Assembly (NCBI GenBank): GCA_020073485.1
Contig: JAIQFB010000040.1
Span: 1 to 42,298 of the forward strand
Source: Terriglobia bacterium
Lineage (GTDB): Bacteria; Acidobacteriota; Terriglobia; Acidiferrales; UBA7541
Direction: 5' to 3'
DNA length: 42,298 nt
In this document: positions 1 through 42,298 of the stretch, piece after piece
Position numbering within the stretch: position 1 is the first letter of the stretch
Layout of the letters: every line of letters begins with the position of its first letter
Made by a program: the position numbers and the translations under genes
The notes under the pieces: model-generated
Database searches by the model: none
What the model saw: only the letters and a program-made list of their open reading frames with translations
Told to the model about the DNA's origin: nothing

Positions 1-376
1 GAATCGCATGCAGGTGATTGACTGGTTGAATCTCTCTGGATCGGTGCAATAATATTTCGATTTGGTTACTTCAAGATTGGCTAGGTCTGGGTCTTTGTCC
101 ATGAGGAGTAAGGGCGTAATTCAGGCAAGAGCCCGAAGAGATTTTGTGATAGCTGTAAAGCACCGTATTGACTTGCCCGTCGGATTAAACACTGCAAGGT
201 ATAGCGAGTTAGACATCCGCAAAACGTACTGGCATGGGCCGCTCACGCAAAAACAGCTCCGGAGTTAGGGCACCCGGCTCACGAAATTGATCCAAAGGGG
301 CCCTGTCCTGACTCTCGACCGTCCCAACACCAAGCAGCGAGATTCCCACGGGCTGAGGATCTGATGGGCGGGGTAT
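1..376. other. Left-edge stretch with no recognised gene
   Basis: I see no convincing gene here. The only plus-strand reading frame (68 residues) needs a TTG start, has no ribosome binding site and resembles no family I know. From about 268 the stretch carries one of two diverged copies of an intergenic repeat whose partner lies near 1167. Confidence 0.5.
268..355. repeat. Diverged dispersed repeat, copy 1
   Basis: This stretch aligns with 1167-1275 in the same orientation. Shared blocks are GATCCAAA followed by a G-run and CCCT, then a block ending GCAGCGA-ATTCCCACGG. Spacing differs by small indels, so these are old copies. The copy runs up to the 3' end of the minus-strand hypothetical gene. 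It may be a genome-wide intergenic repeat. Confidence 0.5.
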
Positions 377-832
377 TCACACTGATAATTGAGATGCGCT
401 CCTGAGATGCTCCGCTCGTCCTTCCCACGCCCACGGATCGCCACACGTTCCACAATCCGACCAGCGCCTTCCGTGACGGCATTCGCTACATTTCATGCAT
501 ACAAGCACGTAGTCGTGGTCACCAACGAAGTCCACGCAATCTTCGTGACGCACAGTGAAGTCACGGTTCAGAATGCACTCCATCTGGTGGCAAGCGGTGA
601 GGCAAGTTTGGATTCTTGCCTTTGCATTGAGCAGATCGAGCAGAGAGTAAGTATTGAGGCCGTCGAACTTCTTGATCGCAAGAAGACCAGTAATCAACCG
701 CACCCTCTCCTCATACTCGACAATCGCATCCGAGTTCTGAAGATTCACGGTCTGGTATTCCTCCAGAAAACGCATCGACATTGCTGCCGCTTCTCTGAGT
801 TGGTCTAGTGTTGCTTTCTTGTTCTTCGCCAT
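377..832 (-). CDS. Hypothetical protein with C-terminal Cys-rich (zinc-ribbon-like) segment
   Basis: A 151-residue protein of no family I can name. The first ~70 residues are predicted helical (KKATLDQLREAA, EYEERVRLITGLL). The middle has scattered Cys and His, including CLTACHQMEC. Residues ~112-132 contain CMKCSEC and CGTCGDPW, four or five Cys spaced like a metal-binding ribbon. The start is supported by a purine-rich AAGGGAGAA about 8 bases upstream. The opposite-strand frame of similar length has no ribosome binding site and is probably a shadow. The gene sits in the sparse lower-GC left flank, consistent with island cargo. Function unknown. Confidence 0.6.
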   Translation of the reverse strand: MAKNKKATLDQLREAAAMSMRFLEEYQTVNLQNSDAIVEYEERVRLITGLLAIKKFDGLNTYSLLDLLNAKARIQTCLTACHQMECILNRDFTVRHEDCVDFVGDHDYVLVCMKCSECRHGRRWSDCGTCGDPWAWEGRAEHLRSASQLSV

Positions 833-1166
833 TGCTTTCTTCTCCCTTACTTGCTACCTCCACATTTCTGTAAATGCTCATCTACCTATTACTGCAAAAA
901 ATGAAGAAAAGTGATTTTGATCCGACGCGCTCACCGATCACCGGAGCGCTAGGCTTAGGGATTGGCTCCTTTCTAGCACCCCTGTTTTCTATTCGCCCGA
1001 GGTCGTGAGATGGCTGTAGGAGGAAGAGAGATTCCCATAGAGGAAGAATCTCGGGCGAGATGAGTATTCGGGTGCAGGGATGAGGAAAATTCCTTAGAGC
1101 GGCGTTCTAGGAGTTTGGGAAAATCTGAGTGCCAGGCATAGGCTCCTCCCGCTAATACCGGTCCAG

Positions 1167-1275
1167 GGGTGCCCACACGCGGTACATGGAATCGATCCAA
1201 AAGGGGACCCTATGCGTGGACGACAAAAATCCCAAAACAACAGAAGCAGCGACATTCCCACGGCTTAGGCCCCGC
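1167..1275. repeat. Diverged dispersed repeat, copy 2
   Basis: Partner of the copy at 268-355, same orientation, about 0.9 kb apart. Conserved words are ATCGATCCAAAA, a G-run with CCCT, and GAAGCAGCGACATTCCCACGG. Translating both copies on the minus strand gives weakly similar peptides (LSxxxxxxxVLG...RVPxWI), which could mean a shared decayed coding origin, but neither is an intact gene. Confidence 0.5.
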
Positions 1276-1392
1276 GCTCCCAGATAAGCGGGGCTATATG
1301 CCAACGCATGGAGCAGAGCGGCGTAGCTATTTCCGGGAGGGTTACGTGCAGCGGTTACGCGAGAACGGGCTAACCCGTTCCACTCCAACGCG

Positions 1393-1417
1393 GGCGGAAA
1401 ATGTTGCATTTTCCGCC
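1393..1417. repeat. Perfect 11-base hairpin
   Basis: GGCGGAAAATG and CATTTTCCGCC are exact inverted repeats separated by TTG. There is no T-run beside it and no gene close by, so I do not call it a terminator. It may be part of the surrounding decayed repeat element. Confidence 0.6.
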
Positions 1418-2192
1418 GTGGTTCCCTCCCCCTATTCGCGGCTATCCACCTATCCAAAGACAGATTTGGAGAACAGTGCTGGCTATGATTTGTAAGGATT
1501 AAGCGCCAGCGAGCGAATGTCGTTCCTCTCGCAGCAAGAGAAGGACGGTAGCGGCGTTGTGAGCGAATGATCGTCCACAGGAATATTGGGTCGCTACTAA
1601 TTGGGGCGGTCGCCGTAGATAACTCCCGGGCAGCCCTAGACCGGGAACTGATTGAATCCCTGCAAGACCAACAGGTTAGGTTTCCAGTCTGCAATCTCCA
1701 GTCGTTGCTACTTTTCGATCAATTAGTGGCCGTGGAAGGAGGGCGATGAGGCCACTGCCGCTCGGTCCAACTCGAGTCGCCATCAGGTCTTGGGGGCACG
1801 ATGATGGACGATAGAAATATCTCGGCTCAACTCCTCTCCTCTCCACCGAGGAACGGGGATAGGGGAGAACAAGCTACGTAGCGGAAGGCAACACTTTATC
1901 TGGTGCGACTCTCTCTGTAGCACTTCAGTACCCACCAAAATTAGCACCTCGGTTCCGCGTGTTTTCGCCTAGCGAGGACTACCCCTACCAGTCTGTGGGT
2001 TGAAACAGCCAAATTTATCTCCATCGTCACCAGGCTGTTCCGTGTTTGGCGAAGTCAGGTAGTTCTTACCTAGCTGGAAATAGTCGGAGAGAATGGGATT
2101 AAAAATGTTGTTTACTTACTGTGCAATAATCCGTGTGGTTAGTTTCATGGTTGTTTACTAGCCAGCCAAAACTAGACCGACGAGAGGAAACC

Positions 2193-2558
2193 ATGACATT
2201 ACTCGATACGATGAAAGCCGAACGGACCAAGCTGGTGAAAGCCCTGGAAACTCATAAGGCGGACCCGGCTATTACGGCGCGCATCACCGAACCAAAGACA
2301 CAGCTCGCCAAGCTAACCGCAAGCCTTTCTGGGGCCGACATCAAGACGCAGATTGCCGCCGTTGACCGGGCAATCAAGGCAATCGAGAACCCAGGCAAGG
2401 TAACCAAGCCTATGAGTGAGAAGGGACGGCTGGCAATCAAGGCCGGGTTGCAACGCTACCACGAGAACCGCAAGAAAGCAGCGCAGGCTCCTGCGGCTCC
2501 GCCGACTGCGCCTGTTGCTGCCAGCGGTGAGCGCAGCGTTGCCAAGAAGAAGGCCTAG
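2193..2558 (+). CDS. Small helical Lys/Ala-rich hypothetical protein
   Basis: A 121-residue soluble protein. Residues 1-75 are predicted to form two long amphipathic helices (MTLLDTMKAERTKLVKALE; IKTQIAAVDRAIKAIE), likely a coiled coil. A basic central segment follows (KGRLAIKAGLQRYHENRKK), then a Pro/Ala-rich linker and a terminal KKKA. The mix of coiled coil and basic tail suggests nucleic-acid or scaffold binding, but this is only inference. The ATG at 2193 is chosen over an upstream ATG because GAGAGGAAA sits just before it and the extra N-terminal residues do not look protein-like. Confidence 0.65.
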   Translation: MTLLDTMKAERTKLVKALETHKADPAITARITEPKTQLAKLTASLSGADIKTQIAAVDRAIKAIENPGKVTKPMSEKGRLAIKAGLQRYHENRKKAAQAPAAPPTAPVAASGERSVAKKKA

Positions 2559-2720
2559 TGGCCCGGTCCAATCCCATCAACGCAGGGTGGGATTGAGCAG
2601 GTCCATGGGGAGGGACTGGAGCAAGGTTGTGTGGGATTGAGTTGCAAGGGAAGCTCAGATCGCCACATCGACACAAAATGAATATCCGGTTTTTTCAACG
2701 GCCTGTTAGACTTCTGCCGG

Positions 2721-3164
2721 GTGATCGCGATGATTCCTGCGCTTCTTGTTGGACATGTTTTAGGCCTGGTGTTTTGGGTGAGCGGCTTGCTGGTGACATC
2801 CATGGCGCTTACGCGCCACACCCAGGAGGGCTCGGCGGAAGCCCGGCAGGCCTTGGCTCGCCTTGAGCGCATCTTCTTGCGAGGACTGGCCGATCCCGGA
2901 GCACTATTGACCGTCCTGGCCGGTGCTGCCCTAATCATGACGAATTCTCACTATTATCTTCACGCGCCATGGCTGCATATCAAACTTACATTCGTGTTGC
3001 TCCTAATCGGCCTGCACGGAATGGTGGCCATGAGAACCAAAGCATTCGCCACAGGACGAGTCGCGATGCAACGGAGCGAAGCACGAATGCTGGTCATAGC
3101 CACCCTGTCCCTGTTTCTGTCCATCCTCATCGCAACCCTGGTGGGTCAGGTTTATCTGACCTGA
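2721..3164 (+). CDS. HemJ/CopD-like integral membrane protein
   Basis: A 147-residue four-helix membrane protein. Helix 1 carries a His in VGHVLGLVFWVSGLL, matching the conserved His in the first helix of HemJ (UPF0093, protoporphyrinogen IX oxidase) and related CopD-like proteins. Helix 3 contains WLHIKLTFVLLLIGLHG, very close to the conserved W-L-H-x-K-L segment of HemJ. Helices at about 4-24, 56-74, 84-102 and 123-144. HemJ oxidises protoporphyrinogen to protoporphyrin in heme synthesis. No other heme genes lie nearby, so family membership is firmer than function. The start could be GTG 2721 or ATG 2730; neither has a strong Shine-Dalgarno. Confidence 0.6.
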   Translation: MIAMIPALLVGHVLGLVFWVSGLLVTSMALTRHTQEGSAEARQALARLERIFLRGLADPGALLTVLAGAALIMTNSHYYLHAPWLHIKLTFVLLLIGLHGMVAMRTKAFATGRVAMQRSEARMLVIATLSLFLSILIATLVGQVYLT

Positions 3165-3423
3165 ATAAATTACTTCGGTGCCAGCACGCCCGAGCTGCTC
3201 TTTCGACGGAAAGGCTAATTTGGCGCTTCAGGGTCGCGTGGTTATTTCGGCAACTGCGCCAGCTTGAGCCGTGCTGCTTAAGCGCATTCCCCGGCAACGA
3301 TGAAATAACGCGCTACCGCCTCTTTCCCGATCTCGAAGGGATGCGGCTCGCCGGGCTTGCGCGAGGCTCGCTCTTGCAGGGATATACGAGTATGATAATA
3401 AAGTAATGATTAGGGGGGACCAA

Positions 3424-3603
3424 ATGAGTTCGGAATATAGTGGCACGGTTCCAAAAATAGGCAACCACGTCGGAATCCTCGAACAATCAAGTCAGTTTGA
3501 GGTGGTGGATGTCAACATGCTGATGCAGACGGCCAACTTGAAAGCAACGGACGGACAAGGCCACATCATCCGGAATGTTCCTTGGACTTCACTGAAGTTT
3601 TAG
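3424..3603 (+). CDS. Small hypothetical protein (59 residues)
   Basis: A short soluble protein, MSSEYSGTVPKIGNHVGI to SLKF, with alternating hydrophobic residues (FEVVDVNMLMQTANL) that suggest a small beta-rich fold. No family recognised. The ATG at 3424 is preferred over the one 18 bases upstream because GGGGGG at 3413-3418 lies at good spacing. The isolated position and the clear ribosome binding site argue for a real gene. Confidence 0.55.
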   Translation: MSSEYSGTVPKIGNHVGILEQSSQFEVVDVNMLMQTANLKATDGQGHIIRNVPWTSLKF

Positions 3604-3670
3604 CGTACCGCCTCCCGGGAAACGAGTTGCCGCGGGCGCGTCTCTGGCGACGGCCAGTGTCTCGTTCGCT

Positions 3671-4042
3671 CTACCGATGGGCCATCTTCTGAGCCATGAA
3701 CAGCAATGTTTTCAGGTCAGCTTCTTCCATCTGGCTAAAAAGGCGGCAGAACTTCGCCAGCATTCGAGCATCTTTGCCTTTGTTACCCCATGCCATGTCG
3801 GCAGCAGTTTTGCGGTTCGGGAGATTCGGTAGCTTGGGTGGCTCTTCTCCCTCATAGAAAAGTTGGTACATTGGGACTTCAAGGGCGTGAGCAAACTTCT
3901 CAAGCGTCTCGACGGCAGGTACGGTGTGGCCGTTCTCGACGCGGGAAACGTAGCACCGGAGCAGTCCGGTGCGCTTTTCAATTTCACCTTGAGAGAAATT
4001 CTTTTGTTCACGTAAGGCACGCAAACGGTCGCCAATAATCAT
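3671..4042 (-). CDS. XRE-family helix-turn-helix transcriptional regulator
   Basis: 123 residues. The N-terminal ~65 form a Cro/C1-type HTH: IGDRLRALREQKNFSQGEIE, then YVSRVENGHTVPAVETLEKFAHALEVP, where SRVENG and the TLEKFAHAL segment are family hallmarks. The C-terminal ~55 residues (from EEPPKLPNL) are a family-specific extension, perhaps for dimerisation. Such regulators often control phage, toxin-antitoxin or island genes. It is followed on the other strand by a small basic protein gene. About 200 bases separate the divergent starts and probably hold their promoters; no clear operator is visible to me. Confidence 0.85.
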   Translation of the reverse strand: MIIGDRLRALREQKNFSQGEIEKRTGLLRCYVSRVENGHTVPAVETLEKFAHALEVPMYQLFYEGEEPPKLPNLPNRKTAADMAWGNKGKDARMLAKFCRLFSQMEEADLKTLLFMAQKMAHR

Positions 4043-4245
4043 GTTTGTTAAAGCCTCCGACTTGAATTTCTTGGATGGTTAAATTATCAACACATTAGGG
4101 AAACTGGTGGAATCGCAACAATACTCCAGTCTCTTGCGGCGTCAAAAGGAATTATTGCCGCCAGCGCAGTCAGATGACTTGAATGCCCCTTAGGTAAGGG
4201 TTATAAGGACGATGCCACATATTGCTCGTCGAAAGGAAAATCCCC

Positions 4246-4440
4246 ATGCCCAGAAAACGAAGCTCGATGCAGAAAAAGGCGATTCGGATGCGAAAAATAA
4301 AGTCTGCTAGCAGGAAAACAACGAAAAAGAAGCGGAGAGCCGTAGCTAGAAAGGCAGTAGTCGCGAAAAAGCTACGGACTACCCCCGCAGGAGTACAGGC
4401 AACCCCCACAGAAGTACCGCCTGTTGCGATGGGCAAATAA
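4246..4440 (+). CDS. Small, extremely basic (Lys/Arg/Ala-rich) protein
   Basis: 64 residues. Residues 1-45 are dominated by Lys and Arg (MPRKRSSMQKKAIRMRKIK; SRKTTKKKRRAVARKAVVAKK), followed by a Pro/Thr-rich tail. The composition is like the tails of bacterial histone-H1-like proteins, so nucleic-acid binding is likely but inferred from charge alone. The ATG at 4246 follows GAAAGGAAA at good spacing; an in-frame upstream start would add only eight residues. It is divergent from the XRE regulator. Confidence 0.5.
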   Translation: MPRKRSSMQKKAIRMRKIKSASRKTTKKKRRAVARKAVVAKKLRTTPAGVQATPTEVPPVAMGK

Positions 4441-4597
4441 TACTGAGTATTCGTCGGGCGGGCTAGAGCCGTTCTTCAGCTAATTGCCGGAAGCCAGCGG
4501 CAAATCCAGATGTACGTAAACGAAAGAACGAACGCGCGCAATTCTGCATTTGTACAATCCCTGTCGCGGCAGGACCTCGATGAGAACGTAAATGCGC

Positions 4598-4909
4598 TTA
4601 CGATCCCTTTTCGATCTCCGCGGCGGGTTCAGATTCAACTTGATCGCCTAGGGCCAATCCGGATTTCTTTTGCGCGTCCTGTCGAAATGTGTTTGGGCCA
4701 TTCGCAGGAGTGATACCCAGTAATTGTTCAAGACTAGTCTTGGGTGCGTCCGCAAGTTCCTCGATCGTGCAGAGCTCCCTATAGTGTCTCAAAAAATCGG
4801 CCCATTCCCTCGTAGAGCGCAAATTGGCAACGTGAGCCGCCAATTCCCTTTTCAGCCCTTCAATCGTTTCGCGGTAAGTGTTCATACGATTTCCCATTTG
4901 ACTGGTCAT
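4598..4909 (-). CDS. Small hypothetical protein, helical
   Basis: 103 residues if started at the first ATG; internal ATGs at residues 5 and 9 are also possible. Predicted helices include YRETIEGLKRELAAHVANL and REWADFLRHYRELCTIEELAD, then an acidic, unstructured C-terminus (VESEPAAEIEKGS). No family recognised. A GAGG about 10 bases upstream supports the first start. The gene lies alone in the gene-poor flank. Confidence 0.45.
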   Translation of the reverse strand: MTSQMGNRMNTYRETIEGLKRELAAHVANLRSTREWADFLRHYRELCTIEELADAPKTSLEQLLGITPANGPNTFRQDAQKKSGLALGDQVESEPAAEIEKGS

Positions 4910-5190
4910 GCGCGGTTCGCCTCGGGAACCTATTTGCAGTTTACGCCTGAGGAGCCGTTCACGGCTACCGTTCTAATTCTGTCGCGGCATCTACGCATGT
5001 CAGCGGTCACATTGATGTATGATGCCGGTCACTGCTTTTGCCCTGGAGTCGCCGTAAATTTCATGTGGATGATGGATGGATACACGGACGGGGACCGTGA
5101 GAAATGAAGCGGTCCTGAAGGACTCAAGTCTTCAACGCATCCGCAGGTAGCCATTCATCTCCGGGAGCAGCGGTCAGAAGCGCGAAGCCG

Positions 5191-5713
5191 TTAGGGTAGT
5201 ACCTCGACTTTCGACGCACCGACCATTATGGTCGGACTGGCTCGGCAGAAGCCGCTGCTCCTTTTTTTGTCTCCTAGTCGCTGCTCCCAGTGGGAGGCAG
5301 ACTTAAGCCACCGCTCCATTTGCTCATGGTCTACCAAGTCCGCCTGCTGTAACACCACTCGACCACCAGACAAAGTTGGGTATACCACGAACATCGAAGC
5401 GCCCAGCCAGTTGAGGATATTTTTCCGTGTCGACTTTCATCACAACCGCCCTGCCCGCCATATCCTTAGCCGTGCGCAAGACTTCAGGGGCAGCAGCGCG
5501 ACATGGCCCGCACCACTCCGCCCAGAAATCGACGAGTACCGGAACGCGAACATTTTGAACGATCTCATCGAATAACGTGTCGTCGACCGCGAGAGGTTCA
5601 GCAATGGGCGGCATGGGCGATTTGCATTTTCCGTGATGACCAGTGCTGGCAAGGTGTTTGACTGGAATACGGTTCTTCTGTCCGCAGTGGTTGCAGGCGC
5701 GAATGAAAGGCAT
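5191..5713 (-). pseudogene. trxC: Thioredoxin 2 (TrxC-type), frameshifted
   Basis: The first frame encodes the TrxC N-terminal zinc-ribbon region (CNHC at residues 7-10; the second pair reads H27-G-K-C30, one Cys replaced by His) and a thioredoxin fold with WCGPC at 67-71 and the cis-Pro segment RGIPNF at 109-114. It then runs into junk and stops at 5324. The expected continuation, SGGRVVLQQADLVDHEQMERW, is found intact in the next frame. The shift therefore lies at about 5365-5372. The second frame ends with an unusual ~35-residue tail that spans a perfect palindrome (5219-5235). Thioredoxin 2 is a cytoplasmic disulfide reductase. It may be a real pseudogene or a one-base sequencing error. 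Confidence 0.75.
5219..5235. repeat. Palindrome inside the trxC tail
   Basis: CCGACCAT and ATGGTCGG form a perfect 8-base inverted repeat with a one-base centre. It lies in the extra C-terminal tail of the shifted thioredoxin frame, suggesting that the true 3' end of the original gene was upstream of it. It could be part of an old terminator; no adjacent T-run fits the minus strand. Confidence 0.4.
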
Positions 5714-6213
5714 ATAGGACCTCCGGCAATCTTATCAACGCTGAACTTTCGATGGGAAGGTATGACCCAATGAGGATCGCGAGATTCTGGCGGCCAAGTC
5801 CTGATAGACGGGGTGGTCTCAATGAGTCGATGCAACACCTGCTCGAAGTCTCTTTATAAGAGTCTACGAAGCTGATTCCGTTCGCGAGCGTTGATTCAAA
5901 CGGAACACTGCCCTGTTTAGGTTCTGATTGAGCGCTGCCGTACAGATCGAATCTTCAGGGGAAGTTTAGTGAGATCAACCGATTAAATAGTGTTGCATCG
6001 ACCGGTTGAGCTGGCAGGCCTTATCAGGACTTGGCGTGCAGGAATAGTTAGCGCCGCCCTCCGCGCCGTAAATGTACCTTGGAAGGGTTCCTCTGCAAAA
6101 GAGAGGGGCAGCTATCCTGACAGCGCAGCTTGCAGATGATCCAGTTGTGGTTTCATGACAACAATAGCGAGCGCGTTTGGATCAACTCGAAGGGTCACGC
6201 ACTGCTCCGCAAG
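5714..6213. other. 500-base stretch without a recognised gene
   Basis: No credible gene. The minus-strand frame reaching 5838 is a shadow of the thioredoxin gene. A 7-base inverted repeat TCAACCG/CGGTTGA (5975-5981, 6003-6009) is the only structure I can see. The thioredoxin promoter should lie in the first hundred bases, but I cannot place it. Confidence 0.5.
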
Positions 6214-7503
6214 TTAATCGACGTGGAAAAAGCCCGATGTTTCGAGGTTAAGACACAGTGGATCGCGAGGCTTATTCTGCCTCTCCTCGGACTTATCATC
6301 GGTGTTGTCAAGCTTATCATCGGCGTCGTCGGGGCCATCGGCAAGACTTTTCCTGATACCGTCCGGGCAACCATCACGGAAGCGTGGATGTCCAGAACCA
6401 AGGATTCGGATGGCCTCTTGACCGAAGATGTGCTGTCCCGAGAAGGTTTGTGCCACCAGAGTGACCGTCGATTGTCCGGCCTCAATCATGAACTGTGCGG
6501 TCGATACATGACAGAGGAGGTCCGGGAGACCATCACCGTTTACGTCCTCAATGCTGCACGCATATTTGTTGCTTTTGCCAACGAGTTTTACCTTCCCGCC
6601 AGCAAGTAAGATAGTACCCGGGTCAACGGTCGTGGCGTCGAATGTGGAAGTGCTCAGGATCGCTACGTGGATCACACCAGACGATGGCAGTTGTATCGGA
6701 ACTGGCGCTGAGGCCGGCGGCTTAATCTGAATCGAGACGTGCAACGCCAAGGCTGGATTGCAGCTCAACGTGTAAGGATTAACCACGAAAATCACACTAG
6801 GGGTATTGGGGTCAACGGTCTGTGCGATGTAAAAGTTAGAGTTCACTATCGTGATCGCACCAATTCCCTGTGTTGGCGCTGCCTGGGGTCCAGCGCATGC
6901 CCGAACTAGCGTTCCTGCCTTGCTCAGCTCAAAGATGTTTGAACCAAATTCGTCGGTGCTCCAGAGGTCGTTGGTGGCAGGATTAAAGACCCACCCTGCC
7001 GTGCGTTTATCAGCATTAAGTGTCTGTAACACATTGCCGCTCAGATCAGTCACCAAAAATAGGGGACTATCAAAATCCTGGATGTATAGATTGGCCCCGT
7101 CAAAGGCTATGGAGTTACCGCGGAACGGGAGGTTGAATCGCCCAAACAGGACCGTGCCCGTCTGGGTATCGGTTTCGTAGGCGGCAGCATTGAGGTCTGA
7201 AATGAATAACTTCCCTCCTCCCACGAAGACCATGTCGCTTGGTTCGCAGAGGAACGTGCATCCGGAAAAACTGCGAATCACGGTGCCGAACTTCGGATCA
7301 AGTGCGAAGATCGTCCGAAATCCCTCGTTGTCAGACGCGTAAAGATACGTTCCGTCGTAAGCCAGACCTGTAATCTGATTCCCGGGCGCTTGGAAACTGG
7401 TTGTCTGTCCTCTCGCGATGTTGCAAAAGAGCATGAAGACAAGAAGCGTCAATGCGTTTGCCGAGACACATTTTCCGAAGTTTAATGGCAGCACCCGTGA
7501 CAT
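6214..7503 (-). CDS. Secreted beta-propeller protein with C-terminal FG-GAP-like calcium motif
   Basis: About 429 residues. It starts at the second ATG (7503), which gives a signal peptide (hydrophobic LTLLVFMLFC ending near ARGQ). Residues ~35-260 are a YVTN/NHL-like propeller: repeated units such as ITGLAYDGTYLYASDN and GNSIAFDGANLYIQDFD. A module with VHVAILST and DVNGDGLPDLLCHV follows; this DxNxDGxxD calcium loop occurs in a C-terminal domain common in acidobacterial and planctomycete secreted proteins. The last ~55 residues form an unusual Asp/Lys-rich tail (PDDADDKLDNTDDKSEE) beyond the usual domain end. Probably extracellular; ligand unknown. A CRP-like palindrome pair lies just upstream. 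Confidence 0.7.
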   Translation of the reverse strand: MSRVLPLNFGKCVSANALTLLVFMLFCNIARGQTTSFQAPGNQITGLAYDGTYLYASDNEGFRTIFALDPKFGTVIRSFSGCTFLCEPSDMVFVGGGKLFISDLNAAAYETDTQTGTVLFGRFNLPFRGNSIAFDGANLYIQDFDSPLFLVTDLSGNVLQTLNADKRTAGWVFNPATNDLWSTDEFGSNIFELSKAGTLVRACAGPQAAPTQGIGAITIVNSNFYIAQTVDPNTPSVIFVVNPYTLSCNPALALHVSIQIKPPASAPVPIQLPSSGVIHVAILSTSTFDATTVDPGTILLAGGKVKLVGKSNKYACSIEDVNGDGLPDLLCHVSTAQFMIEAGQSTVTLVAQTFSGQHIFGQEAIRILGSGHPRFRDGCPDGIRKSLADGPDDADDKLDNTDDKSEERQNKPRDPLCLNLETSGFFHVD

Positions 7504-7602
7504 ATTCACCTCGCAGTCCAGATTGCCGGCCAAAAGTAAGTTGTCGAGCATCCAGTGCTATCCTTCATAGTTGATTGAATACTAGTAACTTTCTTCGAAT
7601 AA

Positions 7603-7637
7603 TGTGATTTTAATCACACATCTGTGTGATTAACACA
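7603..7637. promoter_or_regulatory. CRP-like operator and overlapping 11-base inverted repeat
   Basis: TGTGA-TTTTAA-TCACA at 7603-7618 matches the canonical CRP half-site layout exactly. Its right arm is part of a second, perfect inverted repeat: TTAATCACACA (7610-7620) and TGTGTGATTAA (7623-7633) around TC. The site is 100-135 bases upstream of the propeller gene start, a plausible position for a CRP/FNR-family activator or for two dimers. The regulator itself is not in the window. Confidence 0.55.
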
Positions 7638-8189
7638 AAATGACGTGAATCTGCCTCATGGCACTAACCGCATTTCAGCCAAACACTTGCTCCGACCTGC
7701 ACTATTGGTTGCTCACCCAAACAGGATAGGGCCTGATAAACGTTATCGGAATGTGGCCCGCCACGAATGTTTTCTCTTCGTCAGCCTTCCGACACCCACT
7801 TGTGATAGGTGCCTTCATTGCTATTTCATCAGGGATCAGAAGAAGGGCACCAGTTCAAAGTGTTCTGCACATAACCAGGCGCTACCATGAGCGCGGTGAA
7901 CCTTTTCCACTGCTGGCTTGCCACATACATGGGAAGGGTCGATATCGGGATCATCGCCCGATACTTCGAACTCACAGGTTCTCTTGAGGAGTGTCTTCAT
8001 GGTTTGCGTGCCTCTATAATTCTTACTGCCGTTTTAGCCAACGTATTACGACCCTTGCGGCTTACGCCGTGGGTCCAAAAACTCAGCCTCGAGACGGGCC
8101 TTGTATCCGGGGAAATCCGGGATGGTAGTAGTTGGGGTGTAACCCCCTCCTGACCTGATGGAGTTTTTGTACCAGGCGAGTGAGAAAGT
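7638..8189. other. 550-base stretch without a recognised gene
   Basis: Three overlapping plus-strand frames of 78-88 residues are present, but none has a ribosome binding site or a family resemblance. I see no tRNA, hairpin or repeat. Together with the integrase fragment that follows, it fits decayed island DNA. Confidence 0.45.
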
Positions 8190-8417
8190 TTACATCACAG
8201 CCACCAATCCATACTTGCGAGCGGCTTCTTTCCTCTCTTGCTCCCTATCTAGCAAAAGTTTGGCTTTCTTGATTCCGTCGTATCGCCCCACGCGATGCCA
8301 TTTCTGACGCCCATCATAAAAAGATTTCAGCCAGTATTCGTAATTCCCAGGAACCTCTGGTGCTGATCTGAAGGTCCGCTTTCCGTCAACTTTGAGCCTG
8401 ATGTAAATGCCAATCAT
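8190..8417 (-). pseudogene. Tyrosine-integrase N-terminal fragment
   Basis: Only 75 residues: MIGIYIRLKVDGKRTFRSAP, then YWLKSFYDGRQKWHRVG and a basic helix. This resembles the arm-type DNA-binding N-terminus of site-specific integrases found in acidobacterial genomes, in which a SAM-like and a catalytic R-H-R-Y domain should follow. Those ~300 residues are absent, so the gene is a truncated relic. It begins about 120 bases past the 3' end of tRNA-Ser and reads away from it, exactly where a tRNA-targeting integrase sits. Attribution to the integrase family is by pattern memory; the position strongly supports it. Confidence 0.6.
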
Positions 8418-8539
8418 CGCCGTCTCCCTTTGGCTAATACCGTTTTTCCTGGGAGTTGCAGCGTTCAGTCCGTAACCCGCGCGTAACCCGGTTCGGCCAC
8501 GCCACGTATCACATTCGTTTTAGATGGTTTAGAAAATTA

Positions 8540-8629
<90 letters not shown>

Positions 8630-8691
8630 ACGCGTGTAAATTCATTCTAACGGACCCGTGACCCCGGGGCAACGCCCGTTCCCACGAATCG

Positions 8692-9267
8692 CTAGGAGTG
8701 CAGCCGAAACGGCAGAAATGCGGGGACGCGCTTGCGGTACTCGGCGTAGGCGGGGCCAAACCGCCCAGCCAGTTCCCTTTCCTCCATGCGGATCGCCAGT
8801 AGCGCGAAGATCCACCAGACCGCCACGATGACCCACAACAGGCGCGTGCCGCAAAGCAGCGCTGCGCCCACCACTGCGGCGAACATCCCCGAGTAGCGCG
8901 GATGACGGACGTGCGCGTACAAACCTGCGGTGTGCATTTCGCCGGCTCCGGTGAGTTCGGCGTGGCCGACCAAGCGGCGGCTGCCTAGTTCGCGTTCGAC
9001 GCGCAGGAAAAGGTAAATTTCCACGCCGATTAACGCAAAGCCCACGACGATAGCGATGACTGGCGGCCGCTCAGCGGCTAACAGCCAATGACGGAAGACC
9101 CACAGCGCTGTGCCGCCCGAGATCCACGCCGTGAGCCCCGCGAACCAGAATGCGGCGCGGACGCGAGTCTTCCAGAAGGCATTGAAAGGATGAAGTATCA
9201 GCCAGTAGATTGGGATGGGGAGCTCGAAGAAGAGAAAAAATCCCACCACGATGTGCAGAAACCGCAT
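8692..9267 (-). CDS. Isoprenylcysteine/phospholipid methyltransferase-family membrane protein
   Basis: 191 residues with about five membrane helices. The C-terminal third carries the ICMT/PEMT signature: LYAHVRHPRYSGMF (the HxRHPxYxG SAM-binding segment, about residues 117-130) and EERELAGRFGPAYAEYRKRVP (the E-E-x-x-L...F-G-x-x-Y-x-x-Y pattern, about 161-181). Family members methylate lipids, isoprenylcysteines or unknown small molecules at the membrane, and the bacterial substrate is unknown. Its ATG directly follows the stop codon of the upstream small membrane protein, so the two genes are co-transcribed and probably translationally coupled. Confidence 0.8.
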   Translation of the reverse strand: MRFLHIVVGFFLFFELPIPIYWLILHPFNAFWKTRVRAAFWFAGLTAWISGGTALWVFRHWLLAAERPPVIAIVVGFALIGVEIYLFLRVERELGSRRLVGHAELTGAGEMHTAGLYAHVRHPRYSGMFAAVVGAALLCGTRLLWVIVAVWWIFALLAIRMEERELAGRFGPAYAEYRKRVPAFLPFRLHS

Positions 9268-9477
9268 TCAATTTGGCCTCGGGGCTTTTTTCAAGGCGAA
9301 TGCGTGCACGGGAGAGTATCCGATCAGGCCCAGGATCAATGATAATCCGCCCAGAACGAGCCAGGTCCACTGCGTCCAGCCCGGATCGGCGCCCCAGAGA
9401 CCCCAGCCGGCCATCGCCGCGCCCGCCAAGATGTAACTGAGCCGCGCAATTCCCGCGACATTTGGTTCCGCTGGCAT
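9268..9477 (-). CDS. DUF2892-like small membrane protein
   Basis: 69 residues starting MPAEPNVAGIARLSYILAGA. Two membrane helices (about 11-28 and 34-52) are joined by a GADPG turn, followed by LIGYSPVHAFALK. The NV-x-x-x-x-R-x-x-x-x-x-x-G opening and the G-x-x-G-x-x-P-x-H/Y-A ending match DUF2892 (the YgaP-like membrane module). The ATG at 9477 is chosen over the upstream one because GAGG lies 7 bases before it and the longer N-terminus is not protein-like. It stops one base before the methyltransferase start. Function unknown. Confidence 0.7.
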   Translation of the reverse strand: MPAEPNVAGIARLSYILAGAAMAGWGLWGADPGWTQWTWLVLGGLSLILGLIGYSPVHAFALKKAPRPN

Positions 9478-9717
9478 TCCTGACCTCGCTTCACGACTCC
9501 TGGCGCAATTCCGGCGGGCTTCCCTTCCGGTTGCGGCCCAAACACGCGGGATCCACGCCACGCATCTTATCAGATGTTTGTGCTCGACTCGGCGCGCGGT
9601 TTTGCAGGACGGGCAAGAGAGCCTGTCCTGCCTGCCGCCAGACCGAAGTCGTTATTGACGCGAACGGAATTTCCGGGGAGGATGCTGCGGCAGTCTTTCG
9701 AGCCTTAGGAGGCTTCC

Positions 9718-10074
9718 GTGAGTACTCTTGTAAAGACTTCCTGGAAGACAATCGAAGTGGAAAAAATGAACGACCTGCTCACGCGCCAGATGATTTCCGG
9801 CGAAAACGCGACCATTTCGCAATTGGTGGTGAAGCGGGGCGGCAAGGTGCCGCGCCACTCCCATGTGAACGAACAGTATTCCTGGATCCTTTCGGGACTT
9901 CTGAAATTCATCTTCGACGACCGCGAAATCCTGGTGGGCGCGGGGGAAATCCTGGTGATTCCGCCGAACGTGCCGCACGGCGCCGAGGCCATGGAGGACA
10001 CCGTGGATGTCGATATCTTCACGCCGCGGCGCGAGGATTGGATCCGCAAAGAGGACGCCTACCTGCGCAAGTGA
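9718..10074 (+). CDS. Cupin-domain protein
   Basis: 118 residues, a single small beta-barrel. Cupin motif 1 is seen in VPRHSHVNEQYSWILSG (metal ligands His, His, Glu at about 47-53) and motif 2 in IPPNVPHGAEA (His near 88). The substrate cannot be told; such stand-alone cupins bind metals and small molecules or act as isomerases or dioxygenases. It starts at GTG 9718, strongly supported by a perfect AGGAGG at 9707-9712. It stands alone between the divergent DUF2892 gene and the M1 peptidase. Confidence 0.85.
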   Translation: MSTLVKTSWKTIEVEKMNDLLTRQMISGENATISQLVVKRGGKVPRHSHVNEQYSWILSGLLKFIFDDREILVGAGEILVIPPNVPHGAEAMEDTVDVDIFTPRREDWIRKEDAYLRK

Positions 10075-10155
10075 GCCGTTGATGAGGCACACGGGGCCCC
10101 GCGGAAACGCTTGGACCCCGAGCGCGTCTAATGGAAATGGCGCGAGGACGCTCCC

Positions 10156-10184
10156 TTATCCGGCAAGGCTGCTGCAGGTATAAT
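10156..10184 (+). promoter_or_regulatory. Possible sigma70-type promoter of the M1 peptidase
   Basis: A perfect -10 box TATAAT at 10179-10184 lies 45 bases before the peptidase start. TTATCC at 10156-10161 sits at 17-base spacing but matches the -35 consensus poorly. The -10 box is the stronger half of the evidence. Confidence 0.4.
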
Positions 10185-10228
10185 GAACGGGTAGATTCGC
10201 GCGCCGTGAATCACTGTGTGAGGCCGGA

Positions 10229-12835
10229 ATGAAGCGCCCCTGGCAGAAAATTCAAACTCCCGCAATCCTCGCGGGAATGCTCCTGGCACTGGCCACCATG
10301 TTTGCGGCCGCCGCCCTCGCGGACCGGCCGTACGCGCCCAGTCGCGAGTACCATTTGCAGAATGTGCGCGTGGCGCTGCATTTTGACATCGATCAGCACA
10401 AAGTCTTCGGCGAAGTAACGCACACGCTCTCCGCGCTGCGCGACGGCCTCACGCACCTCGATTTCGATTGCGCTGACCTCACCATATTGAGCGCGCGCGT
10501 CGACGGCAAGGACGCCACATTTGACCTGCGTGACAACGGTCTCAGCGTCAACCTGGCGCAGCCCGCAAAATCCGGCCAAGTTTTTGAAGTGAACCTGCGC
10601 TACGAAGGCAAGCCAACCACCGGCCTCTATTTCATCCTGCCGGACAAGGACAATCCCACCCGCGCCCGGGAAATCTGGACGCAAGGCGAGGCCGAGGACA
10701 CGCACCACTACATTCCTATTTACGATTATCCGAACGACCGCACAACTTCGGAAATGATTCTGACTGTCCCCGGCGACTGGCTCACCGTTTCCAACGGGAA
10801 ACTGGTCGGCGTCCAGGACGCTGCGAACGGTCAGAAGACGTGGACCTGGCGGCAGTCCCTGCCCGTTTCCACGTACCTGATTTCTTTTGTCGCCGGGGAA
10901 TACGCGGAAAAGAAGGACACCTGGCGCAATATTCCAGTGACCTACAACGTGCCTCGCGGGATGGAAGATACGATCGATCCCACGTTCCCCCGCACCAAGG
11001 AAATGCTCGATTTCTTTTCCCAGAGATTCGGAGTGGCCTATCCCTGGGAGCAATACGCGCAAACCGCCGTGCATGACTTCGTCGCCTCCGGCATGGAAAA
11101 TGTGAGCGCGACGACGCTTTCGGCGCGCGACATGATTCATGCGGACCTTGCGGGAGAAAAACCGGAAGCCGCCGACAGCCTGCTCTCGCATGAATTGACG
11201 CACCAGTGGTTCGGCGATCTGGTCACGTGCAAGGACTGGACCAACACGTGGCTCAACGAAGGCTTCGCCACGTTCGGCGCAAATCTATGGGAGGAGCACG
11301 AGTACGGCGCCGATGCAGCCGCCTACCGTTACTGGCGCGAACAGAACGGCTGGATGCCTTCGCGCGATCTGTACCCGGTGCCGATCGTCACGCGCGACAT
11401 CGACGACTCGGTCGAATACGTCGGCAACGTGTACGACAAATCCGGCTGGGTGCTGCACATGCTGCGCGAGCAGCTGGGCGACGAGGCGTTTTTCCGCGCG
11501 CTGCGGCACTATCTGGAGACCTACCGCCTGCAGAACGTGGTCACCGCCGATCTGGTCAAGGCCATCGAGGAATCCACGGGCACGAATGTCGATCACTTTT
11601 TTGACCAGTGGATCTACGGCGCGGGCGCGCCGCGCTTCATGGTGCGGTCGGCCTACGATTCAACGGCGCGCAAACTCAACCTAGACGTGCAGCAAACGCA
11701 AAAAGTGGAAGGACATGTCGGAGTGTTCCGCGTCCCGGTGGATATCGCGGTGACCACGGGGAGCGGCGAGAAGATTTTCCCCATCGAAGTTTCCAAGACC
11801 CAGGAAACTTTTTCATTCACTCTCGATGGGCCGCCGCTGCTGGTGCTGTTCGACAAGGGCGACAAAATTCTGAAGTCGCTTGATTATACAAAAACGCCCG
11901 AGGAATGGATTCGCCAGCTGCAAACCGCGGCCGATGTGCCGGACCGCGCCGACGCCGCCGTCGCGCTCGGCGGTATCAAGGACAACGAAGACGTAAGCGA
12001 CGCGCTGGGCAAGGCCGCGCGGCAGGATAAATTCTGGGGCGTGCGCGAAGAGGCGCTGCGGGCCCTCGGCCGCATCGCTTCACCGGCCGCGCGAAAGCAA
12101 ATCCTGGCGGCGCTCTCGAATGAGCAGCCTTGGGTGCGGCAGGCGGCCGTCGAACAGTTGGGCCACTTCCAGAATGATGGCGACGTGATCAAGCACCTGC
12201 AGAATATCTACAAGGATGACAAAGCCTATTCGGTTCGCGGCGTTGCCCTGCAGTCGCTGGCGCAGGACAAAGCCAACGGCGCGGCCGGTCTACTGGAAAA
12301 AACGCTGGCCGCTTCCTCGCCCGACGATGTTCTCCGCCAGTCGGCTCTGCGCGCGATGGGCTCGCTGGGGGACGACTCCGTGGTTCCCTCGCTCATTGAA
12401 TGGTCCGCGCCGGGAAAGCCGACCTTGCTGCGCGGCATTGCCATCGGATCCCTGGGACGCGTGGACCTGAAAAATCACGACATCACCGCGCGCCTGATTA
12501 CCTATCTCAGCGAACCTTCCTTCGACATTCGTTTCGCTTCCATTTTCGCGCTGGGACGCCGGGGCGACCCCACGGCCATCGAGCCACTGGAAGCGTTGCT
12601 GAAGAGCGGCCAGTTTTCCATCGGTGTGCCGCATTCGCTGGAAGGCTTGATCGAGCAGTTGAAAGCGAAAAATGCGCCCGCGGCCGGGCAGAAAAGCGGC
12701 GAACCGGCAGCTGCCGCTGTGAACACCAACCAAGTGGTGCTCGACCGGCTCGATCATCTCGAACAGCAGATCACGGAAATGAACAACCGCCTGCGCAGAA
12801 TCGAAGCGTCCTTGCCGGGAAGCAAGAGCGACTAA
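10229..12835 (+). CDS. M1-family zinc aminopeptidase with HEAT-repeat C-terminus
   Basis: 868 residues. A signal peptide or anchor (residues ~10-31) suggests export to the periplasm. The beta-sandwich N-domain is followed by the M1 catalytic domain: exopeptidase motif GMEN at 288-291, HELTH at 321-325 and the third zinc ligand in NEGF (E344), the canonical HEXXH-x18-E spacing. Residues ~560-800 contain repeated helix pairs (EEALRALGRIASPAARKQILAAL; SALRAMGSLGDDSVVPSLIEW), i.e. HEAT/PBS-like repeats. The last ~30 residues form a coiled coil (LDRLDHLEQQITEMNNRL). It removes N-terminal amino acids from peptides. HEAT repeats and the coiled coil suggest a binding platform or oligomerisation. Convergent with the next gene. 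Confidence 0.93.
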   Translation: MKRPWQKIQTPAILAGMLLALATMFAAAALADRPYAPSREYHLQNVRVALHFDIDQHKVFGEVTHTLSALRDGLTHLDFDCADLTILSARVDGKDATFDLRDNGLSVNLAQPAKSGQVFEVNLRYEGKPTTGLYFILPDKDNPTRAREIWTQGEAEDTHHYIPIYDYPNDRTTSEMILTVPGDWLTVSNGKLVGVQDAANGQKTWTWRQSLPVSTYLISFVAGEYAEKKDTWRNIPVTYNVPRGMEDTIDPTFPRTKEMLDFFSQRFGVAYPWEQYAQTAVHDFVASGMENVSATTLSARDMIHADLAGEKPEAADSLLSHELTHQWFGDLVTCKDWTNTWLNEGFATFGANLWEEHEYGADAAAYRYWREQNGWMPSRDLYPVPIVTRDIDDSVEYVGNVYDKSGWVLHMLREQLGDEAFFRALRHYLETYRLQNVVTADLVKAIEESTGTNVDHFFDQWIYGAGAPRFMVRSAYDSTARKLNLDVQQTQKVEGHVGVFRVPVDIAVTTGSGEKIFPIEVSKTQETFSFTLDGPPLLVLFDKGDKILKSLDYTKTPEEWIRQLQTAADVPDRADAAVALGGIKDNEDVSDALGKAARQDKFWGVREEALRALGRIASPAARKQILAALSNEQPWVRQAAVEQLGHFQNDGDVIKHLQNIYKDDKAYSVRGVALQSLAQDKANGAAGLLEKTLAASSPDDVLRQSALRAMGSLGDDSVVPSLIEWSAPGKPTLLRGIAIGSLGRVDLKNHDITARLITYLSEPSFDIRFASIFALGRRGDPTAIEPLEALLKSGQFSIGVPHSLEGLIEQLKAKNAPAAGQKSGEPAAAAVNTNQVVLDRLDHLEQQITEMNNRLRRIEASLPGSKSD

Positions 12836-12894
12836 GAAATCCCACCGGCAGCCCGCGGATTTTCCTGCCCGCAAGGCCCATAGGAATCGGTTCG

Positions 12895-13893
12895 TTATTT
12901 TCCCCGCACCTCGTCATACACTTCGGTGATGAACCGGGTTTTGCTCTGGGGCGTGTCGCCTTTCGTCGTCGCGTCATAGGGAGCGGTCAGGTTCGCGGCT
13001 AAAACTTCGCCCAATGATTTGCCCTGATCAACCAACTTCTTCGTCCTTGCCAGGATGTCGACGAGCATGGCGCGGTACGGAAGCAGGTCCGCCTTCTTGA
13101 CCAGCGTGCCGTGACCCGTGATGAGCGTCGTGTCGGAACCGGTAATGTTCCCGATCATGTCGATCGCCGTGATCATGCCCCGGATCGATCCGCCGTTGGC
13201 CTGATCGGCAAAGGGATAACCGAAATTGCGGTAGAAATCGCCGATATACAGCGCGTTTGCGTGCTGGAACCGGATGACCGTGTCGCCACCAGTATGAGAC
13301 GCTGGCACCGGAATAAAATCGACCTCTTCTCCATCCATATGAATCGTTACGGCGGGAGTTCCGGGGACCCCTAACGGATAGGTCACGACGGGAACCCCGG
13401 CCGGATCCGGCGCGGGAGCCGGGGTGCCATCGGCACGACGGGGCGGGTGGAGCATTTCATCGCGCAATTCCTCGCGTGAGAAGATCAAGGCGCCCTGTTG
13501 CGCGAAAAATAGATCGCCGCCCGTGTGGTCGGAATGGATGTGCGAGTTGACCAGAATGCGAATGGGCGCGGAGCTGAAAGTCCGGATCGCCGCCAGAACC
13601 TTTTCGTGCAACTCTTCGTCCTCGGAGTCGACGAGCAGGATGCCGTCCGGGCCGAAGAGCACGGCGACCCTGCCTCCGGCCGCGTCCGGGTGGTTCGTGT
13701 CAAAATCGGGGGAGCCCTGCAGGATGTAAAGGTTCGGCGCCAGCTTGGCCGTCACCGAAATCTGGATCTTGTCCCATTGCGCGAACGAGCGCCCCGGCGC
13801 GGGGCTCCGCGGTGACGGCGCCTGTGCCCAAGCGATCGCGGGGAGAACCGCCATCGCCGCCAGCGCTCCCAATAACAGACCTATGCGTTTCAT
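12895..13893 (-). CDS. Secreted metallo-beta-lactamase-fold hydrolase
   Basis: 332 residues starting MKRIGLLLGALAAM, a clear signal peptide ending near AWAQ. The MBL fold shows HSDHTGG (the HxHxDH motif, SHIHSDH), the second His in ASHTGGDT, the bridging Asp in YIGDFYRN and the last His in ITGHGTLV, so both zinc sites look complete. Family members are periplasmic hydrolases or cyclase-like enzymes with varied substrates. An AAAGGA about 12 bases before 13893 and the signal peptide show that translation begins here, although the frame stays open for 65 codons more upstream into a kinase relic. Confidence 0.87.
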   Translation of the reverse strand: MKRIGLLLGALAAMAVLPAIAWAQAPSPRSPAPGRSFAQWDKIQISVTAKLAPNLYILQGSPDFDTNHPDAAGGRVAVLFGPDGILLVDSEDEELHEKVLAAIRTFSSAPIRILVNSHIHSDHTGGDLFFAQQGALIFSREELRDEMLHPPRRADGTPAPAPDPAGVPVVTYPLGVPGTPAVTIHMDGEEVDFIPVPASHTGGDTVIRFQHANALYIGDFYRNFGYPFADQANGGSIRGMITAIDMIGNITGSDTTLITGHGTLVKKADLLPYRAMLVDILARTKKLVDQGKSLGEVLAANLTAPYDATTKGDTPQSKTRFITEVYDEVRGK

Positions 13894-13911
13894 TGGCCTC
13901 ATCCTTTCCGA

Positions 13912-14088
13912 TTGCTGAAACCGCGACAGCCGCTCCGGAGCATTCACGAAATTTGCGGGAAAAGCTCTGATGGCCGCATCGCGCCCAAACTTGGTGTCAC
14001 GTGCGTGATACACCTCGCTCATCCCTCCCGCGCCAATTGCGGAGAGAATTCCGTACGACCCTGGACGTGTGCCCGGGAGAATCTCCAT
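13912..14088 (-). pseudogene. Relic of a PknB-type Ser/Thr kinase N-lobe
   Basis: In the same frame as the hydrolase, this reads LPGTRPGSYGILSAIGAGGMSEVYHARD, then DAAIRAFPANFVNAPERLSRF (split here only for reading). It matches the glycine-rich loop (GxGGMxEVYxARD) and the VAIKVLP segment of acidobacterial PknB-like kinases. The catalytic lysine of VAIK is replaced (AAIR), and everything after the first ~60 residues is missing. It is therefore a dead fragment, probably left when a kinase gene was deleted beside the hydrolase. Confidence 0.75.
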
Positions 14089-14359
14089 GGACTCCCGTCA
14101 AAATGAAATCGGCAGAGTATAACCCCGTCAGATAATCGCAGATCCGAGAATTCTTGAAACGCCACTCGATCCGGGTTGGCCGCTACTGCGCCGCCGCGCA
14201 GGACGCCGCGCCCGGTGCTTGAATCCCCCGCAAAAGAAAAACCGGTGTATACTCCCGGCCAAGCCGTGGTCTGGAACATGGCGATCCAGCGGAACAAACC
14301 CGATGGGCGCGCCCCGGCAGATGAAATCGCTAGTACATTTCGAGAGGGGAAAATCCAAC

Positions 14360-14719
14360 ATGGCATTAAAAATTACAAGCCGCGACGTAAATGGAGTGGC
14401 GGTGCTGGCCCTGGAAGGCCGCATCGTGCTGGGAGAAGAAACCATCGCCCTGCGCGACACAGTGAAAGGCCTGCTGGTCGACGGCAAAAAGAAAATCGTC
14501 CTGGACCTGCGGAACGTCACGATGATCGACAGCTCGGGCCTGGGCGCGATGGTCAGCGCGCATTCCAGCGCCAGAGCGGCCGGAGCGACGCTGCGCCTGT
14601 GCAATCTGGGAACGCGGACGAATGAACTCCTGCAGATGACCAGGCTGCTGACGGTCTTCGAAGTTTCCGGCTCCGAGACCGATGCCGTGAACGCGATGTC
14701 GAAGTCCGCCTCCGCATAA
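14360..14719 (+). CDS. STAS-domain anti-sigma factor antagonist
   Basis: 119 residues, one STAS domain of SpoIIAA/RsbV type. The fold reads MALKITSRDVNGVAVLALEG, a long loop helix, then IVLDLRNVTMIDSSGLGAM. The phosphoacceptor serine is in the DSSGLG motif (S58 or S59), the conserved site of RsbV-like proteins. Unphosphorylated, such proteins bind an RsbW-like kinase or anti-sigma factor and release a sigma factor; no partner is encoded nearby. The start at 14360 follows GAGAGGGGAAAA. A possible -10 (TATACT, 14248-14253) lies about 105 bases upstream. Confidence 0.9.
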   Translation: MALKITSRDVNGVAVLALEGRIVLGEETIALRDTVKGLLVDGKKKIVLDLRNVTMIDSSGLGAMVSAHSSARAAGATLRLCNLGTRTNELLQMTRLLTVFEVSGSETDAVNAMSKSASA

Positions 14720-14773
14720 CGGGCCGGGCTGCGTTGAATTCGTGAGAAATCAGCCTTGGAGACTTATATAGAG

Positions 14774-14827
14774 ACCGCCTTTAGGCGGGTTCTTTGGTGG
14801 TAGGCACATGCCCGCCTGAAGGCGGGC
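14774..14827. repeat. Pair of REP-like hairpins (CCGCCT...AGGCGG)
   Basis: Two adjacent hairpins: CCGCCT-TT-AGGCGG (14775-14788) and the stronger GCCCGCCT-GA-AGGCGGGC (14810-14827). Both share the CCGCCTNNAGGCGG core. They follow the STAS gene and could act as terminators or as dispersed REP/BIME-type elements; the twin arrangement favours the second. Confidence 0.6.
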
Positions 14828-14940
14828 GCTACGTAAATCATTACCGGCTTCTCATACAGACGCAACGCAACAGGATTCCTCTTGGCTAGAGAACCCGCGA
14901 AGTCCGGGAGTGAGGTTTTGCGCGGTGGATTCCCGTTGCT

Positions 14941-15291
14941 TCAGAGAACGATTCCAACGGACTCCACCGGAGTGGTCACGAAGCGCTGGCCATGAGCGAA
15001 GAGTTCCATCCGGAAGCCCACGTAGATTCCCCGCATCTTGCAGAAGCTGCCGCCCATCGTAGCGCCGGTGAGTCGCGCTGGAGTTAATTCCGGAAAGAAA
15101 CGCCCGCCGCGAATCAAAATGCCCCCGGTGCGCCCCTCGATGATCGTAATTTCATACAGCGTGTTCCGGGTACGGACGGCCAGCTTCTCCATGTCTTCCC
15201 GGAGGTCGATCTGCATGCCGTTGGTCCACGGCTCCTCGCACCACTTGCTGAGAATCGCCGAGGCGGGAACCGAGATTTGCTCTTGTTTCAT
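14941..15291 (-). CDS. Conserved-looking hypothetical protein
   Basis: 116 residues, soluble, no signal peptide. A predicted beta-rich domain (VRTRNTLYEITIIEGRTGGI) is followed by RFFPELTPARLTGATMGGSFCKMRGIYVGFRMELF. I do not recognise the family, but the sequence is well-formed and GGGAG lies 5-9 bases before the start. It is isolated between the REP hairpins and the divergent cytochrome gene. Confidence 0.6.
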   Translation of the reverse strand: MKQEQISVPASAILSKWCEEPWTNGMQIDLREDMEKLAVRTRNTLYEITIIEGRTGGILIRGGRFFPELTPARLTGATMGGSFCKMRGIYVGFRMELFAHGQRFVTTPVESVGIVL

Positions 15292-15455
15292 GAATCTCCC
15301 GCACTCCCTTTCCGGACTCCTCCCTTATATTGGATGCTTCCTGGCCGCAATCCGGGTGCACGGCACGTCCGTCGTCCGACTTTTCAATCGCCGTGCGCGG
15401 GTGTATATTTCACGCCAAGCAAAATAAGCAGATTCTTTCGGACCCGGAATTCTGC

Positions 15456-16222
15456 ATGAATCGGGGGATTTTCGTGAAACTTTGCCAAAGTGTTTACCGC
15501 ACGCCGCTGGCGTGTGCCATCGCGTGCGCTGTATTCGCGTCTTGGTGCTCCTCCGCGAACGCGCAGGGGCAGGACCGTGCGCCGGTTTATTATCCGGCTG
15601 ACATTCAATACGGGGCGCAGATTTTCGCGTCCCAATGCACCGCGTGCCACGGAGAGAATGGCGACCTGATCCCCGGCGTGAACTTCCGGGCCGGGTGCCG
15701 GGCACAGCCATGCAGCCGTTTAATTTCGGCGCGTCCGAACTCACCGGAATCGTTTCCTACCTGCGCAACATGAGCAGCTTTGACACCAAGGGACTTCTGC
15801 TGGGCAACAAAACGCGCGGCCAGGAACTTTTCGAGGGAGCTGGAAAATGCGCGACCTGCCACGCGGTCAACGGCAAGGGCCCGCGCGTCGCTCCCGACCT
15901 GGGCGATATCGGTTCGATGCGCACCGCAGACTTGCTGCACCGCACACTGCTTGATCCGGCGGGCTCGATGCTGCCGGTCAGCCGCTCGGTACACGCCGTA
16001 ACCAAGGACGGGAAAATCATCAACGGCCGCCGGCTCAACGAAGACACCTACAGCGTCCAGCTGATCGACGAGCAGGAGCATCTGGTTTCTCTGAACAAGT
16101 CCGATCTGCGCGAATACGCCGTAGTCAATACGACGCCCATGCCGTCGTATAAAGACAAATTCAGCGCCCAGGAACTGGCCGACCTGGAAGCCTATCTGCT
16201 TTCCCTGAAAGGTGTGAAATGA
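15456..16222 (+). pseudogene. Di-heme cytochrome c, disrupted by deletion/frameshift
   Basis: The first frame (15456 onward) has a signal peptide and a first heme site CTACH at residues 61-65, reaching GVNFRAG. There it loses sense. The next frame resumes at about 15695 with VPGTAMQPFNFGASELTGIVSYLRNM, the C-terminal helix of the same cytochrome domain, and goes on to a second heme site CATCH and MPSYKD. About 15-20 residues normally between these segments are missing. The junction carries a 6-base direct repeat GCCGGG-T-GCCGGG (15690-15702), typical of a slippage deletion. The stop overlaps the PQQ dehydrogenase ATG (ATGA), so this was its electron acceptor. An assembly error is possible. 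Confidence 0.75.
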
Positions 16223-17865
16223 GAGACTCGCGGCGCACGTTTTTCCTGCTCGCTGTTACGTTGCTTTTTTCATTCTCGCTGCGCGCCCAGGTTACATCGC
16301 AGCGCCTGCTGCATGCCAGCGATGAGCCGCAGAACTGGCTGACCTACTCCGGCACCTACGCCAGCCAACGCTATAGCCTGCTCAATCAAATCGACACTTC
16401 CAACGTCAAGAATCTTGAGCTGCAGTGGGTGTTTCAAGCGCAGTCGCTGCAGAAATTCGAGACCACGCCGCTGGTTGTCGACGGCATCATGTATTTGACG
16501 CAATCGCCCAATGACATCATTGCCGTCGACGCCAAGACCGGCCGCGCTTTTTGGGTCTACCATTACGCGCCGTCTCCCGCCGCGCGGCCCTGCTGCGGCA
16601 TTGTGAATCGGGGCGTCGCGATCCTCGGCGACACGCTGTTCATGGCCACGGTCGACGCGCACCTGGTGGCCGTCGATTCCAAGACCGGCCATGCACTTTG
16701 GAACACGAAGCTGGCCGAACCCGCCACGGGTTACGCCATGACTATGGCGCCGCTGGTGGTGAAGGATAAAGTGATTGTGGGCGTTGCCGGAGGCGAGTTC
16801 GGCGTGCGCGGATTCATTTCCGCGTTCGATGCCGAGACCGGCAAGCAGGCCTGGCGCTTCGATACCATTCCCGCTCCCGGCCAGCCCGGAAGCGAAAGCT
16901 GGCGCGAAGGCGATTGGCAGCACGGCGGCGGCGCCGTCTGGGTCACCGGCTCCTACGATCCGGAACTGAACCTGATCTACTACGGCACGGGCAATCCCGG
17001 CCCGGACTGGAATCCGGCGCAGCGTCCGGGCGACAATCTATACTCGGATTCGGTCGTGGCCCTTGACCCCGACACCGGCAAACTCAAGTGGCATTTCCAA
17101 TTCACGCCGCACGATCCCTACGACTACGACTCGGTACAAATTCCCGTGCTGGTCAATGCAAACTGGAAGGGCGCTCCCAGCAAGCTGATGATGTGGGGCA
17201 ATCGCAACGGTTTCTTTTATGTGTTGGATCGCTCCACCGGAAAATTTCTCTCCGGTCATCCGTTCGTGAAGGTAAATTGGGCCAGCGGCCTGGACGCGAA
17301 CGGCCGGCCGGTCACCACGCCGCAGCCTCCCGGCCAGCCGACTTTTCCAGGCATTCAGGGAGGCACGAACTGGTATTCGCCTTCCTACAGCCCGCGCACG
17401 GGGCTTTTCTATATTCCCGCCTGGGAAAATTACTCCACGATTTTCACGGGCATCGACACTGAGTTTCATGAAGGTCAGCGGTACACCGGCGGCGCGAACA
17501 CGGCGCCCATCGCCGGAGCGGAAAATCCCGTGGGCCAGCGGCAGGGCCCCGTCAACATGTACACCGAAGCGTTGGGCAGCGGCGCCGTGGTGGCCATCGA
17601 TCCCGCCACCGGCGAGAAGAAGTGGAAGTTCGACATGCACGACGTCAATACCAGCGGTATCCTGACCACGGCTTCGGATTTGCTGCTTGCCGGTGGGCGC
17701 GAAGGCTATTTCCAGGCGCTCGACGCGCGCACCGGCGCGCTGCTGTGGAAGGAAAATCTCGGCGGAGAAATTATTGCCGGCCCCATGACCTACCGGGTCG
17801 ACGGCAAGCAGTACATCGCCATCGCCGCGGGGAACAGCCTGTTCACGTTCGCGCTGCGCGAATAG
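16219..17865 (+). CDS. PQQ-dependent alcohol dehydrogenase, lanthanide-type motif
   Basis: 548 residues, with a signal peptide (residues 1-23) placing it in the periplasm. It is an eight-bladed quinoprotein propeller with W-motif blades such as SQRYSLLNQI and DPDTGKLKWHF. The vicinal disulfide CC at 125-126, metal ligands E193 (GGEFG) and N259 (GTGN), and the catalytic D302 are present. Two residues on is D304, giving D-Y-D. This extra Asp is the known hallmark of lanthanide-dependent (XoxF/ExaF type) enzymes; calcium enzymes have Ala there. It oxidises an alcohol with PQQ and passes electrons to the cytochrome encoded just upstream (4-base overlap). Substrate unknown. Confidence 0.92.
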   Translation: MRDSRRTFFLLAVTLLFSFSLRAQVTSQRLLHASDEPQNWLTYSGTYASQRYSLLNQIDTSNVKNLELQWVFQAQSLQKFETTPLVVDGIMYLTQSPNDIIAVDAKTGRAFWVYHYAPSPAARPCCGIVNRGVAILGDTLFMATVDAHLVAVDSKTGHALWNTKLAEPATGYAMTMAPLVVKDKVIVGVAGGEFGVRGFISAFDAETGKQAWRFDTIPAPGQPGSESWREGDWQHGGGAVWVTGSYDPELNLIYYGTGNPGPDWNPAQRPGDNLYSDSVVALDPDTGKLKWHFQFTPHDPYDYDSVQIPVLVNANWKGAPSKLMMWGNRNGFFYVLDRSTGKFLSGHPFVKVNWASGLDANGRPVTTPQPPGQPTFPGIQGGTNWYSPSYSPRTGLFYIPAWENYSTIFTGIDTEFHEGQRYTGGANTAPIAGAENPVGQRQGPVNMYTEALGSGAVVAIDPATGEKKWKFDMHDVNTSGILTTASDLLLAGGREGYFQALDARTGALLWKENLGGEIIAGPMTYRVDGKQYIAIAAGNSLFTFALRE

Positions 17866-17912
17866 ACGACGGTATTCCTCTCTTACAGTACGCGATTTTT
17901 TGGCAATGCACG

Positions 17913-20186
17913 CTAGGCGTCCAGGATGGTCCGGATCTTCTGCGTCAGCGCGTTTAGCGAAAACGGCTTGGAGAGGAAGGCGAACTCGGACCGGTGCATG
18001 TCGCGGTGGACCAGGGCGTCCGCCGTGTACCCGGAAACAAACAAGACTTTCATCTCCGGGCGGGAGCCAGCCAGGCGTTCGGCAAGCTTCGGGCCGCTGG
18101 CGCCGGGCAGGACTACGTCCGTCATGAGCAGGTGGATGTGCAATTCGCTGTTTGCCGCAACTTCGAGAGCCTTATTAAAATCTTCCGCGACGATCACTTG
18201 ATAACCTTTGTTGGTCAGAAATTCCCGAGTTACGGTGCGCAGCGATTCCTCATCCTCGACGAGCAGAATGGTTTCCACGCCTCGCGGCGAAACGCCGGCG
18301 GGCGCCGGCACACTGGCCTTGTCGGTCTTCTCGCTGGTGAGAGGCAAATAAACTTTGAACGTGGTTCCGTGTCCCACTTCGCTGTAAGCGGTGATGTGCC
18401 CGCCGCTCTGTTTTACGATGCCGTAGATAGTCGCAAGCCCGAGCCCTGTGCCCTTGCCCTGCTCCTTGGTGGTGAAAAAAGGCTCGAAGATGCGCGAGAG
18501 AACTTCCGGGCCCATTCCAGATCCTGTGTCGGTGACGGCGATCATGGCGTGAAGGCCGGGGCGGGCATCCGGGTTCCGCGTGCAATACTCTTCGTCAATT
18601 TCGATTCCGGAGGTTTCGATCGAGAGTCTGCCGCCATCCGGCATGGCGTCGCGGGCGTTCACCACCAGGTTCATGATCACCTGCTCGAATTGGGTGGGGT
18701 CGGCCTTCACGCGGAGATCGGTATCGGCCCGCAGGATCGACAATTGGATGTCTTCTCCAATCACGCGCGCCAGCATTTCCCGGATGCCTTCCAGGTGATC
18801 GCCCAGCGAGATCACCTGCGGCTGCAGGACCTGCTGGCGGCTGAAGGCCAGCAACTGCTTGGTTAGCGTACCTCCACGTTCCACGGCCTTGCTGATGGAG
18901 CAAACCAGGGGAAACAGTTCCGGATCGTCATGCAGCTTATCCACCAGCATTTCGGAGTAGGCGACGATCACGCCCAGCACGTTATTGAAATCGTGCGCTA
19001 TGCCTCCGGCCAGGCGCCCGATGGCCTCCATCTTTTGCACGTGGCGCAGGCGGTGCTCGACTCCCCGGATATGCGAGACGTCCTCGGCGATCACTTCGAA
19101 GTACAGAATTTTGCCCGCGTCATTCTTCACCTGGCGTCCGCTGATTTCCACCGTGATGCTTTTGCCATCTTTTCGCTTCCAGTGCGCTTCCGACCTGGCA
19201 AATTGTTTTTGCCGCCCGGGCTGACTGAATAACATGGGCGAGTACTCGTTCTTCTCGAATACATCCGTGGCCAGGTTCGCGGCCAGTAATTCCTTTTCCG
19301 AATCGTAGCCCAGCATGCGCATCATGGCTTCGTTGATCATCAGCAATTTGCCCTCGGGCGTGGCGCGGTAGACGCCGTAGGTGCCCTCAATCATGGCCCG
19401 GAAGCTGGCTTCGGACTGGCGCAGCGCGTCCTCGACACGCTTGCGATCGGTGATATCGCGAATGGTGGAGGAGACCAGCGTTCCTTCGTCGGTGTGTTGC
19501 GGGCTCAGGCTGATTTCCACGGGGAATTCCGTGCCGTCCTTTTTCAGCCCGTATAGTTCGTTGCCGGCGCCCATCGGGCGAGCCTGCGGGTTGACCATGT
19601 AATGGTCGCGGTACGACCGGTGATGCTTCCAGAATCGTTCCGGCACCAGCACTTCCACGGGCTGGCCCAGAAGCTCCTCGCGTTTGTACCCGAACAGTTT
19701 TTCCGTTTGCGAATTGACCAGGACGATCCGGCCGTCGTTTCCCGCGATCACCATGGCATCGGGCGCGGAGTCCAGAAGGCGCCGCAAACGCTCCTCGATC
19801 CGTTTCCGGTCGGTGATGTCCCGAATGGCAGCGCACACCAGCGAGCCCTCTGCCGCATGGATGGGGCTGAGGCTGATCTCAATCGGGAATTCCGTGCCGT
19901 CCTTGCGAAGTCCGAAAAGTTCCAGACCGGCTCCCATTGGACGCACCAGAGGGTGGCCCATGAATCCGGCGCGGTGGCCGCGATGGCGGCCGCGCATGCG
20001 CTCGGGGATCAAAGCCTCGACTGCTTGCCCCAATAATTCGTCACGGGTATATCCAAAGAGTTTTTCTGTCTGCAGGTTTACCAGAACGATGCGGCCCTCC
20101 TGGTTGACGAGGACAATCCCGTCGGGCGCGGATTCGGTCAGCGCCCGGAAGACGGCGTCGCTTACGGCTTGCATTGTGATGGCCAC
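17913..20186 (-). CDS. Multi-PAS hybrid histidine kinase with receiver domain
   Basis: 757 residues, no membrane segment. Three PAS domains come first; the first two are near duplicates ([19 protein letters not shown] versus [19 protein letters not shown], each ending IRDITDRKR). The third reads [20 protein letters not shown]. The kinase core follows: H-box GGIAHDFNN (H398), N-box [15 protein letters not shown]-boxes DTGSGMG and GKGTGLGLA. The C-terminal receiver has its phosphoacceptor in [10 protein letters not shown] (about D690) and K in FLSKPF. Cytoplasmic sensing is likely. I chose GTG 20186 because GAGG lies 6 bases upstream; ATG 20174 is an alternative. It is convergent with the PQQ gene, with no cognate regulator adjacent. 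Confidence 0.9.
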
Positions 20187-20486
20187 AAGAAACCTCGATT
20201 TCCGCGGCGGAAACGGTCGCAAATTTGCGTGCTCAGATAGAGGGAAAGTCTTTCAGGAAGGGGGAAAATCCGGTCGCAATGCGAGTATGATGCGGCCAAC
20301 GCTACAAGTCAACATCACGAAATGGTTAAGAATGCTAAACACCAACGTGCCTATTCGGGATAAGCGGCGATGTTGCCCGATGTGCTCTACGAGCGCTGCC
20401 GGAACCATCGCCGCGCAATCCTGCCTCGGTCCGAATGTGGGTCCCTAACCACGTCTGCATCTTGTAGAATCCTATCGGAGGCATAG

Positions 20487-21281
20487 ATGAACCGTTGGCG
20501 GGGGAAATGGGCGTTGATCACCGGCGCGAGCGCCGGAATCGGCACGGCGATTGCGCGGGAACTGGCCGCGGGCGGAACCAACCTGGTGCTCACGGCTCGG
20601 CGCCGCGACCGCCTCGTGGGGCTTTCGGGGGAACTCAGCGCCCGACACAATATTCGCACCCTGGTATGCGTCGCGGATCTGGCGCAGCCGCTGGGCCCCC
20701 AGGAGATTTTTTCCTTTACCGAAAGTAAGAACGTCGCCATCGATCTGCTGGTGAACAATGCGGGCTTCGGCGCGTACGGCGAATTTCAAAAGGCCCGCCT
20801 CGACCGCCTGATCGAAATGACGCAGGTCAACGTGACAGCGGTCGTGCACATGACGCATCTCTACCTGCCCGGCATGATCGCGCGCGGCGGCGGAGATATC
20901 CTGATCCTGGCTTCCACTGCGGCGTTTCAGCCGGTACCGTACATATCGACCTATGCGGCGACGAAGGTATTCGACTTGCATTTTGCCGAAGGACTTGCCG
21001 AGGAAGTGCGCCAGTACGGCGTCCGCGTCTGCGCGCTGTGTCCCGGTTCCACGGCCACGGAGTTTTTTCAGGTGGCCGGGCAGCGCAACCACACGCGGCG
21101 CTCGCCGGAAACTCCGGAGAAGGTCGCCCAAGTGGGCCTGGCGGCGCTGGCTGCGGGAAAGACGTCCGTCATTTCCGGTCTCACGAACTGGATGGGCGCG
21201 GAAGCTGTGCGAGCGGTGCCGCGCCGAATGGTCGCGCGCATTACCGGGGGAATGTTCCGCCCGGGGAAATTGAAATCATGA
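20487..21281 (+). CDS. Short-chain dehydrogenase/reductase (SDR)
   Basis: 264 residues. NAD(P) binding: TGASAGIG at 12-19, NNAGFGAYGE near 90-99. Catalytic residues: Ser in LASTAAF (near 143), Y156 and K160 (YAATK). TARRRDRL after the second strand has basic residues typical of NADP preference. The C-terminus (SVISGLTNWMGAEA...RRMV) matches the classical DltE/YqjQ-like SDR subgroup. Substrate cannot be told. GGAGG sits just before the start. The cupin gene downstream is 16 bases away and probably co-transcribed. Confidence 0.9.
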   Translation: MNRWRGKWALITGASAGIGTAIARELAAGGTNLVLTARRRDRLVGLSGELSARHNIRTLVCVADLAQPLGPQEIFSFTESKNVAIDLLVNNAGFGAYGEFQKARLDRLIEMTQVNVTAVVHMTHLYLPGMIARGGGDILILASTAAFQPVPYISTYAATKVFDLHFAEGLAEEVRQYGVRVCALCPGSTATEFFQVAGQRNHTRRSPETPEKVAQVGLAALAAGKTSVISGLTNWMGAEAVRAVPRRMVARITGGMFRPGKLKS

Positions 21282-21297
21282 GTTCGGAGTATCGGGC

Positions 21298-21576
21298 GTG
21301 GGCATGAACGCGGATTTAAAGTTGCTGCAGCGGCAGTTGCAAAGCGAGGGATTCTTGCACACCTACGTCTGGCAGGACGGGCCGAACGTATTTTATTCCG
21401 ACCATACGCACAGGGAAGAAACAGCCCACATCATCCTCGAAGGAGAAATGACACTGACGCACGCCGGCGCAACCCGCACCTACGTCGCGGGCGATCGCTG
21501 CGACGTGCCCGCCGGCGCCGTGCATTCCGCCCGCATGGGGCCGCGCGGTTGCCGGTATTTGATAGGGGAGAGATAG
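21298..21576 (+). CDS. Small cupin protein
   Basis: 92 residues. Cupin residues: YSDHTHREETAHIILEGEMTL (His, His, Glu of motif 1 at about 36-41) and VPAGAVHSARMG (His of motif 2, about 76). GTG 21298 is favoured because CGGAG is 8 bases upstream; ATG 21304 is possible. Substrate unknown. Close to the SDR gene on the same strand, so it may serve the same pathway. Confidence 0.8.
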   Translation: MGMNADLKLLQRQLQSEGFLHTYVWQDGPNVFYSDHTHREETAHIILEGEMTLTHAGATRTYVAGDRCDVPAGAVHSARMGPRGCRYLIGER

Positions 21577-21747
21577 GATTTGAAATTTCGCCTCCAACTC
21601 CAACGATTGCGGATTGGACCTGTCCTCGACTGAGCTTCAAACTTCTTGATCGCACTACTATTCGAGACGGTTCTTGGTGACACAGGTTGTAGCCTTTGCC
21701 ACCGGAGGCGGAGGAAGCGATCCCCCGATTTGTTAGGATGAATCGGA

Positions 21748-21820
21748 TGTGGCGCCGGCATCTTGCCGGCGTTTTTTGCAATGGCGCACGCGCAACCCGC
21801 ATGGGGACGCCGGCGCCACA
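21748..21820. repeat. Long inverted repeat element (REP/BIME-like)
   Basis: Outer arms TGTGGCGCCGGC (21748-21759) and GCCGGCGCCACA (21809-21820) are perfect 12-base inverted repeats. The left arm also folds on itself (see terminator). A degenerate related copy with the word TTGGTGNCACAGG lies just upstream (about 21675-21704). This fits the dispersed hairpin repeats seen elsewhere in this window. Confidence 0.6.
21753..21777 (+). terminator. Rho-independent-like terminator
   Basis: CGCCGGCA-TCT-TGCCGGCG (21753-21771) forms an 8-base GC-rich stem followed directly by six T (21772-21777). It lies about 180 bases after the SDR-cupin pair and would end its transcript. The stem is shared with the dispersed repeat. 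Confidence 0.55.
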
Positions 21821-21834
21821 AGTTGCTGCTCTCG

Positions 21835-23169
21835 TTACGCTTTTTGAGAAAGGGCGCGATCCAGCAGTTCCACGACGTGCACCACTTCCTGCCCGGTCGA
21901 GTGGATCCGCGTGCCTGCGCGCATCTGCAGCAGGCAGCCGGGATTGGCGGTGACGATGACCGGAGCGCCGGTCGCTCGCGCATGTTTCATCTTTTCCGCC
22001 AGTAGCGCCAACGAAGTTTCGGTCTCGGTGACGTTGTAGGATCCCGCCGAGCCGCAGCAATAGTCGGCCATGTTCATCTCGACCAGTTCCACGCCGGGGA
22101 TGGCGCGCAACAGCTTGCGCGGGGCTTCGCGAATCTTCTGCCCGTGCAACAGGTGGCAGGAATCCTGGTAGGTGACGCGCAGCGGCAACTCCGCCAGCGG
22201 CGCGGTCATTCCCAGGTCGGCTAAAAATTCAGTGGCATCGCGCATTTTTTTCTGAAATGCCGCTGCCTTGGCGTGCTCGGCCGTCCCGGCGGAAAAAAGA
22301 TGTTCGTATTCTTTCAGCGTCGAACCGCACCCAGCGGCGTTCGTAATAATTGCGTCGAAATCGCCTTTCAAAAATACGTCGAGGTTGGTGCGCGCCACGC
22401 CCCGCGCGGCATCACGCGCTCCGGCATGCGCGGCCAGCGCCCCGCAGCAGGTTTGTCCCGCTGGAACCACGACCTCGCAGCCGTTCGCCGTGAGCACGCG
22501 AATCGTGGCCTCGTGCAACTGGGAAAAACTGACTTGCGCGATGCACCCGGCAAACAGCGCCACGCGCGCGCGGCGCTGCCCGATGGCGGAATACGTGCGT
22601 CCCAGGTTCGAGAAAAAGAATTTCTGGTCAATCGGCGGCAGCAGCTGCTCCCGGTCCGCAAGCCCGAGCAGGCCGAGAATCCCCGACGCGCGCGCCACCG
22701 CTTGCAGGCCGGATCGCTGGTAAAAATAGAGGGATCGCGCGAGGACCGCGATGCGCCGCGGATACGGCAGCAGCCGCCGAAAAACAAAATCGCGCGTCAG
22801 ACGCGAAAAAAACGGACGCCGGTAATTCCGTTCTATTTGCGCGCGCGCCGCTTCCACCAGTTTGCCGTACTGCACGCCGGAAGGGCACGCCGTCTCGCAC
22901 GCGCGGCAGTCCAGGCACTGATCGATATGCTTCACGAAGGAATCGCCCAGCGGGAGCCGCCCCTGATCCACCAGTACGATCTGGCGAATGCGGCCCCGCG
23001 GCGAATCGGCTTCGAGCCCCCACAATTTGTAGGTCGGGCACTGGTTCAGGCACAGTCCGCAGTGCACGCAGTGCGCGTAGTCATCGTACGCGGGAATATC
23101 CGCGCCGGAAAATCCGCTGGGCTGCGCGGTTACTGCAGCCTGCTCCGTGTTTGCCGTCGATTCGGTCAT
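21835..23169 (-). CDS. glcF: Glycolate oxidase iron-sulfur subunit GlcF
   Basis: 444 residues. Two [4Fe-4S] sites: CVHCGLCLNQCP (C34, C37, C40, C44) and CLDCRACETACP (C85, C88, C91, C95). Two CCG-type domains follow (TCCGALAAH; DYCCGSAGSY), as in GlcF/LutA proteins. It takes electrons from the flavoprotein subunits GlcD/GlcE and passes them towards the respiratory quinone pool. Last gene of glcDEF. ATG 23169 lies just after the glcE stop and is preferred to a TTG 21 bases upstream that would overlap glcE. Confidence 0.93.
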   Translation of the reverse strand: MTESTANTEQAAVTAQPSGFSGADIPAYDDYAHCVHCGLCLNQCPTYKLWGLEADSPRGRIRQIVLVDQGRLPLGDSFVKHIDQCLDCRACETACPSGVQYGKLVEAARAQIERNYRRPFFSRLTRDFVFRRLLPYPRRIAVLARSLYFYQRSGLQAVARASGILGLLGLADREQLLPPIDQKFFFSNLGRTYSAIGQRRARVALFAGCIAQVSFSQLHEATIRVLTANGCEVVVPAGQTCCGALAAHAGARDAARGVARTNLDVFLKGDFDAIITNAAGCGSTLKEYEHLFSAGTAEHAKAAAFQKKMRDATEFLADLGMTAPLAELPLRVTYQDSCHLLHGQKIREAPRKLLRAIPGVELVEMNMADYCCGSAGSYNVTETETSLALLAEKMKHARATGAPVIVTANPGCLLQMRAGTRIHSTGQEVVHVVELLDRALSQKA

Positions 23170-23173
23170 GGGA

Positions 23174-24553
23174 TCAGATACCGCCTGCAAAACGCCCCGG
23201 GCACAGAACTCCGTTGGGGTCGAAAGAATCCTTCACGCGCTTCATCAGTCCGAAATCGGGCCGCGGAGGTCCCCACACTCCGCCCGCCGCCAACTTCACT
23301 TCCGGCGGACACCATTCCAGCATGGCCGAGGCATTGATCTCGGACTTGCCGCAGACGCGAAACACTTCCTGGACGGCTTTGCTCAGCAGTGGGACGGTGG
23401 CTGCTTCGCCTTCTTTTGGCAGGAGAGCGGCGTACACAATTCCGGACGCGCGCGTAAGAGAAATCAGATCGACACCGCCTCGTGTCGCGACAGAACTCAA
23501 TTCGCCCAACAGCCCCGGCATGGCCGTGGGCAAGACACCGATGCGAAAAATTGCCGCCGAGGGCACTGCTTCGAGGATCAATCTCGGGAATTCGCGAATA
23601 CGGGCCAAGACCACGGGCCCTTCGGAATCGCCCAGCGGCTCAAGCTCATCGGCATTCGCTGCGGCGGCCATGTGGCCAAGCTCCCGCGCGTAGCGGTCCA
23701 CCACTTCCGGAAGCCCCGCGGCGGAAACCAGGACCGACCATTTTCGCGGCTCGGCCTGCGGCGGCCCGCCACCCGAAAAAATCACTTCCGCGGCGCCAGG
23801 ATCGGCGATTTCCACCATTTGAGGCGTGAGCGGCGAGCGGGAAATTGCGCCGCAGAACTGAAATGCAGGTTCGGCGGCGGAAAACGCGGCCACGAATGTC
23901 CTCTGCGCGGGAAGAAGCGGGAATGTCCGGAAATTCACGCGCGTGATGACGCCGAGTGTCCCTAGCGATCCGATCAAAAGTTTGTGCAGATCGTAGCCCG
24001 TCACGTTTTTCACCACGCGCCCGCCGCTTTTTGCCTGACTTCCCTCCCCGGTCACAAACTCCATGCCCAGGCAGAAATCGCGAACGCCGCCGTAGGCATG
24101 GCGCAGCGGCGAGCTGGAATTGGACGCGACGATCCCGCCAATCGTGGCCCGCTCCAGATACGGAACCACCAGCGGCAGAAATTGTTTCTGCTCCGCCAGC
24201 ACGCGCAACAACTGCTCGATGCGCATGCCGGACTCGACGCCGAGCGTGAGATCCTGCGGATCGTAGGCCAGCACGCGATTCATGCGCGAAAGATCCAGCG
24301 CAATGTCGTAGCGCGCCGGCGGCGAGCCGATGCCGAGTTTCGTGCAGCCGCCGCTTGGAATCACGGCAAGTTTTTCCGCGCCTGCGAACCGCAGAACCTC
24401 CGCAATCTGCGCGGCATCGGCCGGTTGAATCACTGCGGAGGGGAGAAACCCGTCGACCCGGCGCAAAGCAAGATCTTCCGGCGAGGTGAGGACGTGCGGC
24501 GCGCCGACGATTTCCTCGAGGCGCGCGAAAGAGATGTGCGCGGGATGGCTCAT
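23174..24553 (-). CDS. glcE: Glycolate oxidase FAD-binding subunit GlcE
   Basis: 459 residues. A PCMH-type FAD-binding domain is evident: SGGCTKLGIGSPP (about 67-79), ERATIGGIVASNSSSPLRHAYGGVRDF, and KNVTGYDLHKLLIGSLGTLGVIT, all typical of GlcE. The C-terminus ends DPNGVLCPGRF. Longer than the ~350 residues of E. coli GlcE, mainly through a middle insertion (about 240-330). It pairs with GlcD and GlcF to oxidise glycolate to glyoxylate at the inner membrane. Its ATG overlaps the glcD stop by four bases, which implies translational coupling. Confidence 0.92.
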   Translation of the reverse strand: MSHPAHISFARLEEIVGAPHVLTSPEDLALRRVDGFLPSAVIQPADAAQIAEVLRFAGAEKLAVIPSGGCTKLGIGSPPARYDIALDLSRMNRVLAYDPQDLTLGVESGMRIEQLLRVLAEQKQFLPLVVPYLERATIGGIVASNSSSPLRHAYGGVRDFCLGMEFVTGEGSQAKSGGRVVKNVTGYDLHKLLIGSLGTLGVITRVNFRTFPLLPAQRTFVAAFSAAEPAFQFCGAISRSPLTPQMVEIADPGAAEVIFSGGGPPQAEPRKWSVLVSAAGLPEVVDRYARELGHMAAAANADELEPLGDSEGPVVLARIREFPRLILEAVPSAAIFRIGVLPTAMPGLLGELSSVATRGGVDLISLTRASGIVYAALLPKEGEAATVPLLSKAVQEVFRVCGKSEINASAMLEWCPPEVKLAAGGVWGPPRPDFGLMKRVKDSFDPNGVLCPGRFAGGI

Positions 24554-25989
24554 GCGGGAGTTGCCGCGGAAGCCGGGATATGCGGTATGCGGATTTCCCC
24601 GCAGCCTTTGCCGAGCGGAAGGACTTTACCCGGATTCAATCGCCCCGCGGGATTGAACGACGCGCGCACGCGCGCCATCAGCGCCAGGTCGTCCGGTGAA
24701 AAGATCAACGACATCAGCTCGTTTTTTTCCATGCCGATGCCGTGCTCTCCGGTGAGCGCGCCGCCCACGTCCACGCAGTGCCGCATGATTTCGCCGCCCG
24801 CCGCCACCACGCGCTCGAATTGCGCGCGATCGCGCTCGTCAAACAGGATCAGCGGATGAAGGTTGCCGTCGCCGGCATGAAAAATGTTGCCGATTTGCAG
24901 GTCGTATTTCGCGGCGATTTCCGCGATGCGGCGAAGCGTCTCCGGCAGGCGCGTCCGGGGAATCACGCCGTCCTGCACGTAATACATGGGCGAAATGCGG
25001 CCGAGCGCTCCGAACGCTTCCTTGCGCCCCTTCCAGAGCAGCGCGCGCTCGCGGTCATCGCGCGCCACGCGCACTTCCCGGGCGCGATGCAGTTTGCACA
25101 CTTCGGTGATCGCGGCGGCCTGCGCCTCGACCGCTTCGCTAAGCCCTTCCACCTCGATCAGCAGCACCGCCGCGCAATCCTTGGGAAATCCGGCGTGCAC
25201 GTAATCCTCGACGGCGCGCAGCGTGAATCCATCCAGCATCTCGCACGCCGCGGGCGTGATGGCCCGCACGGTGATCTCGAAGACGGACTCGGTGGTGTCG
25301 TCGATCGTGTCGTAGACCGCCAGCAGCGTTTTTACCGCCTCGGCCTTGCGCGTCAGCCGCACCGTGATTTCCGTGACCAGCGCCAGCGTTCCTTCCGAGC
25401 CCACGAACAATCCGTTGAGGTCGTACCCGGACGTCTCCAGGTTTTTCCCGCCGGTGCGCACGATTTCTCCGTCGGGCAGAACCAGTTCGAGGCCGGTCAC
25501 GTGATTGGTCGTCACGCCGTAGGCCAGAGTGTGCGGGCCTCCCGAGTTTTCGGAGACGTTTCCCCCGATGGTGCACGCTTTCTGGCTGGATGGGTCGGGA
25601 GCGAAATACAGGCCCAGATGATCGACCGCGCGCGAGAGATCGAGATTCACGACGCCGGGCTGGACGACGGCGCGCAGGTTTGCCGCGTCGATTTCCAAAA
25701 TGCGGTTCATGCGCGAAAACGCCACGACAATGCCGCCGTCCCGCGCAATCGCTCCTCCCGATAGCCCCGTGCCCGCGCCGCGACCCAGCAGCGGAACTTC
25801 GTAGCGGTTCGCCAGGCGCACGATTTCCGAAACTTCGCGCGCCGAGCTTGGAAAGACGACGCACTCGGGCGATCCCAGCTCCACCGAGCCGTCATACTCA
25901 TACAGCATCAGATCTTCCGGTTCGGATAGAACGGCCTTGGGTCCCAGCAGGGCGATCAGGTCGCGGACGAGTTGCGGTTTTATTTGCAT
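24550..25989 (-). CDS. glcD: Glycolate oxidase FAD-linked subunit GlcD
   Basis: 479 residues. The flavin site is GRGAGTGLSGGA (69-80), then TIGGNVSENSGGPHTLAYG and LFVGSEGTLA. The catalytic C-terminal half has the family's HAGDGNLHP and TGEHGIG signatures, with FNPAGRLNPGKV near the end. It oxidises glycolate (or a related 2-hydroxy acid) to the 2-oxo acid. First gene of glcDEF. A good promoter lies 20-50 bases upstream; the leader would be very short and I see no strong Shine-Dalgarno. Confidence 0.94.
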   Translation of the reverse strand: MQIKPQLVRDLIALLGPKAVLSEPEDLMLYEYDGSVELGSPECVVFPSSAREVSEIVRLANRYEVPLLGRGAGTGLSGGAIARDGGIVVAFSRMNRILEIDAANLRAVVQPGVVNLDLSRAVDHLGLYFAPDPSSQKACTIGGNVSENSGGPHTLAYGVTTNHVTGLELVLPDGEIVRTGGKNLETSGYDLNGLFVGSEGTLALVTEITVRLTRKAEAVKTLLAVYDTIDDTTESVFEITVRAITPAACEMLDGFTLRAVEDYVHAGFPKDCAAVLLIEVEGLSEAVEAQAAAITEVCKLHRAREVRVARDDRERALLWKGRKEAFGALGRISPMYYVQDGVIPRTRLPETLRRIAEIAAKYDLQIGNIFHAGDGNLHPLILFDERDRAQFERVVAAGGEIMRHCVDVGGALTGEHGIGMEKNELMSLIFSPDDLALMARVRASFNPAGRLNPGKVLPLGKGCGEIRIPHIPASAATPA

Positions 25990-26009
25990 GTGAAAATTTC
26001 GCTCTGTTC

Positions 26010-26039
26010 ACTATAGTCTGCGGCTTCGGTGAGAGTCAA
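26010..26039 (-). promoter_or_regulatory. Sigma70-like promoter for glcDEF
   Basis: On the minus strand TTGACT (26039-26034) and TATAGT (26015-26010) each match five of six consensus bases, with an 18-base spacer. Transcription would begin near 26003, leaving a leader of only about 14 bases before the glcD ATG. Confidence 0.65.
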
Positions 26040-26164
26040 CGCTAGCTCGCGATCTCAAAAATCGATTTTCAAATGCGACAACTTCCTGATGATATTCAAA
26101 TTGGAATGGTCTACTCTGTTTCCTACTTGCTGCAAACCGTCGCAGGGGCGGCGGAAGAGGGTGA

Positions 26165-26524
26165 ATGGGCCTGTTTTCCCGAATATTTGGAGCCAAGGGC
26201 GGCGCGCCGGCGAATCCTCCGGTGCAGGAGGTCGAAGTGTACTTTTCCTATGGCTCCACGAACTTCCAGCACCTGTATGCGCTCGAGGATGTAATCCGGC
26301 ATGCAATTTCCGATGCGGCCGTCGGCAAATACGAAGGCCACGATGTTTCCGCCGACGGAAGCGACGGTTATTATTATTTGTACGGGCCGGACGCCGAGGC
26401 CATTTATCGCGTAATTAGTCCCGTACTGGCCACCTCCAGTTTCATGACCGGCGCCACCGTGACGTTGTGGTTCGGCCCGCGCAAGTGGCGAACCCCCAAG
26501 CGTGTCATCCACCTCCCCGCCTGA
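26165..26524 (+). CDS. Hypothetical protein, conserved-looking
   Basis: 119 residues. After a basic N-terminus (MGLFSRIFGAKGG), it forms a compact alpha/beta domain: VEVYFSYGSTNFQHLYALED, DGYYYLYGPDAEAIYRVISPVL, TGATVTLWFGPRKW. I do not recognise a named family. GAGG lies 4 bases before the ATG. It sits between the divergent glcDEF promoter and the 2-hydroxyacid dehydrogenase, but nothing shows a role in that pathway. Confidence 0.6.
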   Translation: MGLFSRIFGAKGGAPANPPVQEVEVYFSYGSTNFQHLYALEDVIRHAISDAAVGKYEGHDVSADGSDGYYYLYGPDAEAIYRVISPVLATSSFMTGATVTLWFGPRKWRTPKRVIHLPA

Positions 26525-26664
26525 CCTGGCCCGCGGATTCGTTGGTGTCCGAATCTGGGCGACATTCTAAAATACGCGTACAGCCGCCGAACGCCACGCA
26601 GCCCGTTTCAACGTGCGGCAGCTGTGTTACCCTTCGGTGTTGATTTTCAGATTGGGGCCGGGAC

Positions 26665-27648
26665 GTGAGCAAACCAAAATTATTTTCCACGCACGTTTTG
26701 TTTGAAGAGCCGCGCCGCCGACTGGCGGAACATTTCGATGTGGAATACTGGACGGGAAGCGAGCGGCCGTCGCGACCGGAAGTATTGCAGCGCGTCGCGG
26801 GCAAGGGCGCGCTCATCTGCCTGCTCACCGAAAGAGTGGATCAGGAACTGCTCGACGCCGCAGGTCCAAACCTGCGGATTGTCGCCAATGTGGCGGTCGG
26901 CTACGACAATATCGATGTGCCGGCTTGCACGGAGCGGAAAATCGCCGTGAGCAACACGCCGGGCGTGCTCGATGAAACCACCGCCGATTTTACCTGGGCG
27001 CTTCTGATGGCCGTGGCCCGCCGCCTGGTCGAGGGCGACCGGCTGGCGCGCTCGGGCGGGTGGCTGCAGTGGAATTTTGACCTGCTGTGCGGCACCGACA
27101 TCTGGGGAAAAACCCTGGGCATCATCGGATTGGGGCGCATTGGCCGGGCCGTGGCCCGCCGCGCTTCGGGATTTGGCATGCGCGTGATCTACAACAGCAC
27201 TTCGCGCGCGCCCGCCGAGATCGAACAGGAATTGCATGCGGAATATTTGACTCAGGAACAAGTTCTGCGGCAGGCCGATTTTTTATCCTTGCACGTTCCG
27301 CTCAACCAGAAGACCCGCGGCCTGATCGGTCGCGAGCAACTCGCAAAAATGAAGAAGACGGCGTTTCTGGTCAATACCACGCGCGGGCCGGTGGTACAGG
27401 AAGCCGCGCTTGTCCAGGCACTGGAGGATGGCGTGATTGCCGGCGCGGCGCTCGATGTGTTTGAGCGCGAACCCCTGATCAGCGACGGCTTGCGGCGCGA
27501 CAACGTCGTACTTGCGCCTCATCTCGGCTCCGCCTCGATCGAAACACGCACGAAGATGGCCATGATCGCCGCCGAAAATGCCATCGCCTTTTTTGCCGGG
27601 AAACGTCCGCCGACGATCCTGAATCCGGAAGTCTGGCCGAGGAGTTAG
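26665..27648 (+). CDS. D-2-hydroxyacid dehydrogenase (glyoxylate/hydroxypyruvate reductase type)
   Basis: 327 residues. Nucleotide-binding GLGRIG at 155-160; catalytic set R240 (NTTRG), E269 (FEREP) and H286 (APHLGSA). VAVGYDNIDVPACTERKI and TPGVLDETTADF are typical of the GyaR/GhrB subgroup, which reduces glyoxylate to glycolate or hydroxypyruvate to D-glycerate. With glcDEF and a glycerate kinase nearby, hydroxypyruvate-to-glycerate is the attractive role, but the direction and substrate are inference. GTG start at 26665 with a weak GGGG-rich ribosome site. Confidence 0.9.
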   Translation: MSKPKLFSTHVLFEEPRRRLAEHFDVEYWTGSERPSRPEVLQRVAGKGALICLLTERVDQELLDAAGPNLRIVANVAVGYDNIDVPACTERKIAVSNTPGVLDETTADFTWALLMAVARRLVEGDRLARSGGWLQWNFDLLCGTDIWGKTLGIIGLGRIGRAVARRASGFGMRVIYNSTSRAPAEIEQELHAEYLTQEQVLRQADFLSLHVPLNQKTRGLIGREQLAKMKKTAFLVNTTRGPVVQEAALVQALEDGVIAGAALDVFEREPLISDGLRRDNVVLAPHLGSASIETRTKMAMIAAENAIAFFAGKRPPTILNPEVWPRS

Positions 27649-27728
27649 CTGGCATTTCTCAGGAATGAGGCCTGTTTTTGTATTCATGAATCGCGCAAAT
27701 TTCATGACGTTGAAATGCGGAGCGGCTT

Positions 27729-27808
27729 TTGGTGGCACAGGCTTCAGCCTGTGTACTTTTCGTGTGCAAGAAGATCTAAACCGCACTGGCTAAAGCCTGT
27801 GCCACCAA
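27729..27808. repeat. Large REP-like inverted repeat, 16-base perfect arms
   Basis: TTGGTGGCACAGGCTT (27729-27744) and AAGCCTGTGCCACCAA (27793-27808) are perfect 16-base inverted repeats. The left arm also folds as CACAGGCT-TC-AGCCTGTG (27736-27753). It lies between the dehydrogenase gene and glcG. The core GGCTTCAGCC recurs at 28355-28374. Confidence 0.75.
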
Positions 27809-27910
27809 TCCGCATGCTTTGCAGCCTCGCAGGAAGCAAGGGAGCGCAAAAAGTCGTACGGAGTATTTGTCGATGATGCACGGATCGCCGATCCCTGGGA
27901 GAGCAAAAAC

Positions 27911-28342
27911 ATGCCCTACGTAACGACCAATCATCCGAAACTTACTCTTGAAGGCGCCGAAGCGGTTCTGTCCGCCGCGAAGGAACACGCCGCCCGCATC
28001 GGCGTGCCCATGAATATCGCCATTGTCGATGACGGCGGCCACATGCTGGCGTTTGCCAGGATGGACGGCGCGAAACTCTCCTCGATCGACATTGCAATGA
28101 ATAAAGCCATCGCTGCAGCGATCCGCCGGCAGGCCACCGGGCCGGCGCGCTCAGGCGACGAAATAAACGCGTTGGTATCGCTCGGCCTGGCCATCGGCAG
28201 CCACGCGCGCCAGACGCCGATCCGCGGCGGCATTCCCCTGGAAGCCAACGGCGAATGCGTCGGCGCGATTGGCGTCAGCGCGGGCACCGAAGACCAGGAC
28301 GTCGAAGTCGCACGCGCCGGCGTGGCTGCATTCGGGAAGTAA
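27911..28342 (+). CDS. glcG: GlcG/HbpS-like protein
   Basis: 143 residues, one GlcG/HbpS (DUF336) domain: LTLEGAEAVLSAAKEHAARIG, then NIAIVDDGGHMLAFARMDGA and the C-terminal RGGIPLEANGECVGAIGVSAGT with EDQDVEVARAG. The family is often encoded beside glycolate oxidase genes; HbpS binds heme and senses oxidative stress, while the role of GlcG is not settled. No signal peptide. GGGAGAG lies 7 bases before the start. REP-like hairpins flank it on both sides. Confidence 0.9.
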   Translation: MPYVTTNHPKLTLEGAEAVLSAAKEHAARIGVPMNIAIVDDGGHMLAFARMDGAKLSSIDIAMNKAIAAAIRRQATGPARSGDEINALVSLGLAIGSHARQTPIRGGIPLEANGECVGAIGVSAGTEDQDVEVARAGVAAFGK

Positions 28343-28354
28343 TGAATATGAGTA

Positions 28355-28374
28355 GCGCAGGCTTCAGCCTGCGC
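28355..28374. repeat. REP-like hairpin, same family
   Basis: GCGCAGGCT (28355-28363), TC, AGCCTGCGC (28366-28374): a perfect 9-base stem containing the same GGCTTCAGCC core as the element at 27729. It lies in the ~105 bases between glcG and the glycerate kinase and may attenuate or stabilise the joint transcript. Confidence 0.65.
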
Positions 28375-28449
28375 ATCGTTCGGGCGCCGGAAAAGGAAAA
28401 GCGCCCGCGGCGCCGACCATTGCAATTGCGCACGAATCCTGGCGAGTGA

Positions 28450-29760
28450 ATGACCGACCTCAAACAAACTGCGCTCGAAATCGCCCGCGAAACTTTGGCG
28501 GCGATCGATATTCCCGCGACGCTGCGGCGCAAACTCGCGCGCTCGGACTCGCGTATCCGCGTGAACAACGCGGACCTGGACCTCGCTGCGTTCCAACGCA
28601 TATTTGTTATTTCCATCGGCAAGGCCTCCGTGGCCATGGCCCGCGGGATTACCGAAACGCTTTCGCCGGACTTTCCTGCGTCGGGCATCATTGTCGCGCC
28701 CGCGCTTGACGGGAGCGCGCCGCCGGGATTTCGCGCGATGATAGCGGGGCATCCGCTGCCCGATGAAGGCAGTTTCGCCGCGGGCCGCGCCATTCTGGAC
28801 TTGCTGGCCACGACCGGTGAACACGATCTGGTTTTCTTTCTCCTGTCCGGCGGAGGCTCCGCGATGGTCGAGCAACCTCTCGATCCGCGCGTGACGCTTA
28901 GGGAAGTACAGGAATTGAACCGCACCCTGGTGACCTGCGGGGCCTCGATCGATGAAATCAACGCCGTGCGGAAACATCTTTCGGCCGTGAAGGGCGGACG
29001 ATTGGCGGTGGCGGCGGCGGCAATGAAGGTCACGCTTGGCGTCACCGACGTACCCGAAGGGCAGGAGTCGGCGCTCGCCTCGGGCCCGACTCTTCCCGAC
29101 CCCACCACCGTGCGCGATGCCTGCGCGGTGGTCGGCCGCTACGGCCTGCTGGCGAAGCTGCCCACGCCCTTTCGGTTGCGATTTGAAAATCCCGAGACGA
29201 TTCCGGAAACGCCCAAGGCAGCGAACCCCGCGTTTGCCCGCGCCAAATTTCAAATTGTGCTCGGCCGGCACGACCTGTTTCATCCCGCGCATCGCGCGGC
29301 CGAAGCCGCGGAATTCGTCACCATGTGCGACAACACCACCGACAACTGGCCGGTCGCCAAGGCCACGGATTTTTTGCTGGAGCAACTGGCCGCGCTGAAG
29401 CGCGCCAATCCCGGCAAGTCCGTGGCCGTCATCGCCGATGGCGAAGTCAGTTCCCCGGTGACGGGCAACGGTGTCGGCGGACGAAATCTTGCGTTTGTTC
29501 TCGATTGCGTTCCGAAAATCGCGGGCAGGCAAATCGCCGTACTCAGCGTGGGCACCGACGGGATCGACGGTTCAAGCCCGGCGGCAGGCGGGGTCGCCGA
29601 CGGCAAAACCCTGGCGCGCGCGCTGGCCCAGGGTCTCGACCCCGCGGATTATTTTCGCCGCAGCGATTCCTACACTTTTTTTCAGAAGTTGGGCGACGCG
29701 GTCACGACTGGGCCAACGGGAAATAATCTTCGGGATCTTCGCATCCTTCTGGCTGATTAG
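28450..29760 (+). CDS. Glycerate 2-kinase (MOFRL/DUF4147 family)
   Basis: 436 residues. The N-terminal domain has VISIGKASVAMARG, then AGHPLPDEGSFAAGR, FFLLSGGGSAM and NAVRKHLSAVKGGRLA, all hallmarks of the GckA/TtuD glycerate kinases. The C-terminal MOFRL domain shows GVGGRNLAF and SVGTDGIDGSSPAAGGVAD. It phosphorylates D-glycerate to 2-phosphoglycerate, feeding carbon from hydroxypyruvate into lower glycolysis. It follows glcG on the same strand. Confidence 0.93.
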   Translation: MTDLKQTALEIARETLAAIDIPATLRRKLARSDSRIRVNNADLDLAAFQRIFVISIGKASVAMARGITETLSPDFPASGIIVAPALDGSAPPGFRAMIAGHPLPDEGSFAAGRAILDLLATTGEHDLVFFLLSGGGSAMVEQPLDPRVTLREVQELNRTLVTCGASIDEINAVRKHLSAVKGGRLAVAAAAMKVTLGVTDVPEGQESALASGPTLPDPTTVRDACAVVGRYGLLAKLPTPFRLRFENPETIPETPKAANPAFARAKFQIVLGRHDLFHPAHRAAEAAEFVTMCDNTTDNWPVAKATDFLLEQLAALKRANPGKSVAVIADGEVSSPVTGNGVGGRNLAFVLDCVPKIAGRQIAVLSVGTDGIDGSSPAAGGVADGKTLARALAQGLDPADYFRRSDSYTFFQKLGDAVTTGPTGNNLRDLRILLAD

Positions 29761-29885
29761 AGGCGCGGGCTTTCCATACGCTTACGAAATGCCGGGACAC
29801 CGCATTTCCGAACCCGATCAACCGGGCTCTTTGAATCATCGTGCAATGCCCCGCCGCGGGCCGCAATTTTCCCCGGGCCGCGATC

Positions 29886-30422
29886 CTAGCGCAGCGGCTT
29901 CGGCCACCAGCTCACAAAGCCGTCCTTGTTCGGCATTTTCACGCGCGGCAGCGACTTGGCGTCAAGCACCGCGTCCGGCGGAACGATTCCGTCGATGGAC
30001 AGCAGATACGCGGTGACGGCGTAGACTTCGTCGTTGGTCAATGATTGCGGCGATGCGATGGGCATGGCCCGGCGAATATAATCAAACAGCGTGGTGGCGG
30101 CAGGCCAATAACTTGCCGAAGTCTTCACCGGCTTGGCTGACGCGAGCGTACCCACGCCTCCGGTGAGCTGATCCTGCGGCTTGCCCGCGCCCTTCGCGCC
30201 ATGGCACACCTCGCAGTTCCTTGCGTACACCGCGGCGCCGGCCGAAACCGATCCGCTGCCCGGAGGAAGTCCCCGGCCGTCGGGCCACACCGTGATGTCC
30301 GCTTTTCGAATCTCCTCGGGTGTCAAAGCACGTCCAAGGTTCGGCCCTTGCGCGCCGCACACGGCCGGGAACAAGCAAAGCGCCACTGCCGAACAAAGAA
30401 CCCCGATTTTAAGCATAGACAT
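29886..30422 (-). CDS. Mono-heme cytochrome c, partner of the sulfite dehydrogenase
   Basis: 178 residues with a signal peptide (about 1-24). Single heme site C70-E-V-C73-H74, with axial Met in RRAMPIASP (M120). The N-terminal LTPEEIRKADITVWPDGRGLP and YARNCEVCHG match the cytochrome subunits that accompany SoxC/SorA enzymes. It would take electrons from sulfite oxidation in the periplasm. It overlaps the 3' end of the dehydrogenase gene by 14 bases (or 8 if started at the second ATG). Confidence 0.87.
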   Translation of the reverse strand: MSMLKIGVLCSAVALCLFPAVCGAQGPNLGRALTPEEIRKADITVWPDGRGLPPGSGSVSAGAAVYARNCEVCHGAKGAGKPQDQLTGGVGTLASAKPVKTSASYWPAATTLFDYIRRAMPIASPQSLTNDEVYAVTAYLLSIDGIVPPDAVLDAKSLPRVKMPNKDGFVSWWPKPLR

Positions 30423-31704
30423 TTTTCACCGTCCCATCGGCTTCAATTCCCCAGGCCTGTATGCCGTTGAAGTGGTATCCCTGCCCCGGCACAAATTGCG
30501 CGACCCAGTCCGCACGCGAAGGCTGGACGTCTCCGGTCTCGTCAGTAGCGCGGCTCATCAGGGTGGATGGCTGCCCCTTCCAATCCCACGGGAGGCGGAA
30601 CCGCGTCAGGGCCATTGGCAGTACCGGTGCGTTCAGCGCCGCAAGTTCCCAGGTTTTTCCGGCATCCTTGGACACTTCCACTTTCGCGATCCGCCCCGCT
30701 CCCGACCACGCCAGGCCGGAGATTTCATACCATCCCGGGCCCTGCAGATTCATTCCGAACGACGGCTTTAGGATCAGGGATTTTGCGCCCATGGGAAACA
30801 TGAACTGGCGGGCCTTGCCGCCGGGCATCAATTCAGTGTAATGCGAGGTCTCGTCGCGGGCGTCCACGGGTACGTCGGTGACGTTCAGGCGGCGAATCCA
30901 CTTCACATTCATGTTACCTTCAAAGCCCGGCAGCAGCAGGCGCATCGGGTAGCCTTGTTCCGGGCGAATGGCTTCGCCGTTTTGAAACAACGCAATCATG
31001 GCGTCGTCCATGCATTTCTCGAGCGGAATGCTGCGGCTCATGGCGGCCGCATCGGCGCCCTCCGCGATCACCCATTTTGCTCCGGGTGCCACGCCGGCTT
31101 CGTTCAGCAACGTGGCCAGCCGCACGCCGGTCCATTCCGAGCCGGACAGCAGGCCGTTCAGCTCGCCGGAGGTCGCTTGCGGGGGCTGCGCCTGGTTATA
31201 TCCCCCGCTGTTGCCGGAGCACTCAATGAAGCGGATATGCGTTTCCATGGGATAGCGCGCCAGTACATCGGTGGAAAAAGCGAGCGGCCGTTTCACCATT
31301 CCATGAATGAGCAGTTCGTGCTGCGACGGGTCAATGTCCGGGACGCCGTTATGGTGCCGCTCAAAATGCAGTCCCGCCGGCGTGATCGTTCCTTCCAGCC
31401 GTTGCAAGGGAGTTCGCGAAACACCCGTGCCGGGGCGGCCCGGCGGGTTCGCAATCGTGCGCTGAACTTTCTCCTGCCATTTGGATGGCGTGCCGTACGG
31501 GGAAAAGGAACGTCCCGGTGTCTTCATCCATTCCGGAGCATTCGCACCGATGCTGTCGTCAGCCTGGGCAATGCCCACACTTGCAGCGGCAGCCCCCGCG
31601 GAAAGCAGCGCTCCCCGCAACAGCGCACGCCGGCCCAGCAGACCCTTTCCGGGAACGGGTTCTTTCCCCATTTTCGCGGCATCTTTCTTTTCGGAATTCT
31701 TCAC
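30409..31704 (-). CDS. soxC: SoxC-like molybdenum sulfite dehydrogenase
   Basis: 431 residues. A Tat-type signal (GRRALLRGALLSAGAAAASV, twin Arg at 25-26) implies folded export. The sulfite-oxidase domain has the molybdenum-ligand Cys in FIECSGNSGG (C162), then HGMVKRPLAFS and RLLLPGFEGNMNVKWIRRL. The C-terminal Mo-co dimerisation domain has AWSGAGRIAKVEVSKDAG. It oxidises sulfite (SorA-like) or acts in sulfur oxidation (SoxC); no soxAXYZ or soxB genes are present, so a stand-alone sulfite dehydrogenase is more likely. Co-transcribed with its cytochrome. Confidence 0.9.
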   Translation of the reverse strand: MKNSEKKDAAKMGKEPVPGKGLLGRRALLRGALLSAGAAAASVGIAQADDSIGANAPEWMKTPGRSFSPYGTPSKWQEKVQRTIANPPGRPGTGVSRTPLQRLEGTITPAGLHFERHHNGVPDIDPSQHELLIHGMVKRPLAFSTDVLARYPMETHIRFIECSGNSGGYNQAQPPQATSGELNGLLSGSEWTGVRLATLLNEAGVAPGAKWVIAEGADAAAMSRSIPLEKCMDDAMIALFQNGEAIRPEQGYPMRLLLPGFEGNMNVKWIRRLNVTDVPVDARDETSHYTELMPGGKARQFMFPMGAKSLILKPSFGMNLQGPGWYEISGLAWSGAGRIAKVEVSKDAGKTWELAALNAPVLPMALTRFRLPWDWKGQPSTLMSRATDETGDVQPSRADWVAQFVPGQGYHFNGIQAWGIEADGTVKNVYA

Positions 31705-32473
31705 GTTTGCCCCTGTCTGCGCCTCGCAACAGCACGGCTGGAAATGGTTTAAAAAAATGGCGCCATCGGAAGTCGATCCGAAACGGTACCAGCGCGCAAA
31801 AACTCTTGCAATATCTATCTAAACGAATAATAGAAAATGGCGGGCTGAAAATAATGCAAAGGCGTCTCATCCGAAATCCCGGTGAAAAGACGGCCTGCCG
31901 TCCGGAGCCTCGGCGAAGGATGGCGGAGGATGCAGTCTCTCGCGAACTCCTCTCCGCCAAATTCCCTGGTAACAGGGATAAATACAGGGAATTTTGCACC
32001 CTCATTCGCAATTCCTAGGAGATATGTCCCGGCCGGAGAGTACCTTAGCGAAAAAACTGGGTTCTTCCAACGAATTAGAACAGGATTAATTAGGGAATAA
32101 ACAGGGAACGCAAATTCCCTGATAGGGGGTTCTTGGAAAATTAAGTAACACCTGTCAGTTGCTGGGATGCTCAACTGATTGGATGCCCGGGAGCCAGTAT
32201 CCTAAGGCCTCCCTCCGTTTTGGTAGAGCCATAAATTAGCACTTCGGGAGGTCCTGAACATCGGAACCTTACACACATAGGGGCGGTGGGGATCGAAACT
32301 ACGTAGGGACAGTAATTTCAGGGAGTTACAAGGAATGCCCGGGAATGCAAAGTTAGCACCGGCGCTCCGTCCATTGTGTCTGTCCCTCGCGTCGCCCATC
32401 ACCCGAGGGAGACGACACCGTGGTGTTGGCTGGCCTGACTGACATACAATAGCCGCGCTTTGGGAGTGTCGCA
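31705..32473. other. 770-base non-coding stretch with a possible dispersed decayed element
   Basis: No credible gene. Between about 31917 and 32140 the words AACAGGGATA, ACAGGGAATTTTGCA, ATTAGGGAATAAACAGGG and CAAATTCCCTGATA recur in a loose pattern. From memory this resembles a decayed dispersed element known from alphaproteobacterial genomes, but I cannot confirm it here. TGGCGGAG (31921-31928) and CTCCGCCA (31952-31959) form an inverted repeat within it. The stretch separates the GC-rich core from the lower-GC right flank. Confidence 0.5.
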
Positions 32474-33556
32474 ATGACCGAGACACACGCTGATGAAATT
32501 CAAATCGCGCGAACTTTTAATCACGACCTTCTCATTCGGAAGAGCGACCAGGATGCCGCCGCGCTCCGTTGGCCTGCTATCGCCCACGTTCTCGTCAACG
32601 CGGAGCTCATTCGCACATTCACGCGGCATGAGAAGCGGGCTAAGATTCAGAAGCGTGTTGTACAGTTCCTTGGCTCGGCTGCTGTGTTAATGATGCTCGG
32701 CGCACTGCTCGGGTACGTCACCGCACTCTGGGTCGCGCCACCAGGCTCCGACCGGCACATCCCATATTTGGGCGTTCTTTCGGAGATCAGCGCCCTCGGA
32801 GCTCTCGTCTTGGCGGTGTTGGCTTCCCGTTATGGACCTGTGCGACGACGCTGGCTGAAAAATCGCTTCATCACCGAAGTGCTCAGGCAGTGGCACTTCC
32901 GGCGTCTGTTGGACGGCGAAGCCGTTGAATGCAGTATCGACGCGCAAGCTCAGTCTGTCACGGCACGCGATGCCGCGTTGTCGAAACTCATCCACGACCT
33001 AGCGGGCAACGTCGGTGAGAAGATGGACGAATTGTCGCAGTTCCGGCGCGATTCGCTCGGGCCTATTCCGCATTCACGACTTCCCAAAGCCCCTCAGATG
33101 CGGACCCAGTTGCTCGATGCATATCGCGCCCTCAGGCTAGACCACCAGCGGGACTTCGCGGTCTACAAGCTTTCCGCGGAGGACAAGACATTCGCGGGCC
33201 TGTCATTGGGAGCGTTGTCGACCCTGACCGAGCAACTGGCTGGAACGACCCTCGTCCTCGCACTGACGTGCTCCGTTGCGAGACTGTTTGTTGAGTTCGC
33301 GTGGTCGCCCATGGCGGCTGTGTCGCTGGCGATGACCGGCGTAGCAGTGCGGGCTTGGCGCGATGGCTTCGCCTTGGAACCGGAGCGCGAGCGGTATCAA
33401 GAGATGGTCCACGAGCTCGAGTTGCTCACCGCACGCTGGGAGAATACGGTGGACGATGAGCAGCGGTTTCGCATCGCAGAGGAAGTCGAAAGAGCCGGTC
33501 TTGAAGAACTTCGCTCGTTCATTCGCTCACACGAGCGAGCGCAATTCTTGGTCTAA
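32474..33556 (+). CDS. Four-TM protein resembling a tandem SLATT effector
   Basis: 360 residues. Two separate pairs of membrane helices: about 63-87 with 99-118, and about 248-270 with 278-295, with soluble helical segments between and after. Helix 2 is followed by RRRWLKNRFITEVLRQWHFRRLL, and helix 4 by RAWRDGFALE and a long charged helix (RYQEMVHELELLTARW). Both follow the pattern of SLATT (SMODS/SLOG-associating two-TM) domains, predicted pore-forming effectors of nucleotide-activated immunity; tandem SLATT proteins are known. Assignment is by pattern only. GGGAG 7 bases upstream supports the start. A truncated second copy and a TIR protein gene follow. Confidence 0.55.
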   Translation: MTETHADEIQIARTFNHDLLIRKSDQDAAALRWPAIAHVLVNAELIRTFTRHEKRAKIQKRVVQFLGSAAVLMMLGALLGYVTALWVAPPGSDRHIPYLGVLSEISALGALVLAVLASRYGPVRRRWLKNRFITEVLRQWHFRRLLDGEAVECSIDAQAQSVTARDAALSKLIHDLAGNVGEKMDELSQFRRDSLGPIPHSRLPKAPQMRTQLLDAYRALRLDHQRDFAVYKLSAEDKTFAGLSLGALSTLTEQLAGTTLVLALTCSVARLFVEFAWSPMAAVSLAMTGVAVRAWRDGFALEPERERYQEMVHELELLTARWENTVDDEQRFRIAEEVERAGLEELRSFIRSHERAQFLV

Positions 33557-33587
33557 CGGAATCCACGTTGGCAGCCCGGCTTTTGTT

Positions 33588-33842
33588 TTGGGGAATCACA
33601 GTGGCATTGCATTAGTTCTGGCTATTCTGAGCGCGACCTGCCGAGCATATCGGGCCCGTTACACCTTACCAGACGAATATGAATCCTATGAAGGATACTG
33701 CGATCGCGTCCGAGAATTGAAGGCCGTTTTCGACGGAGTTTCGAGCGACCATGAAAAACTGTTCCAACTACAGCTTTTGGAGGAGGAGGCCGAATTGGTC
33801 CGGTATCTCCGAATGAAATTGCGAGCTACCTTTGTTTTGTGA
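33588..33842 (+). pseudogene. Truncated second copy of the SLATT-like C-terminal module
   Basis: 84 residues in a frame different from the upstream gene. After a hydrophobic segment (GIALVLAILSATCRAYR), it aligns without large gaps to the end of the preceding protein: RAYRARYTL against RAWRDGFAL, then a helix with ELKAV against ELLTA, and LRATFVL against ERAQFLV at the terminus. It lacks the first ~280 residues and has only a weak TTG as start. It looks like the remainder of a tandem duplicate after deletion; a short expressed protein is not excluded. Confidence 0.5.
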
Positions 33843-34012
33843 GACCGAGTGCTCGGGGAAACGTATGTGGGTGTTCATTTCAAACCATTCGAACGATTGG
33901 AGCATGGCCGTTCGGGACGACGACTCGCCCGGTTGATGTGCCGTCGATACGTTCTCCATAACTGGCTGCGAGGTATACGTTTCGGCGTGAGTGTGATATA
34001 TGGCCGTTTTAT

Positions 34013-35929
34013 ATGAAGGTAATTACTCGAAAATCGGAATGTGACGTTTTCATTAGCTATCGAAGGGCAGACGGCGGCGCCGAGGCTCGCCTCATCAAGG
34101 AGGAGCTAGAAAAACATGCATACGAAGTCTTCTTGGACGTTACCAATCTGGACGCGGGACCGTTTGACGAGAAGTTGTTACAGCGCATTGCGGAAACCCC
34201 CAATTTTGTCGTTGTACTCACGCCGCATGCACTCGATCGGTGCGCAGACAGAAACGATTGGCTACGTCGGGAAATTGGATGCGCGATACAAACGAACCGG
34301 AATATTGTTCCCATCCTCGTCAAGAACTTTGAGCCCCCGGCCGAGCTTTCTGAAGAAATTCGGCCCTTGCCAAAATACAACGGTGTCTCTTATTCACATG
34401 AGCATTTCGATAGCACTTTGCAGCAGATCATGGCGAAAGTGGGTGAAGCGCCAAAGGCCAGAAGACGAAGGTGGCGGCGGAGGATTTCCATGGCAATAGT
34501 TATCTTTGCCGTCGCCGTGGCAATGTACTTGTTGGTTTCACACAATTTCTATAATGTCCAGAAACCGTCGCAACAGGAATTGACCCTGCAGCAAGAGGCA
34601 AACTTGCTTCGCCTTGGGCGGCGATTTGACGAAGCTATCGCGAGAGACCAAGCAATCGTCGATCTTCACGGTGTATTGTCCGCATGGGCGACCACCGAAA
34701 TTGCCTCAATGAAGAAGTTATTGGAGCAAGAAACCTCGCTTATGGCTGATGGGAAGGTAGCTGAGAATCAGAGCGATCTCACCCGCGCCAAAACCGATTA
34801 CCAACAAGTCATAGACCTTCACGCCGCCCGCGAACTCGAAGCTATAGAATCCTTCAACGCGGTTAACCAGAAAATGAGCGGAGCCACCGATGCGGAGATC
34901 GCCCAGAAGAATTTCGCTAATGGCGTCACAGCTTTCAACCACGGTGAATATGCCATGGCCAAGGCATCGTTTGATCAGGTTCTGACCCGCACGCCCCCCA
35001 ACTGGCCACAGCGCGCTCAGGCACAGGATTACGCACGCAGGGCAGGGAACCGGTCGCAGCAACAACAGCATTTCACCCAGGCCCAGAACTATTTCAACGG
35101 CAAGAACTATGATGCCGCCCGTGAGGAAGCCAGACAGGCGATCAATTCTCAAGATCCGGACCCGGTTTTGGTTCAGCAAACCCAAGAACTCATCGCTCGA
35201 ATTCCATCCGCACCTGTCCCTGCTCCCAGCCCAGGCCAGCCAAGTCCCGCGCCCGAAATTCAAGGTTTGATGCGAAATGCCGAGGCCTTGCTTCAACAAG
35301 GCCAATTCAAAGGCGCCCTAGACAAGGCAGCATCCATAGAGCAATTAAAAGGCGACGCTGGCGCATTGCGGCAAGCGATCCGCACGGCAGAAGAAACCCG
35401 ATATCAGGAGCTGAATTCTCAGTATTTGTCCACTGACAAACAGAACGCGTCGCAATTGCAGGATTTATTGGTGGCATTTCAACAATTCGAACAGAATGCA
35501 GTAAGTCGGCAGGCTGACTCGAAGAAATACTGCGACCAGATTTCAAGTGAGATCGCAGCGCTTTCCGCTATTCGTGCAAGTTCACCGACGCCGGCCCCCG
35601 CACCCCCTGCAGCAGTGGTACCTCTTGGCAATCCTGCCGATGTGCAGGCCGTTCTAAATCGCTATGCACAGGCCGTAGCGAATGGCGACCTCGCCGGTGT
35701 CAAAGCTGTCCGGCAACTCGGCCCCAGCGACGAAAAAAAGATGGCCGATAGCCTGAAGGCCATGAAAGGCAGGGGATTTGCACTTCGCAATTGCATCACG
35801 CCGGAAATCACTGGAGACACCGCCAAGGCAAGCTGCGACACCGTTTTAACTGGAAGCAAAGACACCCCGCCTGGACATCACACTTTTTCACTGATGCGAG
35901 TCAACGGACAGTGGATTATCATTTCTTGA
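34013..35929 (+). CDS. TIR-domain membrane protein with periplasmic repeat region
   Basis: 638 residues. The N-terminal TIR domain (about 9-140) shows CDVFISYRRAD, FLDVTNLDAGPF, and a WLRREIGCA segment where E87 sits at the position of the catalytic Glu of TIR NADases. A very basic patch (RRRRWRRR) precedes one TM helix (about 159-176), so the TIR faces the cytoplasm and the remainder lies outside. That part is helical, with TPR-like units (NGVTAFNHGEYAMAKASFDQ; ALLQQGQFKGALDKAAS), Pro-rich linkers, and a small C-terminal domain. Such TIR proteins signal or deplete NAD+ in defence. It follows the SLATT-like genes on the same strand. Confidence 0.82.
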   Translation: MKVITRKSECDVFISYRRADGGAEARLIKEELEKHAYEVFLDVTNLDAGPFDEKLLQRIAETPNFVVVLTPHALDRCADRNDWLRREIGCAIQTNRNIVPILVKNFEPPAELSEEIRPLPKYNGVSYSHEHFDSTLQQIMAKVGEAPKARRRRWRRRISMAIVIFAVAVAMYLLVSHNFYNVQKPSQQELTLQQEANLLRLGRRFDEAIARDQAIVDLHGVLSAWATTEIASMKKLLEQETSLMADGKVAENQSDLTRAKTDYQQVIDLHAARELEAIESFNAVNQKMSGATDAEIAQKNFANGVTAFNHGEYAMAKASFDQVLTRTPPNWPQRAQAQDYARRAGNRSQQQQHFTQAQNYFNGKNYDAAREEARQAINSQDPDPVLVQQTQELIARIPSAPVPAPSPGQPSPAPEIQGLMRNAEALLQQGQFKGALDKAASIEQLKGDAGALRQAIRTAEETRYQELNSQYLSTDKQNASQLQDLLVAFQQFEQNAVSRQADSKKYCDQISSEIAALSAIRASSPTPAPAPPAAVVPLGNPADVQAVLNRYAQAVANGDLAGVKAVRQLGPSDEKKMADSLKAMKGRGFALRNCITPEITGDTAKASCDTVLTGSKDTPPGHHTFSLMRVNGQWIIIS

Positions 35930-35957
35930 TGCGCAGGTCTTCTGAAGTTGATTGCGA

Positions 35958-35986
35958 TTGACAGTAAATGTTCCTTGAGGTACAAC
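35958..35986 (+). promoter_or_regulatory. Sigma70-like promoter for the outer-membrane protein gene
   Basis: A perfect -35 TTGACA (35958-35963), a 17-base spacer and TACAAC (35981-35986, four of six). Transcription would begin near 35993, before the gene start at 36079. This argues against the in-frame upstream ATG at 35968, which would lie between the boxes. Confidence 0.55.
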
Positions 35987-36078
35987 CCTCCCACTTTACT
36001 GTGCTTCCAGACCTAAAATTTCGCAATCTTCGGGGAGCGCTCAGAGGCCGTGCTTGTCCCAATCTGAGGAGGCCATCG

Positions 36079-37557
36079 ATGCGAAAGTCTTGCACCGCCA
36101 TAGTTTTCTTCAGTGCCATCCTGTCTGCATCCGGCGCGAAAGCTCAAACAAATCCATGCCTCTCAAACATTGTGTACACGCCGTTTCAGACGAGTGGTGC
36201 AAAAGCAGCTTCTACGTCTGTTGCCTGCGCAGTCCCACAAGTCTACAGTAGGAACGGAATTTATTCAGATGCCACAACCGAAGCACCCGTCCTTCACCTT
36301 CAGCTTCCAGGAGCCCCTCTTACAGGGGCAACCATTGCTTTTAATGATTACCTAACCCCCCTAAACAAGGATATTGCAACATCAATCGCTTTACTTCCAG
36401 TCGTTAGCCCGGCAGCAGGAATTTCGTTCATCTTTGATCCAGCCCTTGGCGTCTTTAGTGCTTCAACTGACGGTTTCGGCCCGATTTTTAGTGAGAGGGC
36501 CTCAACGATTGGTCGTCATCGATTGTCAATTGGAGCCAGTTACCAGTATCAGAGTTTTAGCAGTTTGGATGGCGTCAATTTGCGCAGTTTTCCGACAGTG
36601 TATTTACAACAACTTCCAAATCCAACCGTTTGCAGCAGTGACCCGAATGAAACAGGTCAGTGCGCCGGTCTACGTGATTACCTTGTTGCGACAAATCGAA
36701 TTGACCTAAAAATTCATCAAATCAACACATTCGTTTCGTTCGGTGTCACCCGGAACTTTGATATATCCATTTCAGTTCCTCTAATGGACGTTCGGATGGC
36801 AGCGACGGCAGACACGCGCGTGGTACTGAATGACGATGGCTTTAATTTTCTTTCTCTCATTTCTAATCAGTTTTTCCCTTGCGCGACAGTTACAGTCGGG
36901 CAACTGTGCCTCCATCAGATATTCTCCAATGCGCAACATGCTTTCGGCGTAGGTGATATAACTCTTCGAGCTAAAGCACATATTAAGAGCTGGGAGCATG
37001 CCGGGTTGGCAGTGGGGCTCGATGTGAGAATCCCAAACGGAGACGCACTCAATTTCCTTGGATCAGGAGCAGTGGGGATTAGGCCGTTTGTCGTCTGGTC
37101 ACACGGTGGACGCATTTCTCCGCATATCAATCTTGGATACCAATGGAACGGTAAATCGATCTTGGGGCAGGATGTCACTACCGGAACAAAAGGTAGTCTA
37201 CCCGGTGATTTGCTATATTCTGTCGGCGCTGAGGCCTCTATTGTCCGACGCTTGACGGCGACCTTTGACCTAGTTGGCCAACGGCTGTTCAATACCACTG
37301 TCGATAGTCTCACGCAGGTGCAAGTTCCAGGTGATCGGTGTAGTGGCTGTTCACCGGCAGTGCCAGCCCCTTCCTATCCTGTAACCACTATCGCCTCCTC
37401 TACTAGTTCTTACGGGATCAATAATGCCGCGTTGGGTGTTCGGTTCAATCCTTTTGGCCGCCTTCTTGTTTCTGCAAATGTGCAATTGAAGCTCGACAAT
37501 GGTGGGCTCCGTTCCAAAGCGATTCCGCTAGTTTCGGCCACCTACACTTTTCAATGA
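36079..37557 (+). CDS. Outer-membrane beta-barrel protein (phenol-degradation MetA-like)
   Basis: 492 residues with a signal peptide (MRKSCTAIVFFSAILSASGA). The mature part is rich in alternating, aromatic-girdled strands (HRLSIGASYQYQSF; INTFVSFGVTRNFDISISVP; AGLAVGLDVRIPNGD; HINLGYQWNG) and ends in a strand with terminal aromatic (ATYTFQ), as in outer-membrane barrels. GAGGAGG at 36066-36072 fixes the start. The pattern resembles MetA-pathway/transporter-type porins, but the substrate is unknown. Several Cys pairs (SPAVPAPS region, RCSGCSP) suggest disulfide loops. It lies between the TIR gene and a surface protein. Confidence 0.75.
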   Translation: MRKSCTAIVFFSAILSASGAKAQTNPCLSNIVYTPFQTSGAKAASTSVACAVPQVYSRNGIYSDATTEAPVLHLQLPGAPLTGATIAFNDYLTPLNKDIATSIALLPVVSPAAGISFIFDPALGVFSASTDGFGPIFSERASTIGRHRLSIGASYQYQSFSSLDGVNLRSFPTVYLQQLPNPTVCSSDPNETGQCAGLRDYLVATNRIDLKIHQINTFVSFGVTRNFDISISVPLMDVRMAATADTRVVLNDDGFNFLSLISNQFFPCATVTVGQLCLHQIFSNAQHAFGVGDITLRAKAHIKSWEHAGLAVGLDVRIPNGDALNFLGSGAVGIRPFVVWSHGGRISPHINLGYQWNGKSILGQDVTTGTKGSLPGDLLYSVGAEASIVRRLTATFDLVGQRLFNTTVDSLTQVQVPGDRCSGCSPAVPAPSYPVTTIASSTSSYGINNAALGVRFNPFGRLLVSANVQLKLDNGGLRSKAIPLVSATYTFQ

Positions 37558-37877
37558 TCCAGCGTTGAGTTGGTTGCTAGACACTTGCCGAATGAGCGCG
37601 GTGGGTATTTACACTCAATAGGGACATTCATGCTGCTTGTTAGGCGTTGCCCCCGAACGCTTAGATTGGAGGCAGGGCAGTTCGAAAAATTACAGCGGGC
37701 AAACAGCTTCCTTTTTGTCCGAGGAGCCTTACTTGTTGCCACGCGATCGATATTGCCGTTTAAGGAGGACAGAATTATAATGCATCCCGTCCCGCAAAGG
37801 TTAACGCTCGCACGGTATGGGGTATCCCCGACCCCAATTGTGTACGTTCATACTTCGTTTCTGGCTGGAGATCTGAA
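37558..37877. other. 320-base stretch, possible leader, no clear gene
   Basis: One plus-strand frame (37570-37881, 103 residues) fills this stretch and overlaps the next start by four bases, but it has Arg/Leu-biased, non-family-like sequence and no ribosome site, so I leave it out. The stretch presumably holds the promoter of the surface-protein gene; I cannot place it. Confidence 0.4.
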
Positions 37878-39194
37878 ATGACCCGCCCACGACTATTAAG
37901 GGGCAACGTATTGGTTTGGGCTGTTGTTGCGTTCATCTTTGCTTCTGGCAACGCATTGTTTGCGGCTGAAGTCTCAATTAACCCAAGTGTTTCAACTTCT
38001 GGATTGGTCGGTAACGTAGCAGTGAGCGTATTGTACCAGAGCCAAGGGGCGACGGTTTCGGCGCTTCAGTTTGATTTGGAATACGACCGGAGCGCTCTGA
38101 CCATTACGGCTACAGCGGGGACTTCGACAAATAACGCCAGCAAGACTCTGGTCACAAGTGTGTTGCCGAACGGCGATACGCGCTTTTTGATCTTTGGTGT
38201 TAATCAGACAGTGATTGGGGACGGCCCCATAGTTAACCTAACTATCCAAGTGAATGCCAACTCATCGGTCGCGTCGTATTCCTTAGGATTCCTCAACGCA
38301 GCAGCTTCTGACTCAGCCGGGCAGGCTGTGCCCATCGCAGCTCTTTCTGGGAGCATCGCTATCACACGTAAGGTTAGCGCAACGGCACTGGTTTCTTCGC
38401 TTAATCCCGAGGTAGCTGGTCAATCGGTGACGTTTACGGCCACGGTTAGCAGTACCGCAGGCGGGACGCCAACCGGCACAGTGACTTTCTTCAAAGGCTC
38501 AACTGCATTGGGAACAGGAGCAGTAACGCTTAATGGGAGCGGGGTGGCGACTTTATCCACATCAGTGCTCGTTGTAGGTTCCCCTTCGATTACCGCAAGC
38601 TACAGCGGTGATGCAAACTATGCCGCAAGCGTATCTCCTGCAGTAACCGAGACCGTAAACGCTGCGGGATTTGCTCCACCTGCAACGGGTCTTACAGTCA
38701 CGGCGGGGCAGAACCTTCCGACTAATCTCACCCTTTATGCCGCCGCCGGGTCCGGCCTGAATTTTACTTTGAGCTGCTTGGGAGCGCCGGCGAAGACAAC
38801 CTGCCTGTTCGGGTCCAATCCTGTAGCGCCGGGACCACCGCCGAATGGCACGACGGTGCAAATGACGCTTCAAACGTCGAGTTCCGAATTACCGCCTAGG
38901 CCATCGAATCGCGCCCCGCGGCCCTGGGGAACCCTCGGAATCTTCACCGCCTTGGCAGCGATATTGGCGGGCACGAATCATTTGCGCCACGCTCCTCGCC
39001 GTCGTCTAGCGTTTGGAATGTGCGTTGCGGTTTTCGCGCTAGCTTCAATTCTGATTAGCTGCGGTGGCGGTGGCGCCGGTTCCAGTCCTACGCTCCCGTA
39101 CACAGGAACACCGAAAGGACCTGTGACATTCACGGTGAACGGGACTTCCGGAACCACGACAATCTCCACGCAAGTGACTGTGACAGTTCAATAG
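37878..39194 (+). CDS. Secreted cohesin/Ig-like surface protein
   Basis: 438 residues. Signal peptide (hydrophobic WAVVAFIFASGNALF). Residues ~32-160 match a cohesin-type fold (VSVLYQSQGATVSALQFDLEY). Residues ~170-262 are a bacterial Ig-like repeat of the Big_3_5 type (QSVTFTATVSS, GTPTGTVTFFKGST, SYSGDANYAASVSP), frequent in acidobacterial surface proteins. A Pro/Thr-rich linker and two C-terminal hydrophobic segments follow, the second ending in SILISCGGGGAG, a lipobox-like or anchor site, then a short beta tail. Likely cell-surface adhesion or scaffold. GGAG lies about 8 bases before the start. Confidence 0.78.
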   Translation: MTRPRLLRGNVLVWAVVAFIFASGNALFAAEVSINPSVSTSGLVGNVAVSVLYQSQGATVSALQFDLEYDRSALTITATAGTSTNNASKTLVTSVLPNGDTRFLIFGVNQTVIGDGPIVNLTIQVNANSSVASYSLGFLNAAASDSAGQAVPIAALSGSIAITRKVSATALVSSLNPEVAGQSVTFTATVSSTAGGTPTGTVTFFKGSTALGTGAVTLNGSGVATLSTSVLVVGSPSITASYSGDANYAASVSPAVTETVNAAGFAPPATGLTVTAGQNLPTNLTLYAAAGSGLNFTLSCLGAPAKTTCLFGSNPVAPGPPPNGTTVQMTLQTSSSELPPRPSNRAPRPWGTLGIFTALAAILAGTNHLRHAPRRRLAFGMCVAVFALASILISCGGGGAGSSPTLPYTGTPKGPVTFTVNGTSGTTTISTQVTVTVQ

Positions 39195-39662
39195 GCACTG
39201 GTTACAAGACTTGTGGCTTCGGCCTTCTGGCTTGAATTTTGTCTGATGAATTTGAGTGCAAATCTGTACTTTCCCGCCTATCAAAACTGCAGCCGTTAAG
39301 TACCCTTTATAGTGGTGTTAGCCGGGGCCTTTCGAGGACGGTCCCGTCGCCAATCCCTAGCTTGGGAGCAATCTTTCGCGAGGAGTGGGGTTCCGAACTC
39401 CTGCGCAAATCGTGTCCTCATCCCATCGGATGATTCGCATGGTGAATTTGGGACAGGCTACACCGGAAGAATTGTCAGCGCACACCACAGAAGTTGCATT
39501 CATGAGTGGGCTAGATAGGGCACGGAATCGTCTTGTTTGGTCGCCGCGAATACGCGACTTCTTAGTGCCTTGTGAGTAGCAAGAATTTGTGGTCACGCCG
39601 GAGCCATGCGGTGTAGACTCCCGCAGATTTCCGCTCGCAGCGGGTAGTACGGAGGGGCCGGT
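39195..39662. other. 470-base stretch without a recognised gene
   Basis: Frames on both strands (up to 134 residues on the minus strand) lack ribosome sites and family resemblance. I see no tRNA, repeat or hairpin. The promoter of the zinc-ribbon/TPR gene should lie in its last 100 bases. Confidence 0.45.
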
Positions 39663-40508
39663 ATGGGCGTATTCGATTGGATTTCTGGAAAAGGAACACA
39701 AGATAGTAATCAGAAAACTGTGGGTCCCCGTACATCGGAAATAGAATGCCCCAAGTGTCATGCAAAGATGCTCGACGACGAACCCGGACCTATAAAATGC
39801 TTTTCTTGTGGTACGCCGATCCGCGCTGCGTCCATTCCGGTTTCGAGAGGAGTCGAAAATTCACAAATGGCGAGTCTTATGCCGCGAGCATCTGAATTGC
39901 CTCTCGTCCCGTCGGAAGAGGAATATGTTCGCAAATGTCTTGCCCCCTCTTTTTCAGAGGCGCAGAAGGAGCGAGCATTCCAGGATATTCCGGAATTGCA
40001 ACGGGTACTAGGCCCGCTGAATGCGAGTCGAAATGAAGAAGCTGCACGAGAAGCCGAGACATTGGCGACGCAGTACAGCGACTGGGACATGTCCTACGAC
40101 TGGGGTGCAACGGCGAACCTGCGACTCGGTCACTATGATCGTGCTCGCAGTCTGCTGCGAGAAGGCCTTGAGAAGGCCAAACGAAAGGGCCGTCTCTGCA
40201 CAGTCATGGGCGAGGTCGAATGGAAGACTAAGAGCATAAAAGACGCCCTTTTCTGGTTGGTTCAGGGTATTCATTGTCAGGAAGTGCTCAAAGACTTTGA
40301 GGAGAGCCCCTACCTATATCTGCACTACATAGCTGAAGGGCTCGAACTGCCGAATGTCGCTGCGGCGTTCATTTCTCGCGTAGACAAAATCCGCTATGGT
40401 GGAATACGCCTTAACACAACCTCGCACCGCGCGTTGGCTATTGGAGCTTCCATAGACGAACTGTCTTATCTACTGACGCGGACATCAATAAGTCCCCGCT
40501 TCGATTGA
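39663..40508 (+). CDS. Zinc-ribbon protein with TPR-like helical module
   Basis: 281 residues. The N-terminal part has a CPKC...CFSC zinc ribbon (about 29-49). After a linker, residues ~105-260 form helical repeats (GPLNASRNEEAAREAETLA; HYDRARSLLREGLEKAKRKG; FEESPYLYLHYIAEGLELP). These align closely with the N-terminal module of the convergent WD40 gene, including EESPYLYLHY and the RVDKIRYG segment. The C-terminal ~23 residues are coded by DNA that is antisense to the end of the WD40 gene, so this protein may be truncated. GGAGGGG just before the ATG fixes the start. Function unknown. Confidence 0.65.
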   Translation: MGVFDWISGKGTQDSNQKTVGPRTSEIECPKCHAKMLDDEPGPIKCFSCGTPIRAASIPVSRGVENSQMASLMPRASELPLVPSEEEYVRKCLAPSFSEAQKERAFQDIPELQRVLGPLNASRNEEAAREAETLATQYSDWDMSYDWGATANLRLGHYDRARSLLREGLEKAKRKGRLCTVMGEVEWKTKSIKDALFWLVQGIHCQEVLKDFEESPYLYLHYIAEGLELPNVAAAFISRVDKIRYGGIRLNTTSHRALAIGASIDELSYLLTRTSISPRFD

Positions 40509-42231
40509 ATCGCACGCTCCTGATTCCTTTGCTGTGCCCAACGTATCTAGCTACTTCACTTCCTGTGTTTATGTCCCAAATTCTAATTGTGCAATCTTTC
40601 TCATTTTCGGGATATCCCGAACCTGCACTCGCCGCGTAGTTGCCATCGGCTGAAACATCAAGACACCAGATGCCAGAAGTATGCCCGCGAAGACATCGGA
40701 CCTCTTTTCCGTTGTGGAGGTCCCAAACGCGCACAGTCCGATCATTGCTACAGGACAGCGCCAGATCGCCAGAAGGCGTGAATCTAACTTCGTTGACTTC
40801 GCCCTCGTGGCCCACGAGTGTGGCGGTTCTTTGACCGGAAGTTGCGTTCACGAGGTGAATTAAATTGTCGTCTTCGGCACAAAGGATACTCTGGGCGTTG
40901 GCTGAAAGTGCGAGTGCATTGATGCGTTTGGTAATTTCGAACTGGGACGTCAGCGTTGGTCCGCTGAGGCTCCAAAGGACAATTTTCTTATCGCCCACAA
41001 CCAGCATCACTCGGCAATTTGCTGAGAAGACCGCGTTGCGCAAACCGCCAATGGTCTGGGTGTTCAATTGACAAACATCTGACAAGTTGCCGCTGTCCAA
41101 ATCCCACTGACGCACTACGCTCGGCTTGGCAAATAGCTCCTGATAAACAAGCAGCACGCCGTTGGCATCTGGCCTGACACCGAGCATGCCCCTAAGATGG
41201 CGGTTCGAGATCACATGTGATTCGGCAAAGGTCTTGAGGTCCCAAGCTTTCACCGAGCGTTCCCGTCCAAAGGAGACCGCTCGCTTCCCATCCGAGAGGA
41301 AGACCGCTACATCCACAATACCCGCGTGATCTATGAAACGCCCTATCTCGCGCGGATCCACCGCTGGTTGCGTCCGCATAGTCCGGAAATCATACTCAAA
41401 GAACTGATTTCCCCTCGCAGAATCAACCATGTCTGATCCCGAAACAGTGACTCCGATCGGCTTCAATTTCTGATTGAGGAAGTTAGCGGCGGCCCAGTCG
41501 TCCATAGTACCCGGCGCATCGAAACCCCCGGTTTTGAAGCGCCACACGATCTTCTTACCATACTGCGTTGTTTGCAGGCCCAAACTAACCAGCGAGAACG
41601 CGGGATTGGGATGATTCTTCAGTGCGCTCTCAATCTGGTGGAGGGCGCGCTCGAGTCCCACTTCCGCTTCTGACAAATCTGTGGGCGGAGGGCTAGGTTT
41701 CAGGTATCGTCCGCACAGCCCGACAAGAACATCTCGCATGCCGGGAGTCGTCTGTTGACGGGCCAAGTCGCCCAGATCTGCCGCCGTCGTGGCGTTCAGG
41801 CGGATACTGTATCGGATGCGATCGACCCGTTCGATCAGAGCCGCGGCAACATCAGAGAGCCCCAGCGCGTCAGCAACGTAATGCAAGTAGAGATACGGGC
41901 TCTCTTCATAGTCTTTGATTGCCTCCTGACAATGAATTGCCTGGACCCACCAGTAGATTGCATCGCGAAGGTTCTTAGTTTTCCATTGAATGTTACCCAT
42001 CAGCGCGCAGATGCGACTTTTACGTTTGGCGTTCTCAAGACCTTCCTGCAGAAGATTACGGGCACGTTCGTGTTCTCGCAATTCCAACATGGCGCTCGTC
42101 GCCCAAAGGTAGCCTACATCCCAATCGCCGTATTGCTTGATTATGTTCTCCGCCTCTTGTAGAGCTTCCTGATTTCGGCCCGAATTGAGAGGAGCTAATA
42201 CACGTTGCGCCACCTCCACCTTCTTCGACAT
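40438..42231 (-). CDS. TPR-like plus WD40-repeat protein
   Basis: 597 residues from the ATG at 42231 (42249 is possible). Residues ~5-150 are the same helical module as in the convergent neighbour (RVLAPLNSGRNQEALQEAE; CQEAIKDYEESPYLYLHY). A short region of unknown fold follows (about 190-290). The C-terminal ~300 residues are WD40 blades with GH...D and W-D endings (LVGHEGEVNEVRFTPSGDLA, RTVRVWDLHNG, CTIRIWDINTG, KTVRLWKLQ). Likely a protein-protein scaffold; no enzymatic domain seen. Upstream of 42231 the coding character changes, so the N-terminus may be truncated by a junction. Confidence 0.75.
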   Translation of the reverse strand: MSKKVEVAQRVLAPLNSGRNQEALQEAENIIKQYGDWDVGYLWATSAMLELREHERARNLLQEGLENAKRKSRICALMGNIQWKTKNLRDAIYWWVQAIHCQEAIKDYEESPYLYLHYVADALGLSDVAAALIERVDRIRYSIRLNATTAADLGDLARQQTTPGMRDVLVGLCGRYLKPSPPPTDLSEAEVGLERALHQIESALKNHPNPAFSLVSLGLQTTQYGKKIVWRFKTGGFDAPGTMDDWAAANFLNQKLKPIGVTVSGSDMVDSARGNQFFEYDFRTMRTQPAVDPREIGRFIDHAGIVDVAVFLSDGKRAVSFGRERSVKAWDLKTFAESHVISNRHLRGMLGVRPDANGVLLVYQELFAKPSVVRQWDLDSGNLSDVCQLNTQTIGGLRNAVFSANCRVMLVVGDKKIVLWSLSGPTLTSQFEITKRINALALSANAQSILCAEDDNLIHLVNATSGQRTATLVGHEGEVNEVRFTPSGDLALSCSNDRTVRVWDLHNGKEVRCLRGHTSGIWCLDVSADGNYAASAGSGYPENEKDCTIRIWDINTGSEVARYVGHSKGIRSVRFNRSGDLLMSASVDKTVRLWKLQ

Positions 42232-42298
42232 CCGGGCGCTCACCCTCAAGGGCTACGGCCTGGATTTGCAGAAGGACACCCAGCTCGTCACCGCGACC
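42206..42298 (+). other. Possible edge of a different coding region
   Basis: The last ~90 bases read on the plus strand as an uninterrupted, GC-rich frame (FFDIRALTLKGYGLDLQKD) with codon use like the core, not like the adjacent WD40 gene. This hints that a different gene begins to the left and continues past the window, and that the WD40 gene's start lies next to a junction. Too short to name. Confidence 0.4.

Follow-up and report, generated by a model that had tools for sequence, protein, structure and literature searches.

A predicted quinoprotein alcohol dehydrogenase with a lanthanide-type metal site in a Terriglobia genome

Does an aspartate two residues past the catalytic aspartate of a quinoprotein point to the use of rare earths? 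The question is raised by an open reading frame (ORF) in a 42,298-bp stretch of DNA from a Terriglobia bacterium (the window; contig JAIQFB010000040.1 of assembly GCA_020073485.1), for which an original prediction, made from the letters of the sequence, had proposed rare-earth dependent alcohol oxidation. The host assembly comprises 5.05 Mb and is 97% complete. Coordinates of all features discussed here are listed in Table 1.

Table 1 Positions of the dehydrogenase gene, its putative active-site codons and the upstream cytochrome fragments in the window.
Feature	Position	Strand	Basis
Partner dihaem cytochrome c, 5' part: hydrophobic N-terminus and first CxxCH, frame lost thereafter	15474..15773	+	L009 comparison; weak Pfam Cytochrom_C
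ORF with second haem domain of the cytochrome, stop overlapping dehydrogenase ATG	15635..16222	+	Pfam Cytochrom_C 7.2e-13
Junction: 55 bp of relative L009 absent, frame lost	15694..15695	.	alignment with L009
Predicted quinoprotein alcohol dehydrogenase, PQQ methanol/ethanol family (TIGR03075)	16219..17865	+	Pfam PQQ, TIGR03075, AlphaFold, dN/dS
Vicinal Cys pair C125-C126 codons (putative active-site disulfide)	16591..16596	+	aligned with CC of PedH, XoxF, MxaF and type II enzymes
Putative metal ligand E193 codon (G-G-E-F-G)	16795..16797	+	alignment; Glu in 81/82 homologues
W241 codon, aligned with PQQ-stacking Trp	16939..16941	+	alignment; 82/82 homologues
Putative metal ligand N259 codon (G-N-P)	16993..16995	+	alignment; Asn in 81/82 homologues
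Putative catalytic Asp D302 codon	17122..17124	+	alignment; 82/82 homologues
D304 codon, additional (lanthanide-type) Asp	17128..17130	+	alignment; 82/82 homologues
R329 codon (N-R-N-G), putative active-site Arg	17203..17205	+	alignment; 82/82 homologues

The product of the dehydrogenase ORF, P0001, is 548 residues long and matches both the Pfam PQQ family (E 4.9e-95) and TIGR03075, the methanol/ethanol family of PQQ-dependent dehydrogenases, with 581.8 bits against a curated cut-off of 480.05. Its AlphaFold model has a mean pLDDT of 91.2 and a pTM of 0.91. The hydrophobic N-terminus resembles a signal peptide when judged by eye and is modelled as a helix at residues 2-22, and the chain stops after the propeller, without the fused C-terminal haem domain by which type II enzymes are recognized. 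The closest named homologue, L009 from the Terriglobia MAG SRVP_21, is 96% identical, and comparison of the two genes yielded a dN of 0.021 and a dS of 0.497, i.e., a dN/dS of about 0.04 (0.042), indicative of purifying selection. Judged by these features, P0001 is probably a periplasmic, alcohol-oxidising quinoprotein of the PQQ type.

Positions 193, 259, 302 and 304 of P0001 are occupied by Glu, Asn, Asp and Asp, the last two within the motif H-D-P-Y-D302-Y-D304, just as the original prediction had read them. In the PDB alignments and in one joint alignment, D304 aligns with the second Asp in the PedH motif WDFD and in the XoxF motif WDYD. The same position is Ala in the MxaF structures 4tqo and 1lrw (WDYA) and Thr in 1kv9, 1kb0, 1yiq and 8gy2 (WDFT or WDYT), all six of which we take to be calcium enzymes. 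E193 and N259, which had been named as metal ligands, align with Glu and Asn in all six reference enzymes compared. Besides the four ligand positions, C125, C126, R131, G191, G192, W241, R329, N384 and W385 are identical in PedH and P0001, and T175 of P0001 is Ser in PedH. W241 takes what is presumably the position of the Trp that stacks on PQQ, and R329 we take to be the active-site Arg. The counterpart of G192 is Gly in XoxF as well as PedH and Ala in 1kv9, 1yiq and MxaF; that of R329 is Arg in the XoxF, PedH and MxaF references and Lys in 1kv9 and 1yiq. At each residue compared, the predicted metal site of P0001 is of the lanthanide kind, and by alignment D304 sits within it.

For lanthanide enzymes, the Asp two residues past the catalytic one is described as essential (PMC8546591, citing Good et al. 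2020), and the disulfide formed by the vicinal cysteines is linked to electron transfer (PMC8546591, PMC12997753). The expectation that calcium enzymes carry Ala at this position holds for MxaF and turned out to be too narrow elsewhere, as type II enzymes have Thr and the scheme given in PMC11996626 classes D-x-A, D-x-T and D-x-S all as calcium types.

Conservation of the site was assessed in 82 homologues from 79 loci; an 83rd candidate (L074), left out of the count for its partial alignment, also carries D-x-D. D302, D304, R329, W241 and N384 are invariant throughout this set, so the Asp pair is not a chance occurrence. Exceptions elsewhere are few: E193 is replaced by Asp in L021, N259 falls in a gap in L056, the Cys pair is found in 80 homologues (L036 has an X, L070 lacks the pair), and position 192 is Gly in 76 and Ala in six. 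A collection of plasmids contained no member of the clade, the 320 records found at E 1e-50 or better all being less than 60% identical.

Two tryptophans near the C-terminus of PedH, in L-W-G-G and G-W-G-G, are both missing from P0001. The G-W-G-G Trp, common to PedH and type II enzymes, corresponds to N539 and is absent from all 82 homologues as well, while the other, found in PedH, XoxF and MxaF, corresponds to T478 and is Trp in 12 of the 82 (a subgroup around L072-L086). We considered the missing late Trp as proof of an empty site and rejected it. Loss of G-W-G-G does not rule PQQ out, since structures of the sorbose/type I enzymes are also without it and 7wmk is titled as a PQQ complex.

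Searches with the P0001 model placed PedH first, both by Foldseek (E 2.4e-59) and by VIA (Z 53.6, rmsd 1.5 over 506 aligned residues), where the type II enzymes 1yiq and 1kv9 reached Z 51.8. Quinoproteins lead both lists and other propellers come next, a ranking that does not in itself exclude families outside the lists. When PDB entries were searched by sequence, type II 1kv9 was marginally the best match (1.4e-112, versus 6.7e-112 for PedH). Because PedH and type II enzymes are nearly equal by fold and by sequence, the metal cannot be read from overall similarity; as far as anything in this analysis can tell it, the residues of the site would.

A tree of 44 rows included P0001, 30 homologues chosen from the 82, and references comprising two XoxF, one MxaF, one PedH and type II enzymes, with no sorbose-type enzyme among them. 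P0001 and the 30 homologues form one clade (98/98), apart from the XoxF/MxaF, PedH and type II references, and the single PedH reference groups with the type II enzymes, away from P0001, at weak support (88/80). By tree, P0001 is placed in neither the XoxF nor the PedH/ExaF clade.

The lanthanide-dependent ethanol dehydrogenase PedH/ExaF (6zcv, 6zcw) resembles P0001 most by fold and shares the Glu and Asn ligands, D-x-D, the Cys pair and the residues equivalent to R329, N384 and W385; however, it is only 36-41% identical and, unlike in PedH/ExaF, a cytochrome gene lies directly upstream of P0001. XoxF lanthanide methanol dehydrogenases (6dam, 4mae) have D-x-D, G-G-E-F-G, the Cys pair and the Arg in common with P0001 but occupy a separate branch, and a search for XoxJ (TIGR03871) found no match in the genome of P0001. 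Type II quinohaemoprotein alcohol dehydrogenases (1kv9, 1kb0, 1yiq) have the same fold, yet differ by the Thr at the D304 position, the Lys at the R329 position (1kv9, 1yiq) and a fused haem domain, evident from its CxxCH. The sorbose/type I PQQ alcohol dehydrogenases (4mh1, 4cvb, 7wmd, 9m2c, 22vi) end, like P0001, in a C-terminus without G-W-G-G, but they are weaker matches both by fold and by sequence (185.9-194.8 bits versus 380.4 for 1kv9), and in 22vi the Cys pair is absent and D-Q-E replaces D-x-D.

The D-x-D motif is also kept where the rest of the site is not. The host genome encodes seven other TIGR03075 matches above 300 bits (L089, L090, L092-L096), all with Asp at the D304 position. 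Four of them (L093-L096) are without the Cys pair, and two of these four also lack the Glu ligand: the E193 position is Asp in L092 and L093 and Tyr in L094, and the N259 position is Asp in L094 and Gln in L095. The paralogues L089 and L090 retain all four ligands together with the G-W-G-G Trp and carry a C-terminal CxxCH, i.e., a fused haem domain. Members of TIGR04528, the NCBIfam group A of acido-empty-quinoproteins, are similar to P0001 in being propellers of the same class with a short C-terminus. Eleven matches, spread over five relatives, exceeded the cut-off of this model; four of them (L155-L158; 713-795 bits), each from a different relative, were compared. In all four, N259 and D-x-D are kept, the Cys pair is gone and the place of the Glu ligand is taken by Ala, Asp, Phe and Ala, respectively; P0001, in contrast, has both the pair and the Glu. 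The motif thus outlives the rest of the site, with P0001 on the complete side.

D-x-D alone is therefore not decisive: it is kept by quinoproteins that have neither disulfide nor Glu ligand, and also by membrane GDH, described as accepting Ca, Mg, Zn or Sr and predicted to be facultatively lanthanide-dependent (PMC11996626). The same ocean survey reads D-x-D directly as evidence of lanthanide binding and reports the lanthanide motif in 61% of 6,328 PQQ dehydrogenases. It could be argued from membrane GDH, from the persistence of D-x-D where the Glu is lost and from the closeness of the type II enzymes that P0001 is a PQQ alcohol dehydrogenase working on Ca2+ or on several metals, its extra Asp tolerating rather than demanding a lanthanide. 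We regard this as unlikely, given that all four ligands match PedH, that G192 and R329 side with PedH against the type II enzymes, and that none of the six presumed calcium structures has an Asp at the D304 position.

A further reading takes P0001 itself for an empty quinoprotein, a propeller working without PQQ or with another cofactor in a lineage that does not synthesise PQQ. P0001 scores 541.3 bits with TIGR04528, which is below the curated cut-off of 650, and the nine clade members scanned (501.9-544.4 bits) stay below it as well, although for one of them, L058, this model (544.4 bits) beats TIGR03075 (537.3 bits). The phrase 'empty quinoprotein' was not found in a search of the literature.

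The supply of PQQ bears on the same reading. In the host genome, the best matches for PqqB, PqqC and PqqE reach 37.5, 30.9 and 95.4 bits, below the cut-offs of 245, 240 and 381.35; with none of these synthesis genes recovered, the cell would depend on scavenged PQQ. A query with E. coli PqqU, for which 28 of the 36 first-look candidates were scored, gave no match at 1e-10 in the same genome; the search is able to see distant homologues, as it recovered a near-full-length match of 29% identity in G014. Over 41 genomes, that of the window included, PqqB exceeded its cut-off in ten, PqqC in six (with three more in pieces) and PqqE in ten. Among 50 homologue-bearing genomes, representing 50 of the 80 loci and with completeness not given, PqqC was over the cut-off in three (those of L011, L021 and L047). 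Four relatives (G031, G034, G036, G040) encode 19 to 31 TIGR03075 matches each, with PqqB, PqqC and PqqE all failing to reach cut-off, as the notion of an empty propeller would have it. The congener G001, however, has PqqB, PqqC and PqqE over cut-off along with an orthologue 79% identical to P0001, whose two cytochrome fragments lie in one frame; a second congener, G004 (71% complete), has PqqE over cut-off, PqqB and PqqC not, and an 82% identical orthologue.

This pattern of supply, with both congeners included, speaks for an enzyme that works with PQQ, often scavenged by the host. According to PMC12124388, PqqU occurs among Acidobacteria only in Vicinamibacteria, and the others are suggested to make PQQ or to use soil PQQ by diffusion. 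Nor is it unusual for a lanthanide-type enzyme to occur without PQQ synthesis, because in a study of granite and soil synthesis was possible in only 16 of 38 XoxF-bearing genomes (PMC10875860). Absence of PqqC as proof of emptiness was rejected, as the complete-site paralogues L089 and L090 are encoded in the same genome and G001 combines Pqq proteins with an orthologue. With the TIGR04528 cut-off unreached, the disulfide and Glu ligand kept, and a cytochrome homologue upstream at most loci, as described below, we consider it very unlikely that P0001 is an empty quinoprotein.

A gene for a dihaem cytochrome c lies just 5' of the dehydrogenase gene, the two overlapping as ATGA. In the window it is split over two ORFs: one at 15330-15770 has a weak Pfam Cytochrom_C match (22.2 bits, cut-off 21.3), and the one with the second haem domain scores 62.2 bits with TIGR02603, under the cut-off of 68.15, which the gene of L009 also just misses (67.7 bits). 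Both fragments match in one frame in L149 (taken as the same 30,944-bp contig as L009), L150 and L134. Compared with L009, dN/dS is about 0.05 (0.054) for the second haem domain and about 0.12 for the N-terminal part. The low values of the dehydrogenase and the second haem domain imply that the cytochrome defect is either recent or an assembly error. A cytochrome c homologue was found upstream on the same strand at 63 of 80 loci, at most 311 bp before the matched start, and two CxxCH motifs lie in one ORF at 61 of the 80; no homologue was found at 1e-6 at 16 loci with upstream DNA, and L065 has no upstream DNA. This recurrent two-gene arrangement argues for a working redox enzyme. That the redox system no longer works in the window's strain is highly improbable: the lost frame and the higher dN/dS of the N-terminal part would fit a broken partner gene, but the low values quoted point to a recent or artefactual defect, and other cytochromes, e.g., the fused haem domains of L089 and L090, could serve.

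Apart from the cytochrome, no neighbour recurs in the loci sampled, and the 20 neighbours inspected in ten other loci show no recurring function. Outside L009, the only other window neighbours matched in the 80 loci are a kinase (31-33%; L019, L022) and a sulfite dehydrogenase pair (46-50%; L063). Positions 21835-29757 of the window hold genes resembling those for glycolate oxidase (GlcDEF), glyoxylate reductase and glycerate kinase. Oxidation of glycols was considered on account of these genes and set aside as a weak lead; this context is kept beside the dehydrogenase in G005 and absent from the 19.5 kb around the G001 orthologue.

Taken together, the site residues and the modelled fold make a lanthanide(III)-PQQ periplasmic alcohol dehydrogenase using scavenged PQQ the reading that we favour with moderate confidence. 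The eight-bladed quinoprotein would be secreted to the periplasm and bind PQQ and a trivalent light lanthanide, the metal through E193, N259, D302 and D304. It may oxidise some alcohol or aldehyde, with electrons passing via the Cys125-Cys126 disulfide near PQQ to the product of the adjoining upstream gene, the dihaem cytochrome c; in this strain another cytochrome may take its place, unless the frameshift arose recently or reflects an assembly error. The cell would scavenge its PQQ. Against this reading stand the Pqq proteins, PqqU and XoxJ not found in the host genome, the near-tie with type II enzymes, the lost late Trp, the separate clade and the 16 loci without a cytochrome. The broader claim of the original prediction thus fares unevenly: the lanthanide kind of site and the best fold match to PedH are in its favour and leave rare-earth use by P0001 plausible, while the insufficiency of D-x-D, the failure to find PqqB, PqqC, PqqE or PqqU and the frameshifted cytochrome weaken it.

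One other explanation concerns the clade, which is mainly acidobacterial, as a whole. Its members combine a full site and, usually, a cytochrome, yet most sampled hosts are without PqqC and the window's host also without PqqB, PqqE and a recognisable PqqU; they might therefore acquire PQQ in some way not yet described, or combine the lanthanide site with a different quinone, which we hold to be distinctly unlikely.

Lanthanide-type PQQ enzymes in Acidobacteria are already in print: XoxF3 is described from weathered granite and soil (PMC10875860) and acidobacterial XoxF from grassland soil genomes (PMC6784897), and marine Acidobacteria belong to the genomes for which as many as 70 putative lanthanide enzymes are listed (PMC11996626). 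Surveys that rely on D-x-D alone may overcount lanthanide enzymes, as quinoproteins with neither Glu ligand nor disulfide still carry the motif. If the favoured reading of P0001 is true, rare-earth use would reach the two-gene units for alcohol oxidation that this clade forms in numerous Acidobacteria of soil and water, the majority of the sampled hosts being without PqqC, and lanthanide metabolism would be tied to PQQ shared within communities.

Alignment with the cytochrome of L009, the locus of a 96% identical orthologue of the quinoprotein dehydrogenase P0001, showed that 55 bp of it are absent from the window's partner gene, resulting in a frameshift. Comparison of the same two loci revealed that purifying selection is still visible in the second haem domain. 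L009 also keeps the metallo-beta-lactamase-fold gene, whose product scores 66.8 bits, below the cut-off of 280, in its resemblance to 'quinoprotein relay system zinc metallohydrolase 2'.

At the active site, four curated 'empty' quinoproteins (L155-L158) retained the Asn ligand and the D-x-D motif; neither the Glu ligand nor the disulfide survives in them. In the alignment, one subgroup of the clade (L072, L073, L075-L078, L080, L082-L086) keeps a Trp at the position where PedH and XoxF have their first late Trp; P0001 differs from this subgroup in not keeping it.

Four relatives of the class (G031, G034, G036 and G040) carry at least 19-31 matches per genome to the methanol/ethanol dehydrogenase family TIGR03075, counted from 36-71 first-look candidates, 26 of them scored. 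A profile search of these genomes returned no PqqB, PqqC or PqqE over cut-off.

Locations of the features

Feature	Position	Strand	Remark
Metallo-beta-lactamase-fold protein	12895-14088	opposite to cytochrome	upstream of cytochrome
Dihaem cytochrome c, dehydrogenase partner	15474-16222	+	frameshifted, 55 bp fewer than L009
GlcF-, GlcE-, GlcD-like genes	within 21835-29757	-	NCBIfam matches under equivalog cut-offs
Glyoxylate-reductase-like, glycerate 2-kinase-like genes	within 21835-29757	+	NCBIfam matches under equivalog cut-offs
Cytochrome c adjoining SoxC-type sulfite dehydrogenase	29886-31704		TIGR04555
SLATT_1 protein	32474-33556		close to TIR + TPR gene
TIR + TPR protein	34013-35929		weak Thoeris ThcB4 match

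Further downstream, the SoxC-type sulfite dehydrogenase gene scored 546.6 bits against TIGR04555 (cut-off 420). The TIR + TPR protein matched Thoeris ThcB4 weakly (44.7 bits, cut-off 220), and its gene and the neighbouring SLATT_1 gene are possible defence genes.

Beside the P0001 orthologue of the congener G001, comparison of the neighbourhood did not find the Glc-like, reductase-like and kinase-like genes; in the relative G005 their order is identical. Judged by family matches, each below the NCBIfam equivalog cut-off of the best match, these genes are predicted to constitute a C2 module.
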